This document shows positions 1 through 64,000 of a stretch of DNA of 64,000 nt, piece by piece. Each line of letters opens with the position of its first letter. Positions within the stretch are counted from its first letter, which is position 1. Under the pieces are notes generated by a model. That model was given only the letters and a program-made list of their open reading frames with translations. It did no database searches and had not been told where the DNA came from. A program made the translations under genes and the position numbers. The stretch spans positions 620,001 through 684,000 of the forward strand of contig JAMXDE010000023.1 of NCBI GenBank assembly GCA_026770025.1. The letters are read 5' to 3'. The stretch is from Craspedostauros australis. Its lineage: Eukaryota; Bacillariophyta; Bacillariophyceae; Mastogloiales; Achnanthaceae.

Positions 1-1375
1 TGCGATGGTTGTATTACCGCGTTGTTCTGCTGAGCTGTGACACCTTCCGTCGTTCGGTATGTCCTAACAAGGTTTCTGACACGCCTTCGTGCGCTGGTTT
101 CGTATTGTTTCGGTCTGCTACAGTTCTACTTCCTTTGTTGTGCTTTCTGCGTTCCGCTACGTTCTACTTTGCTTGCTTCTCGGAATGTCCATAGGAGCAG
201 AACAGTGGGGAGGTTGGGTATCGCTGTGGTATTCCCAGTATGGTTGGCCGCATCTGTCTGCGTTTGGTGCATGTTTTGGGAAGTCGTCGCAGTCCAGCCA
301 ACAAACTCTGCATCGCTTGTTGTTGAAGCAACTGCAACAGCTTCGATTCAGCGTCCCCGCCATACCACTCCTGAGCCAAATGCCCCATCTGGGGGGTGGC
401 AGCGAATGACCTTTGGTGCGGCGAATTTGCAGGAGGTTGGCCATTTACGGTGCCAGCACACCACAAAGACTCGCACAAAGAGATCACAGAGAGCGAAAGT
501 ATCGAAGCTTGTGCTACGATTGCCTACATCCTGGTAGACAAGGTACTGCCGTCCTCCGCAGCGGAGGTGTTTGTGTCGAAGCGAACGGCAATGACCCGAC
601 TCGGTTGGGGCGAATGAGGCCTCCCCCAACCGAAAAAAGATGGTAGGGGGATGGCGTTGAATGAACATCGCGAACGCATAATTAGACTCGGGGAGAGTGT
701 CACAGAGAGCTTATTGATACGGAATACTGCGTGGTGCCGACCACCAATACTCCATACGACCCCATTCAGCGAAGTCGTGTAGTATCCTGCGGATTTGAGA
801 TACTGAAACGTGATATTTTTAGAACATGATTTTTCGTGTTGTCCATTAGGGTTAGATAAATCTAGCTAGCTTCTACGACACAAGTACCTGGCCGACTTGT
901 CTTCACCGCGGACGAAAATGATGACGTTTTTGACGGTCGATGTCAGACTGCGATGGTATCCAACTGTTTTGATGGTGAAGTTGTGCCAGGTTCGGTGTCG
1001 TGTTGATTCCTCGCGTTGTTGGTGATTTGGCTCGGTTGGACGTTCCTCGCTTGTGTGTGTTGTGTCAAGCAGCACAGCGTTGGTGGCATCCCTGCGCGTC
1101 GGCTGCAACAGCGACACTTGCGAATGCTACACAACATAACATCATGTAATGGAGCACAGCGACTTATCCTATGGTATGCAAACTATAGTATAATATCATT
1201 TTACACCAAGCTTAGTTTGTTAGTACAAAGTCCTGTGTAGCCTGCTTTGCTCCGCTTGGACATGGGATGCCGAGGTCATCTGCTGAGCTGTTGGCATGGT
1301 GCGGAAAGAGACTGATGGCGGCGGTGTTGTTTACCTTGTTGTTTCTCGTGTTGTGATTCGAGTACGTGCAGGTTC
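1..1375. other. Gene-poor flank, no recognisable gene
   Basis: I see no gene I can support here. Several short overlapping frames exist on both strands between 37 and 670, but none shows a known motif and none is clearly favoured over the others. The stretch is ordinary mixed-composition DNA that abuts the target-site duplication of the old copia element. Confidence 0.4.
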
Positions 1376-1380
1376 ATTGA

Positions 1381-1542
1381 TGACAGCTTTCACTGTGCTT
1401 CTTACCTTTTTACTAATCGTATAAATCCAAAATACTGGTTGGAGATCGTCCTCGGACGACTCACAATAAAACACAAGAGCTCCGACCAGGGCATGCATCA
1501 ATGGGCCAATACGTCTTCTGTAGTTACTTGTGCAGTTTGACA
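1381..1542 (+). repeat. 5' LTR of the old copia element
   Basis: This 162-bp repeat starts TGACAGCTTTCAC and ends GTTTGACA. It matches 6833-6994 at about 87% identity. The internal region begins GGTTGAGAG immediately after it, where a primer-binding site would lie. Confidence 0.9.
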
Positions 1543-3618
1543 GGTTGAGAGTTGTGGTTTACCACCAAGCTTACCACTTACAAACAAACCTTCACCATGG
1601 CAAGAGCAATCAACAACAGAACTGTTGCACCCATCATCAAGGAGCTAGTCCAGCTTGACTACTAGGAGATGACCTTCATCACGTCCACCCTTGGGTGCAT
1701 CGACCAAGCCATCCAGCATCCAGATGGCGCAATTGTGGCTTCCTTGACCTTTGCACCAACCCTCACCTAATCAACATTGGAAACATCCAACACATCTTTG
1801 CATACACCAGATCCAATACAATTGACTCCACCACCAACTGGACTGCCGTTGATGCATACATTGAACAGACAAACTATGTGCCTCCAAAGATCAAGACCCC
1901 TGTTACAAACACAGCGGCTTGCACAAGAACCAAGATGGCCATCAAAGACGCAGCAGTGGTGGAGCCCCCAGTGGCAAACAATGAGATAGCCATGATGTCT
2001 CCATGACATGGAGCCACCCTTGCACAATCACCCTCAACACCAACAGGTTGGTGCTAGGACAAGGTATTCATGCCCAAAACTCTGGCCTTCTCTGGACTGA
2101 ACAAAGCCTGGCATGATTGGAAGATCACATTTGCCAGATCGATGGCAACAATGAGATACACGAAGTATATAGAACCCAAGCAACCAACCAACTACAATTC
2201 ACAGATCAACAACCAATTCTACACCATCCTCAACAGCAAGACCTATGAGGTGACACAGATTTCATTGTGTCATCGCACATTGGCAGTGGTCATGGCACCT
2301 TCCAGGCACTGGTCCGGATGTACAAATTCAAGGAGAACCAGGCAGAGATCGTAGCTGAGCAGGGAGAGCTCCTGGCAAAGCCTATCTACAATGGATCAGA
2401 GCTGTTCAGCAAGTTCGTCAGCGCCTTCTCGAAGTCCATCCGCATGATGGAGGACAATGGAAAGGTCATGAACAATAAGGAGACCACCGCAAAGATCTTT
2501 TACAACATCAATGACAAACAATTCTTGAGTGAGATTTCTTGGCTTCGCGACGTAAATCAGTCATTTGACTGGATCCGCAACAAGTTGATGAGACATGACA
2601 GCTCCATCACCAACTCCAAGATCTAACAGCCCTCACGGCGCAACCGGCACAAACAGCAGAAGAAGGACAGGCAAATCAACCATAAGCGTCGCTACGAGGC
2701 GTCAACGGCGGACCAAAGGCCCTCAGCGATGTTCCAGCTGATGGACAGCGTCTTCTGCCGGCTTCAGACCCACACGCAGGTGCTCGTTGTGGAGTCTGCG
2801 CTTCACTTCCGCAAACACAGCAAGCCAATTGACGAGGACAAGCTCAAGAAACTCAAACTAGCAGAGTACGCAAAGAACCTCCAACTTCCCACCACATGAA
2901 GATCTCACAAGAGAGCCTGGACCAAAGCGTCCCCGGCGTGCGGTGGAAAGGAATATGGACCATGCGACGACAGCTTGTGACAATCAATGACAGACACAAC
3001 TCGCTGCCAGTCAGAGATCATCATACATATCAAGCCCCACAACTGTAGGGGGAGACATGCACAGCTGCAGAGAGAAGATCCAGGTGTGCATGCCTGGAGG
3101 TACTACAAGAGTCGGTGCCAAGCAGAACCAACCCAACCATCAAACACTTTCTTTGCAGGGCAAGAGTAACAAGCAGTAGCCAAGGCTACATCATTTGACT
3201 CAGGGGCAGACAGCGACATCGTACATGAATCCGGATGGGTTGTGACCCGACAACACCAACAGACATTCCATGCTCACGGGGCAACAATGGCCTCACCAAT
3301 CAAGGCATTCCAGATGGTCGACGCGGTGACAGTACATGAATCTCCAACAGACGATGTGATCCTCATCAAGGCAGAATATGTGGCTCTGGATAAGCACCCA
3401 CATCAGACGGAATCATTGTTTAATACACATCACATGCACGTGCCTGGACTGAATGCATACAATTGCCTCATCCAACACCAGGGGCAACAGCGCATTGCAT
3501 CAGGCGACACCAGCATCCCACTGGTCAACCATGGTGGCAGTACCGAACACAACAAGCTGGAGTGCTCCAGCCGCAACGAATGTAAGGCTGAGTCAATACG
3601 GATCCCTTCTTTTCCACA

Positions 3619-6600
3619 GTGCAATCAATTTGGCATTACAAATGCTTCCAACTCTTTGTCCACAGCAAACCAAAATTAATCTGGACGAAGCCGCTCCGAA
3701 GAGAGGCAATGATGCCAGGGACGCTCATGGACTTCATCCTCAATGTTGGCGCACCAGATGCCCTTGTGTCCAACAACTCGCAGGTCCAATCAGGAAAGGC
3801 CTGGAAGGCAATCACATCCAAGCACATGATCAAGCACTACTTCGCTATGCCCATGAACCAGAACCCGAACAGAGTGGAATGCACAATCGGTGACATCAAG
3901 TGGCATGTTTATCAGTTGATATGGGCGGCGTCCACGCCACTTGAATTCTGGTGTTTTGGATTGCAGCATGCCATCGACATGTGGAACTATATGGACAAGG
4001 GCAGCATCCAGTGGAGGACACCGATTGAACTTGTCCATGGCAACACGCCCAACATTTCCATGTTCCAATCCACTTTCTTCCAGCCTGTGTTGTTGTTCGG
4101 GCCAATAACGAAGTTCCCTGAGCATCCATTCAAACCAGGCTATATCCTGGGCATTGTGTGGATTCACAGGGATCCATTCACTTACCATATATGGTCGCCA
4201 CAAGATGAGGATATCAAGTGGGGCACAGTTCTCGTGCGCAACATTGACAAGCCACGTATTCTGGAATACGCAGACACCCTGCGCATTAGCAATGGAGACA
4301 TGCAACGAATTGCGAGGCTTGACCTCATTGACAGAACCACAAACGGCGCTTTGGGTGGCAGGGCACGAACGAAGACTATGCCAACTGAGCTCGCTCGGCA
4401 GGTCCGAGAGGCCATCGATGCGATTGCCGTGCGGTCAGGGGCAGCGGCTCGCATCCCGGAACCTGGCCCAACGAGGGTCAGGAAAATCAAGGTCAACGCA
4501 AACACAGCTTCACTGGAGGACCAATAGTTTGGACAGCCAAATGTTGTGCCTGATGACGAAGACACGAGTGTAAAGGACGCTGCAGATGTGATCTTGGACG
4601 GTGATGACAATGGTGACAACCCAATACCTGACAATGTCTCTGGGTAGCTCAATGATTTGGCGGCAGTACCCATGCTAGATCCTTTGGAGCACCGGACTCA
4701 GGGGCGTCAAAGCACTCTTGCAGAACAACAGCACAACGAGGTGTTCCAAAATCAAATCAATAAGGTCGACAAGAACGAACCTGAAATCACCAGCATTGCA
4801 GGACACAGCTTCCGCGATGGACACCTACACCTCAATGCCAAATAGGGAACAGAGACAAGAACATGGTTCCAATATGACATCATTCGAGCGGACCATCCGG
4901 AGCTGGTGGCGCGGTACATCATCGCAAACAAACCAACTCGGCACGGACGACACAATTGGAAATCGGAACTGATGCTACAATGGACCAATCATGCAATCCG
5001 GGCAATCAAGCAGCGCATCCAGCGTAGCAAACGCACACACCAATTCACGATCGACGGCAATGACAATGTCACTGTACTACAGCGGATTCGACCAGGCAAA
5101 GAAGAAGCCGAAATGGGATTTCTTTGCCACAATATTCCAGCACAGGGGCAAAGTGCTACGAAACATGAAGCATGCACTACAACTCGACCAAGCCAACAAC
5201 AACGACATGTGGAAGGCGGAAGCCAAGAAGGAGATCGATGCACTCATCAACCTTGCCTGCTTCAAGTTTTGTCCATCCACACATCAACCATCAACTGAAT
5301 ACCAGAGCACGAAGCTCAGGCTCATCTTCGTGGTCAAACAAGACCTGCAGTGCAAGGCAAGGCTCATAGCTGGAGGACACCTCATCAAGCTTGCAGACAA
5401 CATACGTATGTCCTCGTCAACAGTCAGCTCCACCAGCGTGCATATCCTCCATGAAATTGCAGATGCGAACAATTTCCAGCTACTCTGCAGCAATAGTGGC
5501 ATCACATTTGTCAACACCTACACCAACAAAAATATATATGCAAGAGCAGGAAAGGAATTCAATCACAGAGAGGGCCAGACAATTGTACTCAAGAAATAAT
5601 TGTATGGACTCTGATCCAGTGCCCAACGATTCCATGCTCACTTTGCCAACACACTATCTTCCATGGGATCCAAGCCATTGCGCCACAACCAAGATGTATG
5701 GACCAGACTCCAAGATGAATCCGGAGATGACTACATCTGCACACATGTCGACGATTTCAAGATCATACCAAAGGACACAAATCAATACATGAAGTCATTC
5801 CAACAGGTCAACACGATCAAGGATATTGGCCCCACCCATATACTATCTCAGGAATGACTATTCCAGAAATGCAAAAGGCAAATGGAGCGCCAGATGCAGC
5901 AAATGCATCTCAAATGCACCAGACAAAGGCAAGTGCCAGCATGGATCACTTCACAGCCAACATGTTCCCATGAGGAACAAGAACCATTTGGAAACGGATG
6001 ACTCCAAACTACTAACACCTGGCAAGCAACAAAAAGTCCAGCAGCTCATTGGCATGCTAAACTGGGCTGTCCAGCTTGGACATTCAACGTCGCATTTGCA
6101 ACTTCCTCACTTTCACACCTCACTGCATCACTACGGAAAGGACATCTTGAACGTGCACTCAAAGTATGGGGCTATCTCAAGCACAAGTCCACGCTGCAAA
6201 CACAGATTGATTCCAGGCCAATGCTATTCAACAACTTCAATGCAACGTCATCAAATCCAGAACTGGTAGCACAGATGAAGGAGGAATATCCCAAGGCCAC
6301 GGAAGACATCGATGACAGATCACCAAAGCCAATCTACCCAGAGCTACCAATGTATGCATTCGTGGATGCAGACCACGTTCACAATCTGGTGACCAGGAGA
6401 TCCAACACAGGCATCATACGATTCCTGGGCAGGACGCCAGTATACTTCTCCAGCAAGCAACAAACATGCGTCACAACATCCACATACGGCGCGGAATTCA
6501 ACGCAATGAGATCGGTGAACGAGGAGACTGTTTCACTCAGATACGCACTCCTATTGCTGGGAGTCCAAGTCAAGTCTTTGGCTATCACATTATGCAACAA

Positions 6601-6778
6601 CAATGCTGTGATCTCGAACAAGACGATCGCAGACAGCCTGCTACAAAAAATCATGTGGCAATATCATTCCACAAAGTGCGCGAGTCTGTGGGAGCCGATA
6701 TACTGGTTCCAGTATACGTTTCATCAGCACAGAACCTTGCAGATATGCTCACAAAGGCATTGGCACGGCCAATACTGA
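3619..6778 (+). pseudogene. pol remnants of the old copia element
   Basis: Parts that can be recognised are an integrase segment (about 3619-4527, with the integrase C-terminal region and a WDYC-like copia stretch), a reverse transcriptase segment (about 4990-5600, with a KARLIAGGH-type motif shared with the young copia element in this window) and an RNase H segment (about 6221-6778, with the CoDi-style FVDADH motif). Earlier frames between about 1695 and 3680 fit gag and protease-region debris. The coding region is broken many times and is treated as a fossil. Confidence 0.85.
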
Positions 6779-6832
6779 CCACTTTTGTCACAGCTCTGTT
6801 CTACAGGGGGTCATCCTCAAGATCAAGGGGTA

Positions 6833-6994
6833 TGACAGCTTTCACTGTACATCTTACCTTTTTACTATTCGAATTATTCGAAAATACTGGTCAGAGATCG
6901 TCCTCGAACGACTCACAATACAACAACAAGAGCTCTGACCAGGGCGCGCAACAACGGCCAATACGTCTTCAGTAGTTACGTGTGCAGTTTGATA
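6833..6994 (+). repeat. 3' LTR of the old copia element
   Basis: This 162-bp partner of 1381-1542 starts TGACAGCTTTCAC and ends GTTTGATA. The target duplication ATTGA follows at 6995-6999. Confidence 0.9.
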
Positions 6995-6999
6995 ATTGA

Positions 7000-9358
7000 T
7001 ACCGAAATGCAAAGCTGAGAGGAGAGCAGATGAACAACGGCCAGAAGCCAGCAATGGCTTTTGGCGACGACTAGCAGAGAGGAGGTCCAAACACACAGGC
7101 AGGGAATAGGCCTGAATCAAGGACGAAGCTGTACCATAGAGTAGACATATGGAGGGAAGGCAGTGTGTGCTGATTGGGAAGAGGACGATGTTCAACGTCC
7201 CAGTGCATGAACAGCGGCAGAACCGAGAACAAGGCAGTATGAAAGTCAAGCTGGGGGTCAAGATCTGGATTACCCACCAACCCAAAACTCTAGATTTCGA
7301 CCACTGATCCACGGTCCAGACGAAGTAGCAGCCTCATCATGCCTACCGCTACCACGCAATCCTCAACAATTCATCGAAACCGACCACCTCACCCACGCGA
7401 AATGTGGGAGTGTCGATAATAGACACGACTGGACAGCAAGCCGAAGCACGAATGGCGATTCCGAACCGCATTTGTCCCTCGACGTCTGCATGCTTGGCGT
7501 TTTTAGACGTAGACTAGTGCGAAAAATATAAACTTTTTAACTACGGGGCCCAGGAGCTTGTTACTTCACACATATACTCTCTACAACATAATAGGATGAT
7601 CTAAGTGCTTATCTCAAAAATCCGCAAATGACTACATGAGAACCCTGAACGGGGTCATACAGTGTGCGGTGGAGGTGAATAAGTCTTCGGCTGAGCACCG
7701 AAAATCAGGCGATGTCGGCGAGGACGTGCGCACAGAGCTGCGAATCTTCGGGGTACAAAGAGTGACGCAATGCAGTGTGTCATGCAGCACGTTTCGCTTT
7801 ACTGTGCAAGCGACTGTCTTTTCGCCACACAATACAGCTGCTACGTTGTCGTGTTTTTGTGGTGTTGTGCTTATAGAGGTACAAACGCGGAACGTCGGAT
7901 GCGGAATGCGACAGTGCGGAGCGTGTTGGTTTTCCATCGCCTTCCTTCTCCGGTCCTCTCTACGTCACAAATCCCCACCCTCCGAGCAGCGATGGAGATG
8001 ACGACGTTCCGTGATCACACGAGCACATGCTGCGCTTCATGCAGGCTTGGCTGCAGAGACGCACGAAATCAGAACTGCCGATGGGGGATTGCCGCTCAGA
8101 GACGCACAACGACGCGATGCAAAGCGGTGTGGCGCGACGTGAGCAACAGCACTGTTTTGCCACAGGAATCAGGATACCACTAGAGCAGGAGACTCGCTCA
8201 TACTCACATTTTGTGAGAATGCGTGCACTCATCGCCGCGGGAGCGACCGTAGCTCTCCCTACTCGATCACAAAGGGCCCGGTCGAATGAACAAGGACGGA
8301 CCTTGCGACATCACAGAGTCACCAAAATGGGGCAACTCTCTAAAGAAGATGGGTTGGGGACCTGCGCCATGCATGAACACTCGGAAACGCTCTTGCCGAT
8401 CACACGAACAGGACACGCCGGGCAAGACTGTATGGTAGAATAGGTACGTGTGGCGCTGCTGTGGCTCTTTCGTCACTGTTAATTTGAGGAATTATTTGTG
8501 GTCACGACACAGTTTACGACTCGGAACGTATGAGGAGGGAGCAATCCATCATATAATAGCTCGTAAATGAGCGGAAGGGATTGTCTCGGTACGCGTGCAT
8601 GCGTTCATTCCTGCACGACCCCTCCAAGGAGAACGTGCGCTCACGACACTGCAACGATGCCTCAGTTTGAGCGTGGCACAGCATCAGTTGGGGTCCATCA
8701 ACATCAGTGTCTGGATCTTCCCGTATCGCCGCTCTCGTCAAGGTATAGATCAACATCCGATCTCATGTGATCTCCGAGTCGTTTGGCTCTGGAGGTGGCG
8801 AAAGATGATGGAGTACGGCGAGCAGGAACCGAACAGTCGCGTAAGAATTCGCTTGGATCGGAAGACGCCATTCTGAAACCAACCGTTTGTGCGGAACAAG
8901 GCTCCAACAATGGCGAATCCCTTCCAAAAACATTTATCCGTCGCAGAACCGCATTCAAGCGGTTCAACAACAGAGCTGTCTGTCCAAGTTCGACGTCCAC
9001 CAAGCCAGAAGCTTTGGACGAATGCTTGTGACGTACGAACTCATCCAAAAACCTGCCATTTCAGTCTTGTGGCTTATACCATACCGACGGCCATCGTCGA
9101 CAGGCCGACCACTGTCGCGGAAGCAGGATGCAAGTCGATGCCTTCTTCCCGACTCATTCCTGTATGAAGATTGACACGATGGACCATCTCGTCTGTGGCT
9201 GGGTTAGCCAAGCAGTGTTGATTTTGCATGCCACATCGTTTGCACAAAAACTTCAAGATGTTCGCTCACGATGAAGTCACACGATGAAGTTGCACGATGC
9301 GATGCAAAGGCATGCCATCCACTGCTCCCACAACATCATCCTCATGGACATCCGTGCC
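7000..9358. other. Intergenic, no recognisable gene
   Basis: Open frames up to about 140 codons occur on both strands (for example 7636-8001 and 8027-8443 on the plus strand). They overlap each other in antisense, show no domain or motif I know and have biased, low-information composition. I could not choose a real gene among them. Confidence 0.35.
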
Positions 9359-9925
9359 CTATTTGGAAGCGCTGGCAGGGTTGGGACCAAGTGCGGGGAT
9401 GCAATTGGACAACGCATCGGCATCATTCGTAAAGGAGACGGAGCGCTTGATCTTTCCCGTGGCGACATCCACCTCCAACGTGGAGTAGCCCGTCCACACG
9501 GCCTCGCAACCATCCGGCGTGCTGATGTAATGGCTCCAGTGAACGAGGCAATCGTGACGACAGACGGGCCCCATGAGGTTGGTCATCTCGAACATGGAGA
9601 GCTTGACGTTGTGCTGGAAGGGACCGAGGATGTCGTCAAAGGAACCCTCCTTGCAATGGTTCTGATCGTCGATCGGGTCATTGCTCTGGATGCAGACCAT
9701 CAACGTGGCATCCTTGGCGAAGACGGAACGAAATCCTTTCCAGTCCTTGGGCATGTCGTTGTAGCCATTGCGGACCTTGTCGTGTAGGGTCACGCTAGCG
9801 CCGTCGTCTGCAGTTGCCTTGGCGTTGGCCGCCGTCGCAATGGTAGATGTTTGCAGCAGCGCCAGCAATAGTACCAGGAGAGATACCAGAGACGTGGAGG
9901 GAACGGATGGTAATGACTTGTCCAT
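9359..9925 (-). CDS. Small secreted SnoaL/NTF2-like protein
   Basis: A single 188-residue frame ends in TAG. Residues 1-33 form a clear signal peptide: a charged start, a Leu-rich core (LVSLLVLLLALL) and small residues before AANAKA. The mature part, about 150 residues, has the size and alternating helix/strand feel of the NTF2/SnoaL fold, with WKGFRSVFAKDATLMV near residues 62-77 and HWSHYISTPDGCEAVWTGYSTLEVD near 128-152. Cysteines at several positions suggest disulfides in a secreted or lumenal protein. SnoaL-like secreted proteins are common in diatoms and mostly have no assigned function. I infer the fold only; no catalytic residues can be assigned. The gene stands alone, its start lying in a promoter region shared with nothing obvious. 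Confidence 0.75.
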   Translation of the reverse strand: MDKSLPSVPSTSLVSLLVLLLALLQTSTIATAANAKATADDGASVTLHDKVRNGYNDMPKDWKGFRSVFAKDATLMVCIQSNDPIDDQNHCKEGSFDDILGPFQHNVKLSMFEMTNLMGPVCRHDCLVHWSHYISTPDGCEAVWTGYSTLEVDVATGKIKRSVSFTNDADALSNCIPALGPNPASASK

Positions 9926-11287
9926 GGTGTATGGTACAATAGAATAGAACAGAATGGTGCTGCGTCGTGTGATCGTTGCGAAAGTTGTTACTGATAGTTG
10001 TTGCTATGACTTGGAAGTGTTGAGGATAGAGAAGTGCTTACTCGGAGTACAGGATGTTCGAGTTACGCGTATGCAATGCTCTGATGATGAATGGTGCTGG
10101 GCAGTGATGTTATTGTCGATGCAAGCGCCGTTGCCAATGCAAGTGCTGTTGTTGGTGTTGATGCTGATTGCGCTGATGATTGCGGTTTTTGTGCAGCCGG
10201 ATCAACCAGTCCGCTGTCATGACTGGTGACACTTGGTGGAGTTGACGTCAACGTGGAAACAGAAGCCATCGCGGCGCTGCCACGAAGCCAGCTGGCGACG
10301 AGCGCAGGTCACGCAAGATCTTAGGCCAATCCACGATTCGACCGTTACCGTGTTGAAAATTCAAATCGATCACGTGTCACTTTGAAAGCTTGGAGAAGCA
10401 CAATCACCTTATTGTGTATTCGTGTGATGACAAACCAAATATTGGGTATCGAATTTTGTCGCGTGGCGATCACGTGGTTCGTGTTTGCGATCTTGCATGA
10501 GTTCTCTTTCGAAGTGGATCAGAATCAGAACCAGAACCAGAACGCTTCGTGCACGCGCTTGGCGCAAGCCAACTTGTGCCGCCACACACTCCACTCGACA
10601 CATCGCGTGAAATTTCCACGAGTTGGTTTGATGGTGCCAACGATAATCATCTTTGCGACCTTGTGCACAACCCATGGCCGTCGCAAGTCTCAATGCACAT
10701 CATGCGAATACATCACGCACCGCAGTCAACCAAAGCAGGCACAGAGGCTGCCGAAATTGTGCCCGCCACGCGGTTCCGGTGTGTCCGTATCCAAAAGTCA
10801 ACTTGTGGCACGATCAACGTCTGGTTTTCTCCTCTTCAACTTCGGTTCTCACTCCACAAAACTTCGAGAAAGCGTGCTCACCACGGATGCACAAAACGTA
10901 CAAGCACGCAACACTGTCACATCAACTGCACACCAGCGCGTACTAATAATCTGACCACGGATTCGACAGAGAACATTGAAGGAAGAGATCAACGTTGACG
11001 CGAAAGCGGAGAGGACCAACATAGCACCACCTGAGAGCGCCACCACGAGCATACCTCTCTGAGCGAACTTTGCATTATCGCCCTCCACCATCATCCACCA
11101 CCCTTCCATCCTGTGGCCATTATCGACATCATCGACATCGTCAACAGCAGCAGCAACTTCATCGTTGCATAAAATCGACGCATCGATGTTCTTCATTCCT
11201 GATTTCCACCGAGCGTACCCAACCTGGCCATTCATATCAGCACACACAGTAGCGGCAGTACCAACACTAGAAACCATACCTCCCAAG
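9926..11287. other. Intergenic region between the SnoaL-like and MYB genes
   Basis: This holds the upstream regions of two divergently transcribed genes. A short CAGAAC/CAGAAT repeat lies near 10519-10545. Open frames at 10063-10269 (-) and 10382-10954 (+) have no recognisable motifs. An in-frame ATG at 11165 could extend the MYB protein upstream by 41 residues. Confidence 0.4.
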
Positions 11288-12346
11288 ATGGACGAGGCTC
11301 TCCTTCTGCGCGACGAGACCACGATAGGTGCAATCGCATCATTGGAATCCATGCTGCAGCTCAAGCAGTCCCACCAACCTCCTCAGCCCGCGCATGCGCC
11401 TTTGCAGCTGCAGGCACAGGCCTCCTTCGTGGTCTTTGCACCCAACACCGTGCTCAACGCTGCCGCTGCCGCCCGCGCGGTATCTCCACCAACCACAGAC
11501 ACGGAGTCAGTCAACAGTTCTCTCTCCCATTCCCACTCTTCCGCGTCCCTCTCCACCCATGCTGCCGTCACCGCTGGAATCTCAGTCACGAGCCCAACGA
11601 AGGCAAAGATCGCCACCACAACTACGGACGTCCGGGCAGCCTCCTTGGGTGGCAGAGACGCGGAACTGGTGCTCGGACTCAAGCGCGTCGCGACCGGCAT
11701 CGTTGCGAGGAAGGTGGTGAAGCGACGCCGTCGCCGCCGCCGACGCAAGCGTAAGATCGAGAGAAAGGTCGGTCAGAAGTTCGGCCGCTGGACGGATGAG
11801 GAGCACGAGCTCTTCCTCGAGGGTTTGGAGGAGTGCGGCAGAGATTGGCGTCAGGTCAGCTTCCGCATCCCCACAAGAACATCGACGCAGATTCGCTCGC
11901 ATGCACAGAAGTACTTCGCCAAGATCGAGGTCAAGTACGACCAGTGCCTCATGTCGCATCAGCAGTTCTACGGTGACAAGACCGGCGACGACCATGCCGA
12001 CGACAACGATGACCATGGCAGTCGCGACAATGACGACGGCAAGTCCGACAACATGCACGAAAGCGAACTTAGCGACCCCAACGCGGACGCTTCTCCCAAG
12101 CAGTCACAGGCATTCCACCGAACCATCAACTGCTTTCCGCCATCCCTCAAGGCCAGGATCGATCGCATCCAAGAGAACCCCAAGGCAATCGAAGGCGAAG
12201 TGGCCAGCACCATGGTCGCCCTTCAGAAGAAGTACATTGAGCTCAAGGAGCAATTCATCGCTCAGCGACGGAAGGAACTCGGCCTCTCACCGCAGGTATC
12301 GGGAATTGAGCAAATGGGGACCGCTCAACATGCAATCGCCATCTAA
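11288..12346 (+). CDS. SHAQKYF-type single-repeat MYB transcription factor
   Basis: The protein has about 352 residues from the ATG at 11288, which sits in a good context (CCAAGATGG). An in-frame ATG at 11165 would add 41 residues. A very basic stretch (KRRRRRRRRKRK) precedes one MYB/SANT repeat starting RWTDEEHELFLEGLEE and ending with the signature RSHAQKYF at about 11889-11912. This places it in the 1R-MYB, CCA1/RVE/MYBS-like class, which binds DNA through the third helix containing SHAQKYF. An acidic, Asp-rich patch (DDHADDNDDHG) follows, then a helical C-terminal segment with LQKKYIELKEQFIAQRRKEL that may form a coiled coil. In plants this class works in clock and sugar responses; in diatoms the family is expanded and targets are unknown. 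It is a probable nuclear regulator. Confidence 0.88.
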   Translation: MDEALLLRDETTIGAIASLESMLQLKQSHQPPQPAHAPLQLQAQASFVVFAPNTVLNAAAAARAVSPPTTDTESVNSSLSHSHSSASLSTHAAVTAGISVTSPTKAKIATTTTDVRAASLGGRDAELVLGLKRVATGIVARKVVKRRRRRRRRKRKIERKVGQKFGRWTDEEHELFLEGLEECGRDWRQVSFRIPTRTSTQIRSHAQKYFAKIEVKYDQCLMSHQQFYGDKTGDDHADDNDDHGSRDNDDGKSDNMHESELSDPNADASPKQSQAFHRTINCFPPSLKARIDRIQENPKAIEGEVASTMVALQKKYIELKEQFIAQRRKELGLSPQVSGIEQMGTAQHAIAI

Positions 12347-12681
12347 GGGAGACTGGCGCAATACCACACGTACCCTACACCACGAGATACTGCAATTGTT
12401 CAAACCGGGATTCTCACGCATTTATACAATATTCATACTCGTACCTTACATCGTATCAATACACAATAACAATAGCAATACTCATCAACAATACCTATGA
12501 CCGCCATCCAATCAGCATGGTTGCAACTGGACCAGTACATTAAAGAGAAAACAAGAGTAGAGTGGAGTCGAGCACAGCAGAGTCGAGTTGTACACTCCCG
12601 ATACTGTTCGATTCCAGTCCCATTCGGGAATCATTCTAATCATTCTCCAACTATTCTATTTCAAGATCTCCTCCATTTTAC
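12347..12681. other. Convergent 3' ends of the MYB and metallophosphoesterase genes
   Basis: This 335-bp stretch lies between two genes that end towards each other. It has AT-rich runs such as ACAATAACAATAGCAATAC and looks like 3' untranslated sequence. I see no gene in it. Confidence 0.5.
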
Positions 12682-14958
12682 TCAACTCGTCGCGATCGCT
12701 TTGTCAGGCTCCTCGATGGTCTTGACCTTGACCTCGTCCAACCATGGCACATGCATCGCATCGTCGACTGCGTTCACCGGCACCTGCTTGGTTTCGAACT
12801 TCCGTCCGGCTCCACGGCACAGCAAGTAGAACCCATCCTTCAGCTGTCGCCCTTCATCGCTGACGTTGCGAGGGCTGCCGGAGTCCTCCACTTCCATGCC
12901 ATCGCCATCGCCATTGACAGCGGCAACGTTGTCGGAGCTAGCAGATGGTGCCAAGTTGGTGCTGCTCACCTGGACCCACCATTCGCTGAACGAGCCGTCG
13001 GAATTCATGAGCCTCCGTCCGAGCTTGTTGTCACCAATGTCGCCATCGTTCGAGGGAATTTCATCTTCCTCGCCCGACCGCAATGTAAGGAACTGGCAAT
13101 CATACTGCGATCCATCCTTCAGCACGCCGCTCAATCGCAGCGCGTTGTTCGATGCCGACCTGCCCGAGACCTCGATCACCGGCACGGCCTTGCCGCGATT
13201 ATCGCGACAGGAATCGTCCGAGTACGACGTATCCGCCGACACCACTTCCACGCCGGTATGCAAGGACGAGAGCACCGAGGGACAATCACCCGTCGGCTTG
13301 TGTCCCACCACGATGCGCTGCACGCCCTGCGTCGACAGCCACTCCGCGACATCCGCGTCCATCGGATCGCTGTTCACACTCTCAAATACGAGCGGGTCAT
13401 GCTCCTCCAATGCGACGCGCTTCGGGTCGTTGCGGACCGACGCGGCGTAGGTCGTCGTGATGCAACCGCCGTCGGCGTAGCTGTTGCTCACGATGGATCG
13501 GCCCCACATGGCAGGGCGGTTCTGCAGAGCCATGAGGGATTCTCCACCGCGGCTGGTGCGGTTGGCGTTCCAGTGCGGGCGGTCCAGGTAATCCTGAAAA
13601 CCGTGTCGCAGATACGCGTTGAGCTGATCCACCCATTCGTCGACGTCCGTGCACACTTGTCCTGGCTGCGGCTTGGACGGCGGGTTGTGGAACTTGGAAT
13701 CGAAGGCCGGAACGAACTGCATCGTTTGTCGGTCAATGGCACCATGGCAGAAGAGGGTGTTGCCGATGCGCACGACGACGTTGGCGAGCTCCATGTACTG
13801 GCGCAGGCTGCCTTCGGGATGCTCCATCTCGTGCAAGAAACTGTGGAGGACCTCGTCGTCCGTGATGGTGCGCCGCGATCGGCCCTGGAGGATTCCCAGC
13901 TCCTCCCTGCGGAATTCAAACGTGCCTCCACATCCGAGGGTGAAATCAAGCATGTACTGGAGGCGTGCCACGCGGGTGTCGACGTCCTTGATCGTTGATC
14001 GTGGCGGCAGCTGCACTTGCGTTGAACCTTGCGCTTCTTTGTTTGGAGTGGAGTTGTCGTTGGATGGAGTGTCCGTGGCCATCTCATCCCCAAGATCTGG
14101 TATGGCTTCCCCTTCATCTTGACCTTGCGTCACCGAAGCCGGTTCCATCGATGCCAACAGCGCCGCCTCTACCTGCTCTTCTTCCTGGTGCAGCCGACTC
14201 AGTTTCCCGTCCAAGTACTGCCCCAAAGTCGTGTGGCCCGGCAACCAGTGCATACCCGGAATGCTGTGCACATCGCGCTGCATGTCCGCCTCGCTGAGCT
14301 CTGCCGTGAATCGCACCTTGTTGAGATCGCGATTGCCCACGATGAGAAAGACACGATCAGGATGCGCCTTCTTCAACGCCACGAGGGCACGGCACACGCG
14401 GATATCGCCGGGTCCCTTGTCCACGACGTCGCCGCCGTAGACGAACATGCATCCATCGCGCAGTCGCAGCTGCAGGTCCTTCGTGCGACGGTGCTTGGCA
14501 TCGTCGTTGGCGAAGTCCAGCACGTCGCTGCGGGCGATGTATCGTTGGAAGTACTCGAGGTTGCCTTCCACGTCGGAGGCGTAACCCAGTTTGAAGGGCG
14601 GCTTGTCGGCGTCCGTTGTCGCGGTCGATGCAGCGGCAAGCGAAGTGGACTGCTGCATGATGCGATGATTGCGACTGAGACTGCGACTGTAACGTTGTTG
14701 TGGAAACGAAATGGACAAGACTGACGATGATGGTGATGATGATAATGATACTGATGATGTGATTGTCGATGTTATGGGAACAATCCCAGCTGCTCGACCT
14801 TGGGTGGAATGCCACAACCTCCCACAATCGATGGAGGTCAATGCCCTTGCAGCTATTGCACCGTGGAACAATACAACCGACTTCAATGCTTGCATCGTGT
14901 TTGCCTTGGTCCTCGTTTTGCGTTTGCCTGCTTGCAAGTGTGAGCGTGGATGCAGCAC
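12682..14958 (-). CDS. Calcineurin-like metallophosphoesterase
   Basis: The 758-residue frame ends in TGA. The metallophosphoesterase blocks are present in order: SDVEGN (residues 128-133, in the place of the usual DxH), GGDVVDKG (175-182, the GDxxDxG block), VGNRDLNK (207-214, the GNHD/E block), FCHGAID (403-409) and VVGHKPTGD (550-558), followed by DTSYSD (576-581). These bind two metal ions and hydrolyse phosphomonoesters or diesters; the substrate cannot be told. The His of block 1 is replaced by Glu, and the usual His of GNHD is replaced by Arg. A long insert (about residues 255-330) separates the second and third parts. The N-terminus is Ser-rich and uncertain: ATGs at codons 22 and 101 are alternative starts, the first opening a possible targeting segment (MQALKSVVLFHGAIAARAL). 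The frame lies tail-to-tail with the MYB gene and upstream of nothing obvious. Confidence 0.85.
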   Translation of the reverse strand: MLHPRSHLQAGKRKTRTKANTMQALKSVVLFHGAIAARALTSIDCGRLWHSTQGRAAGIVPITSTITSSVSLSSSPSSSVLSISFPQQRYSRSLSRNHRIMQQSTSLAAASTATTDADKPPFKLGYASDVEGNLEYFQRYIARSDVLDFANDDAKHRRTKDLQLRLRDGCMFVYGGDVVDKGPGDIRVCRALVALKKAHPDRVFLIVGNRDLNKVRFTAELSEADMQRDVHSIPGMHWLPGHTTLGQYLDGKLSRLHQEEEQVEAALLASMEPASVTQGQDEGEAIPDLGDEMATDTPSNDNSTPNKEAQGSTQVQLPPRSTIKDVDTRVARLQYMLDFTLGCGGTFEFRREELGILQGRSRRTITDDEVLHSFLHEMEHPEGSLRQYMELANVVVRIGNTLFCHGAIDRQTMQFVPAFDSKFHNPPSKPQPGQVCTDVDEWVDQLNAYLRHGFQDYLDRPHWNANRTSRGGESLMALQNRPAMWGRSIVSNSYADGGCITTTYAASVRNDPKRVALEEHDPLVFESVNSDPMDADVAEWLSTQGVQRIVVGHKPTGDCPSVLSSLHTGVEVVSADTSYSDDSCRDNRGKAVPVIEVSGRSASNNALRLSGVLKDGSQYDCQFLTLRSGEEDEIPSNDGDIGDNKLGRRLMNSDGSFSEWWVQVSSTNLAPSASSDNVAAVNGDGDGMEVEDSGSPRNVSDEGRQLKDGFYLLCRGAGRKFETKQVPVNAVDDAMHVPWLDEVKVKTIEEPDKAIATS

Positions 14959-15302
14959 ACGTCGATTGATGAGTCGCGCTGATCACTGCAGACCGACTGC
15001 CGATGGCATCGTCCACGATCGATCACCGGGATGTCTTGTGATGGCAGTTCGTGGATTTCTGATGATCGTGGTGGTTTGGCCAGTTTTCATCCATTTTCTG
15101 TGTCCGCACACAAGAAAGAAGAAAAGAGAAGACGTCATCGTGTTTTGTGCGTTCGAGACGTGGATGTTGTTGGCGCTGATGTTGGTCGCACTGGTCATTG
15201 ATAGAGAGTGGAAGATAGACGCAACCCGTTGAGGTGCCAACTCAATGCCAAACACTGTACCCACAAGCAACAAGCTTCAACGTGCTCCCGCCCACACTGT
15301 CG
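14959..15302. other. Short intergenic region
   Basis: This stretch separates two minus-strand genes and should hold the promoter of the metallophosphoesterase and the 3' end of TRM5. Nothing distinctive is visible. Confidence 0.4.
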
Positions 15303-16919
15303 CTACAATTCTGCTGCTACTTTATGCCGCTTTGCCGATGTTTGTTCCGTATCGTTGTCGTCACCGTCACCATCACCATTGACATCTTTCCCATTCCCAT
15401 TCCCATCATCGTCGCCATCTTCCTTGCGCCGTTTGGAGGCCACGTCGATTTGGGGTAAGGCGCAACATTCGCGTGGCAAATCAAAGCTGACACAGTACAT
15501 GTTCTTTTTGGGTGCAACATCGCGGACGGCGTGGATCACGACTTTGTGCTGCGTGGCGTCCAACGTGCATCCCAAGGCCTTGGAACATCGCTGCATCAGC
15601 TGCTGCGGTGCCTGCGTCTCCTTCGATCCAAAACAATGCACGTGCACACGTGGCATGCGGACGTCCGATTTCGTTTGCAATGTGCCGTATCCACGAAAGG
15701 CGTCCAAGAATTCCGGTGCCGATGCGGGCAGATTCATCAAGACGTGATGTGGGAAGATGTCGTCGCCGCTGGTGGTACTCGTCTGCTGTTGCAGCCAATG
15801 GCAAAAGGCACGGCCATCCATGTTGTGCAGGTGCAAGTTGCCATGATCGCATTTGTTCTTCTTGGCATTCAGTTGCAAGTATTTGTACGAAGACGGGTTG
15901 AGATCGTTGGCATAGATCTGCATGGATGAGCCATTCTTGATTCGGCTTGCCAAGGGAATCACGAACGGACCAATGCCGGCCATGAAATCGGCCACGATGA
16001 ATGGATCATTCGCGTCCTTCGTGCGCTTATAATGATCCCAAATGAGATTGACAAGCCGCCGATGTTCGCCACCCAACCGTGAATTCCAATAGACCGTGCG
16101 AAAGTCGAGAGCAAATTGGCATCCTTCTTCGCGCACCGTGACTTCGCTCCAATCGTCGTCGGGCGTTGTCGATGCCAGAACTTCCATCGTGAAGGTGCGG
16201 TACTCGTTGGCGATGGTGCCGACTTTGTTGACGACGGTTCGGATGCGCGGCGCGTGTTTGTCGAGTATGACCTTGCCGATCCAGTGCTTGTAGGGCAGGC
16301 GGTCGTCGCGCAGGTTGATGTGGGCGATGCTGCCGATGGTTTCGAAGGCGGACGGGATCTCATTGCAATCGGGCAGCAGGAAGGTGAGCAGCTCCTCGAT
16401 GGTCCAGTCGGAATATTGCAGCTGGATGGAATGGGAGGATGGCAGGAAGAAGGCGTTCAAATCGGTGTCGGATGAATTGGCCAGGACGTCCTTCAAGACC
16501 GGATCGTTGAAGACATCATCGTCCTTCACATCATTGCTGGTGCCTTTGCGTTCCAGGATGAGCTTTCGGAAGTCTTTCGGAGGATCGCAAGGCGGAGAGA
16601 GCTTGGCCGCAACATGATCCTGATCCTGCCGCGTCAATTTGACGACGTTGCTGAGCTTGGGCCGACGCAGCAGAAGATGCTTCAGCGAACGTCTTAGGTC
16701 TGCGGTGCGCCGTGTGGGGATGATGATGGCGGGATACGCAACGGAAAGCTCGAACGTGGACGGCGGTGGGAAGTCGGAGACTGGAAGGATGGCGCTTGCG
16801 TTCGTTGCTGCTGCATGCAACCAGCGTCGATCGCCCAAGGCCTGCAGCACGAGTGACTGCGATGACGCGGATTCGGATGCCTGTGTCCCTGTTTGGCCTT
16901 GCGATGCAGATGTCGACAT
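15303..16919 (-). CDS. TRM5: tRNA (guanine37-N1)-methyltransferase TRM5
   Basis: The protein has 538 residues from the ATG at 16919; the open frame runs 51 codons further upstream to 17072, but those codons are low-complexity. TRM5 transfers a methyl group from S-adenosylmethionine to N1 of G37 next to the anticodon, which prevents frameshifting. Family features are all visible: SAFETIGSIAHINLRDD (190-206), the YWNSRLGGEHRRL stretch (277-289), the AdoMet-binding DFMAGIGPF motif (311-319), the ANDLNP loop (337-342) and the MNLP motif (395-398). The C-terminus ends in a Lys/Asp-rich, low-complexity tail. Length is slightly above the usual 400-500 residues because of the tails. Cytosolic, nuclear or mitochondrial location cannot be decided; the first 25 residues are Ser/Thr/Gln-rich rather than a clear transit peptide. 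The stop is TAG. Confidence 0.93.
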   Translation of the reverse strand: MSTSASQGQTGTQASESASSQSLVLQALGDRRWLHAAATNASAILPVSDFPPPSTFELSVAYPAIIIPTRRTADLRRSLKHLLLRRPKLSNVVKLTRQDQDHVAAKLSPPCDPPKDFRKLILERKGTSNDVKDDDVFNDPVLKDVLANSSDTDLNAFFLPSSHSIQLQYSDWTIEELLTFLLPDCNEIPSAFETIGSIAHINLRDDRLPYKHWIGKVILDKHAPRIRTVVNKVGTIANEYRTFTMEVLASTTPDDDWSEVTVREEGCQFALDFRTVYWNSRLGGEHRRLVNLIWDHYKRTKDANDPFIVADFMAGIGPFVIPLASRIKNGSSMQIYANDLNPSSYKYLQLNAKKNKCDHGNLHLHNMDGRAFCHWLQQQTSTTSGDDIFPHHVLMNLPASAPEFLDAFRGYGTLQTKSDVRMPRVHVHCFGSKETQAPQQLMQRCSKALGCTLDATQHKVVIHAVRDVAPKKNMYCVSFDLPRECCALPQIDVASKRRKEDGDDDGNGNGKDVNGDGDGDDNDTEQTSAKRHKVAAEL

Positions 16920-18145
16920 GATGGTTGGTGCGAGGGATGGAGTTGGCGATGTTGATGTTGATGTTGAGATCTGGCTTGGCTTGATTGTGAAGATCTCGAT
17001 TGTGATGATGTGATGATGTGATGATGTGTTGTGTGAGGTTTGCCACAAGGGGTTCTGTTTGGCTTCTTTCATTCGTTTGCCGATTTTGTTGTTTGGTTGT
17101 GGTTAGTCCAAGTAGTCATAGAACGAAAACGTCCAAAGGGAGCATTTGACATTTACAGGATAGGACAATTCATAAGTAATGCATGTTGCATTTGTCCATA
17201 TCGCCGCTGACGGCCATTGCGTCATGTCTATTTCGTACCCAACTGGTTTTCAAGGCTGAATAGTTCGCTATTTTGTGCCTGCGCAACGTTGCATGGCGTA
17301 TAAAGGAATGACGCCACGCGAATCGTGTTCAATGACCAAAGACTGAGATTCGCTGCACGCAAACAAACGCAAGGCGCCGGGGTTGGTCGTGATCGATCGA
17401 AACGACCGAGAAACTCCCTGATTCTCGCAGGTCGTTTGTCACAATCGCGCGTTGCAGTTGCTAGTAGAGGTTAGCCTTGCTTTGTTGGGGGAACGACGCT
17501 CCAACTGCGCAACACGCAAGGGTGCGCACATGTTGGCGCGTCAACGCAACGCAAAGATGAAAAACGAGGGCGAACGAACACAGAACAAGACGGACGAAAC
17601 AGAGGCGCCAAAAGAGAGCGAGAGGAAGACACACACAGCGAAGCGCAGTTCATGCGGGGACGAGCTGCGGCCTATGGTAGCGACCACATCGGCAGATCAA
17701 TCGATCGCGACTTCCATCCTCCTTCCTTTCCAGACGCACACACATCCAGAGAGAGAGAGAGAGAGAGAGAGAGGGGAAGGAGAGCATTGTGTACAAAACA
17801 AGAGGACTTGGATCGTCTCGATCTTCATCACATCGCATCGCATCACATCACCAACCTCTGTGGCATTCATCACATCAGCTCCATTGTCTGTTTTCGCTCA
17901 GCATCGCAACCAGACGTGTAGATCGAGGTTCCTGTCATCGCTCAAGGGTATTGCGCAGGGGTACTAGGGAGTACGGCCTTCGACCTACTATACGTGTGGC
18001 TTGTATCGACCTGTGCGAGAGATAAAAGGAACAGAAGGCGAAACAGGAAAACGCATCCGAACAGGAGGAGTGCGAGCTGCCATACCCACTGATACGACTA
18101 CAAGCAAGCACACCAGCAAGGACACGGACAGGAGCAAGCAGCACC
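16920..18145. promoter_or_regulatory. Divergent intergenic region between TRM5 and the cyclase/PDE gene
   Basis: About 1.2 kb separates the starts of two divergent genes, so both promoters should lie here. It includes GATGTT/GATGAT simple sequence near 16940-17035 (the TRM5 side), a 26-bp AG repeat at 17748-17773 and a CATCACATCGCATCG-type run near 17827-17850. A small open frame at 17452-17967 is arginine/serine-biased and not credible as a gene. No defined factor site could be named. Confidence 0.45.
17748..17773. repeat. (AG)n microsatellite
   Basis: Thirteen perfect AG dinucleotides lie about 370 bp upstream of the cyclase/PDE start. Purine/pyrimidine-asymmetric runs are common in promoters, but no role can be assigned from sequence. 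Confidence 0.9.
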
Positions 18146-21100
18146 ATGGGACCCTCCTCGATCTCAAAGGCCGCTGCGGCAAGCACATCTGCAGGCGCCC
18201 GCAGCGATGACACGAAAGGAACCTACGAGTACACTCACGGCGGCGCGCATCTCCGAGGATCAGCAACCACAACACCCACGCACGGGCAGATAGGCCAATC
18301 CAGCACCAGCAACGCGAACAGCCACATGCGATCGCAGAGTCCGCAGCACTCGCAGGCCTCCACATCATCGCCGCCCGCATCCGCCCAAGCGCAGGCCACC
18401 TCCATCGGAATGACCGGCGTCCTCACGATCACCCCCAAGAAGGCCAACAAACGCACCATGTCCACCACATTCCAGCATGCGCTCGACCTGGATCCGCACA
18501 TGGCCACGCAGCTCAAGGTCGTGCCGGAATATGACTCCAACACGGACAATGACACCACCCATCATCAGCACCAACACCACCACAGCAACGAGGAAAGCCA
18601 CCGATCCCTCAGCCATGCCAGTTCCTTCGACAAGTACCACCTTCCCGATGAGGAGGAGTCGATATCGCTCGATGGCGGCGATGACGACGACGACGACGAA
18701 CCTTTCCAAGCTCCCACAAATGCTAACACCAGCGGTCATTCGCGAGACAGCGATCGCACGGGCAGCATGATCTATGGCTGCAATCCGCATGATGGATCCG
18801 CTTCGTCCGTCTCGATGGAAGATGACGATGATGATGTTTATGATCATAGCAAAAAGGACGACAGCAGCGAAGACGACGACGACAACAACTTCAATCGCGG
18901 TGGCAACATCAATTCAAGTTCGAATGATGATGACGATGATGACGACACACAAGATGATGACATTGATTACGCCGTATTCGCATCCGCGCACAATCCCAAT
19001 GATCTGGAGATGGGCCTTTCCACTGTGGGTGACGACGATCTGTTATCCTCCGCTGCATCCTCCATGGTCGATGGCAGCAGCCAAGGAGACCTGTCTTCGC
19101 CCACGCTAAGATCCTCCAGCTTCAACACGAACAGCCACAGCACGGCGCAAGGGCCCACCGATCGCGTAGAAAATGCACCGGATATCACGCCCAAGGAAAC
19201 GGAACAGCTCAATTTGCGCTGGAACAACTTTTGGAGGCTCTATTCGCTCGGTGCCATCGTGCTTTGGATTGGCACCTTCGTCATCCTCGATCAGCTCGTG
19301 TCGTCATCCAAAACGATATGGATTACGACAGCGGCCCTGTGCGTCTTCCACCTCGTTTGGGCCACGGTCACGACCGTCATACCGATACGGTATTACCTGC
19401 AGCCATCTATTGAGGGCCGTCATGCGATGGCCAACCTCGCCGCCTCCAAATCGCAGGCCATCGTCTCGTCCCTCTTCCCCACCGTCGTCCATGATCGTCT
19501 CTTCCAGTCGCAGCACCCGCCCGCGCGCCACGACGCATCCGTCGAGACGATACCGTCGCATGAATCGGCGCCCGTGCCCATCACCATCAAAGCCAACGTC
19601 ACCGATGCCATGCAGCAGCAGCAGCAGCGCCCCGGCATTCACAATACGCTGTCACGCACATCGCTCAGCAGCGCGGAGACTTTCTCGCATGAACCTTGCC
19701 ACCAGCTGCCAACGACTCCATCGGACATTCAGGACAACACGCTGCACAGCCGCGAAGACAACGGCAACGTCGCCAAGGAATCACTCTTGTCGTCCACCAT
19801 GATGAACAGCCATCACCAGAATCCGAAATCGCAGCCGCCCAAACCGATGGATGAGGTCGACGACGACGATATCAGGCTGCTGCCCAAGATCGCCATGGCA
19901 GACACGTCCAGCGGCGATTCCGCTGCGGAGACATCCAGATCCAAAACGCCACCGCGAGCACCGCTGTCGCCGTCGTTCCATCAAAACCTGCCCAGACCAC
20001 CCAAATCGGTGTCCGTGAGGCATTCCAAGCGACTTTCCAACGAGAGCCAAATCACGGCAAATGACAGCGACGACATGGATATCAGCCGCGGCAACCGCAA
20101 CACCGGTCGCATGAAAGTCCCGCCGCGATCGCCCAAACGTACCACCAGCTCGGAATCCTTCGGCAGCGTCCTCACCAACGCCAGCAGCAACGCGGATCGA
20201 TCCAAGAAAAAGTCCAAGCGCTTCAAGCAGCGATTCTCCCTGCTGTCTTCCAGCAGCCACCACACGACCGCCAAATCATCCACGAGCTCACGCAATATCG
20301 CGACGTACCATGATGACGACGACGATGATGACGATACCGCGTTCGATGGCAACGGCAGCTTCGCTTCGATGGCGGAAGATATCATGGAGGACATACCGCG
20401 GTCGCCGACTCGCAAACACCCGGGATCGCGCCAATCCGTGTCCAGCGCACAAACCAACGGCAGCACGCGGCATGGCAAGAGGAATGCGACATTTCCCAAA
20501 CGCGGGCGTTCTTCCAGCATGGATGACTCCTCGGGATTCCAGGATTATTCCGATTCCGCTCCTGAGAAACCCAAATCGACATTCTCGCTGGGACGGGCAC
20601 GATCCTCGCGGTTGCTGTCATCCGAATCGTTATTGCCACCGTGGCAACGGCTGCGCAATTTCTTGTCCCAAGACGGCGGCACCAACAACAACAACAGCGT
20701 GCATGTACCAGCCAAACCCAAATCGACGACGTCCTTATCCAACGCCATCACGTCGGCCACAAATTCCACGCATCATCATCGTTCGTCCGCTTCGTCTTCC
20801 ATTTTTCGCGACGAACCGCCCATTGCCGACTTGTTTCCGAACTGCACGGTCCTGTTTGCCGACATTGCCGGATTCACGGCATGGTCCAGCACGCGAGAAC
20901 CGGCGCAAGTCTTCACCCTGCTGGAGACCATCTATCGTGCATTCGATCGCGCGGCACGCAAATACGTTGTCTTCAAGGTGGAAACGATCGGCGATTGTTA
21001 CGTGGCCGTGACCGGGTTGCCGGGTGAGTGGAACTGTGACATGTCACGCTTCTCTAACTGCCGTTGCGACTGCTGCCACGGCTGACCTGTCCTCGTTTCA

Positions 21101-23583
21101 TGATCTTGATTCTTGCTTGTTTTTGATACTGTATGGTGGAAAATGCTGGACACCAACAAATGAACCATCCACTGACTCATCTCTTTGGTTGCGGATACCA
21201 TGCTTCAACTCAACACGCATGATATTCTCACTCCACAATCGTTTCGTTCATTTTCGGATGGGCGTGCGCAGAGCCACAAGAGGACCATGCTGTACGGATG
21301 ACCCGCTTCGCAAAGGAGTGTCTGGTGCGGTTGCACGATCTCACGAGGCATCTGGAGGTTCGGTTGGGACCGGAAACAGGCGATTTGGGCTTGCGCGTTG
21401 GCCTGCATTCTGGCCCAGTAACGGCTGGGGTGCTGCGGGGCGACAAGTCCCGATTCCAACTCTTCGGTGACTCCGTCAATACGGCCGCCCGCATGGAAAG
21501 CACGGGAAAAGCAGGTTACATTCAGCTCTCGTCGACCACAGCGGAGCTGCTGGAAAACGCCAACAAGGGATTCTGGAAGGCACCGCGGGAGGAGACCGTG
21601 GACGCCAAAGGCATTGGGGAAATGCAAACGTACTGGGCACTTCCGCGCGCAATCGGTTCGAGGAGCAGCTCGAGCGGTGCCAATATGTCATTGAATGTGA
21701 GCAACCACAGCATGCAAAGCATGCAGAGTTTCCGCACGACTGGCAGCAGGCGAGCAAGCGGCCAGAGTGCAAACGGTGTCAACGCCCCTCGTGGCGGCGG
21801 CGGCGGCAGGAGCACCATTTCCAACAGCGGGAGCAAAAATGACGATGACGATGATGTCAGATTGGTGATGAAGAAGAAGGGGCGTGGGCCGATCGACTCC
21901 TACCATCGCAGGCGGGCGAGCAACGATTCGCAGCATCACGGACGCCCCCAGAGCATGTCGTCACTCTTCTCTGCTGGCAACAGCGCGAAAAAGGGGAAGG
22001 TGACAGATCCGCTATCCATCACCAACAAGTCGATGGGAACATCGAATGGCAGTCTCGCTACGCCTTTCTCACCCCCGACATCAAGACACAGCATGATGAA
22101 TTCATCTCGCAACAGCCTCGGCAGCCTGGCATCAAGACACAGTATGATCAATTCGGTCAGCGGAGATCTGTGGGGCGAGGCCAAGTACGGTCGCTTCGGC
22201 AGCGGTGTGGACAGCAGCGGTCATCCGGATGTGAGCGAAGGTGCAGAGGAGGAATCGCAGAGCGAAATCGATATGGATGATGCATCTGCTGGCGACTTAC
22301 ATGTCGCGCTTGACGGCCACGAGCTTGAGCGTGAAGATTCGAATCGTCAGGAACGTCTGATTGAGTGGAACGTGAAGATCTTGACCGGGTTGCTCAAGCA
22401 GATCTGTGCTCACCGACAGTCGTATGGAGTGCCAGAGGCGAAGGAGGCGGTGCAACTCCCGAAACGTGAGAGCGGTTCGACTGCCCTCGACGAAGTCACC
22501 GAGATCATATACCTCTCGAACAAAAATGGCAACGATTCCCAAAATGAGAAACCCGCGGTGGCAATCGACCCAAGCACGGTTGAGCTGCATGAAGACGTGA
22601 TCGAACAGCTGCGAGAGTACGTAACCATGGTGGCTTGCATGTATCGCGACAATTTCTTTCACAACTTCGAACATGCGAGCCATGTCACCATGTCTGCGCA
22701 GAAGTTGTTGAAACGTGTCGTGACCGCCCATCAACACAAGGTAGATCGCGCGACCCGAGCCGCGGCGTCGCCTCCGAAGAGCGGCAAGGCCAGCAGAAAA
22801 GACGGATCCCCGCCATCGCCATCTTCCAACTTGACAGACTACACGGACGCTATCACAGCAGATCCGTTGATCCAGTTCGCGATCGTCTTCTCCGCTCTCA
22901 TCCACGACGTAGATCACACCGGTGTGCCGAACTCGCAGCTCGTGAAGGAAGAAGCGCATATCGCGGGCATTTACAAGAACCGGTGCGTGGCAGAACAAAA
23001 CTCGCTGGATTTGGCGTGGCAATTCCTCGTCGACCCAAGCTTCAAGGACCTGCAGCGGTGCATCTTCGCGAATGCATCCGAGTTGGAACGCTTTCGACAG
23101 GTGGTGGTGAATGTCGTCATGGCGACTGATATCTTCGATCCAGACATGAAGTTGATTCGCAATTCTCGTTGGGACAAGGCGTTCCACAACGAATCGCCGC
23201 CACTCAGCCATCGTGACGAACAGAACTTGAAGGCGACGATTGTGATCGAGTACATCATGCAGGCCAGCGATGTCTCTCACACCATGCAGCACTGGAAGGT
23301 GTACCAAACCTGGAACGAACGCTTATTCCACGAGATGTATTCCGCCTTCTGCAGCGGCCGTGGCGGAGCAAAGGACCCAGCTTCTGGCTGGTACAAAGGC
23401 GAGTTGTGGTTCTTTGACAACTACATCATCCCCCTCGCGAAAAAGCTGAAGGAATGCCGGGTGTTCGGTGCCGCCAGTGACGAATGCCTCAACTACGCGC
23501 TCGCAAATCGAAAGGAATGGGCGTCGAGGGGAGAGGAGATGGTGAAGGGATACTTGAGAAAGTATGAGAATGCAAAGAAATAG
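18146..23583 (+). CDS. Membrane-bound nucleotide cyclase / cyclic-nucleotide phosphodiesterase fusion
   Basis: The start is in a strong context (CACCATGG). One 248-nt intron (21024-21271, GTGAGT...CGCAG) splits the cyclase domain; removing it keeps frame and gives 1,729 residues ending in TAG. The order is: a low-complexity Asp/Ser-rich N-terminus (1-355), two membrane helices (about 366-385 and 393-417), a long Ser-rich linker, a class III cyclase domain (about 895-1080), another linker, and a PDEase_I domain (about 1395-1710). The cyclase has metal Asp906 (FADIAGF) and Asp950 (TIGDCY), and the transition-state pair Asn1029/Arg1033 (NTAAR). The PDE has His1423, His1427, His1504-Asp1505 (HDVDH) and Asp1626 (ASDVSH). 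So one chain can probably make and destroy a cyclic nucleotide. Glu946 (KVETIGD) suits GTP, but Gln1022 replaces the Cys typical of guanylate cyclases, so the substrate is open. Cyclase/PDE fusions are known in diatoms. Confidence 0.92.
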
Positions 23584-24881
23584 AGGGATATGGCCATGAT
23601 TGCTTTCGTCGGTGATCGTGCTTCTGAATTCACGGGGAGGGAACAGCAAGGTGCAGGTGCCAATCAGACAGTAGATGCTTTCTTTGCAATGGGCTGGCGG
23701 TTGTGTACTTGTTGTCGTTAGTACCATACGAACTCGTGTGCAGCTCCATTAACGCAATAGGTACTCCGGCATCTCCAAAGCAACGAGGTCACACACACAC
23801 TCATACGAGCTGGATGCAAACCCACACATGGATTGCTCCGGAATGCATCATATAGTACTAGCACTAGAGGACTGGCACATTAGTCAAGCAATGTATTGCT
23901 CGTAGATTAGGACTCTGAAGCACTCGCACATTTTGAGTCGAGAGCACGACTACTCTCTCTCTCTCTCTCGTGGCTTGTAGACTTCTCCCGCTTCGAGTCG
24001 AAACGTCGTTTCATATGATTTTCGTTGTCCAAATACTGCATGAAGATCGGGCTCTCCGTTCCGACACACGTTAATTGGTTCGCCATAAGTATTGCGAAGC
24101 CCATAAATACATACAACACTCTATTGGTAGATACCACCAGAATTCGCGTCATGACGATGCTGAATCTCACGAGAGCAGCCGCAACGAAGGCGATGACACG
24201 CCCGCGAAAGTCTTCATTTCCGAGGAGGCCTGTGTTGCGTTCGCTCCGCATCCGGTGCACAGAGCGAGAAGCTGCGATCGCACGAGTAGGGCAGAGCATC
24301 ATTCACTGATGGGACTCTCCACAAAAGAAGCAAACGGAGCAAACGGCACAGAAGGACGCCTGGAATAGTTGTTGAACTCTGCAATCATTGCCATCCATCC
24401 CTGGCTCCCGTTGGCGACCTTCAACATGATGGATCTGCGGTGGCGCTGACGAGAGCTGACTTCTTGCGTAACTTCGCTTCGAACGAGAGGGACAGCACGT
24501 ACGAGGCGATATGATGTTTCGATGATCGCATTTTCATCTCCAAACTGCATGCAGGAACAGCATAGCACGCGTTCACTCTCTGAGGGCTGCGCCTTCATGT
24601 GTAGCCGTACAAGTACATTCGCGAATGACTGTCAAGTGGCATGAAGCGGAAAGGAATCGATAACAGGGCGTGTTCGCAGAGGGCCGTACCATAGTCGTAC
24701 GACAACAAACAGACCAACAAACCAACAAACAAATAGACACCACATCCGCGTGCTCGGCGACGACTGAAGCACAACGGAATGTAACTTGGAGCCCTCGCTA
24801 AGCGATTAGCTCACAAAATCAGAACAACGACATCCAAAACAACATCACGCACAACAAGCAAACCACTCATCAACAACCACG
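23584..24881. other. Intergenic region
   Basis: About 1.3 kb without a supported gene. It has a short TC run near 23953-23969 and AACA-rich sequence near 24704-24735 just upstream of the next gene. A 131-codon minus-strand frame at 23907-24302 has one hydrophobic segment but no recognisable family, and I do not call it. Confidence 0.4.
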
Positions 24882-25465
24882 ATGAAACACCTCTCCATCC
24901 CTTCCCTCATCTTCGCTGCAATCTTTGCATTGAGTGCTCAGAACTATGCTGGTAGCACGCTCGTTCAAGCCTTCTCGGTTGGCCTGGGATTTCCCAGAGC
25001 CGCATCCTGCCGCGCCCGAGCAACACGAAACGAGATGGCGTTTGGCGTTGGTATCACAGCAACAACAAGAGCAACAACGACAGGCACCTCCACTACTCTC
25101 AACGGAGGGACGAAGATTGTATCACTTGATTTTGCCACAGATTTGCTTGACGAAGCAGAAGACGTCTTTGAGAGTCTCGAGGTGAGACAGTCATTGCTGT
25201 GGACCCTTGCCCTGGTGTGGACGAAACGCACATGGCGGTTTGCTGCTTCGATGAACTCGAAAGTGAAGGTTGTCGACATGACGGCCATTTGCCCCTCTGG
25301 TTGGATTTGTGGACGACGCTGCTGATCGTGATGCAGGTTCCTGAAATGTGCAATATGCACGTGGTCCAGAAGATTGCCAAGACTCTGGCATCGACCGCCT
25401 CCTACACCTCTCAATGCGAGGGGCATTCACTCCCTTGTCTCACCATTGCTGCACTCTTCATTTAA
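24882..25465 (+). CDS. Small two-exon protein with signal and possible plastid presequence
   Basis: The first exon (24882-25181) codes for a clear signal peptide (MKHLSIPSLIFAAIFALSA) followed by VQAFSVGLGFPRAASC. A Phe just after a small residue resembles the ASAF-type cleavage site of diatom plastid presequences, and the Arg/Thr-rich stretch that follows fits a transit peptide. A good donor (GAG|GTGAGA) and acceptor (ATGCAG|GTT) define a 155-nt intron (25182-25336). The second exon reads VPEMCNMHVVQKIAKTLA and stops at 25463-25465 (TAA), for about 142 residues. The mature part is short and acidic (LDEAEDVFESLE) and belongs to no family I know. Without splicing, the first frame runs on to 25325. 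The intron and the plastid location are inferences, and further exons downstream cannot be excluded. Confidence 0.42.
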
Positions 25466-26557
25466 AAAAACGACCGCTGTCCCTCTGTTTTGTTTGCGCG
25501 TGCGTTTCCTCATGCGGCGCGCATCAATGCTCTGCAAACCACAGGAGCTCGTTGTTCACCTCCAGGGCAAAACGGCTGCGACTGCAGACTGGGCTCTTGT
25601 GAACACGACTCTGAGTGCAAGTGAACATCTCCAGGCGGAAGTCACTGATTCATTGGGGGATCTGGCACCCCTATCCTTGATCCGCAGTCAACTCGCCCAG
25701 GTTGCAAGCAATATGCAAGTCGACAATCAGGCAGCACGAGCCGAAGAGAGCAATCAAGATGTTCCAGCGTTGATTATTGCAGTGGAGTTCCTCGCACTCG
25801 ATGTAGCTGACCTTATCGCGATCCTCCTGTCTATCACCTCGGGGGAGAATGACAGAGAAAAAGGGTCTGGACCACGGACAGAGATTTGACATGGACTGGG
25901 CCGTGCCTCTTCGCTGCAAGCCTCTGCCTCTCTGGACAAAAAGACGGACACCCACCATTGGCAACTTGGACGGACTGTCCACCAACTCACGGATACAACT
26001 ACTCAAAAGCAAAAGTACTGCCGGAGCAGCAACCACATCCTCTAGCAAGTAGAGTTGCTCATTTTCACATCATCTCTTTCTGGTCCAGTGCGCAGAGTGT
26101 GCGGCCACGAAATCGTATCGACTACGCTCGCCCGTCCTACGTAGTAGCATCGAGTCTCCCATTCTTGTCAGCCCTTCTGCGCTCTGCGGACGTGAAGGAG
26201 GTGCTGTTGCCTGCCATGCTTCTGTCCCCAATCGGGTGCCCTGTCCTTTTTCTCGAAAGAGTGGCGTACCACATCATGCATCCTCGAGTAGACGCACGTT
26301 GGTTGCTTGTTGTACTGCTTGAAGTCGTACGTATGGTACGATCTACACCATCCATCTCGCGGCGAATTTGGATGAAAGGAGACTCGTCTCTCGCTTTTGT
26401 TCTGGGGGAGGAAGCAGACTGGTACGCCACGTTTGCCTAACCTCCTTATACTGTGGCATAAGAGTACGAGTATGTATAATACCAATACTGCACAATCCAT
26501 AATCACTGTACATCCTCTAGGATTGTTTCAAGCAAAAAAGCCACCTATGATATCATG
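25466..26557. other. Intergenic region with one possible coding segment
   Basis: A plus-strand frame (25374-25889) reads like a helical protein in its second half (EVTDSLGDLAPLSLIRSQL and onward to LALDVADLIAILLSIT). It could be a further exon or a small gene. A second frame (25886-26440) has hydrophobic runs but no motif. Neither is supported well enough to call. The 3' end of the giant minus-strand gene lies at 26558. Confidence 0.3.
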
Positions 26558-29500
26558 CTACACGTCCCAAAGATACAGCTGACGAACTCTCACGTTGATC
26601 TGGGCCGATGACGTCCCACCCATCAATAGAAGATAAACGTCTTCATCAGAATCGGCAGGGAGTTCATGTTCGACGCAGTTGGTTACCCCAAAGGCTGCCA
26701 CCGTTTGAAGGCATCTTAAGCTGTCGCAATCATCGCCCACGAATACACCAATTTGCGTGCCTGGGATCGGTGAGCAGGCAGTGATCCGCATTCCGGAATC
26801 CATTCTTTGCAGCTCCGATGCAAGAATCTTGTACCAGACTGCAGCATGTGTCAAGAGCGTCGAATTCACATTCGGATACCGAGGAGAGTGGCACAAGTCG
26901 ATGTCATCGATCGTTGCCGTACTCATATCGACAAACACTTCGTCGCGATCGTAAAGGGGAATTGCATTCTCGCAATGGTCGTTGGCGACATTCGCCTCCA
27001 CCTTGACTGACACCAGCGACCCTGCCAGCGCGGTGTTGTCCATAGCCGAATCGCCAGCATCCTTTTCAGCAGTGCCTGTAGCAGTACTTGCAGCAGTACT
27101 TCCAGCGCTTTCGTTCGTTCCGACGCCCGAGATGCGGATGAAATACTCCTCGCCAAACGCACTTTGCCACGATAAGGAACCTTGATGTATAGGCGGGCCG
27201 TTTGCAATAACGTGATGGAATGTCATGTCGCCGTCTTTGCTCAGCCACCCCCTGGCTCGCGATTGCACCGCGCCGTCGACACAGCTTAGTTGATTGCAGT
27301 CTCGTCCCGAATAGACTTCCACGGTGGAGTTGAACCTCGTGTCGAAGCCGCGCGTCGAGACCATCATGTACCCGCCACTACCAATCACGCTCAGCCATGC
27401 AACGTTGCTCGACGATGTCTTGAATTTGAAGTCGCAGCTTGGCACTACACTGGCCATCTGCTCTTCCTGTTCATCACTAACGTTTGGTTCGACTGGCATT
27501 GACGTGAACGTCGGGTTTGATGCTGGTACGACAAACGTCATTTCATCTCTCAGCTCCAACGGGGCTGTAGCAATCCCGGAGCAGGTGCTTGATGCCTGGG
27601 GTGCTGAGCGCAGATATGTGCCATCGGTTTGGCGTGCGAACCACTTTGGGTGACGGATCAGCACATAGTAAGTCGTTCCAGCTTCACTTGACCAGGCCAC
27701 CTGACCATTGCGATCGCAGTAGACATCGCTCGATCCGACGCAACTCAATGCGCCGCAAGTACCGCTGTACACACTCACCTGCGTGGAGAGACCAGAAGGG
27801 GATGGTCTCTCAGCGCAGGTGGATGCAACCATGGTCGTGCCATCTCCGACAACCGTGTACCAAGCGCCAGGAAAGTTCCACCAATCCGCCAAAGGATCGT
27901 CGCATTGAGAGCCTGTGGTGTCTGGTCCAAGCTCACTTTCGAAAATAAATTTGATGAGTCTTCCGACCCGAGCAGGTCGAGCTCCGTCACAGGTGTCCAC
28001 AGATCTCAATTCTGTTGTGCTCAGTTCGAATACATGCTGGATGGCATCGTCACCGTCGGCGCCGTCGCCGGTTGCCTGAACGAAGAGACTGTACCGTTGA
28101 CCTTGCGCGGTTGTCCAATCGACATCTTGATGGCCCATCACAGTGTAACCTATTCCGTTGAATTTGAATCCGATGATGTCCTCATGATATGTTGCTGCTA
28201 CGCACTCCAACATATCGCAGCTGTCACCATCGTACGAGTACACTTGAATCGTCATGTTCGCGTTCGAACCAGGATTGCTGGTAGACGCACGGACGCGCTT
28301 TCCGTCACCGATGAATGAAAACCATGCCCCGTTGTTGTGTGGGATGCCGTCTTGGCCGTCGCAAATGGTCGGCACTACCTCACTCTGGGGACTGCCCCTT
28401 CTGGTCACTGAAAGGACTGTGTCGCCCTTTTCGATTACATTCGTGGGCATGCCATCAACCACATTGTATCCGCATGCGGCACCTGCTTGGGTGTGTTCGA
28501 TCAGCGTCAAGCGTGCAGCAATAGATGGGTATACATTGTACACTTGAATGTAGTAATCGACACCATCCTCTGCAAACCACGTTGCGAAGGTGTGTTGGCT
28601 CCAGTCTCCACCCTGGCTGTTGCCATGCACGCATCGCAAGCTCTCACAGTCGGATGATGCCCCTGCTGGTTCCTGCTGTGCTTGATATACGACGAATCTT
28701 GCGTCTCTCGTGAACTCTTCGCCAAACGCCTGATAGTCATCACTCGGTTTGATTGTGTTGACTGTCATCTTCACCAATTTTCCCATTCCATGTACGTGGA
28801 ACCAAGCTCCACCAACCAGCTGAGGATAGGCAGAACCGCACATATCAACGTGATAATCATTCGTCACCAGCGTCATCGACAGCAGCACGTCGGTTGTGAT
28901 GTCGCTCGTATCGGTCGACACCTCCAGTGTCACCGCGTGTTCGCACTCATCGTATGCAGGGAAGTCAACATCAATCCAAGCCTTCCATGGATTCGATGTT
29001 GATGTTGCTGATGGCACTGCCAACGGTGATAGCGGCGGTGGCGTTGATGACGTTGATGAGCTATCTGCAACATGCAGCGAATAGTTGCTCGTGAAGAATC
29101 CTTCTGTCCCGATCCACACACGATACATCGTGCCAGTCTCGCTCTCCCATGACACCTGCCCGTTGACTCCGCAAAAGTGAGTGCTGGAATCAATGCAAGT
29201 GAGATTGCCGCACTTTCCTCCCGTCACAATCACGATTGTCGGTCTTGTATGTATTTGATCGAGGCATGAGGATGCGATCATCTGCCGACCGGTGCCAATG
29301 GTGTAATACCATGAGCCCACCAGATCTACGTTTCTCCTTTGGAATGAAAAGTCCTCCTGAACGTAGCAATCCATGACGTCTTCATCCAGTGCGGCCCTCT
29401 TGAATGATCCATTGATGGATTCGCCAACTCCGATGAATTCTGCCTCATCGCAGACAGTGTTGTTGTCGAGGGTGTGGCTTGATACGGAGATGTTGAACGT

Positions 29501-32500
29501 TGGAGATCCTTTTGAGAGTCCGGGTGTTATGCCGCCACCCAATTCACGAAGCGCCATGACTGCGATACGATATGCCTGATGGGGCTCACTTATCCAAGTC
29601 AATGTGGGGCTTGGGAGAGTGTCGTCGCCACATGCACCATGATGTTGTTGGGGGAAATATTCACTCGCGGCGCAGTGTAGATCTCCGCAGCTTCCGGCGT
29701 AAGCACGCAGTTCCAAATCACGGAATGACCCCAAGTGACAGATGCTGATCGTCAACTGGGTTCGTTCCGCTAGGTTCATTACTTCATACCAAAGTGCATC
29801 AATGGTGGGGAGTCTCCGACGGTAGAAGGCTCCAGAACATCCTTCTGTCACACTTGTCTTGAGAACGCTGCTGGAAATCTGAATTGGTTCGTCGCCCAAT
29901 TTCAATCCTATCGCTCCGTCGCACTGATCATTCGGCACAGCTTCATCGACCGTTAATATAAAGGAGCCTTCTTCGCCTGCGGTACCATGCACAATCAAAT
30001 GGTACGTCACGTCAGCTTTGGAATCAAATTCAACATACCCTTGTTCGAAGGTGCTGCCGTAGAGACCTTGAAATGGACAGGAGCCAAAGTTCTGGTTCAG
30101 TCTGCAGTTCAGTGAGCCGCAGACGTCGCCTTCGAGCACAAGAATCCTCGATCTATACCTTGTGAAGGTGCTGCATGTGGAAGCAATGAGCCGTTTGCCA
30201 TTGCCGACAACTTTTAACCATGTTGCTGCACCTGTGGTCTCGAATCCACCACAATATGAACCAAATGCCTGCGCGGCGTAACTAGTGTCCTGAGTGATTG
30301 ATTCTCCAATTTTGATTGATTCTGCATCATGGCACCGTTTGTCGTATGCACCTTTGTCTGATTTGGTGGTTGACAATATGAATTCGCCTTGTCCGCCGAG
30401 TGCACTGTGGATGAGAATGAAGTACCGTCGGTTTCGTTGTGCGAACCACCCCGTTTCGCTTTGGAATACGCAGCGATCGCTCGCTCTATTATTTCCAGTG
30501 ACGCATTCCAACGAATTGCAGTCATTTCCCCTGAGAATCGTAATTTGGTTGTCGAACAGCCGGAAGGTCGTCTCATTAGGTAAAGGTGGCGGAGCTGGGA
30601 GATCAAGCCGGAGCGAGGCATCATACTCGTGTGGTGTCATATCGAGAGATTTGCATGTATCCACATCGATGTATGAGTCATCTCCGACCACTGTGTACCA
30701 CACACCCGGAGATACCACTCCGGATGCAAGGCCACAGCCTGATGTGAACTCAGTTGGGATGGTTGCTTCCATCGTTGATGCATGGATGGAGATGTTGCCT
30801 CCTACATCCAGAGGAACAGCCGCCTCACACAAGTCATTGCGCACTGCCGACTGGATCGAGAAGGCGAATTCGGGGCTTGATGAAGGACCGGCATCCGTCG
30901 TTGTGTCGATGTTGGTGCTTGTGTCTGCACTCGGGTTGTTTGGCGCAATGCCATTCGTCCCTCCTTTGCTGAGAATTTCCTTGGATGAGACGTGCACGAA
31001 GTACGTCTCATCGAGGTTGGATTGCCACGCAACTTCGTTGAAGTTTGAGTCGCTGTCGAACTCCGCATCAGTTTCGTGGGGGGACTTGCATCCTCGGTTG
31101 AATACGGTCTCCACACCATCGAGGCACCTCAGGTTGTCGCACGATCCCTTGAAGACCTGCGCTTTGACAGATTGGAATGGAATCTCATCATCGCCAGAGT
31201 TCATGCCACCATCGCCGAAGTTATCATCCAGACAAGTGGAGACCTTCATCAACGATCCTGTTCCATTCACTGCATACCACGTGCCCTTCCTAGCCACCAC
31301 ATCCTGCACGCTGGATAGCTCGCAAGACGGTGTGTCGTCGCTGGCCGCGTTGCGATGGGAAGCATACAGTTTGCGGAACGAGAATGATGACAACCCATCG
31401 ATCGACTGCGCTTTGTGACAGATGTCATTGTCAGCCGTTTGGCGAATCGACAGTTGATAGTCGACATTCTCAGGGTCAATTGTGGATGCAGAAGTAGAGA
31501 TTGCTGCAGGTGCTGATGCTGATGACGACGATCTCAGTCCGTTGCGCTTGCTACCAGTTTCGGCGCTACCGTTGGTACTGGTACTGGATGTGGATAATCC
31601 GTCAGCAGGGTTCCAATCGGGATGGTCAGCAGGAGGAGCAGAAATGGCGAGGAAATACTCTTCATCATCCTCTGAATACCACGTCACCTGATTGCGAGAT
31701 CCACACGAGACGCTGTTCGTCTCCGTGGCACATTGCAAACTGCCGCAATCCCCCCTGAACACAGTGATGTAAGCTGGGGCGTTGCCTTGGACGGAACTTG
31801 GGTTGGCGTTGCTACTGCTCGTACTGCTGCCACTGCCACTGTCGTTGCCACTACCGTTGTCGATGCAAGTGGATGCAGTCACAATGCCCGACACGTTCGT
31901 CTTCACTGAGTACCACGTGGCAACTCCAGACTTCACACCGCAAGAGGCCAACGATGTGTCTGCCGGTGTCGCATATTCGTATGACCCTGTCACGACAACA
32001 GCTGGCTTGATGGATGGCATCGATGTTTCGGACTCTGATGTGGTGGTCAGGATGACATCGAGAGGCCTCGCGATCTCGCATCTATCGTTTGACGCGATGA
32101 GTTGGGATCGTATGGTGTAATCGAATGGCTCCATTCCGCCAATCGCAACAGTCACAGATTCTCTCTTCGCTGCCGGAATGACCAACGCGCATTGTCTTGT
32201 TGTACAGTTGCCGAACGCTATCGCACAACCGAGATCGTCGCAGCTTGCTCCATCGAAGGCGACCATCCATGTTGCGAGCGAAGAATCCGACGCCATTTTG
32301 ATGTTGATGGCTTCGCCACCGCCGTTGGCATAAGTTTCAAGCCCATCAATTGCTATCCATGAATGATATCCGGTCCAGGACTCTTGCTCGCCGCAACCGA
32401 TTGTGGTTTGCGTCATGTTGCGCGATGCTCCACCAGATGTCTGAGATGACGTGGCCGTTGGAGATTTCTCACGCACAAGATCAACCGCCTCTCCGTCAAC

Positions 32501-34588
32501 GCCCACCGCGACAGATCCTTCGCATGTCAGGCTTGTGAGGAAGGTTGTTGCGGGGGAGGCTGGAGACTGGGTGGGAGTTGGTCCTGCCCCACGGCCTCCT
32601 GCATCTGAGGAATCATCATCTTCGCATTGGTTCATCTCGGGAAAGAGCGAACAAGCGCTTGTGAGCATGACAATACCAACGATGATCGAAAGGACAATAC
32701 ACGCGCACAGGGCTGTCAATCCAGACGAACATTTCCGATCACCGCTAGGATCTCTGTTCTTATCAGTGTCACCGTTCGCGAGGTCGTCGGTCAAACTGTT
32801 TTCCATTTCACGCGGTTGGCCTGCTTCAGCGTCATCATATCGAATGATGTTGCCATCGGCATCAACGATCTCGCGTTCCATCTCTTCAGCAAGGACAGGT
32901 TCGCCGAGGGAAGGATCCACCACGTTGATAATTCTGTTGCCTCTTGGTGTTCGCGGACCCTCTCTGCTTCGTTCTTGCCCCACTGTCGGTTGACCAGAGA
33001 CACGGGCAGAGCGAGCGCTGAGGATGCCACCATCGATTTCGTTCGATGGTGTGCTGTCTCCTTCGTGTGTCTGGCTCTCGTCTTCTGTTCCAGAAGTCGA
33101 TAGATCGTCAACCAACTCGCCCTGCGCCGTGTATAGACCGTTGTGCGCGGACGGGTCGTATTCCTGTGCACCTGCGGCTTGGCGAATGGCCACGTGCTCA
33201 CCGCCTTGCTGTTGCGCAAGCAATAGTTCTCCTGGGACCAGTGCCCCTCCCGATGCAGCCATTGCGCTAGATCGCTGACCGACTGAACTGGACCCGGTGG
33301 ACCAATCATCGTCATGGCTGCGGAGTCGCGGCAGTCGCGAAGTTTGCTGCCGACCACCCTCCAACTCGTCGTCGTAGATCTGGGGCCCGACCGCGGCATC
33401 GTCGGCGCCACGCTTTTGTGCGATGGCGTCGGACCTGCCATATGCGTGAAAGGAAGAACTCAGATTGTTGATAGAGCCAGCAACGCTGTCGTCATTCTGC
33501 GCCTCTCCCTTACCGCTGGTCTCATGTGCTTGTTGGCTTGCCAGCCCTTCTGTTGAAGCCGTGGCTGCGTTGCTACTGCCGTTGTTGCTGCTGGCAGTGC
33601 TGCTACTGTTGCCGTTCTTGCTGTTGCCGCCTCCCTGCTTGCTGTTGCTGTTGCCGTTGCCATCGTCCCTCATCCAAGAGTCTGGCGAAATCAGGGATTG
33701 AGATGCAACGGAACGCAGATCGTCTTGATCTGAAGACGGGCGTCTGCCGTCGTTGCCTTGCGCGGTGTTTCCGCCTGCTCCAATGTCACCAATTTGCGTG
33801 ACTGCGATATTGCCATCGTCTTCAAGTATCTTCGTTCTCGGCCGCCGGCCGCTCGCTGTGCTCATGCTGTACCTGCTGGTTTTCTCGTCCTTCTCGTTCT
33901 TCTCAATGTCAACGTCCTGTCTGACGGAGCGGTGACTGATGGAGCGGTGACCAATGGAGTGGTGGTCGTGAAATCGGAACCTGCGACGGCGATTGAGATG
34001 TTCGCTTCCGCCTGCGCTATGTCCGGTCAGCCTTTGAGTCGGCCCCGAGGCCTCATGATCCGAGGCGCTGTGTCCCAGAGTAGTGGCGGTTTCCTTGATG
34101 CGCACACTGCGGCGAGAATTGCTTCGCTGGATAGGCCTGCCGCTGTCGCTTCCGCTGCCAGATTGGCGTTGGCAGTGGTCGCCACTGGGGATGTCTCCAT
34201 CGCTTTCCACAGCGTCATCTGTGACCGCGCTGGTTTCGTCTTTGTCGCTGCTCGTGCGTCTGACTTCGTTGTCACTGCTATTATCGTCGCTACCGCTGCC
34301 GTTGTTGTTGTTGTTGTTGTTGGTACTATTGTTGCTAGTTCGACGCTCTTCATCGTGTGACTGCAAGTCGTGGGGCAAGTCGTCAATCTCGCCGAAGCTT
34401 GCAACATCACTGTCCACGACGTCGCTCACAGAGTCTTCAGCGCCTACCTGTCTGGCAGCATCTCCATGCTCGTGCGAGTCACTGACATGTTCTGTCTCTT
34501 CGTTGTTGTTGCTGTTGTTGTTGTTGCTGCCGCCGTTGTTGCTACTGTTGTCACCATCAATCCCACCGCTTCGTTCGGAAGAACTCAT
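26558..34588 (-). CDS. Giant single-pass membrane protein with about twelve cysteine-rich ectodomain repeats
   Basis: One uninterrupted 2,676-codon frame ends in TAG. Residues 1 to about 615 are low-complexity, rich in Ser/Asn/Asp/Gly, with no signal peptide. One hydrophobic helix follows (CACIVLSIIVGIVMLTSAC, about 620-640). The remaining 2,000 residues consist of about twelve related units of 150-190 residues. Each begins with a D-x-C-x-x-A segment (NDRCEIARPL, NDLCEAAVPL, NDQCDGAIGL, NDHCENAIPL), then a WY strand (ATWYSV, GAWYTVVGDG), an ASTC block, a C-x-x-L-x-C pair (DCGSLQC, ACGALSC in type) and a W-x-SE...Y strand. This resembles repeated beta-sandwich units of the bacterial pre-peptidase C-terminal type. 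Lack of a signal peptide suggests a type II protein, N-terminus inside and repeats outside. It may act in adhesion or as a receptor; no enzyme domain is visible. Confidence 0.85.
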   Translation of the reverse strand: MSSSERSGGIDGDNSSNNGGSNNNNSNNNEETEHVSDSHEHGDAARQVGAEDSVSDVVDSDVASFGEIDDLPHDLQSHDEERRTSNNSTNNNNNNNGSGSDDNSSDNEVRRTSSDKDETSAVTDDAVESDGDIPSGDHCQRQSGSGSDSGRPIQRSNSRRSVRIKETATTLGHSASDHEASGPTQRLTGHSAGGSEHLNRRRRFRFHDHHSIGHRSISHRSVRQDVDIEKNEKDEKTSRYSMSTASGRRPRTKILEDDGNIAVTQIGDIGAGGNTAQGNDGRRPSSDQDDLRSVASQSLISPDSWMRDDGNGNSNSKQGGGNSKNGNSSSTASSNNGSSNAATASTEGLASQQAHETSGKGEAQNDDSVAGSINNLSSSFHAYGRSDAIAQKRGADDAAVGPQIYDDELEGGRQQTSRLPRLRSHDDDWSTGSSSVGQRSSAMAASGGALVPGELLLAQQQGGEHVAIRQAAGAQEYDPSAHNGLYTAQGELVDDLSTSGTEDESQTHEGDSTPSNEIDGGILSARSARVSGQPTVGQERSREGPRTPRGNRIINVVDPSLGEPVLAEEMEREIVDADGNIIRYDDAEAGQPREMENSLTDDLANGDTDKNRDPSGDRKCSSGLTALCACIVLSIIVGIVMLTSACSLFPEMNQCEDDDSSDAGGRGAGPTPTQSPASPATTFLTSLTCEGSVAVGVDGEAVDLVREKSPTATSSQTSGGASRNMTQTTIGCGEQESWTGYHSWIAIDGLETYANGGGEAINIKMASDSSLATWMVAFDGASCDDLGCAIAFGNCTTRQCALVIPAAKRESVTVAIGGMEPFDYTIRSQLIASNDRCEIARPLDVILTTTSESETSMPSIKPAVVVTGSYEYATPADTSLASCGVKSGVATWYSVKTNVSGIVTASTCIDNGSGNDSGSGSSTSSSNANPSSVQGNAPAYITVFRGDCGSLQCATETNSVSCGSRNQVTWYSEDDEEYFLAISAPPADHPDWNPADGLSTSSTSTNGSAETGSKRNGLRSSSSASAPAAISTSASTIDPENVDYQLSIRQTADNDICHKAQSIDGLSSFSFRKLYASHRNAASDDTPSCELSSVQDVVARKGTWYAVNGTGSLMKVSTCLDDNFGDGGMNSGDDEIPFQSVKAQVFKGSCDNLRCLDGVETVFNRGCKSPHETDAEFDSDSNFNEVAWQSNLDETYFVHVSSKEILSKGGTNGIAPNNPSADTSTNIDTTTDAGPSSSPEFAFSIQSAVRNDLCEAAVPLDVGGNISIHASTMEATIPTEFTSGCGLASGVVSPGVWYTVVGDDSYIDVDTCKSLDMTPHEYDASLRLDLPAPPPLPNETTFRLFDNQITILRGNDCNSLECVTGNNRASDRCVFQSETGWFAQRNRRYFILIHSALGGQGEFILSTTKSDKGAYDKRCHDAESIKIGESITQDTSYAAQAFGSYCGGFETTGAATWLKVVGNGKRLIASTCSTFTRYRSRILVLEGDVCGSLNCRLNQNFGSCPFQGLYGSTFEQGYVEFDSKADVTYHLIVHGTAGEEGSFILTVDEAVPNDQCDGAIGLKLGDEPIQISSSVLKTSVTEGCSGAFYRRRLPTIDALWYEVMNLAERTQLTISICHLGSFRDLELRAYAGSCGDLHCAASEYFPQQHHGACGDDTLPSPTLTWISEPHQAYRIAVMALRELGGGITPGLSKGSPTFNISVSSHTLDNNTVCDEAEFIGVGESINGSFKRAALDEDVMDCYVQEDFSFQRRNVDLVGSWYYTIGTGRQMIASSCLDQIHTRPTIVIVTGGKCGNLTCIDSSTHFCGVNGQVSWESETGTMYRVWIGTEGFFTSNYSLHVADSSSTSSTPPPLSPLAVPSATSTSNPWKAWIDVDFPAYDECEHAVTLEVSTDTSDITTDVLLSMTLVTNDYHVDMCGSAYPQLVGGAWFHVHGMGKLVKMTVNTIKPSDDYQAFGEEFTRDARFVVYQAQQEPAGASSDCESLRCVHGNSQGGDWSQHTFATWFAEDGVDYYIQVYNVYPSIAARLTLIEHTQAGAACGYNVVDGMPTNVIEKGDTVLSVTRRGSPQSEVVPTICDGQDGIPHNNGAWFSFIGDGKRVRASTSNPGSNANMTIQVYSYDGDSCDMLECVAATYHEDIIGFKFNGIGYTVMGHQDVDWTTAQGQRYSLFVQATGDGADGDDAIQHVFELSTTELRSVDTCDGARPARVGRLIKFIFESELGPDTTGSQCDDPLADWWNFPGAWYTVVGDGTTMVASTCAERPSPSGLSTQVSVYSGTCGALSCVGSSDVYCDRNGQVAWSSEAGTTYYVLIRHPKWFARQTDGTYLRSAPQASSTCSGIATAPLELRDEMTFVVPASNPTFTSMPVEPNVSDEQEEQMASVVPSCDFKFKTSSSNVAWLSVIGSGGYMMVSTRGFDTRFNSTVEVYSGRDCNQLSCVDGAVQSRARGWLSKDGDMTFHHVIANGPPIHQGSLSWQSAFGEEYFIRISGVGTNESAGSTAASTATGTAEKDAGDSAMDNTALAGSLVSVKVEANVANDHCENAIPLYDRDEVFVDMSTATIDDIDLCHSPRYPNVNSTLLTHAAVWYKILASELQRMDSGMRITACSPIPGTQIGVFVGDDCDSLRCLQTVAAFGVTNCVEHELPADSDEDVYLLLMGGTSSAQINVRVRQLYLWDV

Positions 34589-35000
34589 CCTAGCTGCTTC
34601 GTGCTGTTCCTTGAATCGGTTCTTGCACCTTGCACAGTGATCGATCCTGTGTTGGGTGGCTGCTGATCAGTCTTTGACTCTCAGCTCTCTATTGCATTGC
34701 CTGCAGGCCCTGCCGACGACTACAAGCACGACCACGACTTCGAGTGCGCCTCCTTGGGTCTTACAATTTGTGTTTGGTTGTCTCACTGTCGCCTCGTCTC
34801 GCCTCGTTTGCAAGGGAGATGCGCATGAGTGTAGTGCGATACTCGATGATGTGCGCATGGTCGGTTCGTGTTTTTGGCGCCTTGCGCAGAATTGGCGGTT
34901 TTGGTGTCAACATTCGCGTTGTCGACCGCATCTGGCGGTTCCGCTACCAGAGGTGTGGAGAGAAATCTCCAAAACAGAGAAGTCCCCAGAATTGCCTGTA
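34589..35000. promoter_or_regulatory. Upstream region of the giant repeat gene
   Basis: This 412-bp stretch lies between the start of the minus-strand giant gene and the left end of the mariner-like element, so the promoter is here or has been separated from more distal sequence by the insertion. TA at 34999-35000 is the left copy of the element's target duplication. No defined factor site is visible. Confidence 0.45.
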
Positions 35001-35050
35001 CGACCTCCAGGTCGCAGTTGATGCACTCACGATAACACTAGTTGTGGAGT
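35001..35050 (+). repeat. Left terminal inverted repeat of the mariner-like element
   Basis: It starts CGACCTCCAGGTCGCAG and ends TTGTGGAGT, and matches the reverse complement of 44596-44645 at 49 of 50 positions. Its outer part contains a small palindrome (GACCTCCAGGTC). Confidence 0.92.
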
Positions 35051-37215
35051 GTTTTTTGAGTTTTACTCGTGATGAGTCGTGATAAAGTAGACTAAATTAG
35101 AGCACACCCAAAACCATCCAAACAACTGCTTATGATGTTATATCTCAACAACGCACCATTTAAAATTAAAACTAGACAGTTCATTCGGACGCTTGGCTAT
35201 CGTTTATTCTGAATATCTTAGTTAAATTTGTATGAACTTTATTTTTAATGTCGTTTTGGCTTGCTGTCTGTCAGGTGGTGGGTGCAAAAAATTCTCGATG
35301 GCACCATGCTGCCCTACCTTCAGCACCCATGATCATCATTATCATCCCTGGCATTTTCACAATCTGCGCACCACACTGGCTCCGGATACCCCCCATCTAT
35401 CCACTCCATGAAGATCCTGCGCAGATAGCCGCATCTCATACTCCAAACTGTCCCTGCACTGAAACGCAGAATTTTCGAACACCCGATTCCGACACGGATG
35501 CCGTTCGGATTTGGATCCGTATCTCGTCGATACGATCCTTGCAGCTCCTTCACATGCCCCTCATGCGTTCCCACATTCTCTGGCGACACACTGATGTGTT
35601 CAGAATGGGTGGGGCGCTCATACCTCCAAAGGTGCACCTCCATGTGATGATGCCATCATGATGTTTTTCCGACACCCAAAAAAATCCCTTTCGTGTGCAT
35701 CCCAGGCTGCAGCCTCTTCCAGACCGTATCTGCGCAGGATACTTCGCCATGGCCATCTTGAGTTGATTTCTAACACATCTTGAATGGGTGGTTTGGCGAT
35801 ATGGGTGACTTTTCAATGGCACCCATCACCAGCGAAGTCACGTGATGTGTCCGCCGCCACCCGCCAAAAAACTCTTGCCCGCCACTTGTTTCTTGCGGAG
35901 GGCACCTTCCAGGCCACCCCCGACCCTCAAACTTCGTGTGCATCTTCACCGTATCCTCTTGGATACGTCTTGCCCATCCATGGTCGTTGGAATGGCCTGT
36001 GCATTCCAGGCAGAGACCATATCCAATGAGCATATTTTCCTCCGAATCGTGCCGTGTGCGCGTGGGCCTGCCACGGCCCCAAATAAGCCAAGATGACATC
36101 CCGCTCTCGCTCATCCACCAAACTTTCCATGGCGGTTCCGCCTATGCCCTCAGATCTTGCACTGGACCGCTGGTTGTGGCAGTGCCGTCGATGCCATTCG
36201 ACAGCGCTTGTGGAGTTTTGTTGTGTTTCTCCATTGTCGTGTTGTTGTGTTGTGTTTGGTGTTCTCAAACAGTTTTTGCTGTTGGGGGCCATGGAGATTA
36301 ATCACAATTCTACCAAATGCGCCCATCAATGAGAACACTTTGCGAGTCCCGAATTGCACCTCCATTCCACAACGACACAGCGAAGGCACAAAATCCTCCT
36401 CACAAAATGGACAACGGAAACATTGCGCATCTGCGACGAGCTGCTGTTGATTCTCTGCTGCTTGTAGTCATAGCTTACACAGAATGTAGAATGACTGTGA
36501 CCTTCCCACAAAGGAAAGAGTGGATGGTACAAGGCACCTTGTGACCATCCTCCTGTGTTGTTCATGCCGTTCTGTGGTGCGCTGCGCCGTGCTGCGCGTC
36601 AATGACTGGTGCTGTGCTGTGCTGTGCTGTTCTCCTTGTGTGCCTGGTGTGCGTCGCGACCAGCCAATCTCGTACAATCAGCTTGCAACCTCTATTGACA
36701 CACAGCTAGTATTCACCATGAGTTCCCTTGTTGTTAGACCATGTGTGCTGAATCAATCCAATCGTTGTTCGAGTTTTGAGTCCTTTGTGTCAGTCACACT
36801 TCGATTCGAAAGATCCAAGAAAACTACTCGATAGAATTCGGAAAATGTGATGCGGGTTTCAGACCCAAGACAAAATTAGGAAGATGATCCAAGAGGATCA
36901 AAGAGACTCTATTAGACCTCCAAACATGTGTCATTGCACATGTTTGGACACAGATACACTAATTAGCAAGAGTAACCAGAAGTTTGGCATGGTTACAACA
37001 CGATGGACAATGGTGAATAGCACCATTAGTGGAGCCAAGAAGTAGAAAACAGGAAGATGATGAGCTCTTATTGATGAGCTCATAATCTCAACAAACTTAA
37101 CTTTGTAAACCATCACTTCAAACAAGCACACACAATAACACAGTTCTATCAACCTTCACCAACATTGGACGTAGTTGTATCATCCCGCAACCACTGAACT
37201 CTTCACCTCGCAAGC
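35051..37215. other. Left internal region of the mariner-like element
   Basis: There is no supported gene before the transposase. A 13-bp motif ATCCTGCGCAGAT occurs in inverted orientation near 35415 and 35729, inside weakly similar flanks, which suggests an old inverted duplication. Minus-strand frames between 35320 and 36292 read somewhat like a decayed protein (for example LAYLGPWQAHAHTARFGGK) but switch frame repeatedly and match no family I know. A GCTGT run lies near 36608-36630. Two GATGAGCTC copies lie at about 37055-37081. Confidence 0.45.
36920..36947. repeat. Perfect 11-bp inverted repeat upstream of the transposase
   Basis: CCAAACATGTG and CACATGTTTGG are separated by TCATTG and would form a hairpin with a six-base loop. 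It lies about 270 bp before the transposase start. It could be a transposase or regulator binding site, or a stem in the leader RNA; nothing more can be said. Confidence 0.8.
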
Positions 37216-39762
37216 ATGCTGCGCGCTGGTGACTGTGTGAAGGTGGCATCCCACCAGAGCTCAAGCGGCAGGGTCCATGACCTGGGCGTATGTCATGTTG
37301 ATTTTGCAATGAAGCAGACCACGGACGGCGCTACAGTCAAACGCAATGGGCCTCTTGCACCAGGAGAGGTGGCAATGGTCATGGTGACCCCAGTGATGGG
37401 GCAGAGCCGAATGTATGTTGTTCGCGAGGATCTGTGCACACCACACAGCCTCGCTACCTTCGCACGGACTCGCACTGCTGGAGGCCTTGCTAAGCCTTCC
37501 CTCCTTTCTCCCCAGCATCACTCCGTCGCTGCCACGCGTGTCAACAACAAGGCTAAGCCCCCCACACCATCCCCAACTACCACAGAATCGCAAGAAGCCA
37601 AAATCGCCGCTTTTCTCGAGGTCTCGCGGCGTCAGAAAGCAACAGCAATCGCCCAGCTCACGAACCAGATGAAGAAAGGCGCGAAAACAAAAGGATGGTT
37701 GCGAAAGGATGGAGGGCATAGTATTGCTAAGCCTGGTAATCCTAGCAAGCGCCTTGACAAAGAAGACAATCGGAACTACACTGTTCTCTATTTCAATTTG
37801 GGTGGGATTCCTGAACATGCAGAGTTGATCGCCCATGCATGGGGTATCAACCGCACCACAGTGGGGCGCAACATTGTGAAATTCCAAACGGAGACGCTCG
37901 AATGCAAGAAGCGAAGTGACGCAGGCAGCAGCATCTTCACCTGCCCCATCAAGCAACGACAGTACTTCACGCAGCGCGCAGCCTTTGAGAAACAACTACG
38001 TCTTCGACATCCAGAGCAACAGTTCAAGAACGACGAAATTGCTTCTGCCTATGCCTCTGCTTCGCCGGAAGAGCTGGCATCCGCAAAAGCGCTGGCTGAT
38101 TTGTGGTTGGAGCGTGGTCCCTTCCTGCAATTTGAGCTCCAGGATGTGTTGCGACGGTGCAATGGCGCAATCTCGTGGGACAGAATTGCATGGAAACTGG
38201 CAGGCAGCGGAAACCCGCAAGTCGTTGGTCCGAAGTGTATTCGCAAATTCGTCATGGGATTGGAAGGCAGTGAGTACCGTTCTACAACAATACTCCCTCT
38301 GATCAATGGCACCACTACAGCAAAGCGCGACATCTGGGCTCAGGACTTCTGTGTGTTCTGGGAATCAGCTGAGCTGTTTGAGAATACGCAAGTTGTCCTT
38401 GTCCACATGGACGAAAAGTGGTTCTACTCCATTGTCGCTCGCATGCATCTGAAACATGTGCCCCAGATGGGAGTTAAGCCTGTGAAGCAGACTGTGCATC
38501 ACAAGTGTCACATTGACAAGACCATGGCAATTGCATCAACAGCATTTGCCCCAACAAATAACTGTTTTGCGAAAGGAGGAAAGGCGTATAAGGTGAACTT
38601 CGAACGTGTTGGGCGCATGGTCCGAGCGCAGAAGACCACGTACAAGCGAACTTGGGTCTCGCTGACCAAGTACAAGCACCTTCCTGATCCCGAGAAAATC
38701 TCTCGCAAGAAGGGTGAACTGTACTTCCAACCACTGGAAATCACGGGCAGCAAGGAAACAGATGGTCATCGTGTTAAGCCCAAGCCGAAGTACAGCCTCA
38801 AGAAATTCTTCCGCGAAAAAGAACTCCCCGCACTGGATTCGCTCGCCAGCAAAATCAAGGCCGAAACCGGAAAGAACGTGGTGATTCGGTACCAGATGGA
38901 TGGCGCAGGGCCACACAGAGACACGGAGCTACTTAGATTCATCAACAAGGAGTTCGACAGTCGCGGATGGCACTTACGACTGCAACCACCAAATTCTCCC
39001 ATCACGAATGTGAAAGACGATGCGATATTCCCAGCGATGTCAAAACACGTGTCAGCATATCAAGGTGAGCACCATGGAAGCCGATTGCTTACCACTGAGG
39101 CATTGTGGAATGCTTGTGGAACCTGTTGGAAACAATTCAAGCTGGACAAGGTGGCTAGCGCGTATGTTCGCCACCATCAGATTGCCTACGCAATTTGTGC
39201 TGCAAAAGGAGGTGACGAATTTGTGACGGAGCGCAAGGGACTGCACATGAATGTGCGGAAACAAACGTCCACGGAATTCGACAAAGAGGGCAACAAGATC
39301 GGCGTTACCGTGTCTCACACGGACTTCGTGTTGGAGGAGGATGAGGCTACCCGCGCGACCACCAACAAACCAACTGCAACAGACAACAAAGGCAAATCAG
39401 CTGACTTCAAATACGCCAAGCCCGACATCAAAGGTATGTACGATGATGCGCTCAAGGTGATGGCTGTCAGTGGACTGCAGTGCCTGAAAACGAATCTGCC
39501 AACAACCAGCAGCCTCATTCCGTTGCTGGAGAAGCAAATCGTTGCGACAACCAGAGCCAACGAGGAGGCTGAGCAACAGAAGAAAGACGAGAAGAGAAAG
39601 AAGCAACCCAGCAAGAGCAAAGCCGACATCATTGAGCCTTGCAACAACAACAGCAAAGCCAAAGCAGCACCCACCATGAACACATTCGAAGTGGCCATGT
39701 TCGTTGGCAAGGACGAGCATCACAGCAAAGCAGAGCAGGATACCAACACAGCAGAGATGTAG
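37216..39762 (+). CDS. Mariner-like DDD transposase
   Basis: The intact 848-residue frame ends in TAG. A helix-turn-helix-like segment lies near 202-222 (ELIAHAWGINRTTVGRNIVKF region). The catalytic core has VHMDEKWFYS with Asp399, the HxDEKWF hallmark of Tc1/mariner enzymes; YQMDGAGPH with Asp562; and LQPPNSPITNVKDDAIF with Asp601/602. The second-to-third spacing is 38-39 residues, which fits the DD39D mariner-like group first described in plants. The enzyme cuts and joins DNA at the terminal inverted repeats. It is roughly twice the usual size: a long N-terminal part (1-150, Ala/Thr/Gln-rich) and a Lys-rich C-terminal tail (KKDEKRKKQPSKSK, a likely nuclear signal) are extra. The frame is unbroken and all three acidic residues are present, so it may be functional. 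Confidence 0.88.
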   Translation: MLRAGDCVKVASHQSSSGRVHDLGVCHVDFAMKQTTDGATVKRNGPLAPGEVAMVMVTPVMGQSRMYVVREDLCTPHSLATFARTRTAGGLAKPSLLSPQHHSVAATRVNNKAKPPTPSPTTTESQEAKIAAFLEVSRRQKATAIAQLTNQMKKGAKTKGWLRKDGGHSIAKPGNPSKRLDKEDNRNYTVLYFNLGGIPEHAELIAHAWGINRTTVGRNIVKFQTETLECKKRSDAGSSIFTCPIKQRQYFTQRAAFEKQLRLRHPEQQFKNDEIASAYASASPEELASAKALADLWLERGPFLQFELQDVLRRCNGAISWDRIAWKLAGSGNPQVVGPKCIRKFVMGLEGSEYRSTTILPLINGTTTAKRDIWAQDFCVFWESAELFENTQVVLVHMDEKWFYSIVARMHLKHVPQMGVKPVKQTVHHKCHIDKTMAIASTAFAPTNNCFAKGGKAYKVNFERVGRMVRAQKTTYKRTWVSLTKYKHLPDPEKISRKKGELYFQPLEITGSKETDGHRVKPKPKYSLKKFFREKELPALDSLASKIKAETGKNVVIRYQMDGAGPHRDTELLRFINKEFDSRGWHLRLQPPNSPITNVKDDAIFPAMSKHVSAYQGEHHGSRLLTTEALWNACGTCWKQFKLDKVASAYVRHHQIAYAICAAKGGDEFVTERKGLHMNVRKQTSTEFDKEGNKIGVTVSHTDFVLEEDEATRATTNKPTATDNKGKSADFKYAKPDIKGMYDDALKVMAVSGLQCLKTNLPTTSSLIPLLEKQIVATTRANEEAEQQKKDEKRKKQPSKSKADIIEPCNNNSKAKAAPTMNTFEVAMFVGKDEHHSKAEQDTNTAEM

Positions 39763-39857
39763 CTGCAAATCAAAGTAGTAGTATTATATGTTATAGGCAC
39801 ACCTGTGATTGGAGTGCCTGTGTGCACATCGTCTGTTTGATGGCATGGAGGATTGTG

Positions 39858-39991
39858 ATGTGTGATGTGTGGTGTGTGGTGTGGTGTGTGGTGTGGTGTG
39901 TGGTGTGGTGTGGTGTGGTGTGGTGTGGTGTGGTGTGGTGTGGTGTGGTGTGGTGTGGTGTGGTGTGGTGTGGTGTGGTGTGGTGTGGTGT
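39858..39991. repeat. (GGTGT)n pentanucleotide tract
   Basis: About 130 bp are built almost wholly from GGTGT units, near-perfect from about 39895. It starts roughly 95 bp after the transposase stop. The strands are strongly asymmetric in G and C. Read on the minus strand it gives a His/Thr/Pro repeat, but this is a by-product of the repeat and not a protein. Confidence 0.95.
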
Positions 39992-41168
39992 GTGATGTTT
40001 GTTTTGTGTTTTGTGACGAGTGGTGTGAATTGTGTGACGCGGACCGTATTTTTGTGTCGTGAATGGTGTGCGTCGTGGAGCCATCGCGTCGTGGAGCCGG
40101 CACGTTGTGTTGTGCCGTTCTGGTCGGAAAATTTCCATCCGAACCACACACAAAAACGCTCCAAGGCCTCAACTGCGTCGATCGGAGCGCCAGCACAATC
40201 GGTGTGTGTCGCACAAACCAATCGAATGGCAAAGCCTCCTCTTGGTTGGTACCGCACTCGTACATCTGTACCACATCGTGCCATGCCAGTATTCCGCTTT
40301 CTCTTCATCACACATGTGCAACCCTCGCGATCGTTGCTGCCATCAAGTCCAAGCGTCTGTACTCGTCACTGGAGCACCAACGATGCATCCTCTGATCATT
40401 CATCTCTGCTCGTGCCCTGCCGACGGCGCTGCCACTAGCACAATCGTCATGTATTGGTAGAGTAGAGTAGAGTAGAGTAGAGCGCAACGAATCCACACCA
40501 TACCATGCTCATATGCTATACTATGCTATGTTGTGATGTGCTAGTGCAGCTCCTATAATATGTTACATTCGATGAGCTATTCCGTCGTCTGCGTGCTGAA
40601 GACGAACACGCAGGATGCCCCCTTCTGCAGATACAGACGTTCTGGGTAACCAAACGTGGCATCACCGAGTCTTCGTTTTAGTTCGCACATAACGTTTCCT
40701 CGCTGAGCTGGCCTCGAACAAGACAAGTTTAGAATACTCGACGAGTTGTACGACAAGAACGCAAGTGCACTCGTATGGATGTCTGGACGGAGTGGTTGAA
40801 ACTGTAGTCAAGTTGTGTGGTTCATCTTCGGATATGCTCCCTTGAAGTCATGGGCAAAGGTACCATATCATGCTATACTAGCACATGGAAGTACGAGAAT
40901 GCACAACTGGCAAGGCGCAGCACAGTACAGGATGCAAACGATTGTTCCATGACTGTATTGTAACATGTATTCTATTCTTCGATCATCGTGCCATATGCAA
41001 CGATGGAGTTGAGTTGAGCCATTCGTTCTGAATATGGATCGCATCCATGCTGTCTTGCCGCTGCGGAAGATGCGACCGTATGAGCATGGGCGTACATGTG
41101 GATACGTTGTGATGTTTGTACTCCCACTCCTGTTCGCGCCCTGAGAGTGCGGTCAGCCATTTCATTTT
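39992..41168. other. Internal region between transposase and passenger gene
   Basis: There is no supported gene here. A TAGAG pentanucleotide repeat of five units lies at about 40458-40482. ATGCTATACTA-type short repeats lie near 40505-40535 and 40865-40885. The passenger gene's reading register continues past its stop (41169-41171) to about 40983 as noncoding-looking sequence. Confidence 0.4.
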
Positions 41169-43891
41169 TCAAGAGCATGCATCGTTATTTTGTCCAGGGC
41201 AGTCGTTGGATGGGCTGTCGATGGTGTAGGTCCAGCCAGGAGAGCCACTGCACATGTCTGTCGCCATGCAGTCCTGACAGTTGCTTGGAGCCGCGCAGGT
41301 GTTCGCCGCCACGACCAGATCATCAACCGCCAAGTTGGAGTTTGCAACACCGTTACAGCTGTCTTGTGACAAGCATGTGCCACTGCCGATGGTGATACAA
41401 CCGAGAGTCTTGAACGGGTCAGCGTGAACATTCTGACTAGCGCGTTGTCCCTCACAAGCGTTCATCCCCACGTCGATGTTGGCAAGCGTAGGTGTGGCGA
41501 TACTGGGAGACTGGTCGGCGCAAATTCCAAGGCCTTTGCAGCCGTCCCCGCCATTTCATCCTGCGTGTTGGGTCCAGATGTTACCATAGATGTTCTGCCC
41601 AAGATTCTCGCAGCTGTTTGTGCTGGTTCATGCGGCTGGCCCGATGATCTGGTAGCCAATGGTGGCCGTGGCACTGGGAGGGCTGGAAAAAGATCCAAGA
41701 TTCTTGCAGGATTTTGGTCCCAGACAGCTGCTGAGGATGATGGCATCCTTCGAAACCTCTTCGCAGGAACTATCACTTGCACATGAGTCCAGGGTGATGA
41801 TGATGTCGCCCCTGAGAGTCCAACCGAGAGTTCCTCAGCGGCAGGCCCCGCCCACAGCACCGCATCTCGTGGATAGGCTTGCGGCGTTCGCAGTGAGAAG
41901 GATGCCATCGCCTTCGAGAGCAGTGAGGATGGCTGCGATTGCTTGGGGGTCATTCTTGATGCGATCAAATCGTACCTGCGCCTGTTGCTGCGACGTCCGG
42001 CTGCCTTGGTCGTCATCGCATCCGAAGATGCTTTTCACGAACCTGTCCTTGTTCGTTGGGAGAGACTCGTTGTTGTTGACGAATTGTGCGCATGTGCCCA
42101 CATCATCATCGCAGAGGACGACTTGTCTGGAGGTGAAGCCCGCAGTAACCTCCCCAGCCTCATTCAAGCAAAGGGTCTGCAGGGTGGTCTTGTTGATGGT
42201 TGGGGAGTTTGTTGGAACAAAAGTTGACAGATCGGATGGCTGCTCTGTCGGAATCATCGTTGGGGTATCGCTTGCCAGCGGAGAAGGGGGCGAAAGTTGG
42301 GCAATCTGTTGGGCGTTGGTCTTTGTTGATGCAGAATTGATCGACCCTTTTCACTGGTTGGGTCGCCATCGACGTCTTTGGGGCAGGCGACGGCAGCATC
42401 GTAGATAATGAAGACTTCGTCGCTGTCGCAGTTGGTTTTTGTCATGCATTCGTAGCATGCGCCGCTGCTGTCACAGCCATAGTCTGGCACAATGATGTCA
42501 GTTGTCACTGAGTCACCGAATCCCAATCCCGGGCAAGCGTAGGCTGCGGCGCAGGCATTGTCGCCGATGCTCAAGCTGCCCTGAATCTTCGCAGGTGATG
42601 GCAACGATGTGCATGTGCAGTCGTAGTAACCGCTCGCATGTGCTGCGGTGCATGCATATTCACCAAGGCATGCGTTGAACCCAATTCTGACGTGGCTCTG
42701 GGAACGGCTGGGCCCGTACTGTTCAACGCGGTAGCCAACGCTCGCACAGGCGTAGGGTCCAACGCAGGCGCCGCTTTGTATGATGGCGTCTCTGTAGGAG
42801 TATGTGCCAGCAAGGACGCAGGAAAGATAATCAGTGCAGGCCAGTTGACCAATGAAGGTGACACCGTATGTTGGGTGAGGACCATAGCAATTGGAAACAT
42901 AAAGAGAGTTCATGCCGGCGCATACCCCTTTGCTGGTACAGGATGAAGCCAGGACCAATGTGTTTCGTCCCATCCTGTCGCAAGATCCAGACCCAATGCA
43001 GGCAGTGGTGGCAATGGTCATGAAACTGTAACCGTCGGCGCTGGTACAGTGATACTTCTCTGCACAGCTTGGAGCCCCAGCGTCCTGGCACATGTAGTAG
43101 ATGTCCTCGCCACCGAGAGCTGTGAGCAGAGTGGTGCCGGCGGCGGACAATAGCTTCAGCTCCTCAGCTAGCAAGGGGCTGGACGCATATCGGTTGAATA
43201 GCTTGTGCGCATCCCCCTCGGTCAAGAGGCCAGCGCATGCGAAGTAATTCTGCAATCCTGGTGTGCTTCGAACAGCAGTGACGGCCTCGCGGCACGATGT
43301 CTTGGATGGATTGCAGATGATGGTCTTTGGCTCGGATGCCTCCGGCAGAAAGCATGGCGGCGCAACATCTGGCTCGCAGGCCACGGAGATGCTGGAATCA
43401 AATGCAAACGAGATGGTTGTCGGTGCAGATGTAGGCCCTGATGTCGGCATGCTGGTTGCTCCGCCTGTTGGCTGGTCAGTCGGTGATGAGGTAGGCCTCA
43501 GGGTTGGATTGCTGGTCGGCAAGGCAACTGGCCGCCCAGTTGGCCTTGAAGTTGGTGCCCCAGTTGGTGGCAAGGTTGGTGTAGAAGTCGGTGTTGTCGT
43601 CATTATTCAGGCCAACGCAGTTGGTGCCAATGTAGGAGAGCTGGTAGGCGAACTGGTTGGTGCCACACTGGGATTGCTGCTTGGATTGTTGGACGGTGCT
43701 CCCGTCTGTTTGTTACCCTTGACGTTCTTTGGAATGAAACCGCCGTCGCCCTTCAGCAGTCTGGTTGCCTGCATCGCAACATGAAGTTCGTTGGTTGGGT
43801 CAATCAATCTATGGCCGCGAAGGATGGCATCGATCGTCTTGCATTTGGCGAGCAAGATCGCCGTGATGGTAACTGCCTTGAAGTTGAGCAT
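41169..43891 (-). pseudogene. Decayed gene for a secreted PT-rich, cysteine-repeat protein (passenger of the mariner-like element)
   Basis: From 43891 the sequence codes for a signal-like N-terminus (MLNFKAVTITAILLAKC), an RLLKGDGGF stretch and then PT repeats (SPTSSPTLAPT, PTGRP, PTSNP), typical of diatom secreted proteins. A body of about 400 residues follows (to about 42360) with repeated IG-x-x-x-C-x(5-7)-C units (IGSGSCDRMG, IGFNACLGEYAC, IGDNACAAAYAC). A second PT stretch (PTEQPSDLSTFVPTNSPT) and more cysteine units run to 41169. The body 42254-43603 is open without a break. Elsewhere the same protein continues across in-frame TGA codons at 43609-43607, 41837-41835 and 41558-41556, and changes register once near 42.3-42.4 kb. 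A 72-nt GT-AG intron could remove the first TGA; the others have no obvious intron. I read it as a host secreted-protein gene, carried inside the transposon and decaying. Confidence 0.6.
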
Positions 43892-44595
43892 CTTCGGTTT
43901 CCACGTGATCTTTGCTTGGTTGTGGTTTGCTGGAATGCTGTTTCTTTCCTCTCGAATTTGGACAAGCGGTTTACTATTGCTCGTATTTGCTTCGAGGCTC
44001 CTTCACACTCGTGGCTGGATCGGTACTTTCGGTTGTGTTGATGTCGTCCCTTGCGCCTTGGCGTTCATGCAGGAGGATCGTGCTGCACGGTTGCGCAGGA
44101 TGCATACCGTACCACGTTGATCATGTGCGCACCGCATGTTATCGGAGAAGAAAAATGGAAACAGCAACAGTGGCAAGAATGTGGATTGGCTGAGCTGTGC
44201 ATGCATCATTCACAGGATTGGCAGCCGAGGTGAAGACGATGTTGTGGTGATTGGCGAAGCACTGTCGTCTGCGTCGTACAGATTGCCAATGCGCTTCGTT
44301 GTATTCCGAGACGATTGGATGTTGCTGGTTTCCATTGTGAGACTGGTCAACGTGGAGTGTTGTTGGCTGTCCTGGCCTGGCACATTCTGTTGTCGCCGCG
44401 CGCAGTCATCATCTTGTCTTGCGGAGGAAGAGTCACACGATGTCTCTTCCTCTGTTGTGACTCGTTTCTCATGACGTGGAATACGTTCCCTGTGACGTAG
44501 AAGACGGATCAGCGAGAGCAAACACACAATAGCTCTAAATATCCAATCGCCGTTTCTCCCAAAAGCAAGCAAACCAGTGACAACAAGGGGCCAAA
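43892..44595. other. Right internal region of the mariner-like element
   Basis: This 704-bp stretch lies between the passenger gene's start and the right terminal repeat, and would contain that gene's promoter. The sequence just inside the right terminal repeat shows no similarity to that inside the left one. No gene is seen. Confidence 0.45.
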
Positions 44596-44645
44596 ACTCC
44601 ACAACTAGTGTTATCGTGAGTGCATCAACTGCGACCTGGAGGTAG
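44596..44645 (-). repeat. Right terminal inverted repeat of the mariner-like element
   Basis: It starts ACTCCACAACTAG and ends GCGACCTGGAGGTAG on the plus strand, the inverted partner of 35001-35050 with one difference. The dinucleotide TA follows at 44646-44647. Confidence 0.92.
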
Positions 44646-44722
44646 TACTTTTTACGAAGTCGCGCGTCACATTTCGATGTTGTGCGAGACGGTTCTGTTT
44701 GGGGTTGTATTTCATTCGCGTG

Positions 44723-44895
44723 CAAACAGGGATGCATGTGAAACGGTTAAAATGGGGTTAGCTTGCGAACACGGGCATCGCCCAACTACAGGAGAACAGT
44801 GTACTCTCTGACAATCCTACACGACCCTATAACCCTTATAATCTGAATCCTTTGGGTTTCCAACCCTCAATGACAATCCGTGTGTGTGTTAACTT
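44723..44895 (+). repeat. 5' LTR of the young copia element
   Basis: This 173-bp repeat is identical by eye to 50947-51119. GGTTTATCATCACGC follows directly; together with the last T of the LTR it gives TGGTTTATCA, a plausible tRNA primer-binding site. Confidence 0.93.
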
Positions 44896-45366
44896 GGTTT
44901 ATCATCACGCATCCGCTCACGCGGGCCATGCGCAAGCACGCGGGGACCGCCTGAAGAGGCGATGATAATACTGGGACCCCGCTCTGAGGGTGGACCGCCG
45001 TGAGCCGGCACAGCTTGGAATCGTGTTGCATCCCCTTTGACAATGATGCTCTGGTACATGTTGGCCGGTGCCAGAGGGATGTACTCCCACCGTTCGCTTT
45101 GGCGTGGTGTGGAGGGCAAGACAAGGTGGACGCACCGACCGCAGGCCACGCGGAACCCCTACTGAGACACGCGCTCCTACTGAGTGAAAGATCGTGTGCC
45201 TTGTTGCCACATCCGTGCTTCTCAATGTGGGTCGAAATACCGACACACACGCTTCGAAAACTCACACGACAAAACACGCTCTGTCCCAGCGAAGACTTCT
45301 GTCACAATCCAACGACTTGCTGCTTTTATTCCCCTTTTTGCATTCAACAATCATACGACAGCCAAC

Positions 45367-46848
45367 ATGTTGACCAACAGCGATGAGATCCGCAACTACC
45401 TTACCAACGTCATGGGTTTCACCAAGGCCGACATCGGTGAAGCACTCAGCGCGCAAGGACTGAACACCTTCGACGACCTTCTGATGTTCTCCGATAAAGA
45501 CTTGGAGAAGCTCTGTGGTCGTATCCGTAAGGGAAGCGGCCTCGTCGCCAATCCAGCTCAGACATCGGGCAACCGCTCTACTACGCCGGCACAAATCAAG
45601 GACCCTGGCATCACCATCGGATGGGTACACGAGCTGAAGCTTCGAAAGCTCCGCTATGTGCGCTTCCACTTCGATCGTATCCAACGCCCTTTCTCCGCTG
45701 CCGAAGCACCGATTGAGCGTCTCAACGCTCTCTGGTCCCTCTTTGAGGAGGAAGTGCGCGCGAAAGACGCCCCGTCGATGGACTTGCCCGACCCTCTCAC
45801 GCGCGTGGACAACGTCCGCAAGACCCTTGAGGATATCGCAAATTACCTCGAGAATACACTTGGAGCAAGTGATGCTCCACTATCATACATCATCCGTGAG
45901 AATCCACTCAAGCCGGAAGACCGGTCGCCAGCCGTCAACACTCCGTTCGGCGCCCCGTCCCTCAAGGAGGAGCTCATCGACCGAGCTACCCATATAGGCC
46001 TCAAACACAAAGCCGACAATGCAGCCGTATGGCAGGTCATCCGCCACGTGACTCACGGTGGTCCAGCATGGAACTGGGTGCAAGGCAATGAGCGATCCAG
46101 AGATGGACGCACTGCATACCTGACACTCCAAGAACATTACCGCGGTGACTCCTATCAAGTCCGAACCAAGGCAACCGCGACAGGCATCATCAACAACACC
46201 TTCTACGATGGCAAGTCACGCAACTTCACATTCGAAACATACACCCAACGCTTGAACTCTGCCTTCGAAGACATGGCTGCATGTGGTGAGCCGCTCGTCG
46301 AGGATGCCAAAGTCCGGCACTTGATGCATGGCATTCGTGTGCCACATTTGACCACCGCGTGTGACGCTATCATGCTCAACGAAAGCATCCGTACCAGCTT
46401 CCCCGCCACCGTGAACGCACTCAGCGAAGTGATCGGCCGTAAACAGGCATCGACCCCCACGCGTCAAATCTCGTCCATGGGACGTAACAACAACAGCGGC
46501 GGTCGAGGCGGCCACTACCAAGCCAACAAACCAGGACGTGGAGGCCAAGGACGAGCCAAACAGTACAACCCCAACATGGTCATCACTGACCGCCACTATC
46601 TCCCTGAGGAGTGGGCAGTCATGTCGTCCGCCCAAAAGGGACGCGCATTGGAGTTGCGCGGCGCACGTGACAAACGCCGCGGTGTGATGTCTGTTGGCCG
46701 AGGCAGTCCGGCGAAACGCACTCGTGAGGATACGGACGGCCATTATGGGCCTACAACTCCACCAAACCAGACCAACGGCACTGGTACCAATCAAACCGCC
46801 GGTATCGGTTCCATGATGTCTCGCCGTAACCAAAACAACCGTTCCTGA
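45367..46848 (+). CDS. gag of the young copia element
   Basis: It starts at ATG 45367 (MLTNSDEIRNYL), after a leader of about 470 nt, and codes for 493 residues. The first 60 residues resemble a small helical SAM-like domain (FTKADIGEALSAQGLNTFDD). The middle has the alpha-helical look of copia capsid proteins, with FYDGKSRNFTFETY and LMHGIRVPHL. The C-terminus has an RGG-type, Gly/Arg/Asn-rich stretch (GGRGGHYQANKPGRGGQG) where many copia gags have a CCHC zinc knuckle; I see no CCHC. It is virus-like coat protein coding sequence and part of the element above. Confidence 0.85.
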   Translation: MLTNSDEIRNYLTNVMGFTKADIGEALSAQGLNTFDDLLMFSDKDLEKLCGRIRKGSGLVANPAQTSGNRSTTPAQIKDPGITIGWVHELKLRKLRYVRFHFDRIQRPFSAAEAPIERLNALWSLFEEEVRAKDAPSMDLPDPLTRVDNVRKTLEDIANYLENTLGASDAPLSYIIRENPLKPEDRSPAVNTPFGAPSLKEELIDRATHIGLKHKADNAAVWQVIRHVTHGGPAWNWVQGNERSRDGRTAYLTLQEHYRGDSYQVRTKATATGIINNTFYDGKSRNFTFETYTQRLNSAFEDMAACGEPLVEDAKVRHLMHGIRVPHLTTACDAIMLNESIRTSFPATVNALSEVIGRKQASTPTRQISSMGRNNNSGGRGGHYQANKPGRGGQGRAKQYNPNMVITDRHYLPEEWAVMSSAQKGRALELRGARDKRRGVMSVGRGSPAKRTREDTDGHYGPTTPPNQTNGTGTNQTAGIGSMMSRRNQNNRS

Positions 46849-49800
46849 TCGCAGCATGGAGGGCATCGACAGATCACGTCTGTTAATCTCTCCCTGGCGT
46901 CTGATACGCCGCGAGCGGAGCTCGACTCACACGCTGACACATGTTGCTTTGGCGACACAGCATACATTGTGCACACCACGAACCAAACTGTGACTGCAAC
47001 CCCCTTTCTTGACTCACTCGGGAACATCGACAACGTGCCAATCGTCACGGCAGCGATAGCATATGATGATCCCGTAACATACCAAACATTTGTCCTTTTC
47101 TTCCCACAATCGATCTACTTTCCTCGTCTTGAGCACCCGTTATTGTGCCCGAATCAGATGCGAGCTGCTGGTGTTGTTATTAATGATGTTCCATTACTCA
47201 TGATCCATGAGGATGAACGGAAACCGGAGGATCACTCAGTGATCTCCTCCCTTAACAACCTCCACATCCCGCTCCGACTACGTGGTACCATATCGTACTT
47301 CCACACAAGAAAACCGACACGACAAGAAGTCCAATCCGACCATGATTGCATCCATGTCATGATGACACAGGAGTCCACCTGGGACCCAGCACACTGGTCG
47401 GCAGGGGACGACGAGGACGCCATCAGAACGACCGTCCCCACAACGCCAACATCCATGTCGCCAACCATATTACGCGACATCAAGGCAGTCAGCGGAACGC
47501 AGTCCTCCAACCGAAAGGGGACGATCACCCCAGAAGTACTGGCACGACGATGGCGCATCGGCGTTGATGCAGCAACACGAACGTTGCAGGCCACAACACA
47601 CCTGGCTATGCGCGACTTCCGCAATACCACAGGGACACGTCGACTCAATCCATATGCGATGCAACTACGCTACCGGCGTTTGAACACGCAGGTATATGCC
47701 GACACAATGCACGCGAAAACGAAATCAATCCGTGGCAACAAATGTGCGATGATATACTGCACACCATTCCACTGGGTTCGCGTCTATCCGATGACGGAAC
47801 GCAAGAACGCACACCTCACCCTTGACGAAATGTTTCGCGATCACGGTATCCCTCACACAATCATACCCGACAACGCGAAAGAGCTTGTGGCTGGCGAGTT
47901 CCGCCGCAAGTTGCACAAGGCGCAAGTGTCCATACGTCCGATCGAGGCGTACATACACAACCAAAACCGTGCGGAAGCAACCATCCGCGAGCTGCGTCGT
48001 CACTACCGACGACTGATGACATCCACGAATACGCCCGAATACCTTTGGGACTACTGTTTTGAGTACTGCGCGGAGATCCGAAGTCATACGGCGTTATCCG
48101 TATACGACCTGCATGGCGAGACGCCTGCTACCATCCTGTCTGGCGACACCGCCGACATCTCACACATTGCTGAATTTGCATGGTTTGACTTTGTCTGGTA
48201 CATCAACATACAGGATGCCTCCATGAACGTGAAGCAACTCGGACGCTATCTGGGACCAAGCCGTTCTGTCGGCGAGGCCATGTGCTCGTACATACTCACC
48301 GCCAATGGCGTCGTTGTTTCCAAATCCTCTGTCTTGCCTCTCTCACACGATGACACAAACGACGACGTACTCCAACAGAAACAAACCGACTTCATGACCA
48401 AACTCAGCACCAAATGGAACAAACGCATGGAAGGCATGGAACCAGACGACGACGGCGACGAAGTCGACGACACCGCTGCCGACATCGCCTACCTGCAGAA
48501 CACAGAACCATTGGAACCCATCGTCGAACCCGAAGACGTCGCCAGCGAAGTGTACGACCGGTATATAACAGCGAAGGTCGTCCTGCCGACAGGGGACGAG
48601 ATGCGATTCGGCACTGTGAAACGGAGGAAACGAGACGCAGATGGCAACCTCATCGGCCATTCGCATCACAACCCGATGCTCGACACATCACGCTACGAGG
48701 TTGAATTCCTCGATGGACATCAAGAGGCATTCAGTGCCAACCAGATCGCAGAAAACATCTATGCTCGTGTCGACGACGATGGATACGAGACCGTCCTCAT
48801 GGACAAGATCATCGACCACAAACGCTTACCCTCTGTCTCTTTTGCTTCTCACAAAACGAAATCCACGAAAGGATGGAAACTGTGCATACGTTGGAAAGAC
48901 GGCTCAACCTCATGGATACATCTGCGAGACGCGAAGGAGGCCGACCCCGTCCGTGTGGCTGAATACGCGGAAGCCAATCTCCTTGTCAACGAGCCAGCCT
49001 TCAAGTGGTGGGTGCCGCACACCCTCCGCAAGCGACAGCGCATCATCATGGCAACCAAACGGAGACAAGTACGCAAACAAGAGATGTTCGGTGTTGCGCT
49101 ACCAACCTCCGTACGACATGCGCTTGCCATCGATGCGGAATCGGGCACTGATATGTGGCGCAAAGCAATCGAGAAGGAGATGAAAGCCGTACGCCCTGCC
49201 TTCGACATCAAAGAGACCGACACTCCCAATCCCATTGGACATCAATACATGGAGTGTCACATGATCTTCGCAGTGAAGGTTGACCTCACACGAAAAGCGC
49301 GCTTGGTGGCTGGTGGCCACATGACAGAGGCACCAGCGGCCATCACCTATGCGAGTGTGGTGTCACGCGAGAGCGTGCGCATCGCATTCCTACTTGCCGC
49401 ACTCAACGACTGCAACATACTGGCAGCCGACGTCCAAAACGCATACCTGAACGCACCATGCAGAGAACGAATATACACGCGATGCGGACCCGAGTTCGGG
49501 TCCGACCAAGGCAAGATTGCCGTCATCTGTCGGGCCTTGTATGGCCTGAAATCCAGCGGAGCCGCTTGGCGCGCGCATCTGGCTGAGACACTGCGCGATT
49601 CGATGGGATACACATCCTGCCGCGCAGACAGCGACGTCTGGATGAAACCAGCTGTGGCGAGCGATGGGTCAGAGTATTATGAATACGTGCTTGTGTATAC
49701 AGACGACATCCTTGCGGTGTCCAAACAACCCCAGCGCATCCTAGATGCAATCGGCTCACACTTCTTCCTCAAACCGAGTTCCATCGGCCCTCCTACTACT

Positions 49801-50775
49801 TACCTTGGATCCACTATCGCGCCATACCACATTGACTCTGATACAACACGTCCCAAATGGAGCATGGGATCACGTGCCTACATACGAGCCGCCATCAAGA
49901 TCGTGACAAAATGGCTCACAGACCGACAAGGGCGTCTCAAGACAAAGGCACCCAGTGTGATACCAAACAACTATCGACCCGAATTGGATGCAACACCGTT
50001 GTGCGATGCAGAGGAGATGCAATTCTACCAGCAACTGATCGGCATCCTGCGTTGGACCGTTGAGCTGGGTCGAATCGACATCTGCTGTGAAACATCCATG
50101 ATGTCCTCATATTGTGCCGCACCACGCATGGGTCACCTACGAACGCTCTTCCACATGTTTGCCTATCTGAACTCACACGATCGTTCTCGTCTTGTCTTTG
50201 ATGATGCATACGTTGACAAACCTGCTGTGATACAACCGGAGTGGGGCGACTTCTATGCCGACGCCCACGAACAGATACCGAATGACATGCCACCACCACG
50301 CGGAAAGGAGGTCCAGATGACCTGCTTCGTTGATGCTGACCATGCAGGCGATCGGGTGACGCGTCGATCGCGCACCGGAGTCCTACTGTATCTGAACTCA
50401 TCGCCCATCCTGTGGCACAGCAAGAAGCAAAACAGCATCGAAACATCCACATTCGGCAGCGAGTTCACCGCGCTCAAGGTGGCGACGGAAATCGTCATCG
50501 GCATGCGCTACAAGTTACGTATGATGGGTGTCCCTATGGACGGCCCCACAGACATGCGCGTCGACAATCAGAGTGTTGTATACAACGCCTCACTCCCCGC
50601 ATCACAGCTACGAAAGAAAGCCAACGCCATTGCATATCACTTTGTCCGAGAGAGCATCGCGGCGGGTGTGATGACCGTCGCATACGAGCCATCAGAAACC
50701 AACCTCGCCGACATGCTCACCAAACCACAATCAGGTCCAAGACGGACAGCTCAAGCACAATGTGTTTTATTCTAA
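46849..50775 (+). CDS. pol of the young copia element (protease, integrase, RT, RNase H)
   Basis: Pol follows gag directly in the same register, with its first ATG at 46969; some LTR elements express pol from this layout by read-through. Parts in order: an aspartic protease motif (LDSHADTC, about 46921), the integrase core (D, D and E in the YADTMHAKTK, HTIIPDNAKELV and QNRAEATIRELRR segments), the reverse transcriptase (KARLVAGGH, ADVQNAYLNAP, LYGLKSSG and the catalytic YTDDIL) and RNase H (CFVDADHAGD, ETSTFGSEF, ETNLADMLTK). The frame ends in TAA. These features and the order integrase before RT define Ty1/copia. The coding part looks whole. Confidence 0.92.
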   Translation, partial: SQHGGHRQITSVNLSLASDTPRAELDSHADTCCFGDTAYIVHTTNQTVTATPFLDSLGNIDNVPIVTAAIAYDDPVTYQTFVLFFPQSIYFPRLEHPLLCPNQMRAAGVVINDVPLLMIHEDERKPEDHSVISSLNNLHIPLRLRGTISYFHTRKPTRQEVQSDHDCIHVMMTQESTWDPAHWSAGDDEDAIRTTVPTTPTSMSPTILRDIKAVSGTQSSNRKGTITPEVLARRWRIGVDAATRTLQATTHLAMRDFRNTTGTRRLNPYAMQLRYRRLNTQVYADTMHAKTKSIRGNKCAMIYCTPFHWVRVYPMTERKNAHLTLDEMFRDHGIPHTIIPDNAKELVAGEFRRKLHKAQVSIRPIEAYIHNQNRAEATIRELRRHYRRLMTSTNTPEYLWDYCFEYCAEIRSHTALSVYDLHGETPATILSGDTADISHIAEFAWFDFVWYINIQDASMNVKQLGRYLGPSRSVGEAMCSYILTANGVVVSKSSVLPLSHDDTNDDVLQQKQTDFMTKLSTKWNKRMEGMEPDDDGDEVDDTAADIAYLQNTEPLEPIVEPEDVASEVYDRYITAKVVLPTGDEMRFGTVKRRKRDADGNLIGHSHHNPMLDTSRYEVEFLDGHQEAFSANQIAENIYARVDDDGYETVLMDKIIDHKRLPSVSFASHKTKSTKGWKLCIRWKDGSTSWIHLRDAKEADPVRVAEYAEANLLVNEPAFKWWVPHTLRKRQRIIMATKRRQVRKQEMFGVALPTSVRHALAIDAESGTDMWRKAIEKEMKAVRPAFDIKETDTPNPIGHQYMECHMIFAVKVDLTRKARLVAGGHMTEAPAAITYASVVSRESVRIAFLLAALNDCNILAADVQNAYLNAPCRERIYTRCGPEFGSDQGKIAVICRALYGLKSSGAAWRAHLAETLRDSMGYTSCRADSDVWMKPAVASDGSEYYEYVLVYTDDILAVSKQPQRILDAIGSHFFLKPSSIGPPTTYLGSTIAPYHIDSDTTRPKWSMGSRAYIRAAIKIVTKWLTDRQGRLKTKAPSVIPNNYRPELDATPLCDAEEMQFYQQLIGILRWTVELGRIDICCETSMMSSYCAAPRMGHLRTLFHMFAYLNSHDRSRLVFDDAYVDKPAVIQPEWGDFYADAHEQIPNDMPPPRGKEVQMTCFVDADHAGDRVTRRSRTGVLLYLNSSPILWHSKKQNSIETSTFGSEFTALKVATEIVIGMRYKLRMMGVPMDGPTDMRVDNQSVVYNASLPASQLRKKANAIAYHFVRESIAAGVMTVAYEPSETNLADMLTKPQSGPRRTAQAQCVLF

Positions 50776-50946
50776 CAGACAGACTGCGCGACAGTACCCA
50801 TGGATGGTCGGCCACGGATTCCATCCGTGGTGGATGGGATGAGCGCCCTGTGGTGCCCACGCATGGGGCATGCAGCAGGTACATACCATGTGAAGTGAAA
50901 AAGTGACGATCCGACAGTCAGCAGAGCCACAGCGAATCGAGGGGAC

Positions 50947-51119
50947 CAAACAGGGATGCATGTGAAACGGTTAAAATGGGGTTAGCTTGCGAACACGGGC
51001 ATCGCCCAACTACAGGAGAACAGTGTACTCTCTGACAATCCTACACGACCCTATAACCCTTATAATCTGAATCCTTTGGGTTTCCAACCCTCAATGACAA
51101 TCCGTGTGTGTGTTAACTT
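50947..51119 (+). repeat. 3' LTR of the young copia element
   Basis: This 173-bp repeat is identical by eye to the 5' LTR and is followed by GCGTG, the target duplication. Confidence 0.93.
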
Positions 51120-51124
51120 GCGTG

Positions 51125-52663
51125 GACGCGACTGTTCGCTCCAATCCGCGATGGTGATACACTTATGCTCAGCTGCATTCGTAGCTTGACGCAATAAACA
51201 ATTGGGGTTTTCCGCCTCCTTCTTGCTCTTGATGCGTCACGGAGGTCACGTCGTTGTGTCCCATGTGGTACTGGTTTGATATAAAGCGTGCAATAACAGA
51301 TAATACGATGGTCGCTTCTTCTCACGGGACTTGCAGTCGACTTGTCAGCTACAGGTATACCATCCTCGTAGTATGGAGAGGCTCATTTCGTGCCAAAGTC
51401 TCACAAGAGTAGCACAGTGCAAAGTTGTGCCTGGGGGACGCAGCACTTGTTTCTATGTGCGGCGAACCAAGAGTTGGGCCGGGAGGCAATGGCGGAGGTG
51501 AAGAAGGCGGTGGTGTTCGAGGTAACAGAGGACCGAGATGACAGAAAGCGGTTCTTGCGGGCACTGCGACGGGAATTAGAGGAGCAGCTGCTGCGGGGAG
51601 CCCAGACAGAGGCGAATTGGGTCGGGCCATGTGATCATCGGCCAGATGTCGAAGGTGTGACGAAGTGAGGACGACAAGTTGGAGTGCATGGAGCCAAGGA
51701 ATTGGATGGTGCGCAGGGAGGAGGTGCTTTGGGCGGCAGTGCTGGGATATCGGAAGAGGCATTTGCAGGTGGAGCACTGCGAAGTCAAGCGAGCAGAGCG
51801 GAGGAAAGAGAGCGATCGGGAAACAGTGTCGCAAGGATGCGCGACGGTAGTGTCTTTGGATTCCCCTGAAATCGTCGCTCCGTTGATCCAGCCGTTAGGA
51901 GCCGAGTCAAGTTTGCGCAGGAGGGAGCCACCTCCGGAGCTGGATTCAGAATGTTGAGCTGGCGCTGGCGGGCGTGCGGAGGGTAGCGGTGGAGTGAGTG
52001 GAAAAACAGCGGGGACAGACGCTACAGTTTCGTCCTGGTGGCCCTGTCCGCTCGAGGTGGTTAGATAGAGTTGTGAGAAGCCGGGTCGACGGTGTCTTCG
52101 TATATGTAGATCGCAAGAGGCCGGCGGAAATTAGAATTCTACTTTATCCTTTCCAACGCCCATTCAGCCTCCTCACGCTCATCATTGTCGATCGTTGGGG
52201 TGTCCCTCGCAATTTGATTCAGCTTGGAACCGCATTGGCAAGGTTGGCTTGTGCCAAAGGTGAATATGCTGCCATTGATTGCGAGCACAACACAAAGTGT
52301 ATTTTTCTTCACGCTATTGATATCTCTAGCTTCATGTTTCTTTTCTATGTCTCCTCAGAAGAGATCTTGTGAAAGTGGCGACCGAACGCTGAGGATAAGG
52401 AGGACTGCTGCGATCGCCCAAGAAACTTCTTTTGGCGCCAGAATCGCAACGATCCTCGACAACGACCATTTCCGCGACGAACACAACACAAATGCACATC
52501 GATTGATGGATGATGCGCATTCAAACGAGATGCGTCTCCAGCAACTGCGATACTCCTCATATCTCATATTATACGAGTACGGTACGAGGACGATTACGAT
52601 TGACGAAAGCTTTGATCAAAGCTTCGATCAAAGCCTGTCATAGGTTTTACGCATCACCATCGC
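51125..52663. other. Intergenic region with a possible gene fragment
   Basis: A charged helical protein can be read on the plus strand at 51390-51668 (AMAEVKKAVVFEVTEDRDD, LRRELEEQLLRGAQ), and a similar style continues in another frame at 51679-51957 (MVRREEVLWAAVLGYRKRH). The two could be exons or a frameshifted remnant. I know no family for it. The rest, 51960-52600, has no supported gene and should contain the promoter of the ankyrin-like gene. Confidence 0.35.
52607..52624. promoter_or_regulatory. 18-bp perfect palindrome upstream of the ankyrin-like gene
   Basis: AAGCTTTGATCAAAGCTT is its own reverse complement. A partial copy (CGATCAAAGC) follows at once. It lies 39-56 bp before the first ATG. 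The symmetry suggests a site for a dimeric DNA-binding protein, or chance; no factor can be named. Confidence 0.4.
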
Positions 52664-55501
52664 TTGCGTTTCATGAACGGACGACTTTGGGCAGGTACGA
52701 AAACGAGGACAAACACGATGAACGCTATCGAACCTGACGTTGCTGATCTCACGCACGAAGATGCAGCCTTTGGCACACAGCAGGGGTCAACAAGACCTTT
52801 GAAGCAGCACCAACGACAGGCATCCAAGCGGAGCCGTCATGACACGCACTCTTATCCATCATTTGGTCGCAACCAAGCTGTCCACGAGACTGCCGATCGC
52901 AGCTGCGAATACTCCACAACGATCGACGGCATGCCCGTGATGGCCCACCTGTGCGTTGAGGAACGGTGGCTGGATGTCATCCATCGATGCCAAACGCATC
53001 CTCACGAAGCACGGGCGATGTCGTTTCGCCATGACGATGAGTTCACAACGCCAGAATCTGATACGCAGTCTTTGGTACCGTTGGCGTTGGCATGCGCGTG
53101 GGATCCATCCAACACTGTTGCGCGCAAGCGACCATGCACGCAACAGGAGGAAGAACGGCGGCAGCAAGAGCAACAGCAGAATCTGGACCTCAAGTTGGCC
53201 ACCATCCTGGCGCTGATCGATGCCTCTCCCGAAGCTATCCATGCCGATCAGGTGTCACTTGGTCACACTCCATTGAGGTGCTTGCTCCTGCGCCACAACG
53301 ATTTAGTGGTGTTTGGTGCGGATGTTGTGCGACGCATGCTCGGAGCTGACTTCGATCGATTCATCGCACGCGGGCACTCGCATGATCAATGCGATGAAAC
53401 AGAGATGGCTAGATGTGACGTTGATCTGCGACCGCGTGCATCGACGGTGCCTGTTTCTAACGGTGGGTGGGTTCGCAGCAATTCCGCTGGCAGAAGCAGG
53501 GACAATCGCAACTCTAATTTACCTGCCGTACTGAAGCAAGACGAAAATGGTCAAGTTCCCTTGGATCTCATCATCCAACATCTCCGTTCATTTGGCAAGA
53601 TGACCACCACCACCACCACGAACAATAACGACAACAGCGGAGGCGGCATCGACGTCAACAAGTCCGATTGGATCGTGTATCTCCAACTTTTGGATCTCAT
53701 GCTGGATCATTTGGTACAAATCAAGACACGTTGTGAGCAGATGCGAGATTTGCAAACATCCCAACGCTGCGAACAGGTGATCGTGCAATCATTGATCCGA
53801 TGCTTTTCCGTGGGTTGCTTCCAACAATACCACGATTGCCAGCGCTACCAGATTGAATCGTTTTCGAATCCCTCTCACCGAAGAAGTGACAGAATGCATC
53901 GATTGCAACACCTGGAATCCATTGTTGCCAAGGTCACTGATTGCATACGCAAGTGTGCTTCATCGCAGGAACTCTTCCGTCCACCCATTCCTCGCCAAGT
54001 GGAGACCACCGAGTATGGACAGCACCATGGTCGCGGCGATCGCACGTGCTCTGTGTTGGCAACTACCGGATCACAACTCACCGCCTGCACCGTGTTACAC
54101 ATGGCCATTAAGAATTACGGCGAGAGCAAGTCGATCATCCAAAGCATCCTTGACAGCGATCCCAATCGCGAGATGTTGGAAGCACGCAACTTATACTCTG
54201 ATTTGCCACTTCATGTTGCAGTATCGGTGGGCATTCCGCTGGATATCCTCAACCTCATTCTGTCAGCAACGATTCAGCGCGACACTTCGGCTCATCGCAG
54301 CACCGGCGCAAGAGTCGATGATGCGACCACGGTTGATCACAGTCACGATCACGCTCGTGCGCAAATGATCTCGCCAAGGATCAACACATTATGTTGGTCG
54401 ACCAATCGACGTGGATACTACGCCACTGACTTGGCGTGGATGCATCACGTCGAGGCCAACAATGGCCACAGCTCTGGCCGGTCCTTGTACCCGTTGGAAA
54501 CCACTGGGATACGCAGATTCGGGAGGAAGGATGACACCTACTACAGGATGCTGTTGGATGAGGCCGTTGAATCGACGATTAATGCCACCAACACGAAGAA
54601 TCAAAAGCCGAAAGATTTCAAGAGAAGTGATGGCAATGCGCACCATTCCGTGGCGTCCGCATTGAAGTACGCGGCGTGCAAGGCGTCGTTCGGTGACCTG
54701 TTGGATCGTTACGCGATGATCATCCAGACATCGGTGTTCGCTGAAGCCGGCCTGCAACAAGCATCCCAGGCACTTCATTTGCAAGCAAGTCTGCTGCACG
54801 CCATCGCCCTAGTGACATCGCCTATGAATCCGACGCCGGTCCTCCCTCAATCCATCCTCCGATTGTTCCTTTGGATCGGGCACGATCATTGCTGTGCGCG
54901 TGATCGTTTCGGTATGCTTCCCATCGATTACGCAGTCCAGCTGACGACCATCGGTGTTTCAACAGTGTCATCCGAAGAACCGATGGCGACAGGAGCAGTG
55001 GAAGAATCACCGGCGAGAACAGGAACGCAGGTGCATTCAGACGGAAGGTATGACGGCATAAAGCAAGAGAACTGTGACAATTGGCAATCCTTCGTTGAAC
55101 AGCTTCTGCAGCTGGAGCAGACCAGGCGCAGTCAGCAGGCGCCCCTTCGTTACCCCACTGACAGCTCCGACAGGTCCCGACATGTGGAGAACCCGCATGG
55201 AGCACTTCATCGGCTTCTCCGTGAATGCAACGGACTGTTCGCAGCATACAAACTACGCAATTCGTTCACTGCGGACTTGGATTGTGTCCCACACAAACTC
55301 CGCCATCTCTCGAATGTCATAACCAACGTCGCACAGAGTCTAATGGACCACCATCCTGAATCCATCGACTGCAGGGACCTATCCACACAGCTGTATCCAT
55401 TCATGCATGCTGCAACATCATATCCGTTGATATCGCTCGACGTGATCTATAAAAGCTTGAGGAAATCACCAGCACGAATCAATACGCTCATTTTGCCATG
55501 A
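52664..55501 (+). CDS. Ankyrin-like repeat protein, large
   Basis: The 945-codon frame ends in TGA. The ATG at codon 19 (52718, MNAIEPDVADLTHEDAAF) looks the more natural start. Three regions have the ankyrin pattern: near 185-235 (LIDASPEAIHADQVSLGHTPL), near 480-540 (TVLHMAIKNYGESKSI, then SDLPLHVAVSVGIPLDILNLIL) and near 745-770 (CCARDRFGMLPIDYAV). They sit in a mostly helical, Gln/His/Arg-rich protein with long loops. This is the style of the large diatom families in which degenerate ankyrin repeats report on pathogen-like LPLHxA units. No membrane helix or enzyme motif is visible. It probably acts as a protein-binding scaffold; partner unknown. It ends 272 bp before the end of the convergent ATPase gene. 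Confidence 0.78.
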   Translation: MRFMNGRLWAGTKTRTNTMNAIEPDVADLTHEDAAFGTQQGSTRPLKQHQRQASKRSRHDTHSYPSFGRNQAVHETADRSCEYSTTIDGMPVMAHLCVEERWLDVIHRCQTHPHEARAMSFRHDDEFTTPESDTQSLVPLALACAWDPSNTVARKRPCTQQEEERRQQEQQQNLDLKLATILALIDASPEAIHADQVSLGHTPLRCLLLRHNDLVVFGADVVRRMLGADFDRFIARGHSHDQCDETEMARCDVDLRPRASTVPVSNGGWVRSNSAGRSRDNRNSNLPAVLKQDENGQVPLDLIIQHLRSFGKMTTTTTTNNNDNSGGGIDVNKSDWIVYLQLLDLMLDHLVQIKTRCEQMRDLQTSQRCEQVIVQSLIRCFSVGCFQQYHDCQRYQIESFSNPSHRRSDRMHRLQHLESIVAKVTDCIRKCASSQELFRPPIPRQVETTEYGQHHGRGDRTCSVLATTGSQLTACTVLHMAIKNYGESKSIIQSILDSDPNREMLEARNLYSDLPLHVAVSVGIPLDILNLILSATIQRDTSAHRSTGARVDDATTVDHSHDHARAQMISPRINTLCWSTNRRGYYATDLAWMHHVEANNGHSSGRSLYPLETTGIRRFGRKDDTYYRMLLDEAVESTINATNTKNQKPKDFKRSDGNAHHSVASALKYAACKASFGDLLDRYAMIIQTSVFAEAGLQQASQALHLQASLLHAIALVTSPMNPTPVLPQSILRLFLWIGHDHCCARDRFGMLPIDYAVQLTTIGVSTVSSEEPMATGAVEESPARTGTQVHSDGRYDGIKQENCDNWQSFVEQLLQLEQTRRSQQAPLRYPTDSSDRSRHVENPHGALHRLLRECNGLFAAYKLRNSFTADLDCVPHKLRHLSNVITNVAQSLMDHHPESIDCRDLSTQLYPFMHAATSYPLISLDVIYKSLRKSPARINTLILP

Positions 55502-55773
55502 TGCTACACCACGAGCACGAGCATGAGCATGGACATTAGCAGTTGCGACCACGTCTCTCTCCCTCTCTCTAGAGAGTACCTCGGATGGGGACTTTCACAC
55601 AACGAACCGGTTGTTTGATTCCATACATCGATGGAGATCGCATTCGTGAAGTACGACCCAGTGGAACCAGAGGCATGCCATACAGGCAATCTAACAGTCG
55701 TAGTGGCTGATACTCCGTGCTTATTTACAATATGCTGCACTACCTGGAGAAGCAATAAAGCACTATTTTGTGA

Positions 55774-58700
55774 TTATGCTTCACCATTGCTGTCTGACTC
55801 GCTCGCTTGCTGATGAATGAGAGAGAGTTTGAAAGTGGGATCTGACCGCAACATGTCAACCTTCCCGGCAGCACCCCACGTTGAATACAGACTATACGCT
55901 TTGTCCATGTAGTTTTGTCCATTTTGGACCATTCCGATCTTGCAGAGGAACCGCCCCAACCTCTCGCTTGCGAGCGCCTGATCTTGGATGTAATTGCGTT
56001 TACTTGCCTCTTCGATGGCTTGGTGGTAGTCACGGATGGCATCATCTCTCCTCCCATTCATGGCGTTCTTCTCCGCGCTCAAGATCAGCAGGTAGTGATC
56101 GCAATTGCGGGTACCATTCTTCTTCCACTGCTTCAGCTTTTTGTGACACTGGTGTGCCAACCGTCGGTAGGCCTTGGATTGGGGATTATGCGTGTTGCCG
56201 GCGATTTGGCAGCAAAGGCCACCCAGGAACATCACTAGCACTGTGATTGGTACGCCGGGCACCTGATGCAGTATGCTACGGTATGTCTCGTACATGACCC
56301 TTGCCCCAGTCTCGAATTCGCCGTAGAAGACCGCCAGTAGGATCTTGGAGTTGCCAACATCCTGCACCAGCATGGCATCATCCTGTGTTGCTGGCTCCGT
56401 GGACGCCTCGTTCTCGTTGAATGCGTCGCCAACCAATTCGGTGGTGGCGCGGGATGAGCCCCTCAGGTTGAGGACGGCTTGCCAGTATGCCGATGATGCT
56501 ATCTGCAGATGGGGCTTGCGGAAGTCTTTCATGAGCTTGGTAGATGTGGAGAGCTCCTTGTCCAGTGACTCCAACGACGACCCGGTCATGAGGCGCACAT
56601 GCCCGTGGACGGACAATGCCCACAGAGCAGATTCGGCATCCCCAGTGGCCATACTTACTCGGTAGGTGTGCATGAGCGGTTCCTTCATCAACTCCATCGG
56701 CGAATTCCAGTGCAGGATTCCAGAGTACACCAGCAACATGGTCTGGGTGTCGGTTACCGTGGTACCGCCCGTCCTTTCGACGATCTCTAACGCTATCTCT
56801 CCAAATTTCAATCGGCTTTGGGGGTCATTCAGGAGCGACCCCAAAGTCAAGCCTTGGAAACCAATCGCGATACTCGAGTGCGGGGTGATCCCAACACGCA
56901 GCACCTTTCTCACTGCCATGAGCAGGACACTCGGCAGCAGCTCCCGCCGAGAGAAGTAGCATGCCACCACCAACCGCGCCAACATCCGTGCGATTGCTAG
57001 TTCTGTCGGATCGGACACAAGCGGCAGCTTCTCAAAAGTGGAATCCGTCCACGTGCGAGACTTTCGCCGAATGGCTATGTTCCCGAGGAGGGCTTTCGTT
57101 GTATTGAAAGCGTTCGGTGCTGGAACGTTGCAGCCCAGGCCCTTCAGAACTTCCAGGCACCATTCCACCGCGCTGTTGCCTTCGTTGCCGGTGGTGGCTG
57201 CCGAGCATGCGTCGATGAGGACGCGGTAGGCACGGACTTTGTGCAGCATGTGACACTCCTGCTTGATGATCGTTGCGCAGTACGTTCGCATCTCTTCAGT
57301 GGATACCGTGTGGAGCGCGCATTCCGCAGCGGATGAGTAGATGTCCAGGCTCAGATCGGAATGTGTTGACCAGTGTTCTGGTGGCAGCAGCTTGATCGCA
57401 TCACGAAAATATGTTAGCGCCTGATGGAATGCGCAGCAACCCACCGCTTTCATCCCGGCACCGTAGTAGAGGTTGATGATACGCATGCGGCTGTTGATTC
57501 CGTTGGTGATGGAGGGGACGAGGTCGAGCTTCTTGCTGAGCAAACTGGCGACGTTGAACATCTTGTCTTCCAGCTCTGCCTTCGTCAAGGCCAGGAGGAG
57601 GCTCTCGCCGATGTGGAAATGAAACTCATCAATCTTGTCATCTGGAACGATCCTGATCGCAGCCTCATGCACCTTGCTTTGTACAAAGGTGTACAAGTCC
57701 GATAGAGGACGCCCGTGATTTGCATTCTTATTCCAAGGGAAGTTCGGGCAGCCTTTGGGCATCATGGAGGCATCGGCATGTGCTAGAAAGCCGTTCTTGA
57801 CGCAACTTCGTATCATTCTGCGGATGTTGCCGTCGGTGCATTGGTGCGAGCTCATTCCAACCTCCTCCAGACTCTGGTAGAATTTGGAATGGCCTGAATG
57901 AATGGCAAGCGTCCGAATAATGATCGCGATCACTGACTGGGAGAATGTCATGCCCAAGCAGGCGGCGATGGGGAGGATATGACATGCTGCCTGAGATTGT
58001 CGAATCTTATGATTCATCAGCTCGAGTATGGATGACGCGTCAGGGAACTCCGACTGGACGAGTGCAGGATCCCACGTCCATTCGGGAGTGAGCAAGTCGG
58101 CATTGTACGTGATGAGGTCGTTCTGCAGGAGCGAGTGCAGGTACTGCTTGACGCAGAAGATGTTACCCCTGGTCTTGGAATGGACGATGCGCGCCAGATT
58201 ATCCATCCTCAAAGACTCGGCAGTTTCGTTGGCATCATGCATCGTGCCTTGACCGTCCCAGCGGCCGAACGCTTCGGATAGTTTGCGCAGTGCGCTTGTG
58301 ATGAGCTCGCGGACGCCATTCACGGGGAGAGCACCGATCTCGACCCGCAGCATCCGAATGCGACGGTCTCTCTTCGACTCTTCCAGATGCTGGAGCATCT
58401 TGTTGACGGTGTGCTTTTGGTCGACCAGGTCGGATCGATGGCAGCCAATGGCCATGAGTGATGTGTTGTGAACATCCATCACCCATGAAAGAATGAGATC
58501 CAACGACGTGCTATCGGCCCATTCCATGTCATCGAGTACGATGACCAAGGGAGCGAAGTCGCAGATGATCCGCACGAACCGTCGCAGGGTGAATTTGAGA
58601 CCATCCGATTGTCCCTTCAAGGTAGCACGTTCGGTGGTGGGAGTTTGGTCTGTCGATTCTTCCTTAAATCTGCCGTTGGGAGACGTGGTCTTGTGCGCAG

Positions 58701-59595
58701 CCGTCATTTTGTTCGATTGGAGAAGCTTCGCAATGCCGGGAACAATCTCCGAAAGCACCCGCACCTCGCCAACTGCGAGTTCTGTTGCGAATATCTGCTT
58801 GAGCTGTTCGAAGCTTCGAGGGTCCTGTTTGGTATCTTCGGTCGCGCTTGTTGCCGTTGCGGTATGTGTTGGATGTGCCAGATCCATGATCTGTTCGAAT
58901 AGCTGTGCCATGGCCATCTTGATTCCTGCGAAAGGCTCTTCCGTTTGCTGCAGATTGAATTTGCAAGAAACGAAGAATCCGAAGCGCGCAAGGCACTGTT
59001 GCTTGAAATGCATTGCCAATGACGACTTGCCGTTGCCTGCCTCGCCTGAGATGATGGCCACCGTCCGGTGTGCAGTGATGGCGGAGTGTTGAATACTGCG
59101 CTCATCGTGTGCGTTGTCAAGATCGTTGTTGTCGCTGTTGTTGCCCTTTTCATGGAAGAGACGATCGATGGCATGCTGGAGAAGGCGCACTTCTTTGTCG
59201 CGGCCGATCAACTTGTCGCTTTCGACATCGATTCGCTTGCTAGAGTTGCGTCTGAACGCCTTCTTCTTCGCTTTCTTCGGAGGCTTGGATTGCTGGGGCA
59301 TGTCGTTGGTCTTGTCAACCTTGACATTTTCGCCGCTGTGGGGAACACCATTCTGAGCACGAGGATGAGTAGCGTCATGATTGGCTCGAGACGAAATGAG
59401 TTGCTGTCCATCGTGGTGGTGCTCAGATGACGACGATGATGACGAGACGGAGACGGTTGATGATGCCGAGGATGGGGAGCATGCCACAGGCGTCATCAGT
59501 GGCGATGATGATGGTGGGGAGGAATAGGAAGCACCGGTTGGTTCCACAGTCTCCATGTTGGTAGGAAGAGTTTTCACTTCAGCCATGGTATTCAT
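55774..59595 (-). CDS. STAND/AAA-type ATPase with helical C-terminus
   Basis: The 1,273-residue frame ends in TAA. A Ser-rich N-terminus with a basic patch (KKAKKKAFRRNSSKR, about 107-121) precedes an ATPase of the AAA_16/predicted-ATPase class: LIGRDKEVRLL (129-139), Walker A GEAGNGKS (184-191), Walker B VIVLDDMEWAD (351-361) and a sensor-like IGCHRSD. The remaining 800 residues are mostly helical with TPR-like stretches (FHQALTYFRDAIKLL, RDDAIRDYHQAIEEASK). This matches the ATPase-plus-TPR part of regulators that in diatoms often sit beside kinase or cyclase domains; here no such output domain is attached. It probably works as a nucleotide-dependent scaffold or regulator. It is divergent from the heme-oxygenase-like gene. 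Confidence 0.87.
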   Translation of the reverse strand: MNTMAEVKTLPTNMETVEPTGASYSSPPSSSPLMTPVACSPSSASSTVSVSSSSSSSEHHHDGQQLISSRANHDATHPRAQNGVPHSGENVKVDKTNDMPQQSKPPKKAKKKAFRRNSSKRIDVESDKLIGRDKEVRLLQHAIDRLFHEKGNNSDNNDLDNAHDERSIQHSAITAHRTVAIISGEAGNGKSSLAMHFKQQCLARFGFFVSCKFNLQQTEEPFAGIKMAMAQLFEQIMDLAHPTHTATATSATEDTKQDPRSFEQLKQIFATELAVGEVRVLSEIVPGIAKLLQSNKMTAAHKTTSPNGRFKEESTDQTPTTERATLKGQSDGLKFTLRRFVRIICDFAPLVIVLDDMEWADSTSLDLILSWVMDVHNTSLMAIGCHRSDLVDQKHTVNKMLQHLEESKRDRRIRMLRVEIGALPVNGVRELITSALRKLSEAFGRWDGQGTMHDANETAESLRMDNLARIVHSKTRGNIFCVKQYLHSLLQNDLITYNADLLTPEWTWDPALVQSEFPDASSILELMNHKIRQSQAACHILPIAACLGMTFSQSVIAIIIRTLAIHSGHSKFYQSLEEVGMSSHQCTDGNIRRMIRSCVKNGFLAHADASMMPKGCPNFPWNKNANHGRPLSDLYTFVQSKVHEAAIRIVPDDKIDEFHFHIGESLLLALTKAELEDKMFNVASLLSKKLDLVPSITNGINSRMRIINLYYGAGMKAVGCCAFHQALTYFRDAIKLLPPEHWSTHSDLSLDIYSSAAECALHTVSTEEMRTYCATIIKQECHMLHKVRAYRVLIDACSAATTGNEGNSAVEWCLEVLKGLGCNVPAPNAFNTTKALLGNIAIRRKSRTWTDSTFEKLPLVSDPTELAIARMLARLVVACYFSRRELLPSVLLMAVRKVLRVGITPHSSIAIGFQGLTLGSLLNDPQSRLKFGEIALEIVERTGGTTVTDTQTMLLVYSGILHWNSPMELMKEPLMHTYRVSMATGDAESALWALSVHGHVRLMTGSSLESLDKELSTSTKLMKDFRKPHLQIASSAYWQAVLNLRGSSRATTELVGDAFNENEASTEPATQDDAMLVQDVGNSKILLAVFYGEFETGARVMYETYRSILHQVPGVPITVLVMFLGGLCCQIAGNTHNPQSKAYRRLAHQCHKKLKQWKKNGTRNCDHYLLILSAEKNAMNGRRDDAIRDYHQAIEEASKRNYIQDQALASERLGRFLCKIGMVQNGQNYMDKAYSLYSTWGAAGKVDMLRSDPTFKLSLIHQQASESDSNGEA

Positions 59596-60822
59596 TTGAA
59601 CTCGTTGTTTGTTTGTGTTGGTGGTGGCGGCGATGATGATGATGATGATCGGGTTGTCAGCGTCGTGTGGATGTATTGTATTCTATTGGATTGCTGATGC
59701 CAGGGCTTCAAACTTTGTGACCCTCGTGGAGGGAAATTGAGAGGCACCTCCCAAAAGGAAGAAACCGCATACATGAAATCGCACGGCGGTCCTGGCCCAT
59801 GTTGAGCACCATGGCTGGATCACGGAAACGACAACTTCATCGCCGACAAAGTGTGCATCTGCTGACTCCCATCCTCTTATGTCCCATCATTCCCCCAAGC
59901 AAAAAGCGCGGCTTCTCCACCCGAGTATCCCCCGCGATCTCTTGGTGCTGAGCCGCCCTTGACAGGAGCACTTCCAATCCAACTCATTCTTGACTGTGTC
60001 GCTTGTGTTTCTGGGGTTGCCCACCCTCACGGTGAGACCACTGAATCCGCCGTTGCCGCTGTCGTCGTCGTGCCTGTCGTTGTTCTTGGAGTGATGATTC
60101 CATCGTGGAGCTGGGATACTTTCCATGAGAACAGTATCAAAGCCCCAACAACACCATCAACAACCAAAACACGATCTCTTCACCGTTGCAAATTATTGTG
60201 ATGTAAATCTGTTGACGCACCGTTGCGGATGAAGGCAGGGGAAGGCGCCCCTCGGCGGCAGGATCGTCGATCGGATGAAGCGGTCCCTTGTGACAAGGAT
60301 ACTCGTACGACCAACGGGGGGCAGAGGCGGACTCCCCATTGAAGGACCACAAGACTGACAAGAAATGTCGCTACAGGCTCTGCATGTCTGGATTGGAGCG
60401 ACACCAGCATCCCAATCGCCTGTGACATCGGCATCGCGACAACATCGCCTCTGTCACAGTTTGTCCCTCCTTGGTGCTGAAAGATACCAACTGTAGTCGG
60501 CGTAGTCCATTTCGTTTCAAGTCGTGGATAAAACGAATCCGCAGAAGGACATGACTCAATCGCCACCCGCGCCAAAACACCAACAACACACGCAAGAAGA
60601 GAGGGGATCAACAGTGAGAACACATGACAAAGGCAACAGCGAGCCTCCAAGGTCGTCCACGGCAACATCGCTGCATCTGTCTCATCATTGTGAGTTGGTG
60701 CTACACATGCAGTAAGTAACGTTTCGTCTCCATTCATCCTGTGGTACTACACTATTGTATAATACAATCAACCAACACCGTGCCTTGCGGAACGATAAAA
60801 CGCGAGACGCTCCCGAGAGAAC
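59596..60822. promoter_or_regulatory. Divergent region between the ATPase and heme-oxygenase-like genes
   Basis: About 1.2 kb lies between two divergent starts. A GAT trinucleotide run lies at about 59632-59650, close to the ATPase start. Frames up to 185 codons on the minus strand (60180-60737) overlap others and show no motif. No factor site is named. Confidence 0.4.
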
Positions 60823-61674
60823 ATGTCGTCCACACCCGACGATGCATCCGCAGCCGCCTCTGCTTCTGAGTCCACCTCGGCAGGACCATCGACGACGAAG
60901 AACAAGAAAGGCAAGGAGGGTGGAATGTACCGCGCCTGCATGTCCGCCATCCACAATGCTCATATGGAATCGCACAAGCTGCGAGTTGTGGTGACGGTGG
61001 CCGGCCTCATCTCCGACAAGCGGATCTACCGCGAGGTGCTGTCGCTCTACTACATCATCACACGCGAAGCGGAACGCAAGTTGGCGCAGCTGGCCAACGA
61101 TGGCAATTATGGCAATGACGCCATTTGCCGCAAGATTATGGCGCTCGATCACAGCTTCACGCAAGCCTACGAGAAGGATCTGAAGTACCTGTACGAGGAT
61201 GTGTCGTCGGATTGGCGTGGCAAGGTGGATGCATTATACGCGAGCAACGATGCTGCCAAGGCATACGTGAAGCACATCGAGAACATGCGCAGCGGCGAAG
61301 AAGCCGCTGGCGCGATATTGGCGCTGTGGGGCGCGCTCGTGATGGGCGGCGGTGCAGCAGCATCGCCCCGCATCAAGTCGGCATTCGGCGAAGGTGCCAC
61401 GCATCTCTTCGCAGACGTCACAGGCCCCCAGGCTGGCAAGCGCCGCACGGCGTTCGTGGACTGTTGGGATAGCCTTGCAGAGCCCGGCAGCGCATCGTTC
61501 GACGAGATTGCGTCGCAATCCCAGGCATGCATGCAGCACAACAACCGCGTGCTGGCATCGGTCGAGCGATATCCGTGGTGGCTGTCGTGGATCGTGGCTG
61601 GTGGCGTCGCCGCCGCTTCCGTTTCGGCGTTCATGTTGCGGCGCAGTTTGGTTGGGCAGGCAGGCAAATCGTAG
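60823..61674 (+). CDS. Tail-anchored heme-oxygenase-like protein
   Basis: A 283-residue protein ending in TAG. After a Ser/Ala-rich and Lys-rich start (1-33), the body has the all-helical heme oxygenase pattern: HNAHMESHKLRVVV (44-57; His51 is the likely heme ligand), a LYYIITREAERKL helix, ALDHSFTQAYEKDLKYLY (107-124) and AYVKHIENMR...LWGALVMGGGAAA (147-180), in the place of the AYTRYMGDLSGGQ helix. Residues 253-271 form a membrane helix followed by Arg-Arg, so it is probably tail-anchored in the endoplasmic reticulum or an organelle, like animal heme oxygenases. Heme oxygenases open heme to biliverdin, CO and iron. The Asp of the GDLSGG motif (Asp140 in human HO-1) appears to be Ala171 here, so activity is uncertain. 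Confidence 0.65.
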   Translation: MSSTPDDASAAASASESTSAGPSTTKNKKGKEGGMYRACMSAIHNAHMESHKLRVVVTVAGLISDKRIYREVLSLYYIITREAERKLAQLANDGNYGNDAICRKIMALDHSFTQAYEKDLKYLYEDVSSDWRGKVDALYASNDAAKAYVKHIENMRSGEEAAGAILALWGALVMGGGAAASPRIKSAFGEGATHLFADVTGPQAGKRRTAFVDCWDSLAEPGSASFDEIASQSQACMQHNNRVLASVERYPWWLSWIVAGGVAAASVSAFMLRRSLVGQAGKS

Positions 61675-62363
61675 GCTGTCTAATTGGAAGTGGGCATGGG
61701 CATGGGCGGGCAATGTATTCAGTCTGGTGTCGAGGTTGAATATGATTCGAAGAAGTGTGCTGTGCCTATGTGGTGGCACAGGCGATGCCACACAAGCAAG
61801 ACAAGAAGATGACAAACTCGAAGTGCCAGGAAGAACAAAGATCAATCGAGATGTTAGAACCATACAATAATGGGAATGATCTTTTGGGGGGAACGAAGCG
61901 ACCGGAGCATCGCACGCCGTCATTTTCTGTGAACTTGAGACAGAAGGAGGAAAGAGTATCGTCACGGTGAGATCATTGGTAAGCTGAAATGCTTCGTGGA
62001 GAGATCGTTCCAGAAGTATGCAGAGTGGAGGGAAACCATGCCCTTTGCTGGTGACACTAAATAGAGCAAATGAAAGAAGTGGATCTGCGGCGAGAAGCGT
62101 TGAGCACGCATCATTTACCACTCGTACGCTGGTCTATGCTTGACTCTGCATTGGTTTGCGTAGAGTAGGTTCATAGTGGGTTAATCGAATTGATCAAAGA
62201 TTGGAGATTCTCGTTTCCGAAAGATCTGTTGTCAACAGGGCAGTTGCCATCAACCCATTCCCACACCACCCCACAATCACAATCATAGCTCGTATTATCC
62301 AAACAAGCATCTCCGTATCCTCCCAGAATCATCCGAGAGTGCTGTGATTGATAGCATCGCGCC
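61675..62363. other. Intergenic region
   Basis: It holds the 3' end of the heme-oxygenase-like gene and the promoter of the aldo-keto reductase gene. A TGGGCATGGGCATGGGC repeat lies just after the stop near 61690. No gene is visible. Confidence 0.45.
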
Positions 62364-63530
62364 ATGAAACTGATGAGAGTGGCTGCGCTCCTTGGCTCTG
62401 TGACTACATCGGCTGTTTCGTACCGCAGAGGCGCATCGATTGGGATTGGATTCGCAAAGGCCTTGCTCGCCACATCGCCATCGTTCCATTCCGTTGGCAC
62501 GTCTTCACCTTCCTTCTCCCGACCTTCTTCCAAGCTCTTCATGTCGTCGTCGTCGTCGACACCGCCGCTGTTGGCATCGGCGCCACCCACCCTGACGCTG
62601 CGCAATGGCATGCAGCATCCCGCCATCGGCTTTGGGACTTACAAGGTGGGATTCATCCCAGCATCTGCCTCCGCGGCCGTGGCTGGCACGGAAAGCACGG
62701 AAGTGCAGCGCACCGCCAAGGAATGCGTCGTGGACGCCCTCAGTGCGGGGTACCGATTCCTGGAGTGCGCCGAGTTCTACGGCAACGAAGGGCAGGTGGG
62801 TGAGGCGATCGCGGAATCAGGCGTGGATCGCAAGGAGCTCTTCCTGTGCAGCAAGGTATGGACGACGACCATCGAGAATGGGCCGGAGGCCGTCACGAAG
62901 CAACTGGAGAAGACGCTGCAAGACTTGGGCACCGACTACCTCGATCTCTACCTCATCCATTGGCCTGTCCCAGGCAAGCACGTGGAGGCTTACAAGACCT
63001 TGATCGGCCTCAAGGAGCAGGGCAAAATCCGAGGCATCGGCGTCTCGAACTACGCCTGGGAGGACTACGTCGAGTTGAAGGAGGCCGGCATCCCGGAGAA
63101 GGACCTGCCGGTCGTCAACCAGATCGAGATCAACCCCTTCCTGTACCGCAGCAACACGATCGGCAAATTCACAGACGATGGCGTCGTCCTGCAATCGTAC
63201 CGCAGCCTGCGCGACGGCAAGGCGTTCGACGATGCGACGCTCGTTGCGATTGCCACGGCGCACGGCAAATCGCCGGCGCAGATTCTGGGTCGCTGGTGCA
63301 TCCAGAAGGGCTTCGTCTACGTGCCGAAATCCGTCAAGAAGGCAAGGATGGTCGAGAATTCGCAGGTCTTTGATTTTGAGTTGACTCAAGATGAGATGTC
63401 GCAATTGGATGGCCTCACGACGCAAGACAACATCCAGACCTTCGTGTCTTTGTACCGCAAATGCGTCAATCGGGATACGAGCAAGGATGGCACCATGGAT
63501 GGTGTCAAGATGGAGATCACAGAAGATTAG
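62364..63530 (+). CDS. Aldo-keto reductase with an N-terminal extension
   Basis: A 388-residue protein ending in TAG. The first 70 residues are hydrophobic then Ser/Arg-rich (MKLMRVAALLGSVTTSAVSYRR at the start) and probably target an organelle; ATG at codon 60 would give the bare enzyme. The rest is an aldo-keto reductase barrel: GMQHPAIGFGTYKVG (82-96), CAEFYGNEGQVG (135-146), LCSKVW (161-166), DLYLIHWP (194-201), GIGVSNY (224-230), NQIEINPF (252-259) and VPKSVKKARMVEN (NADPH site). The family reduces carbonyls with NADPH through an Asp-Tyr-Lys-His tetrad. Tyr139, Lys164 and His199 are present, but the Asp is Glu134 (RFLECAEFY for RxxDTAxxY). A 10-residue Ala/Ser insert (99-108) follows the first strand. 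The substrate cannot be told. Confidence 0.9.
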   Translation: MKLMRVAALLGSVTTSAVSYRRGASIGIGFAKALLATSPSFHSVGTSSPSFSRPSSKLFMSSSSSTPPLLASAPPTLTLRNGMQHPAIGFGTYKVGFIPASASAAVAGTESTEVQRTAKECVVDALSAGYRFLECAEFYGNEGQVGEAIAESGVDRKELFLCSKVWTTTIENGPEAVTKQLEKTLQDLGTDYLDLYLIHWPVPGKHVEAYKTLIGLKEQGKIRGIGVSNYAWEDYVELKEAGIPEKDLPVVNQIEINPFLYRSNTIGKFTDDGVVLQSYRSLRDGKAFDDATLVAIATAHGKSPAQILGRWCIQKGFVYVPKSVKKARMVENSQVFDFELTQDEMSQLDGLTTQDNIQTFVSLYRKCVNRDTSKDGTMDGVKMEITED

Positions 63531-64000
63531 AGCGAGACAGGATCGTGGTACCATTCGAAAGAAACGAAAAGAGCGCGGTCCTATTAGAATGGCTGCTGTG
63601 CTCAAACAGTGTGGAGTATTCGTGTTGTCTGAACTTGAGCATGCGACAATGGTTGTGCCCGTACTCGTAGGGGGTTTTGCTCTACTAATATGGTGTGTTT
63701 TATTGTTAAAATTGTGTAGAAGGAGTCCCAGGCGATTGTTCCATGGTGAACAAGTCCCTCGTGCTGGTGTCCTTCAATGATCTCCGCGGCTTCATTTGCT
63801 GGAGCCCTCCCGAGTGCCAGCTGATTTCTCAGTACTGTGTATCGACGATGAATGCTCCATCACCCATCACCGTTCGCTTGATATAACTGATTGTTGTACT
63901 GATGCGCATGCATTGAGGTTGCAATCCCTCCATCAGTTCTGTTCATTGCATTCCATCTTCTCCCATTCTCTTCTCTCGCATCCTGGATACGATCACTATG
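63531..64000. other. Downstream of the aldo-keto reductase, nothing recognised
   Basis: This is 470 bp with no supported gene, presumably the 3' untranslated region and spacer. Confidence 0.45.

Follow-up and report, generated by a model that had tools for sequence, protein, structure and literature searches.

A probable 9.6-kb mariner-like element with a long transposase frame and a probably decayed passenger in the diatom Craspedostauros australis

Is the 9,645-bp stretch at positions 35001-44645 one mariner-like transposon, and does it carry a host gene for a secreted protein, as a preliminary description of the locus had suggested? We addressed this question in a window of Craspedostauros australis DNA, by which we mean the whole stretch of 64,000 nucleotides that was analyzed. 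The reading that we consider best, and probable, is a single element of the Tc1/mariner superfamily with a passenger that has probably decayed. Such an element would be about twice the usual size, with a seemingly intact transposase and a probable decayed secreted-protein gene enclosed between its ends. Its features along the window are as follows.

34999-35000, no strand: left TA (target-site duplication), read from the sequence
35001-35050, plus strand: left 50-bp terminal inverted repeat, starting CGACCTCCAGG
35051-37215: left interior, 2.2 kb, without recognizable coding sequence (Pfam, hexamer scores)
37216-39762, plus strand: intact 848-residue open reading frame, mariner-like transposase, D399-162-D562-38-D601
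39763-41168: middle interior, with a simple repeat inside
41169-43891, minus strand: passenger frame, probably degenerate, with a signal-like start, a PT-rich linker and two Cys-repeat halves
42356-43891, minus strand: passenger half A, 512 codons, one TGA
41169-42350, minus strand: passenger half B, 394 codons including the final stop, three internal TGA
43892-44595: right interior, in which the open reading frame listing gave no recognized coding sequence
44596-44645, minus strand: right 50-bp terminal inverted repeat, starting CTACCTCCAGG
44646-44647, no strand: right TA (target-site duplication), read from the sequence

The two terminal inverted repeats agree at 49 of 50 positions, with one mismatch. 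In a repeat search of 34500-45200, the arms extended to 56 nt (34998-35053 and 44593-44648, 96% complementary) and ranked first among the 11 inverted pairs listed. The left-end 49-mer had exactly two matches in the 64-kb window when up to three mismatches were allowed. These matches lie in opposite orientation with 0 and 1 mismatch, and two matches were reached in none of 100 dinucleotide shuffles. A uniform-base estimate puts the chance that 64 kb contain an inverted match at 49 of 50 positions at about 1e-18. TA directly adjoins both ends, and other target-duplication lengths do not fit the flanks, which were inspected by eye. The 50-bp repeats with one mismatch and a TA on either side, as first described, were thus borne out by the repeat search, the 49-mer search and the flanks. 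An end 22-mer, searched for exact matches only, had none in viral_contigs or genome_contigs.

Between these ends, the open reading frame at 37216-39762 comprises 848 open codons and closes with a TAG stop. The protein contains the motifs MDEKWFY (D399), HHKCHIDK, QMDGAGPH (D562) and QPPNSPITNVKD (D601), with 162 residues between D399 and D562 and 38 residues between D562 and D601. The second spacing lies within the approximately 30-40 residues of Tc1/mariner, the aspartates having been placed by motif and not by family alignment. The locus combines terminal inverted repeats, a TA duplication and DDD/E triad spacing, all three expected of Tc1/mariner elements. None of 20,000 shuffles reproduced the motif order DEKWF...D.A..H...PPNSP..NV.D, a pattern that was written after the protein had been inspected. 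We take this motif order to be that of a plant-type mariner. PlantMar proteins have the context QPPNSP..NV.D, as does the protein here. A literature search for the QPPNSP motif returned no result, and a degenerate QPPNSPD pattern found 10 stretches in viral_contigs, none resembling a transposase (frames judged by eye).

Profile and database searches were negative. Neither the complete transposase nor any of three fragments matched a Pfam family at E up to 10, and a PDB sequence search gave nothing significant, its sole hit being a chance match to a glutathione transferase (E 0.49). Relatives of the transposase were absent from the viral_contigs, genome_contigs and plasmids collections. Because neither Pfam, PDB nor these collections offered a match or a relative, membership in the mariner group rests on the motifs, their spacing, the TA and the ends. 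The intact DDD transposase of the preliminary description stands with respect to its 848 open codons and its triad; the label mariner-type comes from motifs alone, with no Pfam match.

Pairwise comparisons gave graded results. Local alignment to a PlantMar-like fragment scored 64, a value reached by 1 of 500 shuffles. A SETMAR fragment aligned where expected and scored 37, which 18 of 500 shuffles equaled or exceeded. A Mos1 fragment aligned off the expected site, and 448 of 500 shuffles did equally well or better. We also built two single-sequence AlphaFold2 models, of residues 180-700 and 385-660, with mean pLDDT of 38.7 and 38.5. In both of these low-confidence models, the first aspartate is placed at or just past the end of a strand, the second just past a strand and the third just before a helix; in the first model, helices are predicted to precede the first aspartate. 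The predicted order of strands and helix around D399, D562 and D601 is as in DDE enzymes and may be a hint, but only a hint, of an RNase-H-like core. Foldseek with the first model only (pLDDT 38.7) returned nothing at E up to 0.001.

The left interior contains five open reading frames (107-137 aa) that have no Pfam match at the curated cut-off and low hexamer scores. About 100 bp past the transposase stop, and still within the element, lies a TGTGG-type simple repeat (approximately 39862-39995).

On the minus strand, the passenger frame starts at 43891 with MLNFKAVTITAILLAKC, an N-terminus that by eye appears signal-like. In half A this start is followed by a PT-rich linker and then by a Cys-repeat region with frequent C-x5-C. 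Beyond a frameshift at about 42353 come a second PT stretch and a second Cys-repeat region, which extend to 41171. The Pfam family PT (PF04886) matches the passenger with E 1.2e-6, and the second Pfam hit, DUF7640, is below the cut-off (E 2.8 and 2.7). Halves A and B are homologs of each other: they align from residue 161 of A and residue 61 of B with a local score of 182, whereas the highest score among 300 shuffles was 69, and tblastn gives E 8e-12 and 3e-9. No further copy of the passenger was found in the 64-kb window, and one scan of viral_contigs with the 449-residue open reading frame, which is part of the passenger, returned no relative. This passenger open reading frame also had PDB matches to circumsporozoite fusion chains (residues 8-156; best E 1.1e-4 among the 10 listed). 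They begin in the PT-rich stretch, and we discarded them as low-complexity matches.

Read without splicing, the passenger path runs into TGA codons at 43609, 41837, 41630 and 41558 and the frameshift near 42353 before it ends at a final TGA at 41171. A TGA at 42353, which belongs to the second frame at the frameshift junction, was excluded from the count of four. As a result of the interruptions, the signal-like N-terminus and the 449-residue open reading frame are not in one open frame. Of the PT-rich, Cys-repeat gene that had been proposed on this strand, the frame, the Pfam PT match and the signal-like start hold up, but an uninterrupted gene does not, given the four TGA codons and the frameshift in the unspliced path.

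The counted internal stops are all TGA (4 of 4, no TAA or TAG), which is odd and incompletely explained. TGA 41630 and TGA 41558 align exactly with cysteines of half A. This pattern is the one expected from one-base decay of Cys codons, and it is best read as decay. Within the element, the left interior, the transposase and the passenger have CpG observed/expected ratios of 0.74-0.81, while the middle interior has 0.91 and the right interior 1.00. Elsewhere the ratio is 1.02-1.10 in two host stretches and a neighboring copia element, and 0.72 in the region 1-8000, which holds an apparent old copia. Decay through CpG loss is only hinted at by these values.

One may ask whether the passenger is instead a working gene, its TGA codons decoded as selenocysteine or cysteine or its interruptions spliced. 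The exclusive use of TGA and the coincidence of two stops with cysteines of the other half would fit such a gene. So would some candidate introns found with a chosen donor set and lengths of 50-200 nt, namely one for TGA 43609, two for TGA 41630 and four across the frameshift, where introns of 137 and 185 nt have lengths that would, by arithmetic, restore the frame. However, every intron tried leaves TGA 41837 and TGA 41558 in place. A set of introns that clears every interruption thus seems unlikely, with candidates for three of the five. TGA recoding was tested against the TGA ends of host frames, with a SECIS scan and with Rfam, and found no support. Three of the 10 host open reading frames listed end in TGA (one of them, at 21085, is probably an intron junction). 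No SECIS-like hairpin was detected in the 1.4 kb downstream by a crude scan that gave one in only 14 of 36 control stretches, and Rfam at E up to 10 gave no match; the element thus showed no Rfam RNA, and it showed no tRNA gene either. We therefore regard a working gene as very unlikely. With five interruptions in the unspliced frame, and with two or more of the stops not removable by the introns tried, a captured relic is likelier than a working cargo gene; the passenger is probably a relic, and the claim that the element carries a secreted-protein gene is weakened to that extent. A further reading is that the PT/Cys frame is resident cargo of the transposon lineage, present in most copies, and not a captured host gene. 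We know of no role in transposition for secreted PT/Cys-repeat proteins, which counts against this reading, and the five unspliced interruptions next to an open transposase argue against a function needed in the element. In favor of resident cargo, the rest of the window contains no relative of the passenger, and non-transposase proteins occur in other mariners (PMC3627910). On balance resident cargo seems to us quite unlikely.

The unity of the element can be questioned as well. The two ends could be separate insertions of the same family that lost their inner ends, in which case the 9.6 kb would be a locus-bound macrotransposon that never moved together. The TA does not distinguish one insertion from two, and joint mobilization of neighbors is the published Pack-Mariner/Pack-TYPE model (PMC8903248). 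Against this, the outer ends differ at merely one of 50 positions, and no remnant of an inner end was found. The best interior match to the terminal repeat has 25 of 50 positions, as compared with 24-26 in five mononucleotide shuffles, and because it resembles the shuffles an inner end is not detectable; the best matches outside the element have 26-28 of 50. Two insertions thus appear unlikely to us. It is less probable still, indeed highly improbable, that the transposase frame is nested in or unrelated to a unit whose 50-bp ends come from another superfamily. The transposase is 2.2 kb away from the left end and family membership was not reached by profiles, as such nesting would allow. However, there is no convincing second pair of terminal inverted repeats: the other 10 inverted pairs listed are at most 80% complementary, and the one that spans the whole transposase frame (35485-35507 and 42233-42255, 23 nt, 74%) is chance-like. 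In addition, the TA duplication, the end sequence and the catalytic motifs point to one superfamily.

Under the favored reading of a single element with a decayed passenger, the 848-residue transposase would bind the 50-bp ends and its RNase-H-like D399/D562/D601 center would cut there. Insertion would take place at TA by a cut-and-paste mechanism, and all DNA between the ends would travel along. Foreign DNA would have become enclosed in an earlier copy when two neighboring copies were mobilized jointly or when a gap was repaired faultily. This DNA was probably a host gene that encoded a PT-rich secreted protein with Cys repeats, and it would have decayed afterwards. Directly observed are the ends, the TA, the open transposase frame, the motif triad, and the two halves of the passenger with their interruptions. 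We infer that the two ends act together, by which route the gene was captured, that it came from the host and that its interruptions reflect decay as opposed to splicing; capture of a host gene by the element is plausible. With a single copy known, movement as a unit is a proposal.

How does this element compare with known ones? Tc1/mariner elements measure 1-5 kb, with transposases of 282-345 aa and terminal inverted repeats of 17-1100 bp (PMC2874221). Classical members such as Mos1 and Sleeping Beauty resemble it in the inferred TA cut-and-paste and the DDD/E enzyme, and the length of the terminal repeats here is ordinary. In contrast to their 1-5 kb and 282-345 aa, the present element has 9.6 kb and 848 aa, and the Mos1 fragment gave no above-chance score. 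From its motifs and end sequence, the element appears nearest to the PlantMar group of plants and a few oomycetes, which is described in PMC7325037 as DD39D elements of 2-6 kb with short terminal repeats. With PlantMar elements (Soymar, Ppmar, and the ends of Stowaway MITEs) it has in common the TA duplication, CTCCCTCCRT-like ends and the DDD triad. By eye and without a control, the Stowaway end consensus CTCCCTCCRT (PMC1925063) is matched at 8 of 10 positions by CTACCTCCAG at the right end and at 7 of 10 by CGACCTCCAG at the left end. Unlike PlantMar elements, it has 38 residues between the second and third aspartates (D601) and reaches their 39 only via the adjacent D602; its 9,645 bp lie outside the 2-6 kb range, its transposase has 848 aa and it has a second reading frame aboard.

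Passengers in mariners have already been published. For instance, PMC3627910 describes Fanzor1, endonucleases and methyltransferases in mariners that likewise combine a mariner transposase and extra proteins within terminal inverted repeats flanked by a TA duplication. Three such elements are named there, from virus genomes and with Fanzor1, endonuclease or methyltransferase cargo, whereas the cargo here is probably a decayed secreted-type protein. A rice Pack-Mariner family holds a gene piece, for which joint mobilization of neighboring insertions is the proposed route (PMC8903248). Like this Pack-TYPE family, the present element has mariner ends around what would be host coding DNA. Pack-TYPE elements are non-autonomous and, in the same source, the piece in rice cluster 217 measures 260-280 bp, as against an open transposase frame and a passenger of about 2.7 kb here. 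The earlier statement that mariners are 1-5 kb long and rarely have passengers agrees with the cited size range; passengers are less unprecedented than it implied (PMC3627910 and PMC8903248). Literature searches of partial coverage, judged by the titles and abstract openings listed, brought up no autonomous mariner-like element of 9-10 kb with a gene for a secreted protein. The element is an unusually large variant among passenger-bearing mariners, and its size, long DD38D enzyme and retained transposase are unusual. It is doubtful at present that it belongs to an undescribed lineage of giant autonomous mariners in stramenopile-type algae, a lineage whose long multi-domain DD38D transposases would repeatedly capture entire host genes encoding cell-surface or secreted proteins and carry them to new sites.

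If copies exist, the size range of mariners would be exceeded while the transposase stays apparently intact, and the family would provide a natural test of the maximum length at which a mariner-type element still moves. It would also offer a route for duplicating and scattering repeat-rich secreted-protein genes. With one copy known and a passenger that has probably decayed, the element is a well-defined lead and not yet a case of spread.

The surroundings contain other mobile DNA. A young Copia-type LTR retrotransposon (44723-51120), which inserted separately, lies 77 bp to the right of the mariner-like element. Its LTRs (44723-44896 and 50947-51120) are identical across 174 bp, and it is flanked by the 5-bp duplication GCGTG, the first base of which may be common to the LTR end. 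Its open reading frames occupy 45184-46848 and 46969-50775, the second corresponding to RVT_2. Farther away, a direct repeat (1380-1540 and 6832-6992, 88% identical) flanks open reading frame fragments at 3619-5599, which on inspection by eye resemble the remains of an old copia-type element; the fragment 3619-4527 has no significant Pfam match. To the left of the element, a minus-strand open reading frame (26558-34588) is uninterrupted for 2,676 residues, with the mariner-like insertion about 410 bp upstream of the start of the frame. Pfam, searched at E up to 10, gave no match for it, and by eye it has a single hydrophobic segment and recurring modules that contain Cys. The gene at 18146-23583 joins a nucleotide cyclase domain to a cyclic-nucleotide phosphodiesterase domain and is probably split by an intron at about 21020-21290, with GTGAGT near 21020.
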